Shown here in pieces: positions 1-26,470 of a DNA stretch of 26,470 nucleotides (the stretch's first letter is position 1; the number at the start of each line of letters is the position of its first letter). This stretch comes from a virus. The position numbers and the translations under genes were made by a program. Under the pieces are notes generated by a model, which had not been told where the DNA came from, searched no databases, and saw only the letters and a program-made list of their open reading frames with translations. The stretch spans positions 1 through 26,470 of the IMG/VR virus record IMGVR_UViG_3300029319_000412; one strand, written 5' to 3'.

Positions 1-384
1 GCACAAGAGGGAGTTATAACTGAAATACAGAAAGGGCAACAAGCACCCTTTACTGGTGTCCTAATGGATGCCAAAGCAGCAGCCAAAGTTCTAACAGAGC
101 AGAAATACACCGCAGAAGAGTGTAGGCTGGAAATGGATAGAGAGATAGAAATATTAAAAGCCAAGTTAGAACTAGATCTCAAAATCAGTGAGATCAAACT
201 AAGCTCGGCAACCGACAAATACACAAATCTTCTCAATATAAAAGACGAGGAGAACAAGCGACTGCAAGAACTAGCGCTAGAAAGACCAAATGATAACAGC
301 CATTGGTGGCTTGCCGGTGGTGTGCTTGGTGGTATAGTTCTTTCCATAGCAGTCTTTGCAGTCGCCGTGGAGATCAAGGACTAA
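1..384 (+). CDS. Coiled-coil protein with C-terminal membrane anchor (5' partial)
   Basis: The frame is open from the first base, so the gene starts upstream; the ATG at 64 is only an internal methionine. The visible part begins AQEGVITEIQKGQQAPFTGV. This resembles phage proteins in which a signal peptide is followed by a G-x-x-APF-x-G-V-L motif, but the signal peptide lies outside the window. The middle is a charged, Lys/Glu-rich helix likely to form a coiled coil. The C-terminus has one hydrophobic segment (WWLAGGVLGGIVLSIAVFAV) followed by a short charged tail. Proteins of this shape in phages may be spanin- or lysis-related, but I cannot assign a function. The stop overlaps the next start (TAATG), so the two genes are probably translationally coupled. 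Confidence 0.7.
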   Translation, partial: AQEGVITEIQKGQQAPFTGVLMDAKAAAKVLTEQKYTAEECRLEMDREIEILKAKLELDLKISEIKLSSATDKYTNLLNIKDEENKRLQELALERPNDNSHWWLAGGVLGGIVLSIAVFAVAVEIKD

Positions 385-1301
385 TGGCAGGTATCGGCAA
401 GTATAGTCACTCAAAACTTGTATCTATAATAAAACAAGTTCACACCAAAGAAGATGAAGACCATGGAGATCTTAATCCGGCTGGATCAAATACACATTTG
501 CAATTTAACAGTAATGGATCCTTTGGGGGGATATCCACTTTTACTTTTGATGGGACAGACCTGTCTGTAGCTGATGATGTTAAGTTAAAATTTGGAACCA
601 ACAGCGATTCTCACATAGAATACAATGAAAATGGCGACGACTTTTTAGTAATATCTGGCTCATCACAAGGCGTTGTTTTATCTGGGTCTACAATACAAAT
701 AGATGGAACGCTAGAGGGTGCTTCTCCACTTAAGATCGGTGGAGAGGTGCAATTTGTTGGCGGAGGTGGAGCAGCATTTAATTTTGGTCCAAATAACGAA
801 GCAAAAATACTCTTCCAAGACTCCCCAAGCAATGCTCTGGTAATATCAGGCAGTTCTGCCAATGGAGGACTGACTATATCGGGTTCATCTGTGAATATAG
901 GATGCTTCGTTGGCATCGGCGTTGGAGAGGGCAATGTAACACATGCCTTAACTTTGCCAAACAGCAGTGATGCTAGTGGACAAGCTAAAGCAAATGCCTT
1001 TTTTACATACTCTTCAAAAAGATACAAAAAGGATGTTGAGCCTCTTGAGTCTGCAATCAATACAATCAGTAAACTTCAGGGCGTATCATACAACTGGAAA
1101 GATACTGGAAAAAAAGACTTTGGATTTATTGCCGAGGATGTTGGAAAAGTAATACCAGAGATTGTGGAGTGGAGTGCGGATCCTCAATATGCCAATACAA
1201 TGGATTATACTAGAATTATTTCGTTTTTGGTTGAGGCTGTTAAAGAACAGCAAAATAAAATAGATCTTTTAGCTAAAAAGTTAGATAATCTTAGTATATA
1301 A
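384..1301 (+). CDS. Fibre-like protein with C-terminal S74 intramolecular chaperone domain
   Basis: The start is the ATG at 384 in the TAATG junction with the previous gene; the frame stays open further upstream, but the earlier ATG lies inside that gene. The product has 305 residues. Residues about 30-200 are Gly/Ser-rich with repeated ISGSS-type segments, typical of beta-structured trimeric fibres. Residues 210-305 resemble the endosialidase-type chaperone (peptidase S74): YSSKRYKKDV, a GVSYNWKDTGKKDFGFIAED block, an MDYTRIISFLVEAVKEQQ helix and a terminal coiled coil. In this family the domain trimerises the fibre and usually cuts itself off at an S-D site with a Lys five residues after the Ser. 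Here that site reads S210-S211 with K215, so the Asp is replaced. It could be a tail fibre, a head fibre or another appendage. Confidence 0.75.
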   Translation: MAGIGKYSHSKLVSIIKQVHTKEDEDHGDLNPAGSNTHLQFNSNGSFGGISTFTFDGTDLSVADDVKLKFGTNSDSHIEYNENGDDFLVISGSSQGVVLSGSTIQIDGTLEGASPLKIGGEVQFVGGGGAAFNFGPNNEAKILFQDSPSNALVISGSSANGGLTISGSSVNIGCFVGIGVGEGNVTHALTLPNSSDASGQAKANAFFTYSSKRYKKDVEPLESAINTISKLQGVSYNWKDTGKKDFGFIAEDVGKVIPEIVEWSADPQYANTMDYTRIISFLVEAVKEQQNKIDLLAKKLDNLSI

Positions 1302-1310
1302 TTGAATCAA

Positions 1311-1727
1311 ATGAAAAGCAAAGACTTAAATTATATCGCTAAATTAGAAAAGGCAATTGCTAACAAGTATGGTCAAGAGGCAATTCAGAATCCCAGATCT
1401 GGTTGGACAGAAGAAAAAGAACTTTCTTACCTAGATCAAATCAAAGAAAGATATAAAAAAGACACCAAACAAAGGGAAAGTACTGAAAAGATTCACAAAG
1501 ATGGTTTTTTCGTATCAAAAAAACTACTTACTAGAGACGAAGATCGTGTTTGTCCTGCTTGTTTTGAATATTCCTTTAATTTGAGGGACGATTTGTACAT
1601 GAGCAAGTACGACTGCTGCCACAAGTGTTACGTGCATTTTGTCGAAGGCAGAGAAAACCGCTGGATGGACATAGACCAAAGAGTAGAGTTTTTAGGAAAC
1701 TTTTATAAGGGGAAAGATAATGGCTAA
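1311..1727 (+). CDS. Small Cys-rich, possibly zinc-binding protein
   Basis: The product has 138 residues from the ATG at 1311; a TTG at 1302 is a weaker alternative and neither has a clear Shine-Dalgarno sequence. The N-terminal half is a charged helix. The C-terminal half has C81-P-A-C84 and C102-C-H-K-C106, spaced like a zinc ribbon, inside an aromatic-rich region (FEYSFNLRDDLYMSKYDCC). It overlaps the next gene by 8 nt. I do not recognise the family. Its place just before the packaging genes suggests a virion or morphogenesis role, but that is inference from position only. Confidence 0.6.
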   Translation: MKSKDLNYIAKLEKAIANKYGQEAIQNPRSGWTEEKELSYLDQIKERYKKDTKQRESTEKIHKDGFFVSKKLLTRDEDRVCPACFEYSFNLRDDLYMSKYDCCHKCYVHFVEGRENRWMDIDQRVEFLGNFYKGKDNG

Positions 1728-2220
1728 TATTTTAGATGTTGTTCAAACAATCCAAAACATAGTGGCGCAAAAAGGATATGACGGCGCACTCGGCGAAGAT
1801 GGTCAGCCTGTAAAGATGGGCTTGAGAAGAGAGGTGGATAATGTTGTAACAGACAGTAGGCTCGTGGATGGATTTAAAGTCCGGTTTCAGGGCAACAAGA
1901 TGATCTTAAGCTATTCCACAGAGTGCAATATTAAAAATGTTGCTGATCCGAAATTTGAGTCTAAGGTCAACCAAAAAATCGCAGATATTGTGTCTTTCCT
2001 CAAAAAAGAATATAGATCTGCTGCTGGCAAAAACCTTTCTCTAGTTCAAGAGGGTGAAACAGATATTCTTGTGCAGAAAATGTCAAATATTAGAACTTGG
2101 TACCAAACATCTTCTATCTATAGACTTGGTGGAGTTCCGGGTCTCGGCGAAGAGGAGACCCTCCCCCCACAACAGCGCTTGGAGGAGAGTATCAAAAACT
2201 GGATTAAGGCTTCAAGATAG
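1720..2220 (+). CDS. Unknown protein upstream of terminase
   Basis: The product has 166 residues and a good ribosome site (AAGGGGAAAG before the ATG). It looks like a compact alpha/beta protein. A beta-rich part contains DGFKVRFQGNKMILSY. It is followed by a helix (IADIVSFLKKEYR), then NIRTWYQTSSIYRLGG and an acidic C-terminus. Similar small proteins sit next to terminase genes in marine T4-like phages and are usually left as virion or hypothetical proteins. Its length matches T4 small terminase gp16 (164 residues) and it lies directly before the large subunit, but I see none of the helical pattern expected of gp16, so a terminase-small role is only a possibility. Confidence 0.6.
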   Translation: MANILDVVQTIQNIVAQKGYDGALGEDGQPVKMGLRREVDNVVTDSRLVDGFKVRFQGNKMILSYSTECNIKNVADPKFESKVNQKIADIVSFLKKEYRSAAGKNLSLVQEGETDILVQKMSNIRTWYQTSSIYRLGGVPGLGEEETLPPQQRLEESIKNWIKASR

Positions 2221-2229
2221 TGAAGGTAA

Positions 2230-3804
2230 ATGTCATATCAATTAACAAAAAAAGAGAAACTCAAAGAAATTGTTAAGTGTGGCAAAAACCCGTCCTACTT
2301 CATAAACAACTATACCAAGATTTCACACCCTATCAGGGGACAAATTCCTTTTAGAACTTATGACTTTCAAGATCAATTATTGGAGGATTTTAATAATTAT
2401 CGCTTCAATGTTATTTTGAAAGCAAGGCAATTGGGTATTTCAACAATTACTGCTGGTTATGTTTCTTGGATGATGTTATTCCACAAGGATAAAAACATTC
2501 TTGTTATGGCAACCAAGTTTCAAACAGCAGCAAACTTGGTAAAAAAAGTCAAATCCATAATGAAAAACCTACCAGAGTGGATGCAAATTGCCAATATTTC
2601 AATTGATAATAGAACTTCGTTTGAATTAAATAATGGTTCACAGATTAAGGCCTCTACGACATCTGGTGATGCAGGTCGTTCGGAAGCTTTGTCTCTTCTC
2701 GTTATTGACGAGGCTGCTCATGTCGAAGGGCTTGATGAACTTTGGACTGGCTTGTATCCAACGCTCTCAACTGGTGGTCGATGCATTGCTCTATCTACCC
2801 CAAATGGTGTTGGAAATTGGTTTCATCAAACCTATATTGATGCCGCATCTGGTGTAAATGATTTTTACCCTACAAATTTACCTTGGGATGTCCACCCAGA
2901 CAGAGATGATGCTTGGTTTGAGGAAGAGACCAAAAACATGTCTCAAAGACAGATTGCACAAGAATATCAATGCAACTTTAATGCTTCTGGGGAAACGGTT
3001 ATCCACACAGACGATATGGCAAGGATAAAGGACCAATTGATAGATCCGGTCTACAAGACAGGTTTTGACAGAAATTTTTGGATTTGGGAAAAATACAACC
3101 CTGAGTGCAGTTATCTTTTAGTGGCAGATGTCTCTAGGGGAGATGACAAGGACTTTTCTGTTTTTCATATCTTTAAGCTAGAGACGATGGAAATCGTCGC
3201 AGAATACAAATCAAAAATCACACCAGATCTTTTCGCAAACTTATTAAATGATGTTGGCAGAGAGTTTGGCAATTGTTTAATGGTAGTAGAGAACAATTCA
3301 GTTGGCTATGCTGTACTTGAAAAACTAAGAGACATGGCTTATCCAAACTTGTATTATTCTGTTAAATCCACACACGAGTATGTTGAGCAGCATTTGGGCG
3401 AGAATATGAACAATGCCGTTGCTGGTTTTTCTACCACATCTAAGACCAGACCTTTGATTGTGGCGAAAATGGAAGAATTCATTAGAAATAAACTAGTTAC
3501 AATATATTCCACCAGACTATTTAGTGAGTTAGAGACATTTGTCTGGCATAATGGTCGTCCTCAAGCCATGCGTATGTATAATGACGACCTTGTAATGGCT
3601 TTTGCGATTGGGTGCTGGGTAAGGGACACGGCACTAGAAGTAAACGAGCGTGATGTTGAATATGCGAAAGCATTTTTGGGAGCAATTACGACTTCTAGGA
3701 GAGAGTTAAATACAGCAATTCCGGGTCAAATAGGCTATAAACCTATCACAAAAAGTGATAAGATAAGAGAACAACAACAATTTGGATGGATAATAAAGGG
3801 ATAA
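2230..3804 (+). CDS. Terminase large subunit (gp17-like packaging ATPase/nuclease)
   Basis: This 524-residue motor protein pumps DNA into the prohead and cuts the concatemer. The ATPase part has a Q-motif-like YDFQDQ near residue 44, a Walker A-like loop KARQLGIST (residues 64-72), Walker B LLVIDEAAH (156-164, catalytic E161) and coupling motif ALSTPNG (187-193). The nuclease part shows LLVADVSRGDD (D300), VVENNSVG (E354) and YNDDLVMAFA (D452/D453), matching the three acidic clusters of the RNase H-like nuclease. T4 gp17 is longer (610 residues). The usual Walker A lysine is replaced by isoleucine (LGIST for T4 LGKTT). The start follows GAAGG with good spacing. It is followed 3 nt later by the portal gene. 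Confidence 0.95.
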   Translation: MSYQLTKKEKLKEIVKCGKNPSYFINNYTKISHPIRGQIPFRTYDFQDQLLEDFNNYRFNVILKARQLGISTITAGYVSWMMLFHKDKNILVMATKFQTAANLVKKVKSIMKNLPEWMQIANISIDNRTSFELNNGSQIKASTTSGDAGRSEALSLLVIDEAAHVEGLDELWTGLYPTLSTGGRCIALSTPNGVGNWFHQTYIDAASGVNDFYPTNLPWDVHPDRDDAWFEEETKNMSQRQIAQEYQCNFNASGETVIHTDDMARIKDQLIDPVYKTGFDRNFWIWEKYNPECSYLLVADVSRGDDKDFSVFHIFKLETMEIVAEYKSKITPDLFANLLNDVGREFGNCLMVVENNSVGYAVLEKLRDMAYPNLYYSVKSTHEYVEQHLGENMNNAVAGFSTTSKTRPLIVAKMEEFIRNKLVTIYSTRLFSELETFVWHNGRPQAMRMYNDDLVMAFAIGCWVRDTALEVNERDVEYAKAFLGAITTSRRELNTAIPGQIGYKPITKSDKIREQQQFGWIIKG

Positions 3805-3807
3805 GAA

Positions 3808-5778
3808 ATGGCAGATAGAAAACAAAATCCTAGAAATCAAGCATCACCACTTTTCAGAAGATTAACAAGACTATTTTCAGGTCCTTTGGTAAACTACGAC
3901 GCTCAGATTGTCGTAAGAAATTCAAGGACAGATTCCGATAAGTTTGCGTCAAAGTTTACATCAGCTTCAGGTCAGCAGTTTAAGAAATCTGCTTATAATC
4001 CTTTCTCAAATATGACAACTGCTGTTATGGCGAATGTGTCAAGGAGCCAAAGATACATTGACTTTGACCAAATGGAGTACGAGCCAATTATTGCTTCTGC
4101 TTTGGATATTTATGCAGATGAGATGACAACTTCTTCTCATTTAAACCCTCTTCTAAGGATTCATTGTCCAAACGAAGAAATTAAACTTATTTTAAATTCT
4201 CTTTATTACAATGTTTTAAATGTTGAACATAATCTTTTTAACTGGTGCAGAACAATGTGCAAGTTTGGAGATTTTATGCTTTATTTGGATATTGAAGAAG
4301 AGCAGGGGGTGACAAATGCTATTGGGTTGCCAACAAGAGAAGTGGAAAGACTTGAGGGCGAAGACAAGACGAACCCAAATTATATACAATACCAGTGGAA
4401 CTCTGCTGGTATGACATTTGAAAACTGGCAAATTGCTCATTTCCGTGTCCTTGGTAATGACAAATACGCACCATATGGGACCTCTGTATTAGATCCTGCA
4501 AGAAGAATTTTCAGACAGCTTTCTCTTTTGGAAGATGCGATGATGTCTTATAGAATTGTCCGCTCACCAGAGCGCCGCGTGTTCTATGTTGATGTCGGGG
4601 GAATCAATCCAAATGAAGTAGAACAATATATGCAGAAAGTGGTGACGCAAATGAAGCGCAATCAGGTTGTTGACTCAAGTACTGGACGTGTAGATCTTCG
4701 CTACAACCCCCTCTCCGTAGATGAAGACTATTTCATTCCAGTTCGTGGTGGTCAGCAATCAACCAAGATAGAAAGCCTTGCCGGAGGGCAATATACAGGT
4801 GACATCGACGATGTTAAATATTTAAAAGACAAACTATTTTCAGCACTTAAAATCCCACAATCTTACCTTTTTCGAGGCGAGGGGGCTGCTGAAGACCAAA
4901 CCACATTGGCTCAAAAGGACATTCGTTTCGCAAGAACAATTCAAAGATTGCAGAGAGTTGTTATTAGCGAGCTAGAAAAGATTGGAATTATTCACCTTTA
5001 TACACTTGGGTATAGGGGAAATGACCTTATTTCTTTTAAAATGTCGTTGAATAATCCTTCAAAAATTGCAGAATTGCAAGAACTTGAGCAATGGAGAACA
5101 AAATTTGATGTTGCTAATGCCGCAGCAGAAGGGTACTTCTCCAAGCGTTGGATCGCTAAGAACCTTTTCAATGTTTCAGAAGAAGAATTCTTGCGAAATC
5201 AAAGAGAAATTGCTTACGACAAGCTTATGTTAGCTCAGTACGATGTCCTCGATGCTGATGCTGGAACTGGAGGCGGAGCAGGGGGCGGTCTCGGAGGTGA
5301 TCTCCTTGGCGGCGAAGGCGAACAAGGCGGACTTGATGACCTTCTTGGTGGAGAAGAAACACCAGAAACACCAGAAACACCAGAGGCACCAGAAACACCA
5401 GAAACACCAGCTGAACCTGAAGGAAATCTCTTAGCAGTCCCCGGAAAAAGAGATGACGATGTTGTAAAAATGGCAAAGAGTGGTCCTATGGGCAAAGTGC
5501 ATACCACAACTAACAAATCAAAGGGAAAGTGGTATGAGCCAAGAGATGACCAGTCAGGCAAAAGAGCCGTGGCAAGATCTATGAAATCTATGGCAGGTAT
5601 GCGAGGAATTACGGGCGTACCAAAGGGCTATAAAGATATGAATAGGCTCTCAAGGGGTGTTTATACTGAAGAGCAATCTAATTATGATATACAAGAGCAG
5701 CAAATTTTAGATCAGAACACTAAAATTAAAAGTTTGATTACAGAGTTGGAGAACAAAAAAGATGTCAAGCAAAATTAA
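3808..5778 (+). CDS. Portal vertex protein (gp20-like) with long C-terminal tail
   Basis: The dodecameric portal forms the vertex through which DNA enters and to which the neck attaches. Recognisable gp20 features are IIASALDIYADE near residue 94, RIVRSPERRVFYVDVGG near 250, the long helix with KYLKDKLFSALKIPQSYLFRGEG near 345-370, and the following LAQKDIRFARTIQRLQ helix. At 656 residues it exceeds T4 gp20 (524). The extra length is a Gly-rich linker near residues 488-512, six E-T/A-P repeats (517-534) and a basic tail of about 120 residues ending in a helix. The tail is unlike T4 and could bind the scaffold or be trimmed by the protease. It overlaps the next gene by 17 nt. Confidence 0.93.
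   Translation: MADRKQNPRNQASPLFRRLTRLFSGPLVNYDAQIVVRNSRTDSDKFASKFTSASGQQFKKSAYNPFSNMTTAVMANVSRSQRYIDFDQMEYEPIIASALDIYADEMTTSSHLNPLLRIHCPNEEIKLILNSLYYNVLNVEHNLFNWCRTMCKFGDFMLYLDIEEEQGVTNAIGLPTREVERLEGEDKTNPNYIQYQWNSAGMTFENWQIAHFRVLGNDKYAPYGTSVLDPARRIFRQLSLLEDAMMSYRIVRSPERRVFYVDVGGINPNEVEQYMQKVVTQMKRNQVVDSSTGRVDLRYNPLSVDEDYFIPVRGGQQSTKIESLAGGQYTGDIDDVKYLKDKLFSALKIPQSYLFRGEGAAEDQTTLAQKDIRFARTIQRLQRVVISELEKIGIIHLYTLGYRGNDLISFKMSLNNPSKIAELQELEQWRTKFDVANAAAEGYFSKRWIAKNLFNVSEEEFLRNQREIAYDKLMLAQYDVLDADAGTGGGAGGGLGGDLLGGEGEQGGLDDLLGGEETPETPETPEAPETPETPAEPEGNLLAVPGKRDDDVVKMAKSGPMGKVHTTTNKSKGKWYEPRDDQSGKRAVARSMKSMAGMRGITGVPKGYKDMNRLSRGVYTEEQSNYDIQEQQILDQNTKIKSLITELENKKDVKQN
5356..5409 (+). repeat. Six tandem 9-bp repeats inside portal gene
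   Basis: Six copies of GAAACACCA lie in tandem (the fourth reads GAGGCACCA), each coding Glu-Thr/Ala-Pro. They lie in frame and form a flexible acidic hinge between the portal core and its extra C-terminal segment. Such short repeats can change copy number by replication slippage. Confidence 0.9.
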
Positions 5779-6574
5779 ACACAATAAGAAAAGAAATACC
5801 GCTTTTCTTTACGAAGCATTGGTTAGAGAATTAACTAAAGCAAGTCTTAAAAAGGACGCAGCAAGAAAAAATACCATTGTTTCTATTTTAAAAGAGTTTT
5901 TCACAAATGGAAAGCCTTTAGCAAGAGAACTTAAGATATATCAGAACATTATGGCAACAAAAGTTGAAGATAAAAGGTTGGCAGAAAAAATCATCTTTGA
6001 GTCAAGGCTTGAAAGAAGTGCTTTAGATGAGAAAACCTTGTTTAATGAGCAAAGCACATTGATCTCTAGGATCAATAAAGAACTTTCACAAGAAGTTTAT
6101 TCTAATTTTGTTCCAAATTACAAAAGTTTGGCAACATTGCATCAAATTTTTAACAATCCTAAAGTAGAGGCGAAATCAAGGGTATTGCTTGAAGAAACTG
6201 TTATTGAAGAAATGACAAAATTAACTGAACAAAAGCAAACAAAGATGGATCACATCGATGGGGTTGTTTACAAAACTTTCACCAAGAAGTTTAACGACAC
6301 ATACGAAGAATTAAACGAAAGACAAAAAATTCTTCTAAAGACATATATCGGATCTGTTGGTGGTGATTTAGAAATGAAGATTTTTATTGATGAAGAATTG
6401 GATACACTTAGGGCAGAAATTTTAGAATCAACAGAATTAGAGATCTTCCCAGAAAAGAAAGAAGAAATTTTAAATTTGCTGGAAACATTCAGCCAAAAAG
6501 ACATCGATCAGCAAGACTTAGTAAAAATTATGAAAATTCAGCAATTGGTAGAGGAATGCAAAAAAGATGATTAA
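5762..6574 (+). CDS. Unknown helical protein, candidate prohead core protein
   Basis: The product has 270 residues and is almost entirely helical and charged (Lys and Glu rich), with no Cys, signal peptide or membrane segment. It starts inside the portal gene. No enzymatic motif is visible. T4 keeps its small core proteins gp67 and gp68 between portal and protease; this gene holds the same place and has a scaffold-like composition, so a core role is plausible, but I see no sequence match. It overlaps the next gene by 8 nt. Confidence 0.65.
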   Translation: MSSKIKHNKKRNTAFLYEALVRELTKASLKKDAARKNTIVSILKEFFTNGKPLARELKIYQNIMATKVEDKRLAEKIIFESRLERSALDEKTLFNEQSTLISRINKELSQEVYSNFVPNYKSLATLHQIFNNPKVEAKSRVLLEETVIEEMTKLTEQKQTKMDHIDGVVYKTFTKKFNDTYEELNERQKILLKTYIGSVGGDLEMKIFIDEELDTLRAEILESTELEIFPEKKEEILNLLETFSQKDIDQQDLVKIMKIQQLVEECKKDD

Positions 6575-7106
6575 AATAAGAGTAGGAACATCGCCCGAAT
6601 ACTTGCAAGAATACATTGAGACCTTAGATATGAAAAAGTCTCTTGGTGGACATTTTATGATTTTCAACCATAAAGATATGAATGTGGTTGTTAAGGTTAA
6701 AGAAAGAAAAATTGTTGCTTATAGTAAGAGCAATTTTAGCGACATTGTTTACAACACACAAAACAGGTTTTTTAACTATCTTGTAGAGCACGGCGTTGTT
6801 GAACCAGAAACAATTCGTGGTTCAAATGTATTTGGGTCTCTACTAGCAGAATACCCAGAGAACAAGGAGATAAAAAACTTATCTGAAGTTGTCCTTTATA
6901 ACATCGCTCTTTTTATGATAGAAGAGTTAGAGTATATGGAAAATATGAAGAAATTAGAAATTGAAAGGGAAGAGGAATTACTTGAGCCTTCTGATAAGAA
7001 TTCAACTGAGCTTGGTGAGGTGCCACAAGAAACAACAAAAGGCTCGATGCAGCCATACTATCCGGGCTATTCATACGGCTTGGCAGGGATTTATAGGTAT
7101 GAATAA
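6567..7106 (+). CDS. Unknown protein, possible core or portal-associated factor
   Basis: The product has 179 residues. The N-terminal half looks folded alpha/beta (IKIRVGTSPEYLQEYIETLD, then a beta hairpin around NVVVKVKERKIVAYS). A helix follows near residues 110-140, and then a low-complexity acidic tail ending in a Tyr/Gly/Pro-rich stretch (YYPGYSYGLAGIYRY). The tail suggests a disordered binding peptide. It has a coupled start inside the previous gene and a TAATG junction with the next one. No family is recognised. Confidence 0.6.
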   Translation: MIKIRVGTSPEYLQEYIETLDMKKSLGGHFMIFNHKDMNVVVKVKERKIVAYSKSNFSDIVYNTQNRFFNYLVEHGVVEPETIRGSNVFGSLLAEYPENKEIKNLSEVVLYNIALFMIEELEYMENMKKLEIEREEELLEPSDKNSTELGEVPQETTKGSMQPYYPGYSYGLAGIYRYE

Positions 7107-7420
7107 TGGATCTATTATACTTCATTCTTGCCTCTTGGGGCATGACTCAAATCTTAGTTTACGGAACAATTTTTGAAAATCAACGCGATTGGATTATGGA
7201 AAAATCTGATTGGCTTGGAACACTTATCCACTGTCCTATGTGCACAGGTTTTTGGGTTGGTGTTTTTTTGTTTGGAATAAATGGGTTTACAGAACTATTT
7301 AATTTTGAGTATAATATCGCTAATTTGCTAATTTTGGGATGTATTTCGTCTGCGACATCATATGCCTTTAATGTAGTTGTTAGCGATAGTGGTATAAAAC
7401 TTAATCACATTAGTGAATAG
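7106..7420 (+). CDS. DUF1360-like small membrane protein
   Basis: The product has 104 residues and three likely membrane helices at about 4-22, 48-65 and 70-92. Between the first two lies HCPMCTGFWVG (C43, C46), the signature of the DUF1360 family of small phage and bacterial membrane proteins of unknown function. An inner-membrane protein inside a prohead operon is notable. In T4 the prohead is initiated at the inner membrane with help from the membrane protein gp40, and this protein could do something similar; that is inference. Its stop lies in the ribosome site (TAGGAG) of the short frame that follows. Confidence 0.75.
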   Translation: MDLLYFILASWGMTQILVYGTIFENQRDWIMEKSDWLGTLIHCPMCTGFWVGVFLFGINGFTELFNFEYNIANLLILGCISSATSYAFNVVVSDSGIKLNHISE

Positions 7421-7432
7421 GAGATTTTTAAA

Positions 7433-7486
7433 ATGACAGCAAAATGGAAACTACAGCCAGTTAGAAGATGTTGCAAGGGATCCTAA
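7433..7486 (+). other. Short reading frame upstream of protease; probable frame-broken leader
   Basis: A strong ribosome site (TAGGAG, ATG 10 nt further on) leads to a 17-codon frame starting MTAKWK and stopping at 7484. In the protease frame, the stretch 7443-7520 has no stop and reads like protein (NYSQLEDVARDPNSHGSRPF, then KEED) directly into the protease methionine. One indel near 7448-7452 would join MTAKWK to this stretch and add roughly 29 residues to the protease. The frame break may be real, programmed, or a sequencing or assembly error. A weak stem ACGGG/CCCGT lies at about 7492-7506. Confidence 0.5.
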
Positions 7487-7520
7487 CTCGCACGGGTCAC
7501 GCCCGTTTAAGGAAGAAGAC

Positions 7521-8117
7521 ATGACTGAAAAAATGGTAATTAGAGAATACTATGAGCTTTGTGATGGAGGCATCTGCCAAGATTTGCTTACAGAGTCTGA
7601 AAAGCGTTTTGTAAGAGACGGTGGTATGATTTTATCTGGTGTAATTCAAAGATGTGGTGTCCCAAACGGGAACGGCAGAATTTACACAGAAAATGTTCTT
7701 AAAAGAGAGGTTGGTCTTTACCAAAAGCTCGTAGAAGAAAACAGAGCACTTGGGGAATTAGACCACCCAGAATCAAATATTGTTAATCTTGCCAATGTTT
7801 CCCATAGAATGACTGAAGTTTGGATGGACGGAAATGATGTATATGGTAAATTGCAAGTTTTAAATACGCCATCTGGTCAAATTTTAAGAGCACTAGTAGA
7901 GGGCGGGTGCAAAATCGGCATTTCGTCAAGGGGCACTGGCTCGCTTTCTGAAGGTCCACAAGGCTCTATTGTTAATGACGACTTTCAATTGATTTGCTTC
8001 GATATGGTCTCGGAACCCTCTACATCTGGCGCTTTTATGATGAAAGAAAATAAAGAAAGTAATGTCTTTACGAAAGCAGACAAATTAAACAGACTAATAC
8101 AGGATATTTTAAGTTAG
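7521..8117 (+). CDS. Prohead core protease (gp21-like serine protease)
   Basis: This 198-residue protein has the fold signature of the T4 gp21 / herpesvirus-assemblin-type protease, which digests the scaffold and trims the capsid protein during maturation. Visible family features are MILSGVIQRCGVPNGNGRIY (36-55), the catalytic His in GELDHPES (H82), VSHRMTEVW, and the catalytic Ser region KIGISSRGTG (S135/S136). T4 gp21 has 212 residues. The start at 7521 has AAGGAAG upstream and fits the family length, but the preceding bases are open in the same frame (see the entry at 7433). Its likely substrates, the scaffold and capsid genes, lie at 13321-16175. Confidence 0.9.
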   Translation: MTEKMVIREYYELCDGGICQDLLTESEKRFVRDGGMILSGVIQRCGVPNGNGRIYTENVLKREVGLYQKLVEENRALGELDHPESNIVNLANVSHRMTEVWMDGNDVYGKLQVLNTPSGQILRALVEGGCKIGISSRGTGSLSEGPQGSIVNDDFQLICFDMVSEPSTSGAFMMKENKESNVFTKADKLNRLIQDILS

Positions 8118-8121
8118 TAAT

Positions 8122-8559
8122 ATGAAAAAAGACGAATTTAAACAACTTATCAAGGAGAGCGTTAGGGAAGTACTTTTAACAGAAGGCTTTCTTTCGACAA
8201 TTGTGTCTGAAGTTGTAAAGGGTGTTGGAACTAATCTAGTGACAGAGAATGTAGTGGCTAGACAACAGCCAGATGCCGAAGTAGAAAAAACAAAGCAAGA
8301 CAAGATGGTACAAATGAGGCAAGAAGAAAAAATGAAAAGCCTCAAAGAAATGAAAAGAAAAATGCTTGACGCTATTGGGAAAGACGCATATGGTGGAATT
8401 GATTTGTTTGAGGGTACAACACCAATGAGAGGCGGCGGAAATGTTGGAGCACCTTCCGCACCAAACTCATCACTTGGAGATATAGAACCCGGAGATCCCG
8501 GAGTAGATATTTCTGCTCTTATAGGATCAACAGGTGCTTGGAAAGAAATGATTAAGTAG
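8122..8559 (+). CDS. Unknown small protein, possible virion/core component
   Basis: The product has 145 residues. It opens with an amphipathic helix (FKQLIKESVREVLLTEGFLS), continues as a Lys/Glu/Met-rich helix to about residue 90 and ends in a Gly/Pro-rich tail. Openings of this type recur in small structural proteins of marine T4-like phages. No catalytic motif is seen. It starts 4 nt after the protease stop without a strong ribosome site, so translation is probably coupled. A core or minor head protein is a guess from position and composition. Confidence 0.55.
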   Translation: MKKDEFKQLIKESVREVLLTEGFLSTIVSEVVKGVGTNLVTENVVARQQPDAEVEKTKQDKMVQMRQEEKMKSLKEMKRKMLDAIGKDAYGGIDLFEGTTPMRGGGNVGAPSAPNSSLGDIEPGDPGVDISALIGSTGAWKEMIK

Positions 8560-8566
8560 GTAAAAA

Positions 8567-8803
8567 ATGAGAAAGAAAGCAAAACCAGTACATGTTGAAG
8601 TTACGCCAAGAAAAAACGAATCACCAGAAAGGATGATCAAAAGATTTACAAAGAAAGTAAAGAAAGAGGGAATCCTTGATGAGTGGAGAGAAAAGCATAT
8701 GTTCTTTGAGAAGCCGACAGCCAAGCGAAGGCGAAAAAAACAAGAACGCAAAAGAGTTTTAAAAAGACTCCAAAGAGAATACGACGCAAAATATAAAGAT
8801 TAG
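8567..8803 (+). CDS. Phage-encoded ribosomal protein bS21 homologue
   Basis: The 78-residue, very basic product lines up with bacterial bS21. The shared pattern is a short beta start (VEVTPRKNES), RMIKRFTKKVKKEGILDEWR (compare the E. coli [20 protein letters not shown]), the hallmark F/Y-E-K-P-T (here FFEKPTAKRRRKK) and a basic helical tail. bS21 sits on the 30S platform beside the anti-Shine-Dalgarno sequence and is a late, exchangeable subunit. Phage copies are known and thought to bias host ribosomes towards phage mRNAs late in infection; that role is not shown here. The gene is intact and sits within the structural genes, 7 nt after its neighbour, so it is probably expressed late. Confidence 0.9.
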   Translation: MRKKAKPVHVEVTPRKNESPERMIKRFTKKVKKEGILDEWREKHMFFEKPTAKRRRKKQERKRVLKRLQREYDAKYKD

Positions 8804-8813
8804 GAGATTTAAA

Positions 8814-9260
8814 ATGTCAATTTATAGAGCAGGCGCAAGCGGAATAGGAAGTTCAGCAGCATATCAAGTGGGGGGAGTTCCATATGCCACGGCATCAATA
8901 ACAACAGCAGTCCTTGGGGGAGCCCCATACGAACTTGCGTTTCCTAATGTAACAAAGTTCGTCACAATCACAAACACAAACACAGGAGCGAATGTTCCTT
9001 TGAGAGTTGGGTTTAGCGCTCTTGGTGTTACTGGGTCTGTTGAAGCAGGTGCATCGGCACCGCCACCGGACGGAGCCAGTGATCACTACTTTACACTGGA
9101 TAATGGAGAGTCTTATACGGGAGAATTTAGAGTTTCAAGATTGTACTTTCTGAGCGGTCTCGAAGCTTCCGCAGCTACCCTTTCTGTTATTGCGGGTCTT
9201 ACAAGTATTCCAAGTACAGACTTGCCAAGTAACTGGTCAGGCTCGGCCGGGGTGGGCTAA
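8814..9260 (+). CDS. Small beta-rich protein, candidate virion surface protein
   Basis: The product has 148 residues, rich in Gly, Ala, Ser and Thr, with alternating hydrophobic strands (FVTITNTNTG, VPLRVGFSALG, YFTLDNGESY, LYFLSGLEAS) that suggest a beta sandwich. It ends LPSNWSGSAGVG. Small beta-sandwich proteins of this kind often decorate capsids or cap fibres, but I cannot identify the family. The ribosome site AGGAG overlaps the stop of the bS21 gene, showing tight coupling. Confidence 0.6.
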   Translation: MSIYRAGASGIGSSAAYQVGGVPYATASITTAVLGGAPYELAFPNVTKFVTITNTNTGANVPLRVGFSALGVTGSVEAGASAPPPDGASDHYFTLDNGESYTGEFRVSRLYFLSGLEASAATLSVIAGLTSIPSTDLPSNWSGSAGVG

Positions 9261-9263
9261 AAA

Positions 9264-10217
9264 ATGCTAAGAAGTGGATTTGGGTCAAAGAGTTCTAAAT
9301 CCCTGTCCTCTACGCAGGGAGGCTCAAGCACATCCTCTGACAGGGGCGGTGGACCAGACAAGGTTATTAGATCTCTCGGCGGCTCAGACATTAAAGGCTG
9401 GTATGATGCCACAAATATCCTTCTCGCTGGTACAGCTAACGATGCAGATCTAACCTTCTGGTATGACAAAGGACCAGATCAGACACATCTTCACCAAGGC
9501 ACCGCAGCAGCAAAACCACACTACATTCATGACGGACTAAACGGTCGCCCCGTTGTTAGGGGAGATGGTACTGATGATGTTTACAAAACATCAGATGCTG
9601 GAGGTTCTATAAAAACTATTGACTACGGTGCATCCTGTAGCGTGTTCGTTTTAGTAAAGGCAGCAAACGACGATGAAAACCATGGAATTTTCGGTGCTGA
9701 CTCTGATGGTGTAATTCCAAAGTCAAGATTTGGTTTTGGCTCAATGCAGAAAACAACCCCAGACAAAATGAGAGTTGAGTGTTTTGGAACAGTTAATAAT
9801 ACTGGTGAAAAAAACTTTCAAGTGGATAGTTTTTACGACACTGGGGATGGGTTGCCAACATGCAGAAATCAATTTGCATTATATTACCTTGAATATAAGA
9901 TCAACGCAGGGCAAACAGGTGCTGAAGACACTTTTACTAGAAGTGCTTACACAAAAGAGGCAGTGTCAGCCATTAGTACATCAAGCACTGGTCAGACTAA
10001 CGCGAGCGAGGTTATCGTTGCCAATTCAAATACAATGGCAGCAAAAGGTTTTGATACAAACGATTTTGAAGTTTTTAAGAACATTCACACTGCTATGGGT
10101 CACCTTGAGGGCGACATAGCATTTCTGCTGCTTTCAAATAGGCACTACTCTCTTGGCGAAAGACAAAGAATTTCAAAAGCAATCCAGCAAATTTATGGTT
10201 TCTCTAACATAAATTAA
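9264..10217 (+). CDS. Lectin-like (LamG/ConA-type) candidate virion protein
   Basis: The product has 317 residues. After a Ser/Gly-rich start (residues 1-35) come features of a concanavalin-A/LamG-like beta sandwich: GWYDATN, LTFWYDKGPDQTH, GLNGRPVVRGDGTDD, SCSVFVLVKA, a later GDIAFLLLSNR and a C-terminal LGERQRISKAIQQIYGF helix. Such modules in phages often bind carbohydrate on the host surface or capsid. No catalytic residues are evident. It starts 3 nt after the previous stop and is the last gene before a regulatory gap, so it probably ends this transcription unit. Confidence 0.65.
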   Translation: MLRSGFGSKSSKSLSSTQGGSSTSSDRGGGPDKVIRSLGGSDIKGWYDATNILLAGTANDADLTFWYDKGPDQTHLHQGTAAAKPHYIHDGLNGRPVVRGDGTDDVYKTSDAGGSIKTIDYGASCSVFVLVKAANDDENHGIFGADSDGVIPKSRFGFGSMQKTTPDKMRVECFGTVNNTGEKNFQVDSFYDTGDGLPTCRNQFALYYLEYKINAGQTGAEDTFTRSAYTKEAVSAISTSSTGQTNASEVIVANSNTMAAKGFDTNDFEVFKNIHTAMGHLEGDIAFLLLSNRHYSLGERQRISKAIQQIYGFSNIN

Positions 10218-10288
10218 AAAAATATCTAATTCTTCTCGCAAGTTGTTAATATGTGACATTTTAGTCGCACCAAATCTAATTCTCAAAA

Positions 10289-10297
10289 CTATTTATA
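10289..10297 (+). promoter_or_regulatory. Candidate late promoter box CTATTTATA
   Basis: This is an exact copy of the motif that recurs in the intergenic gaps of this window. It lies 94 nt before the long fibre gene and, unlike most other copies, before rather than after the hairpin terminator of its gap. Confidence 0.5.
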
Positions 10298-10323
10298 TAT
10301 GAGCGCTATCATGGCGTTCACTC

Positions 10324-10346
10324 GCGCCTCTTGGCGCTTTTTCTTT
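10324..10346 (+). terminator. Rho-independent terminator or 5' leader hairpin
   Basis: A perfect 5-bp stem GCGCC/GGCGC with a TCTT loop is followed by TTTTTCTTT. It could end transcription from the lectin-like gene. Because the promoter-like box lies upstream of it, it could also act as an attenuator or a stabilising leader hairpin for the fibre mRNA. Confidence 0.65.
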
Positions 10347-10391
10347 AACTTTTTCTAAAATTTAATTATTAAATCTATGGAGGATTTATGA

Positions 10392-12905
10392 ATGGCTACT
10401 AATTTATCACAAACCGGATTAGAAGTGTCAGCCTCTGCCCATGCTGACATACCTACTGGTGGCACAGACAAGGTATTACTTTACGCTTCTGGTTCAGGAG
10501 CTGCAACTAGGCTTTATGTTAAGTCTGGTAATAATACACAAAAACAACTTGGCTTTGACATCGATCAATTCGATGCTCTTGGCGGAACAGGCGTTGATCA
10601 GGCAGATCACTTCATCTTTTCTGATGGCGGCACTGAAAAGAAAATTACTTTTTCTAACATGGAAGATGCAATCTTCGGAAATGTTTCCGGTGACGCAACC
10701 ATCGCCGCTGGCGGAGCTTTGACAATCGCTAACGACGCTGTTGAGCAAGCAATGATTGCAGACGACGCAGTTGGCGCTGACCAGCTTGCCTCTAACGCTG
10801 TTGTTAACGCTTCTATTGCTTCTAACGCTGCAATCGACATGGACAAGCTTGATGGTGGATCTTTGGCTTCATCCTTGAGTGACCTTGCACAAGGTGACTT
10901 GCTCTACGCAGGTGATGTTGATGACTCCAATAACCTTAAGTCAATCACCTTCTCCAACCTCGAAGATGCAATCTTCGGAAATGTCTCTGGTGATGCTACA
11001 ATCGCTGCTGGTGGTGCTTTAACAATCGCTGCTCAAGCAGTTGAAAACAGCATGCTTGCTGATGACGCTGTTGGTGCTGACGAGTTGGCTGCTAATGCAG
11101 TTGTCAACGCTTCTGTTGTTGATGGCGCACTTAAAGCTGACAAGCTCGACCTTGATGGTTCAACCGATATTGGCGCAGATCTTGCTGATGCTGACTTGAT
11201 GATCGTTGACGATGGAGCAGGTGGAACAAATCGTGTTGCTGCTTTGAGTCGTGTAAAGAAGTACATCTACTCTGCAATGAGTGGAGACGCAACTGCATCT
11301 GACACTGGCGCTCTTACAATCGCAGCTAATGCTGTAGAAGGTTCCATGCTTAACTCAAACGCCGCTGGTGACGGTCTTGGATATGAGTCTAATGCACTCG
11401 TTGTTCAGGTTTCTGGCGCTGTTCATATCACTAGTGATAAGGTTGCTTTATCTGGATCTATTGCCGGTACTGGTCTCACCTACACTGGTGGAGTAAACAG
11501 TATTGCTACTCTCGCCCTTGACATTGATGAGCTTTCTGCTAAGGGAGACGCCAGCCTTCACCAGACACAAGACCACTTCTTAGTATCTGACAACGGAACT
11601 GAAAAGAAGATTTCTTTCTCTAACCTTGAAGATGCAATCTTTGGTAATGTCTCTGGCGATGCAACAGTTGCCGCTGGTGGTGCTTTGACCATTGCTGCTG
11701 ACGCTGTTGAAAGCGGAATGCTTAATGACAATGTTATTTCTGGTCAAACAGAATTAGCTTCCGATGCTCTTAATGCTGCTGATGAGATGATGATTTCTGA
11801 CGGTGGAACTCTTAAGAAGATCGGCGTTGACAACCTTTTCAAGGATGGTCCGGGTCTTCTTTCTGCGGCTGATGTTGATGTTTCTGCTGACCACATCGTG
11901 TTCCTTGATGGCGGAGCAACTGGCGATGCTAAGATTGAATCCATTAATGACCTTGCGACTGGAATGGCTGGTGACGGTCTTTCTGCTGGATCTGGTCAAC
12001 TTGCAGTTAGCGTTGACGATAGTTCAATTGAGACTAACTCTGATGCCCTCCGCGTCAAGGCTGGTGGTATTCAAACTTCAATGCTTGCTGATGATGCCGT
12101 TGATGCTGATAAGCTTGCTTCTAACGCTGTTGTAAACGCTTCTGTTGCTTCCAACGCTGCAATCGCAGCCACTAAGGTTAATTTCAGTGTTGACCTCGGC
12201 GGAAGTATTTTGTTCGGTACTCAAGCGGATGATACTGTTGCTTTCACTGGACCAATCAAGGCTGGTGGTAACACAATCGCTGACAGTGGAAACAATGCTG
12301 CTATTGCCCTTGATGGATCTGGCGGTATGAGCACTCTCGGTGGATTCGGCGGCGGATCTGGTATCACTTTCGCTTCCTCTGGCGGAGCACAGTTCGCTAC
12401 TGCTGTTACAGTCAACAAGAGCGATGGATCTATGTCCAACGACTTCAAAGTTTTCGGTGACACTGCTGGGGCACACTTCATGTACGATGCTTCTGCTGAC
12501 AAAGGTCTATACCACAATGGAACTGCTCAAGTCCTAGAGCTTGGAACATCTGCAAATGGATTTGCTATTGAAGTTGCAAACCTTGCTGGCGATGCTGGTA
12601 AGATCAAAGCAACTGCTTTTGTGACTTATTCAGATGAGTCCCTTAAGGAAGAAGTAACTGCTATGGACAACGCTCTCAATGCAGTCATGAACCTTAACGG
12701 CGTTGAATTCACTTGGAAGAACTCCGGGCAGAGAGACTTCGGTTTCCTCGCGCAAGAAGTTAAGAATGTGATTCCACAAGCTGTATCCGTAGGTAACGAC
12801 GGAATTCACGGTGTTGACTACTCAAGACTTACTTCTGTTCTCGTAGAGGCTGTTAAGGCACAACAAGTTCAGATCGAAGAATTGAAAGCACTTCTCAAGA
12901 AGTAA
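10392..12905 (+). CDS. Long repetitive fibre protein with S74 chaperone domain
   Basis: The product has 837 residues. An ATG at 10388 opens only four codons; GGAGG at 10379 is best placed for the ATG at 10392. The body is Ala/Asp/Gly-rich with repeated units such as NLEDAIFGNVSGDAT and SMLADDAVGADELA, typical of elongated trimeric fibres. Residues about 747-837 form an S74 chaperone domain with an intact site (S747-D748...K752), then FTWKNSGQRDFGFLAQEV and a terminal coiled coil, so self-cleavage after trimerisation is expected. Codon use favours C-ending codons as in the capsid gene. With its own promoter-like box and terminator this points to high expression, perhaps a multi-copy head fibre rather than a rare tail fibre. 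Confidence 0.8.
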   Translation: MATNLSQTGLEVSASAHADIPTGGTDKVLLYASGSGAATRLYVKSGNNTQKQLGFDIDQFDALGGTGVDQADHFIFSDGGTEKKITFSNMEDAIFGNVSGDATIAAGGALTIANDAVEQAMIADDAVGADQLASNAVVNASIASNAAIDMDKLDGGSLASSLSDLAQGDLLYAGDVDDSNNLKSITFSNLEDAIFGNVSGDATIAAGGALTIAAQAVENSMLADDAVGADELAANAVVNASVVDGALKADKLDLDGSTDIGADLADADLMIVDDGAGGTNRVAALSRVKKYIYSAMSGDATASDTGALTIAANAVEGSMLNSNAAGDGLGYESNALVVQVSGAVHITSDKVALSGSIAGTGLTYTGGVNSIATLALDIDELSAKGDASLHQTQDHFLVSDNGTEKKISFSNLEDAIFGNVSGDATVAAGGALTIAADAVESGMLNDNVISGQTELASDALNAADEMMISDGGTLKKIGVDNLFKDGPGLLSAADVDVSADHIVFLDGGATGDAKIESINDLATGMAGDGLSAGSGQLAVSVDDSSIETNSDALRVKAGGIQTSMLADDAVDADKLASNAVVNASVASNAAIAATKVNFSVDLGGSILFGTQADDTVAFTGPIKAGGNTIADSGNNAAIALDGSGGMSTLGGFGGGSGITFASSGGAQFATAVTVNKSDGSMSNDFKVFGDTAGAHFMYDASADKGLYHNGTAQVLELGTSANGFAIEVANLAGDAGKIKATAFVTYSDESLKEEVTAMDNALNAVMNLNGVEFTWKNSGQRDFGFLAQEVKNVIPQAVSVGNDGIHGVDYSRLTSVLVEAVKAQQVQIEELKALLKK
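10647..10730 (+). repeat. Fibre repeat unit 1
   Basis: First of three near-identical 84-bp units (28 residues, core NMEDAIFGNVSGDAT then AAGGALTIA) inside the long fibre gene. The others lie 300 and 966 bp downstream. Confidence 0.85.
10947..11030 (+). repeat. Fibre repeat unit 2
   Basis: Second copy of the 28-residue unit (NLEDAIFGNVSGDAT then AAGGALTIA). The protein is almost identical to unit 1, while synonymous third positions differ, so the repeat is kept at protein level. Confidence 0.85.
11613..11696 (+). repeat. Fibre repeat unit 3
   Basis: Third copy (NLEDAIFGNVSGDAT then VAAGGALTIA). A more decayed version (MSGDATASDTGALTIA) lies near 11277, between units 2 and 3. Confidence 0.85.
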
Positions 12906-12920
12906 TACTTTTTGATAACC

Positions 12921-12950
12921 GAGGGCAGGGATCTGCGGGTCTCTGCCCTC
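12921..12950 (+). terminator. Terminator after the long fibre gene
   Basis: An 11-bp stem with one G-U pair (GAGGGCAGGGA with TCTCTGCCCTC) closes an 8-nt loop, followed by the T-rich ACCTTCTTCTATTT. It lies 15 nt after the fibre stop. The tail is not a pure T run, so some read-through is likely. Confidence 0.75.
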
Positions 12951-12958
12951 ACCTTCTT

Positions 12959-12967
12959 CTATTTATA
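12959..12967 (+). promoter_or_regulatory. Candidate late promoter box CTATTTATA
   Basis: An exact copy of the recurring motif, directly after a terminator. It ends only 2 nt before the ATG of the next small gene, so a transcript starting a few bases downstream would lack that ATG or begin at it. Confidence 0.45.
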
Positions 12968-12969
12968 AT

Positions 12970-13224
12970 ATGAAAATAGCATCTAGAAAAGATATATTAA
13001 AATATATAAAATCAGTTGATTCCGACTATCGAGCTGACCAAAATGTCATTTATGCTGAAAGAGCTTTTATTGCCAACACCGTGGTTCAATGGTGTATACA
13101 CCAAGTCAATATAAAAAAAATGAGTCCCGGAGAAATGGACTTTTACTTACAAGCAATAACCTCATTTTTACAAGGAAAAACAACCATATATTGGGACGAA
13201 GAATCTAACCTTGTGATATCCTAG
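12970..13224 (+). CDS. Small unknown protein before the scaffold gene
   Basis: The product has 84 residues with an alpha/beta look. N-terminal helices (SRKDILKYIKSV; ERAFIANTVVQWCIHQ) are followed by GEMDFYLQAITSFLQGKTTI and a final strand YWDEESNLVIS. Small proteins with a similar FLQG...YW ending occur near capsid genes of marine T4-like phages, without known function. No Shine-Dalgarno sequence precedes the ATG, and the promoter-like box lies right against it. Translation may therefore depend on read-through transcription or a leaderless mRNA. Confidence 0.6.
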   Translation: MKIASRKDILKYIKSVDSDYRADQNVIYAERAFIANTVVQWCIHQVNIKKMSPGEMDFYLQAITSFLQGKTTIYWDEESNLVIS

Positions 13225-13293
13225 AATAAAATTCCTTTTTTTGTACCTTTTAGGCATATGCTAACTAATTATTACTGGAAATTTATCCTTTTT

Positions 13294-13302
13294 CTACTTA
13301 TA
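13294..13302 (+). promoter_or_regulatory. Candidate late promoter box CTACTTATA
   Basis: One mismatch from the recurring CTATTTATA motif. It lies in the 96-nt gap before the scaffold gene, followed by AACTTAGGAG and the ATG 18 nt after the box. This is a suitable spacing for a short leader with its ribosome site. Confidence 0.4.
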
Positions 13303-13320
13303 AACTTAGGAGATTATACT

Positions 13321-14370
13321 ATGTCATCCATGTTAGAGCAAGCGATTGTCGATGCCACTGCTTTAAAAGAAGCCGCTATGAAAAATGCAGAAGCAGCCAT
13401 TATTGAGAAGTACTCACAAGAGATCAAAGAAACAGTAGATACAATGTTGAGTGAAACAGAGGCAGATTACGCAGCCCTCGATGAGCCAGAGTTTAACCGA
13501 GACCCAGAAGCAGAAGAAACTATTGGATCTGGTGTTGTTAGTTTAGATCTTACTGAATTAACCAAAATGGCAAGAGAAAGTCTGGGAGAAGAGGTAGACT
13601 TCGCAGAAATGCTTACACACGAAGATTTAGCAGAAGACATTGAAGCAGATGCAACCTCTTCTGAGACAACCGGCGAAGTTGGAAACATTGATGAAGAGAT
13701 CGATCTTCAAAACTTATTCGAATCAGAGGAAATTGAAGAGAACGAGAAAGTAGAAGAGGATATGGAAGAAATTGAAATTTCGGAAGAACAATTAAAAGAT
13801 ATCGTAGAAAAGCTCACCTTAGACTTTCACCCAGAAAAAACAGGTTGGCTAGAAAAGCCACAATATGAGACTCGTCAAGCAGAACTTGAAGCAGAAGCTC
13901 TTGCTGCTCACGCCGAGGAAGATAAGGAAGAAATGTCTAAGCTAATGGAAGAACTCCAGCTTTCTAAAAAAGAAAATAAATCCCTTAAGAAACAACTTAA
14001 AAAAATGGCAGAAGGTATTGAAGAAATGCAAACCTTTGCCAATAGGGTAAAAGGAACTTTAAGTGAAGTAAACCTGCAAAATGCTAGGTTACTTTATACA
14101 AACAAGGCTTTGAGTAGTGACTCTCTGAATGGGCGGCAAAAAGAAAAACTTGTCGAGGCTATCTCAAATTCTAAAACAGTTGAAGAGGCAAAAGTAATTT
14201 ATGAAACCCTTCAAGGCGCAGTGGGAGAGCAAAGATCACACAGTAATGCTCCGAAATCACTCACCGAGGCGGTAACAAAGCGTTCTTCAGCTTTGCTTAA
14301 AGGCAGCGAAGCTAAACCGGAAATTGATCCAAATATGGATAGAATGAAGCGTTTGGCTGGAATTAATTAA
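13321..14370 (+). CDS. Prohead core scaffold protein (gp22-like)
   Basis: The main internal scaffold, around which the capsid protein assembles and which the protease then destroys. The start at 13321 has TTAGGAG at the right distance; the frame opens earlier at 13258, but that part is hydrophobic and lacks a ribosome site. The 349-residue product is highly acidic in its middle (about 100-160), has a Lys/Glu coiled coil near 200-240, then NLQNARLLYTNKALSSDSLN and KTVEEAKVIYETL, and ends MDRMKRLAGIN, all typical of the gp22 family. T4 gp22 is shorter (269). It lies 23 nt before the capsid gene. Confidence 0.85.
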   Translation: MSSMLEQAIVDATALKEAAMKNAEAAIIEKYSQEIKETVDTMLSETEADYAALDEPEFNRDPEAEETIGSGVVSLDLTELTKMARESLGEEVDFAEMLTHEDLAEDIEADATSSETTGEVGNIDEEIDLQNLFESEEIEENEKVEEDMEEIEISEEQLKDIVEKLTLDFHPEKTGWLEKPQYETRQAELEAEALAAHAEEDKEEMSKLMEELQLSKKENKSLKKQLKKMAEGIEEMQTFANRVKGTLSEVNLQNARLLYTNKALSSDSLNGRQKEKLVEAISNSKTVEEAKVIYETLQGAVGEQRSHSNAPKSLTEAVTKRSSALLKGSEAKPEIDPNMDRMKRLAGIN

Positions 14371-14393
14371 ACTATAAAAGGAGAAATAAAACT

Positions 14394-16175
14394 ATGTCAG
14401 TTTTAGATAAATTAACAGAAGGTATCGTTAATCGTGATCTCCAGAAGGAAGGTGCTGCCCTGCTTGCGAAGTGGGAAAACACTGGACTTCTTGAAGGATT
14501 GAATAACGAGCGTTCAAAAGACAGCATGGCTCGTTTGCTTGAAAACCAAGCGAAAGAGCTTTTGAGAGAAGCATCCACCATGGCTGGTGGAGATGTTGAA
14601 GGTTTCGCAGCAGTTGCGTTTCCAATCGTTCGCCGTGTATTCGGTAGCCTGATCGCTAACGATCTCGTAAGCGTTCAACCAATGAGTCTCCCATCGGGTC
14701 TCATCTTCTTCCTTGACTTTGCTTACACTGATAGCAAAGCAGCAGCAGGTGCGGAAGTAGGAAAATCACTTTACGGTGGAGGAGTTGTTGGTCAAGAACT
14801 CACAGGTGGTGTTGATCTTGGAATGACTACGGCAGCCGCATCCGTAGAGGCATCCAATCCAGAAAAAGGCTTTTATGGTCTTAACAATGGATATTCATCC
14901 CCAACTGCATCAGTGGATATGCAGAAGGCATTAACTAGAGTTGTGACAGGTGTGTATCCGGGCGATGAAAGCACTAACATTCACAAGTTGTGTTTGTATG
15001 ATGTGGATATCGCATCCGGTTCTCTTGTTTCTATCGCAACTTTCGAAGAAAGCTTAATTACGGGATCAAACGGAACTCCATTCAACTCTGACAACTTGAT
15101 TGCTTTAGATATTGATTTGGTTGGTGAAGCTGGTGCAAGTGATGATGTAGCTAAACTTCAAAGAAGATTGACACATAGGTCTGATACCGCAGGCTTGTTA
15201 AACCTTGTTTTTGTTGCTACAGCTTCCGCAGCCGATAATGCACAGAAAAACCTTAATGATGCTATTGACAGGGCCCACGGAACGCACAAAATGTCGTTCG
15301 CTCTTGTTGATAACTTCGCAGGTGATCCAAAGGCAGCAGCCGCTAATTCAATCGGAGCTGTTGCTGGTGATGATGACTGGGGATTGGAAGGCAAATCAGA
15401 AATCCCAGAGATCGACATCAAAGTTGATTCTGTCAGCGTAACCGCAGTAACCAAGAAGCTCAAGGCTAAGTGGACACCAGAATTGGGGCAAGATCTCAAT
15501 GCTTATCACAACCTTGATGCAGAAGTTGAGCTTACAAGCATCCTTTCTGAGCAAATTGCTTTGGAAATCGATAGAGAAATCCTTAAGGATCTTGTTGCAG
15601 GCGCAACTGCTGGTACTTACTACTGGTCACGTCGTCCGGGTCGTTTCCTCGTAAGAGACACTGGTGCTCAGGTCGGCGGCAATACTGCCAACGAAGGATT
15701 GTTCGGTGCAGACTTCACTGGTACCGTTTCCGAGTGGTACGAGACATTGGTTGAAACTCTTAACGATGTATCGGCGCAAATCCACAGAAAGACACTTCGT
15801 GGTGGTGCTAACTTCGTTGTTTGTTCACCAGAAGTTGCCAATATCCTTGAGTTCACTGCTGGCTTTAGAGCTAATGTAACTGCTGATTCTGACAGAGGTA
15901 CTGTTGGTGCAGTTAATGTTGGTTCCTTGAGCAAGAAGTGGGATGTGTATGTTGACCCTTACTTCCCAAGAAATGTTATTCTCATTGGGCGTAAAGGTGG
16001 ATCATTCCTCGAAAGCGGATATGTGTACGCACCATATGTACCACTTCAGGTAACTCCAACTATCTTCGGTGTCGAGGACTTCGTACCTCGTAAGGGTGTC
16101 ATGACCCGTTACGCCAAGAAGATGGTAAGACCTGATATGTATGGTCTTGTTATTTGTAGAGATCTTCTTGGATAA
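14394..16175 (+). CDS. Major capsid protein (gp23-like)
   Basis: This is the main shell protein. The N-terminus (residues 1-59) resembles the T4 gp23 delta region: LLAKWENTGLLEG and SMARLLENQAKELLREA. After it comes the conserved core FPIVRRVFGSLIANDLVSVQPMSLPSG (about 75-101). Cleavage by the protease is expected after E59 in L-R-E|A, matching the (L/I)-x-E rule and T4's cut after E65. The 593 residues exceed T4 gp23 (521), with likely surface insertions in the middle. The C-terminal part (VYVDPYFPRNVILIG; YAPYVPLQVTPT; FVPRKGVMTRYAKK) is also gp23-like. AAGGAG precedes the start. CGT and C-ending codons are enriched, as expected for the most abundant protein. Confidence 0.95.
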   Translation: MSVLDKLTEGIVNRDLQKEGAALLAKWENTGLLEGLNNERSKDSMARLLENQAKELLREASTMAGGDVEGFAAVAFPIVRRVFGSLIANDLVSVQPMSLPSGLIFFLDFAYTDSKAAAGAEVGKSLYGGGVVGQELTGGVDLGMTTAAASVEASNPEKGFYGLNNGYSSPTASVDMQKALTRVVTGVYPGDESTNIHKLCLYDVDIASGSLVSIATFEESLITGSNGTPFNSDNLIALDIDLVGEAGASDDVAKLQRRLTHRSDTAGLLNLVFVATASAADNAQKNLNDAIDRAHGTHKMSFALVDNFAGDPKAAAANSIGAVAGDDDWGLEGKSEIPEIDIKVDSVSVTAVTKKLKAKWTPELGQDLNAYHNLDAEVELTSILSEQIALEIDREILKDLVAGATAGTYYWSRRPGRFLVRDTGAQVGGNTANEGLFGADFTGTVSEWYETLVETLNDVSAQIHRKTLRGGANFVVCSPEVANILEFTAGFRANVTADSDRGTVGAVNVGSLSKKWDVYVDPYFPRNVILIGRKGGSFLESGYVYAPYVPLQVTPTIFGVEDFVPRKGVMTRYAKKMVRPDMYGLVICRDLLG

Positions 16176-16197
16176 CCCAAGTTAATCTCAAGTAACA

Positions 16198-16238
16198 CAA
16201 AGAGCCTCGTCATTTATTTGGCGGGGCTTTTTTATTTC
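16198..16238 (+). terminator. Strong rho-independent terminator after capsid gene
   Basis: A stem AGCCTCGTC/GGCGGGGCT with two G-U pairs (extendable through AAAG/TTTT) closes an ATTTATTT loop and is followed by six T residues. It lies about 25 nt after the capsid stop. Confidence 0.85.
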
Positions 16239-16264
16239 TATACTGCTTTAAACGCTGTCCAAGA

Positions 16265-16273
16265 CTAATTATA
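16265..16273 (+). promoter_or_regulatory. Candidate late promoter box CTAATTATA
   Basis: One mismatch from CTATTTATA. It lies after the capsid terminator and 38 nt before the gp13-like gene, whose AAGGAG ribosome site lies in between. Confidence 0.4.
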
Positions 16274-16311
16274 GATAGCGTATTATATTTTGAATTAAGG
16301 AGATCTAAAAT

Positions 16312-17601
16312 ATGGCTCTTCCAACCTTGACACCGGCAAGCAATACTAGTGTGTCTATATTGCCAGCAACAGGTACAGCAGGAAATGTTAATAGTGCATC
16401 TAGTCCATTGCCATATGGCATATATGTTACCAAAGCGTCTACCACTGCTGCTGCAACTGCCTTTAAAGAAGGGGCGGCAGATCAGGTATCATATGTTTAC
16501 CAGAAGCTCGGTGGAGAAATACTCGACATTGAATTGTCAGAATATCAAGTGTATGCTGCCTATGAAGAGGCTGTATTAGAATATTCTTATATTGTCAATG
16601 TTCATCAGGCAAAGAATACAATGCCAAGTCTCCTTGGTAATCCAACAGGCACATTTGACCAAGATGGCGAAATGACAAATGGGGATGCACTTAGTGGCTC
16701 CAACATTGAAGCAAGATATCCAACATTTAATTTTGAATATGCCAAAAAGGTTGGGAATACACTATCAACCGAAGGAGGCTTTGGTGGTGAAGTGCCGATA
16801 TATTCTGCCTCGTTCACAACTGAAGTGGGCAAGCAAGATTATGATCTTCAGGCAATAATTGAAAATACATCTACAACAGACTCATCCAGCCCTTTCTATA
16901 ATGCTGTTGGAAACAATAGAGTAACAATTAGAAAAGTGTTTTATAAGACACCACAAGCAATGTGGAGATTCTATGGATATTACGGTGGACTCAATACAGT
17001 GGGCAATCTTTCTTATTATGGTCAGTATGCCGATGATTCTACATTTGAGGTAATCCCAGTTTGGCAAAACAAAGCGCAAGCCATGGCATTTGAAGATGCG
17101 CTTTGGACTAGAACATCCCACTTTTCTTACGAGATTAAGGACAACAAGCTAAGAATATTCCCAGATACAACCCACGTCTCACCAACAAAAATGTGGGTAG
17201 AATTCAGTGTAAAATCAAGTGCTTGGGACGATGCAGAAGATAAGACGGGTGCCAGAGGCATCAACAACATGAATACCTTACCTTTTGAAAACATAGAGTA
17301 TCTAAACATTAATTCGATTGGAAAGCAATGGATTAGAAGATTTGCCCTTGCACTTTCAAAAGAAATGCTAGGAAACATAAGAAGCAAATTTGCTACAATT
17401 CCAATTCCGGGCAACAATGTGACCTTAAATGGACCAGCACTTGTTTCAGAAGGAAAAGCAGAACAAACTGCTTTAAGAGATGAATTAAAAACAGTATTGG
17501 ATGAGATGACCTATCCAAAGTTAGTAGAACAAACTGCACAAGTAGTGGAGAATACAACAAAAACAATGCAGGGAGTTCCTATTCCTGTTTTCGTAGGATA
17601 A
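16312..17601 (+). CDS. Neck / head-completion protein (gp13-like)
   Basis: The product has 429 residues. The C-terminal 120 residues carry the gp13-type pattern: a helix IGKQWIRRFALALSKEMLG, then IPIPGNNVTLNGPALVSEGK, then a helical stretch through RDELKTVLDEM. In T4, gp13 joins gp14 to close the filled head at the portal. T4 gp13 is shorter (309). Here the N-terminal half holds an extra Ser/Thr-rich region and a Tyr-rich beta part (WRFYGYYGGLNTVGNLSYYG). Location right after the capsid gene and before the gp14- and gp15-like genes supports the call. An AAGGAG ribosome site precedes the ATG. Confidence 0.7.
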   Translation: MALPTLTPASNTSVSILPATGTAGNVNSASSPLPYGIYVTKASTTAAATAFKEGAADQVSYVYQKLGGEILDIELSEYQVYAAYEEAVLEYSYIVNVHQAKNTMPSLLGNPTGTFDQDGEMTNGDALSGSNIEARYPTFNFEYAKKVGNTLSTEGGFGGEVPIYSASFTTEVGKQDYDLQAIIENTSTTDSSSPFYNAVGNNRVTIRKVFYKTPQAMWRFYGYYGGLNTVGNLSYYGQYADDSTFEVIPVWQNKAQAMAFEDALWTRTSHFSYEIKDNKLRIFPDTTHVSPTKMWVEFSVKSSAWDDAEDKTGARGINNMNTLPFENIEYLNINSIGKQWIRRFALALSKEMLGNIRSKFATIPIPGNNVTLNGPALVSEGKAEQTALRDELKTVLDEMTYPKLVEQTAQVVENTTKTMQGVPIPVFVG

Positions 17602-17607
17602 TAAAAA

Positions 17608-18099
17608 GTGGCAAAGAAGAATAAATGGACACAACCTAGTAATCCTCCACCTCCTCTCTTTACAGGAAAGAAAGAGAGAGATCTCGTCAAGAAGATCAAT
17701 GACGAGATTATAGAGAGAGTTGTAGGGCAAACTGTTATGTATTATCCTATAAGTTTAGAACACACTAATTTTCATCCACTTTATGGCGAAGCAATAAATA
17801 AGACCTTTTTGCCACCTATTAGAGTTCATGCACTTGTTCAATGGCAAGGAATAGCCTCTACCAATACCAACATAGGCATTGATAAGGTGTCTTCTATAGA
17901 TGTATTTTTTCACAAAAGAAGATTAGTTGAAGACCAAGATTTGTATGTTAGGGAAGGAGATTTCGTCTTATATGGACAATTCTTATATGAGATATTATCT
18001 CTAAACGAGCCGAAGGAAATATTCGGACAAGTCGATCATAAAATGGAAATTTTAGCAAAATGCACAAGAGCAAGAAGGGGGGTTTTTGATGCCACATGA
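17608..18099 (+). CDS. Neck protein (gp14-like)
   Basis: The product has 163 residues from a GTG start at 17608, 6 nt after the previous stop. Features that fit the gp14 neck family are RVVGQTVMYYPIS (about 31-43), HPLYGEAINKTF (53-64), SSIDVFFHKRRLVEDQDLYVREGDFV and a final FGQVDHKMEILAKCTRAR. T4 gp14 is longer (256), so this is a compact version. With gp13 it would form the neck that seals the head and receives the tail. It overlaps the next gene by 11 nt. Confidence 0.65.
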   Translation: MAKKNKWTQPSNPPPPLFTGKKERDLVKKINDEIIERVVGQTVMYYPISLEHTNFHPLYGEAINKTFLPPIRVHALVQWQGIASTNTNIGIDKVSSIDVFFHKRRLVEDQDLYVREGDFVLYGQFLYEILSLNEPKEIFGQVDHKMEILAKCTRARRGVFDAT

Positions 18100-18997
18100 T
18101 GATAAGTACAGGGACCTTCCGCCAGAACCAGCATCACTTAGCTATCCTCAAGGGCTAAAGGAGGTTAATTTTGCTCCGTCAACATTAGAGACTATAGATT
18201 ATGCCATCTATGATTATATGAATGACGAATTTGATTTTCACATAACCACCAATAAGGGCTTTGAGAAAGTGCCTGTTATATGGGTTGCCTCTGAAAGAGC
18301 TTACCAAATTAAAGACAGAAAAGAACTCCGTGATGATGAAGGGGCAATTATTATGCCTATTATCACCATTGAGAGAACATCTGTTGCCAAAAAACTAAAC
18401 GTAAAAGGGTCTTATTATGGGGCACAATTGATAAATCAGGACGAGAAAGGCGGCGGTGTTATCATCGGAAGAAAAATTCAACAAAAGAAAACTTCTGAAT
18501 TTAACAATGCAGATCAAAACAGGAAATATCCCGCTTCTGCTCCTTTGGCAGGACCAAAATTTATTCGCAGAACAGATAAAAGAAAAGTTGTATATGAAAC
18601 AATTTCTATACCACCAATCGTTTACCTTGATATAAACTACAAAATAATTTTAAGAACCGAGTATCAGCAACAAATGAACGAACTAACCCAAGTATTCGCT
18701 ACCAGACCGGGAACAATAAACAGCTTGCTTTTAAAAAGAGACGGGCACAAATACGAAGCATTTGTGCAGGAAAACTTCGGACAAAACAACAACATCAGTG
18801 CAATGGACAACCAAACAAGAAAGTTTGAGACTTCCATTGATATTAATGTTCTTGGGTATGTTGTTGGCGAAGGAGACAACGAAGATAGACCTAAATTCTC
18901 AATTAGAGAAAATGCTGTTGAAGTCAAATTTCAGAGAGAAAAGGCTATTTTTGGAGATATTCCAGAAACAAAAGATGCCAGTGGGTATAGAGAATAA
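18089..18997 (+). CDS. Tail completion / sheath stabiliser (gp15-like)
   Basis: The product has 302 residues from the ATG at 18089, with GGGGGG at 18077-18082 as ribosome site; a TTG at 18086 is the alternative. The architecture parallels T4 gp15 (272 residues): an N-terminal segment ending VPVIWVASERAYQ (compare VPITYASKEHF), then IIMPIITIERTS, then PPIVYLDINYKIILRTEYQQQMNELTQVF, then a DNQTRKFETSIDINVLGYV block and a C-terminal tail. In T4, gp15 caps the finished tail and joins it to the neck. The position, after gp13/gp14-like and before sheath, fits. A charged loop (about 120-165) is not seen in T4. Confidence 0.75.
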   Translation: MPHDDKYRDLPPEPASLSYPQGLKEVNFAPSTLETIDYAIYDYMNDEFDFHITTNKGFEKVPVIWVASERAYQIKDRKELRDDEGAIIMPIITIERTSVAKKLNVKGSYYGAQLINQDEKGGGVIIGRKIQQKKTSEFNNADQNRKYPASAPLAGPKFIRRTDKRKVVYETISIPPIVYLDINYKIILRTEYQQQMNELTQVFATRPGTINSLLLKRDGHKYEAFVQENFGQNNNISAMDNQTRKFETSIDINVLGYVVGEGDNEDRPKFSIRENAVEVKFQREKAIFGDIPETKDASGYRE

Positions 18998-19121
18998 AAT
19001 AGTCAATCTTTTTGCTTATCTAGTTATATTTAATAATTTTGTCCTTTCTAATTGCTCCTTACTATTTATTAAAGAAAAAATGTTTTTTATTCCAAGAGAA
19101 TACAAAAGGAGACTCTAAGTA
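18998..19121 (+). other. 124-nt AT-rich intergenic leader before the sheath gene
   Basis: The gap holds no gene and no convincing hairpin terminator. It contains a promoter-like box at 19062 and the sheath gene's AAAAGGAGA ribosome site at about 19104. Confidence 0.5.
19062..19070 (+). promoter_or_regulatory. Candidate late promoter box CTATTTATT
   Basis: One mismatch from CTATTTATA, 51 nt before the sheath gene, in an AT-rich gap. Confidence 0.4.
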
Positions 19122-22100
19122 ATGTCAGCAAAGAATTTCAAGTTTGTTTCCCCCGGCGTTTTCATCAATGAGATTGACAATTCTCAATTGCCGAAAGCAG
19201 CACCAGCAGTGGGACCAGTTGTTATTGGTCGTTTTAGAAGAGGACCAGCCTTTATACCAACAAGAGTAGAATCACTTTCAGAGTTGATTCAAATTTTTGG
19301 AGAGCCAATCAGGGGCGATGAGGCATCCGATGTTTGGAGAGGTGGTCTTCCAACTGGACCAACATATGGTGCATATGCTGCCGCTGCATGGCTCAAAAAT
19401 GGTGCTCCAATTACTATTGTTAGAATTTTGGGCGATCAGCACGAAGAAGCCGTAGTTGATAGCGCAAAGGCTGGCTGGTCCATGGGCTCAACGCCAACGA
19501 ATGCTGGATCCTCTGGTGGAGCGTATGGTCTTTTCTTGATGAACTCTGGAAACTTCGCAGAAGGCGTAACTGGATCTGCAAACGGAGTCTTGGCTGCGAC
19601 TTGGTACTTTGATAGTGGCGGAATCATTCTCTCTGGTTCAATCGCCGGAGCAGCAACTGACGTTGTTTCTGGCTCGGGTGTTCTTATCGAAGCAGATGGA
19701 AGCCCATCAGCAGCTAAATTTACAGCAGAATTGTTTGATGAAAATGGTGGTGATGGTGCTGGAACTCCAACAGATGTAGTTACATTTAGCTTTGACAAAA
19801 ACTCAAAGTATTACATCAGAAAGGTTTTTAATACAAACCCAACAAGAACAAATTCGAGCCTTATTTCTGGTGATGCGGCTAGGAAAAAATATTTCTTAGG
19901 AGAAACATACGAGCAAGCTGTAAAAGGCACTCTTAGTGGCACTAAAGTATACGGTGTTGTTTTGCCGCTTGGCGATAGTGTAGGAACTAAGGGTGGACAA
20001 AACTTTAAGAAAAAAGCAACCAGATCTCAGACTGGCTGGTTTGTGTCGCAGGACATAAGAACAACCGCAGGAAGTGGAACTCCGGGTGACAATACTTTAA
20101 TTCCAGCATACGACGCAGATAATGTTGCAATTTGTCCTCGCTTGTTTAAGTTCCATGTTTTAAGCGAGGGAGAAACAGAACAGCGTTCTTACAAAATATC
20201 TATTGAAAATGTTAAATACTCCAAGAGAGTAGATATTGACCCATACGGGTCTTTCTCGGTTGTTTTAAGATCTATTTATGATAGCGATAATGCCCCAAGG
20301 ATAGTTGAGAGATATGATAACTGTAACTTGAATCCTAATTCTGCAAACTACGTTGCAAAGAAAATTGGAGATGTTTACTACGAATGGGATAATACAAAGA
20401 AAAGACTAGTAGAATATGGAACATATCCAAATAGGTCTAATTTCATTAGGATTCAAATGGCTAGCGAGGTCGATTTGGGTCAAGCAGATTCTGAGTTGCT
20501 TCCATTCGGTGCTCAGGGACCTGTCAAAAGAACAGGGTTCTCAATACAGTTTGATTCTGGCTCTGCCAGTGGTATCTATGGTACAGGATCTTTCTTGGCA
20601 GAATCCTCTTCATATGGAGACGCCGATGTATCACTGGACATATTAAATGTTAGGAGATCACCAGCGCAATCATTTAAGTGGTTTGACCAAGCTGGCGGGG
20701 ATGCAGCTGCACCAAATAACGCTATTATTTGGGGTGGTGGTGGACAAAACGGCGCAGTCGCTAGTGCTACAGACAAGCTTAATGCAGCAAGTATAACTGA
20801 CCTCGATGAATTCACATTTAACGTCCCAGCATCTGTTGGCGGATCAGGCACAACGATTAGGGTTATATTAAAAGACGCTCTCAATGACGCAGCCGCAGGA
20901 GTAATCCACGTAAAGAGAACTGGGACCCCATCCGATGACGCTGCTAGCATTATATTGGCTTTTGATGGTACCGCTGACGAAACAAAAGTGAGATACGGAA
21001 ATGCGGCTGCTGGGGATTCAACAAATGGTGTTGCCGGTTTAGACGCTTCAGCGGGAACGGGAAATAAGATTACTCTTACTGCAACTCAACAAGGAACAGC
21101 AGGGAATACTATTTCAATTGTTAATGTTGCGGGAACAATAAATGACGCTGCTGTATCATTTGGAGGCGGCATCGATCCAACCCCAGCACCGGGACAAGCA
21201 CAGTTCCTTGCATCCGTTAAATTCCCAGACTTCTTCCTTAGAGATGGTGCCGAAGATGGTAATTTGAGTGATCCAACACTTGCTTACTTTGGTTTTAGCA
21301 CAACTAGTGGATCAACAGATACTACATTTGATGCTAGTAACTTAGATCTCTTAAGGGCGCTACCAGCAGACTATGGTCAATTCGCTACTAGCGATTACAC
21401 TAAGAGAATGTTCATGTTCTCGCTAGACGATATTAGTGCTAGTTTCGATGGTCTAAGCGGGTCTTACTCGTACTCTTCTGGCTCTAGGGCTGCTGGTACA
21501 TCAGTAACTGCAAGAAATGGTTCCTACAGAGACATTTTGGATGCAGGATATGACAGGTTTACCGTACCTCTTTTCGGAGGATTTGATGGGCTTGATGTAA
21601 GAGAAGCAGAGCCATTTAACATCAGAGCGTTGCCTAGTGATGCTACAGAAAGAACATATGCTATGTACTACTCCGTAAAGAAAGCAATTGACATTTTAGC
21701 AGACCCAGAGTTTGTAGAAATGAACTTGGTTGCTGTTCCGGGAATTAGAAACGAATCACTTACACAACACCTTGTTAATGTTTGTGAAGATCGTGGCGAT
21801 GCCTTGGCAATTATTGACCCACTAGGGGGATACAAGCCAGCATCTGACGAGGCTGGTTCAGAGCAAAGTAGAATTACAACTGATCATGTTAAAGAAGTTG
21901 TCGATAATATGCAGGAAAGGGCGATCAACTCCAGTTATGGATGTGCGTACTATCCTTGGGTTAGAATTAATGATGATATTGGTGGCGGATCTCTTTGGGT
22001 CCCGCCATCTGTTGCAGCAATTGGAACAATGGCATTTTCAGATAAGCAAAGGGCACCTTGGTTTGCACCAGCTGGATTTGCTAGAGGCGGCTTAAGCAGG

Positions 22101-22577
22101 GGCGCAGCAGGCTTCCCTGTAACCAATGTGCGCTCTAAGCTCACTGCAAAGGAAAGAGATGATCTTTATGAAGTAAACATCAATCCAATTGGGTCTTTCC
22201 CAAGCGAAGGAATTGTTGTGTTTGGTCAAAAGACTCTGCAAGTCACACCCTCCGCATTGGACAGAATTAATGTTAGGCGATTGATGATACTTGTTAAAAA
22301 GCAAGTTTCTAGGATTGCAGCGAACTTATTATTTGAGCAAAATGTGGAAGCTACTTGGGACAAATTTAAAGGTCAAGTAGACCCTCTTTTGAGCAATATT
22401 AGAACAGGGTTTGGATTAACAGACTTCAAAGTAGTGCTCGACGAAACAACCACCACCCCAGAATTGGTAGATAGAAACATCATGTATGCTAAGATTTTCT
22501 TAAAACCAGCAAGAGCAATTGAATATATCGCAATTGACTTCAACATTACAAACACTGGTGCAAGTTTTGACGATTAA
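19122..22577 (+). CDS. Tail sheath protein (gp18-like), unusually large
   Basis: The contractile sheath subunit. The N-terminus (SPGVFINEIDNSQLPKAAPA; GPVVIGRFRRGPAFIPT) and the C-terminal core (MNLVAVPGIRNESLTQHLVN; RGDALAIIDPLGG; ALDRINVRRLMILVKK; YAKIFLKPARAIEYIAIDFN) are typical. At 1151 residues it is far longer than T4 gp18 (659). The extra length lies in the middle and includes a Gly/Ala/Thr-rich module at about residues 550-690 (FTFNVPASVGG; then LTATQQGTAGNTISIVNVAG) that looks like an inserted beta domain. It is probably exposed on the tail surface, since the core that contracts is C-terminal. It has its own promoter-like box and ribosome site. Confidence 0.93.
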   Translation: MSAKNFKFVSPGVFINEIDNSQLPKAAPAVGPVVIGRFRRGPAFIPTRVESLSELIQIFGEPIRGDEASDVWRGGLPTGPTYGAYAAAAWLKNGAPITIVRILGDQHEEAVVDSAKAGWSMGSTPTNAGSSGGAYGLFLMNSGNFAEGVTGSANGVLAATWYFDSGGIILSGSIAGAATDVVSGSGVLIEADGSPSAAKFTAELFDENGGDGAGTPTDVVTFSFDKNSKYYIRKVFNTNPTRTNSSLISGDAARKKYFLGETYEQAVKGTLSGTKVYGVVLPLGDSVGTKGGQNFKKKATRSQTGWFVSQDIRTTAGSGTPGDNTLIPAYDADNVAICPRLFKFHVLSEGETEQRSYKISIENVKYSKRVDIDPYGSFSVVLRSIYDSDNAPRIVERYDNCNLNPNSANYVAKKIGDVYYEWDNTKKRLVEYGTYPNRSNFIRIQMASEVDLGQADSELLPFGAQGPVKRTGFSIQFDSGSASGIYGTGSFLAESSSYGDADVSLDILNVRRSPAQSFKWFDQAGGDAAAPNNAIIWGGGGQNGAVASATDKLNAASITDLDEFTFNVPASVGGSGTTIRVILKDALNDAAAGVIHVKRTGTPSDDAASIILAFDGTADETKVRYGNAAAGDSTNGVAGLDASAGTGNKITLTATQQGTAGNTISIVNVAGTINDAAVSFGGGIDPTPAPGQAQFLASVKFPDFFLRDGAEDGNLSDPTLAYFGFSTTSGSTDTTFDASNLDLLRALPADYGQFATSDYTKRMFMFSLDDISASFDGLSGSYSYSSGSRAAGTSVTARNGSYRDILDAGYDRFTVPLFGGFDGLDVREAEPFNIRALPSDATERTYAMYYSVKKAIDILADPEFVEMNLVAVPGIRNESLTQHLVNVCEDRGDALAIIDPLGGYKPASDEAGSEQSRITTDHVKEVVDNMQERAINSSYGCAYYPWVRINDDIGGGSLWVPPSVAAIGTMAFSDKQRAPWFAPAGFARGGLSRGAAGFPVTNVRSKLTAKERDDLYEVNINPIGSFPSEGIVVFGQKTLQVTPSALDRINVRRLMILVKKQVSRIAANLLFEQNVEATWDKFKGQVDPLLSNIRTGFGLTDFKVVLDETTTTPELVDRNIMYAKIFLKPARAIEYIAIDFNITNTGASFDD

Positions 22578-22589
22578 AAAATAAATTAA

Positions 22590-22605
22590 ATACTATTTAT
22601 AGTAT
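22590..22605 (+). promoter_or_regulatory. Candidate late promoter box CTATTTATA inside a small palindrome
   Basis: The box (22593-22601) is an exact copy of the recurring motif and lies 40 nt before the tail tube gene. It sits within ATACTA-TTTA-TAGTAT, a perfect 6-bp inverted repeat that would form only a weak RNA hairpin. Confidence 0.5.
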
Positions 22606-22641
22606 AAAGAATAAAATAAACTTGAAAAGGAATTACTAACA

Positions 22642-23253
22642 ATGGGTAACACAGCATCAACTGATGGGAACGACAGCGGCTTCTGGGCTAGTGCAGTCAC
22701 AGAACCAAAAAGAAAGTATAGATTTACGCTCGCAGTTCAAGGACTTGAATCATGGACAATTACTAAAGTAAAAAGACCAAGTTTTAAGCTCACTGATAGT
22801 AGTCACATATTTTACAATCACAAATTCAATTTCCCCGGCAGGGTAGAGTGGGATCCGGTTAGTTTCACAACTGTAGACCCGATTAACCCTGACTCCACTG
22901 GTATTTTGATGAAAATGCTAATGGCTTCCGGCTATGAATTCCCAGACAAACAATTCGGAGGAGTGCAAGACACGTATAACTCTGTTAACAAGGTCAGCTC
23001 GGTTGACGCAATTAACCCTATTATAATTAAGGCATATGATGCTCAGGGAGTTTGCGTAGAAAAGTGGACTCTTAAAAATGCTTTTGTCACTAGTGTGGAC
23101 TTTGGAGAGTATGATTACAGTGCTGTAGATATGCTTAATATCCAAGTTACCTTAAAATATGACTGGGCGACATTGGAGAACATGGGCAATAGAGCACCGC
23201 TTCAAACAACACTCGCCGATGCTCCAATTCCAAATTCAGTACTTGAGCCATAA
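22642..23253 (+). CDS. Tail tube protein (gp19-like)
   Basis: The product has 203 residues and forms the inner tube of the contractile tail, on which the sheath assembles. Features of the gp19 family are KYRFTLAVQGLESWTITKVKR near the N-terminus, FNFPGRVEWDPVSFTTVDP (about 63-81), a helix with GILMKMLMASGY, then a strand-rich half with WTLKNAFVTSVDFGEYDYSA and MLNIQVTLKYDWA. T4 gp19 has 163 residues; the extra part here is an N-terminal extension and a short Pro/Ala-rich tail. It directly follows the sheath gene, as in T4. Confidence 0.92.
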   Translation: MGNTASTDGNDSGFWASAVTEPKRKYRFTLAVQGLESWTITKVKRPSFKLTDSSHIFYNHKFNFPGRVEWDPVSFTTVDPINPDSTGILMKMLMASGYEFPDKQFGGVQDTYNSVNKVSSVDAINPIIIKAYDAQGVCVEKWTLKNAFVTSVDFGEYDYSAVDMLNIQVTLKYDWATLENMGNRAPLQTTLADAPIPNSVLEP

Positions 23254-23319
23254 TAAAACTTTACATTTTTCTAAATTATGGTATAGTTATTATTGCCTTT
23301 TAAATTTTATGAGGAAATA

Positions 23320-24207
23320 ATGACAGATAGAAACAATCAAGATAGATTTAGTGGCTCCCCGCCACAAATAGAAAATGTCCCACAACAAGTACAACAAACT
23401 ATGCATGACAGTGTGCAAAGGCAGCAACAGCATATGCAGTTTGCAGTCCCAACTGAATTTGTAGATTTGCCATCAAAAGGCAAATACTACCCAGAGGGAC
23501 ATCCACTCAAAGATAAAGATTCGGTAGAAATTAAATATATGACAGCAAAAGAAGAAGATATTCTTTCTTCTACTAATTTAATCAAAAAGGGTGTTGTTTT
23601 TGAAAGGCTTTTGCAATCAGTACTGGTAGATCGAATCGATCCAAACGATTTTTTAATTGGTGATAAAAATGCTATATTAGTGTCAACTAGAATAAATGGA
23701 TATGGACCAGAGTATCAAACGGAAGTAAAGTGTCCATCTTGCTCAAACACTAGTCGATATGTTTTTGATTTAAATAACCTAACTTCAAAAATGAATATAG
23801 ATAAACAATTCATGGATTCGATGAATGTTGAAGAAACTGAAAGAGGGACCTTTAAGATTAACCTAGATAGATTAAATCATACTATAGAGGTTAAACCATT
23901 AAATGGGCATGATGAAAAGCGAATCGCTCACTTAGCCGGTATAAAAACAAAAAATAATTTTGTTGAAGGCGTTGTTACTGACACCCTTAAGACATTTATT
24001 GTCTCAGTAAATGGCGACACGAACCCAGCAACAATTGGTGCTTTTGTTGATTCTTTACCGGCTAGAGAATCTAGGACAATCCGCACAATCTATAAGCATA
24101 TTGTGCCAAAAATTGAGATTTTAAGCCCTTACTCCTGCGCTAATTGCGGCTATGAACAGGAATTGGAGGTACCGATTAACTCTGACTTTTTTTGGCCTAA
24201 CGAATGA
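23320..24207 (+). CDS. Baseplate hub / tail assembly protein (gp26-like)
   Basis: The product has 295 residues from the ATG at 23320, which has GAGGAAAT upstream; a TTG at 23293 is open but unlikely. A Gln-rich start is followed by the family signature FVDLPSKGKYYPEGHPL (47-63), VEIKYMTAKEEDIL, IKKGVVFERLLQSVLVDRID and LIGDKNAILVSTRINGYG. Two Cys pairs (C138/C141, C273/C276) probably bind one zinc. In T4, gp26 (208 residues) is needed for the baseplate hub. In related phages such proteins sit before the tape measure and may chaperone it. The 3' end carries seven T residues just before the stop and overlaps a downstream frame. Confidence 0.85.
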   Translation: MTDRNNQDRFSGSPPQIENVPQQVQQTMHDSVQRQQQHMQFAVPTEFVDLPSKGKYYPEGHPLKDKDSVEIKYMTAKEEDILSSTNLIKKGVVFERLLQSVLVDRIDPNDFLIGDKNAILVSTRINGYGPEYQTEVKCPSCSNTSRYVFDLNNLTSKMNIDKQFMDSMNVEETERGTFKINLDRLNHTIEVKPLNGHDEKRIAHLAGIKTKNNFVEGVVTDTLKTFIVSVNGDTNPATIGAFVDSLPARESRTIRTIYKHIVPKIEILSPYSCANCGYEQELEVPINSDFFWPNE

Positions 24208-24379
24208 ATATGTTCAAGGCGTTTATGAGGAAATCTTCAACCTCAAAATGCATGCAAATTGGTCATTTCAGGAGGCTTATAACCTTCCAATAGTTGTTAG
24301 AAGGTGGTTCCTGAAAAGAACAATTAAGTACTACGAAGATAAAGCAGAAGCAGAAAGAAGGGCTTTAGAGAAAAATTAG
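24152..24379 (+). CDS. Small overlapping frame after gp26-like gene (start uncertain)
   Basis: This frame is +1 relative to the gp26-like gene and overlaps its last 56 nt. From about 24194 it reads like a real protein: TNEYVQGVYEEIFNLKMHAN, FQEAYNLPIVVRRWFLKRTI, then a charged helix. The ATG at 24152 lies in conserved gp26 coding sequence without a ribosome site, and the only later in-frame ATG (24248) also lacks one and would remove conserved-looking residues. It may be made as a +1 frameshift extension of the gp26-like protein at the T run, or by coupled initiation. T4 gp51 and the lambda gpG-T type chaperones are functional comparisons, not sequence matches. Confidence 0.6.
   Translation: MNRNWRYRLTLTFFGLTNEYVQGVYEEIFNLKMHANWSFQEAYNLPIVVRRWFLKRTIKYYEDKAEAERRALEKN
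24187..24193 (+). promoter_or_regulatory. Candidate slippery T7 run
   Basis: Seven T residues read GAC-TTT-TTT-TGG in the gp26-like frame. A +1 slip lets the Phe tRNA re-pair on TTT and enters the downstream frame at GGC, 12 nt before the TGA. It could also be a site of polymerase slippage. Confidence 0.4.
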
Positions 24380-24387
24380 ATTTATTT

Positions 24388-24425
24388 ATAAGACCAAGGG
24401 CGCTAGTTTTTGGTCTTATTTTTTA
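24388..24425 (+). terminator. Rho-independent terminator after gp26-like region
   Basis: A perfect 10-bp stem ATAAGACCAA/TTGGTCTTAT with a 12-nt loop is followed by TTTTT. It lies 9 nt after the stop of the overlapping small frame. Confidence 0.85.
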
Positions 24426-24435
24426 TAATAAACAA

Positions 24436-24444
24436 CTATTTACA
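24436..24444 (+). promoter_or_regulatory. Candidate late promoter box CTATTTACA
   Basis: One mismatch from CTATTTATA. It follows the terminator and precedes AAAGGAG and the ATG at 24462 by 17 nt, the same terminator-box-ribosome-site order as before the gp13-like gene. Confidence 0.4.
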
Positions 24445-24461
24445 GAAAGGAGATCTGTATT

Positions 24462-24788
24462 ATGAACCGAATCAACGAAGATAAGTTGGAAGCACATAAA
24501 ATTGATTTTTCTTCTCAAATTAACGAGAGGTATTTGAAATCTTTCGCACACAAGGTAGAAGAAATCCTCAAAGCAATGACAACAGGCAAGCATGCCCCTG
24601 TCTCTGTTTCAGGTGAAGCGGATAAAATTAAAGCCTTTGCAAAAGCTTTGGGAAGAGAAGAAAAATACATTAATGCCTTGGCTGAATCTGGCGGAGGAAC
24701 ACCAGAAGCCATGGGTGTTAGGCACGAATTAGAAGCAGCAATTGCAGAATTTGAAAAATTAACTGGAATTAAATGGCCAGTGAGGTAA
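24462..24788 (+). CDS. Small unknown protein before the probable tape measure
   Basis: The product has 108 residues and is mostly helical. It contains INERYLKSFAHKVEEILKAM, then PVSVSGEADKIKAFAKALG, and ends FEKLTGIKWPVR. The middle has a Gly-rich break (ESGGGTPEAMG). It has a strong ribosome site (AAAGGAG) and its own promoter-like box, so it probably starts a new unit. No family is recognised. Its place between the gp26-like gene and the long helical gene would suit a small baseplate or tail-assembly factor. Confidence 0.65.
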   Translation: MNRINEDKLEAHKIDFSSQINERYLKSFAHKVEEILKAMTTGKHAPVSVSGEADKIKAFAKALGREEKYINALAESGGGTPEAMGVRHELEAAIAEFEKLTGIKWPVR

Positions 24789-24794
24789 TAGGCT

Positions 24795-26470
24795 ATGGCT
24801 GAAGATGACGACAAGAAAAAAGAAGAAAAAGAAGAAAAAGAAATTGAGCTAAATGAGAGGCAGCAAAAAAGTTATGATAAGCTTGCCAAAGCATACGAGA
24901 AGGCTGAAAAAGCCCTTAAAGCTTTAAACCTTGCAGAAGATGAAGCTGAAAAAATTTCTGAGAAAAGACTCGTTGCCATTCAACGACGCCTTAATGACAC
25001 TGGAGCTTTGCAACTTGAGGTAGAAAAAGTGAAATCTAGCATAGATTCACTTAGCGCCATGCTCTCCGCCAAAACGGGCAAAGATAAAAAAGAACTCGAA
25101 AAGCAAATAGCTTCCGAGAAAGCTTATTTAGAATTAATTCAAAAAACAATAAAATCTATAGATGAAGCAGGCACCAAGCCTTCAACAAAATTTTTTGATG
25201 ACACGCTGAAATCATTGAGCGACTTTTCTTCCCTTTTCGATACGGTAGGGGGGCAAGTTATAGCACAATTAACTAAGCAAAAAATTGCATTGGCAGCTAT
25301 TGGAATCGATATGCCAAACATGTATTCGGAAATGAGAAAAGTTGTATCTGAATTGGACGATGCAAGAAGAGAGTTAATTCCTTTTTCAAGGAGCATAGAG
25401 GATGCAAATGCGCTACAAGAGGCTTTAGCAAAAAGGAGTAAGGGGACTGGAATTTCTTTAACAGAAGTAGGCGATGCAGCCCAATCAGCCGCAGCCAATT
25501 TTAAAATGTTCAACGAAGGAACAATGGAAGCACGAGCAGAAGTTTCATTTTTTGAAGCACAACTTGCAAAGATGGGCATTCAGGGCGGCGCAGGAATTAT
25601 ACAGTCAATTATAACGGACTCTGCTGCGGAAAATGCTGAAGTTGCCATTGGGACTTTAAAAAGAATGCACTTAGCCATGGCAGAGCTTGGAGCACAGCCA
25701 AAGCAGCTATATGAAGATTATCAAAAATTAATTGGAACATTTGCTATGTTTGGTGAATCTGCCGCTGCAAACATAGGAAAAGTATCTTTTGTTGCTCAAA
25801 AATTGGAAGTTGATGTTGGTGATATTACTGCTTTTGGAGATAACTTCAAGGACTATACTGGAGCAGCAAAAACAGCCCAGACAATCAATGCGGTGTTCGG
25901 AAGAAACATTATCGACAATCCGGCAGAACTGGTAAGAATATTCTATACTGGTGGACCGGGAGCCGCCTTAATACACGTTAGGGAAAAGCTGTTTAACTCA
26001 GGGATAGATTTGGAAGCAATGCTGTCCGGTCCCGCTGGTGCTGCAAGGCTTCAAATGCTATCTGGGCTATTCGGGGTAAACAATCAGACAATGGGCAGGA
26101 TGCTGGGAGATCGATCAATCAATCAGGCTGTGTTGGATAACTTTGTAGAAACTGGAGAGTTGGTAGATCCGTCTAAATTTGACAAAACGGTAGAAGGCGC
26201 AATCCCTCAAGCAGATAAAATTAGAGCTGGTGCGGAAGATCTAGCCGTCAGGTTCTTGGGAATGCTAGTGGGGGACGAAGGCGATGTTTTTGGAAAAATT
26301 GGAGATGTAATAGATGGCTTGACGAAAGAAACAGTGGGATTGTTTGACCAAATGTTGGAAGATCAGATGAAGCCTATTATCAAAAAGATAAGGGGGACTT
26401 TTATGAGGGTTGTGGAAGAGGGACCATTGCTCCCGGCAGAAATCAACCCGACAACTCCCACAGAAGGAGG
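24795..26470 (+). CDS. Long helical protein, probable tail tape measure (3' partial)
   Basis: The frame opens at the ATG at 24795 and runs without a stop to the window end, at least 558 codons. Residues 1-20 are nearly all Asp, Glu and Lys. A coiled coil follows to about residue 120 (LNERQQKSYDKLAKAYEKAE; KDKKELEKQIASEKAYLELI). After that come alternating Ala/Gly-rich amphipathic helices and hydrophobic patches (GGQVIAQLTKQKIALAAIGI). This composition, and a place downstream of tube and gp26-like genes, fits a tape measure, which sets tail length and is threaded by the chaperones before it. T4 gp29 has 590 residues. A large baseplate or other structural protein is the alternative. Confidence 0.6.
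   Translation, partial: MAEDDDKKKEEKEEKEIELNERQQKSYDKLAKAYEKAEKALKALNLAEDEAEKISEKRLVAIQRRLNDTGALQLEVEKVKSSIDSLSAMLSAKTGKDKKELEKQIASEKAYLELIQKTIKSIDEAGTKPSTKFFDDTLKSLSDFSSLFDTVGGQVIAQLTKQKIALAAIGIDMPNMYSEMRKVVSELDDARRELIPFSRSIEDANALQEALAKRSKGTGISLTEVGDAAQSAAANFKMFNEGTMEARAEVSFFEAQLAKMGIQGGAGIIQSIITDSAAENAEVAIGTLKRMHLAMAELGAQPKQLYEDYQKLIGTFAMFGESAAANIGKVSFVAQKLEVDVGDITAFGDNFKDYTGAAKTAQTINAVFGRNIIDNPAELVRIFYTGGPGAALIHVREKLFNSGIDLEAMLSGPAGAARLQMLSGLFGVNNQTMGRMLGDRSINQAVLDNFVETGELVDPSKFDKTVEGAIPQADKIRAGAEDLAVRFLGMLVGDEGDVFGKIGDVIDGLTKETVGLFDQMLEDQMKPIIKKIRGTFMRVVEEGPLLPAEINPTTPTEG

What the first reader, a model, noticed from the sequence alone, without database searches (positions are those of the whole stretch)
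10289..24444. Recurring CTATTTATA box in intergenic gaps: a probable divergent late promoter
Seven copies (10289, 12959, 13294, 16265, 19062, 22593, 24436), three exact and four with one mismatch, lie on the coding strand in seven of the few gaps between genes. Three follow terminators directly and several sit 17-51 nt before a ribosome site. T4 late promoters use TATAAATA read by the gp55/gp33/gp45 system; this box is its reverse complement plus a leading C. That suggests a differently evolved late sigma-like factor or another RNA-level signal.
Basis: partly seen in the sequence, partly recalled or inferred. Interest (0 to 1): 0.6.

Follow-up and report, generated by a model that had tools for sequence, protein, structure and literature searches.

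The report
Two-part late promoter, Far-T4-like phages
Many uncultured phages related to T4 seem to switch on their virus-building genes from a two-part DNA signal that T4 does not have, probably read by a divergent phage protein (a gp55 relative with an extra DNA-binding-like domain) and apparently without the sliding clamp that T4 needs.

Summary
The box is real. In 80 related contigs plus the window, ACTATTTA occurs 186 times in same-strand gaps (5.3 expected) and its reverse complement never. An unbiased search finds ACTA[T>A>C]TTA(T/C) in about 79% of non-redundant gaps. It heads virion operons. A second element, GGCNTTT, lies exactly 13 nt upstream, and a purine peak lies at box position 13, where T4 late promoters have their start site. 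The box therefore reads directly as a T4-type -13/-6 element. It is closest to Aeh1's CTAAATA with AA changed to TT at -9/-8, and is not a reversed TATAAATA. T4 late promoters lack the -33/-27 element. Large related contigs encode a gp55 homologue (about 225-235 aa) with an extra C-terminal helical domain, have family-A DNA polymerase, and have no detectable gp45 or gp33. Their other gaps carry host-type TTGACA/TAnnnT promoters. Best explanation: a clamp-free late promoter read by this gp55-like factor. Limits: no transcript data exist; the 26-kb window itself lacks the gp55-like gene; the sigma4 likeness of the extra domain is structural and moderate only.

The parts
10288..10295 (+). -10-like box ACTATTTA upstream of the S74 fibre gene at 10392; upstream element absent; predicted start G10301
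   Evidence: box 16.7, upstream -4.1; same site in relative L002
   Evidence: the homologous gene has an exact ACTATTTA upstream in 43 of 53 loci
16264..16271 (+). -10-like box ACTAATTA upstream of the neck gene at 16312; upstream element TGCTTTA at 16244-16250; predicted start A16277
   Evidence: homologues: 38 of 74 exact, 34 more with one mismatch
16205..16233 (+). terminator-like hairpin and T run before the 16264 box
   Evidence: sequence
19041..19047 (+). -35-like element GTCCTTT of the sheath (gp18) promoter
   Evidence: upstream score 7.0
19061..19068 (+). -10-like box ACTATTTA of the sheath gene at 19122; predicted start G19074
   Evidence: box 17.6; exact in 53 of 56 homologous loci
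22592..22599 (+). -10-like box ACTATTTA upstream of the tail tube gene at 22642; weak upstream element
   Evidence: homologues 13 of 37 exact, 18 more with one mismatch
24435..24442 (+). -10-like box ACTATTTA upstream of ORF 24462; follows a terminator whose T run supplies CTTATTT at 24415-24421; predicted start A24448
   Evidence: homologues 14 of 22 exact
1523..1530 (+). candidate intragenic site ACTACTTA with upstream GGTTTTT, ahead of the genes at 1720 and 2230 (gp17)
   Evidence: box 14.7, upstream 7.1; similar sites upstream of the gp17 gene set in G001, G003 and G005; protein conservation not excluded
7294..7301 (+). candidate intragenic site ACTATTTA upstream of the head protease gp21 gene at 7521
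   Evidence: box 15.2, upstream 0.3; recurs in G001-G005; protein conservation not excluded
   Evidence: box 7.1, upstream 2.6, 4 nt from the start codon

Best explanation
The boxes are the -13 to -6 elements of late promoters of a Far-T4-like phage lineage. Late in infection the host RNA polymerase core is redirected by a phage gp55 homologue. Its sigma2-like domain opens the ACTATTTA box. Its extra C-terminal helical domain, absent from T4 gp55, most likely sits on the polymerase flap like sigma4 and touches GGCNTTT at -33 to -27, taking the place of the gp45 clamp and gp33 co-activator that these phages appear to lack. Shown here: the two-part element, its spacing, its strand and gene specificity, and the gp55-like gene in large relatives. 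Inferred: the transcription start, the protein-DNA pairing and clamp independence. Confidence by step: late promoter 0.9; read by the gp55-like protein 0.75; C-terminal domain reads the upstream element without a clamp 0.55.
For: Strand-specific box, unbiased EM, virion operon heads. Two-part architecture with sharp spacing. Start purine in the same register as T4 late promoters, and no comparable upstream element in T4 (PMC2988020 states none). Sites ahead of 22 of 45 late genes behind gaps of 40 nt or more and 0 of 28 early genes (p 9e-4 for genes behind such gaps). A separate TTGACA/TAnnnT class in the other gaps of the same contigs. gp55 homologue in G001-G003 and abundant in viral contigs; its N-domain aligns with T4 gp55 (E 2e-5) and folds like it (7d7c Z 10.3). 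Exact two-part pattern in 13 of 16 contigs picked by the gp55-like gene, none in T4 or P-HM2. Box changes at -9/-8 fall on bases gp55 holds in pockets (PMC7892883), and pocket residues differ accordingly. No gp45, gp33 or T4 pol B detected; pol A present.
Against: No 5' ends mapped. The window and 14 of 17 MCP-selected records show no gp55-like gene (shorter records). The upstream element is weak or missing at two window sites (10288, 22592). The C-terminal domain has no sequence similarity to sigma4, and Z 7.8 for a helical domain may be a common arrangement. Homologues in immuto and Mel-JY01 go with a TATTTAT core but without GGNNTTT. Absence of the clamp is a negative homology search in contigs of unknown completeness.
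Confidence: 0.75

Rival explanations
1. Late promoters read by the host's own sigma factor with an atypical -10, as reported for Ma-LMM01 (PMC5780444), or a Bacteroidetes-type TTTG/TAnnTTTG promoter.
For: The upstream element lies where a sigma70 -35 hexamer would, and GGCNTTT partly resembles TTGNC. immuto's boxes (TATATTTAT) resemble the Bacteroidetes -7 element (from memory).
Against: The same contigs carry a separate, strongly enriched CTTGACA-N17-19-TAnnnT class in the other gaps, and TTGACA occurs in none of the 38 late-box gaps. The C at -12 is the most constrained position (2.56 bits). TTTG-N18-20-TAnnTTTG does not occur in these gaps.
Confidence: 0.12
2. T4-like late promoter with another phage activator or a very diverged clamp: the gp55-like sigma reads the box only, and GGCNTTT binds a separate protein.
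For: The C-terminal domain is not recognisable as sigma4 by sequence. The upstream element is absent in the immuto and Mel-JY01 patterns although their gp55-like proteins also have a C-terminal domain.
Against: No gp33, gp45 or bacterial beta clamp found. Whole-length matches to sigma factors out to residue 233.
Confidence: 0.2
3. RNA-level signal (transcript processing or translation control) in the leaders.
For: The box lies in leaders, always in the sense direction.
Against: Distance to the start codon varies widely, there is a fixed DNA spacing to an upstream element that is often a terminator tail, and the purine register is that of T4 late starts.
Confidence: 0.04
4. Antisense T4 late promoters (TATAAATA on the other strand).
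For: TATTTATA is the exact reverse complement of TATAAATA.
Against: The most constrained positions, A and C at the left, are outside that 8-mer, and the position after the box is T or C. The start and -35 registers fit only the direct strand.
Confidence: 0.02

Closest known systems
T4 late promoter TATAAATA with gp55/gp33/gp45 (PMC2988020, PMC7892883)
   Same: Position -13 to -6, +1 purine register, late virion genes, gp55 homologue
   Different: A/C at -13/-12 and TT at -9/-8; a conserved -33/-27 element; no detectable clamp or gp33; gp55-like protein has an extra C-terminal domain
Aeromonas phage Aeh1 late promoter CTAAATA (PMC1524935)
   Same: C at -12, with a diverged gp55 in that phage
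   Different: AA, not TT, at -9/-8; no upstream element described there
Bacterial sigma70-family two-part promoters
   Same: Two elements with about sigma70 geometry; candidate sigma with domain 2 plus a C-terminal helical domain
   Different: Different -10 and -35 sequences; phage-encoded factor with no PF04542 match
Ma-LMM01 late promoters (PMC5780444)
   Same: T4-related phage without the T4 clamp/gp55/gp33 set for late transcription
   Different: Reported as host SigA-like, and no gp55 found there
Far-T4 phages (PMC4360716)
   Same: Probably the lineage: RM378 and immuto are among the nearest cultured MCPs
   Different: That paper detected no T4 core transcription-regulation genes; no phylogeny was built here

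Membership tests
T4-type late promoter | 8-bp -10-like box at -13 to -6 with start about 6 nt downstream | tested here: met
   Register equals T4's by the purine peak; start sites not mapped
T4-type late promoter | Sequence TATAAATA or (a/g)CTAAATA | tested here: not met
   ACTA[T>A>C]TTA
T4-type late promoter | No conserved -35 element | tested here: not met
   GGCNTTT at fixed spacing
T4-type late promoter | Located upstream of late genes | tested here: met
T4-type late promoter | Activation by gp45 clamp and gp33 | tested here: not met
   No gp45 or gp33 homologue in nine large contigs, with T4 and P-HM2 as positive controls; contigs may be incomplete
T4-type late promoter | Transcription in vitro by gp55 holoenzyme | not testable with these tools
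   Needs wet laboratory work
gp55 family (late sigma) | Sigma2 homology domain aligned with T4 gp55 | tested here: met
   phrog_234 E 2e-5, hhalign E 2.4e-5, 7d7c Z 10.3
gp55 family (late sigma) | C-terminal clamp-binding motif (T4 SLDFLYE) | tested here: not met
   Alignment ends in ...KKWERGEI and the like
Sigma70 region 4 domain (C-terminal part of the gp55-like protein) | Sigma4 fold | tested here: inconclusive

The most novel reading that the evidence does not exclude
A large, widespread T4-related lineage runs late transcription without a sliding clamp: a single gp55-like factor with an added sigma4-like domain reads a two-part promoter. It would be the natural one-piece late sigma whose absence the T4 late-transcription review asks about (PMC2988020), with -10 pockets adjusted to a new box.
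Probability: 0.5. Interest if true: 0.82.

Novelty: new variant of a known kind. Interest (0 to 1): 0.68.

Why it matters
The Far-T4 study (PMC4360716) found no T4 core transcription-regulation genes in these abundant aquatic phages. This gives them a late promoter and a candidate late sigma factor. If clamp independence holds, coupling of late transcription to replication through gp45, a textbook feature of T4, is not general to T4 relatives, and the order in which the -35 contact was lost or gained becomes testable. The pairing of changed bases (-9, -8) with changed pocket residues is a ready specificity experiment. The motif also marks operon heads in a very large number of uncultured contigs.

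Tried and rejected
Reverse-complement reading of TATAAATA: rejected on register and strand. RNA-level signal: rejected on fixed DNA spacing and variable leader length. Host sigma70 or Bacteroidetes promoters: the early class found in the same contigs differs. PF04542 (sigma70 region 2) gave nothing in ten contigs; phrog_12791 gave nothing but rang in no control. Pfam had no match to the gp55-like protein above cut-off. A PDB sequence search had no meaningful hit. Foldseek alone had no match at E 0.001. Literature searches for the motif string and for Far-T4 late promoters found nothing relevant in the held library. hhalign of the C-terminal domain against four E. coli sigma4 regions was negative (the query set was small).

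Full report
What the window is. It is a complete 26,470-base virus record holding a T4-like virion cluster on one strand. By family it includes a head protease, gp23, sheath, a weak tail tube match below Pfam's cut-off and a T4_baseplate protein, and a neck adaptor. The nearest cultured major capsid proteins are those of Flavobacterium phage immuto, Microcystis phage Mel-JY01 and Rhodothermus phage RM378, all below 60% identity. That places it near the Far-T4 phages, but no tree was made.

The observation. In the window alone the 9-mer is about twofold above shuffles. Among 456 same-strand gaps of 81 loci, ACTATTTA occurs 186 times against 5.3 expected from second-order statistics, and its reverse complement not once. 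An unseeded EM search on 241 de-duplicated gaps returns ACTA[T>A>C]TTA(T/C), with about 79% of gaps holding it and a score of 694 against 33-39 for shuffled gaps. The site is gene-specific: exact boxes precede 53 of 56 sheath genes, 43 of 53 scaffold-position genes, 38 of 74 neck genes (34 more with one mismatch), and almost none of the genes inside operons.

Anatomy. De-duplicated sites show a second element, GGCNTTT, at box positions -20 to -14. It shows in 114 sites without a terminator and more strongly in 49 that follow one. Sliding it by two bases turns a mean score of +2.6 into -2.8. Where a terminator precedes, its G-rich arm and T run fall in this register (TTT at -16 to -14 in 40 of 49), so the terminator tail seems to double as the upstream element. 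At box position 13 there is a purine peak, 81%. The same analysis of T4's late region gives 84% purine at the same position and no comparable upstream element. If the box is -13 to -6 as in T4 (PMC1524935), the purine is +1 and GGCNTTT is -33 to -27. Aeh1 uses CTAAATA from -12 (PMC1524935); the present box is that with TT for AA at -9/-8. The reverse-complement resemblance to TATAAATA is coincidental.

In the window. A matrix trained without the window and its three nearest relatives finds 8 + strand sites scoring 12 or more, none on the - strand, against 0.33 per simulated strand. The intragenic ones recur in relatives but may reflect protein conservation.

Who reads it. T4 gp55's PHROG family detects one protein in each of the three largest contigs from the MCP search. 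They are mostly about 225-235 residues. The first half aligns with T4 gp55 (profile E 2e-5), and its model matches T4 gp55 in the open complex (7d7c, Z 10.3). The second half, missing in T4 gp55, contains a near-invariant FNKKAIYLYxREITGLNTKQVVNNLNK stretch and matches the sigma4 end of sigma-H 3mzy only by fold (Z 7.8, 2.5 A, 74 residues). In T4 gp55 the bases -12, -9 and -8 are held in pockets (PMC7892883). These are box positions that changed. Pocket residues N13, H95 and T99 are T, F and S in nearly all family members, while Y97 is kept. This pairing is suggestive only.

Context. In five large contigs, two-part sites fall 72 on the coding strand and 1 on the other. Late genes behind a gap of 40 nt or more have a site in 22 of 45 cases, annotated early genes in 0 of 28 (late versus early genes behind such gaps p = 9e-4). 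The exact two-part pattern occurs in 13 of 16 contigs chosen independently by the gp55-like gene, always on one strand per contig, with no hits for the reversed control and none in T4, P-HM2, immuto or Mel-JY01. Gaps without the late box carry a separate class, CTTGACA-N17-19-TAnnnT, outside the gp17-to-gp26 block, which is what host-sigma early promoters would look like. Nine large contigs have family-A DNA polymerase and no detectable T4 pol B, gp45, bacterial beta clamp or gp33. T4 and P-HM2 ring for pol B, gp45 and gp33.

Mechanism and limits. The best reading is a late promoter used by host core polymerase plus the gp55-like factor, with the upstream element contacted by its C-terminal domain in place of clamp activation. 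The promoter itself is strongly supported. The reader protein is supported by homology and co-occurrence: the window is too short to contain it, and only 3 of 17 MCP-selected records, the three largest, show it. Clamp independence rests on negative searches in contigs of unknown completeness. No transcript has been mapped. immuto and Mel-JY01 share the TATTTAT core but not the GGNNTTT pattern, so the upstream element may be specific to the window's sublineage.

Literature. The T4 review states that T4 late promoters have no -35 conservation and asks why there is no fused late sigma (PMC2988020). The Far-T4 study found no T4 core transcription-regulation genes (PMC4360716). No paper found in the held library describes this promoter; most subscription papers and all preprints are outside that library.

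Noticed in passing
window 10288-10346: The 10288 box is followed, before the start of ORF 10392, by a hairpin with a T run (GCGCCTCTTGGCGCTTTTTC); relative L002 has the same order. A promoter followed at once by a terminator-like hairpin suggests attenuation or a short RNA.
   Followed up: no
window 1523-1530 and 7294-7301: Two strong boxes lie inside genes ahead of the gp17 and gp21 genes and recur in relatives; promoter or protein conservation cannot be told apart yet.
   Followed up: partly
49 terminator-preceded sites in L001-L080, e.g. L008 and L012: Terminator arms and T runs supply the upstream promoter element in fixed register, an economical terminator-promoter overlap.
   Followed up: partly
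G001-G005, e.g. G001 coding-strand coordinates 164602-180737: A separate cTTGACA-N17-19-TAnnnT promoter class sits in gaps outside the virion block (18 in G001 against 0.4 expected).
   Followed up: yes
G001-G005: Genes are almost all on one strand (e.g. 204 of 223 called ORFs in G001), replication and virion blocks included.
   Followed up: no
window 384-1301 and 10392-12905: Two tail-fibre-like proteins; the second carries a Peptidase_S74 (chaperone of endosialidase) C-terminal domain, and both match the same fibre PHROGs.
   Followed up: no
L202:19977-20675 (phage immuto) and L203:11956-12726 (phage Mel-JY01): Annotated hypothetical proteins in two cultured phages are gp55-like, which gives laboratory systems for the test.
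   Followed up: partly
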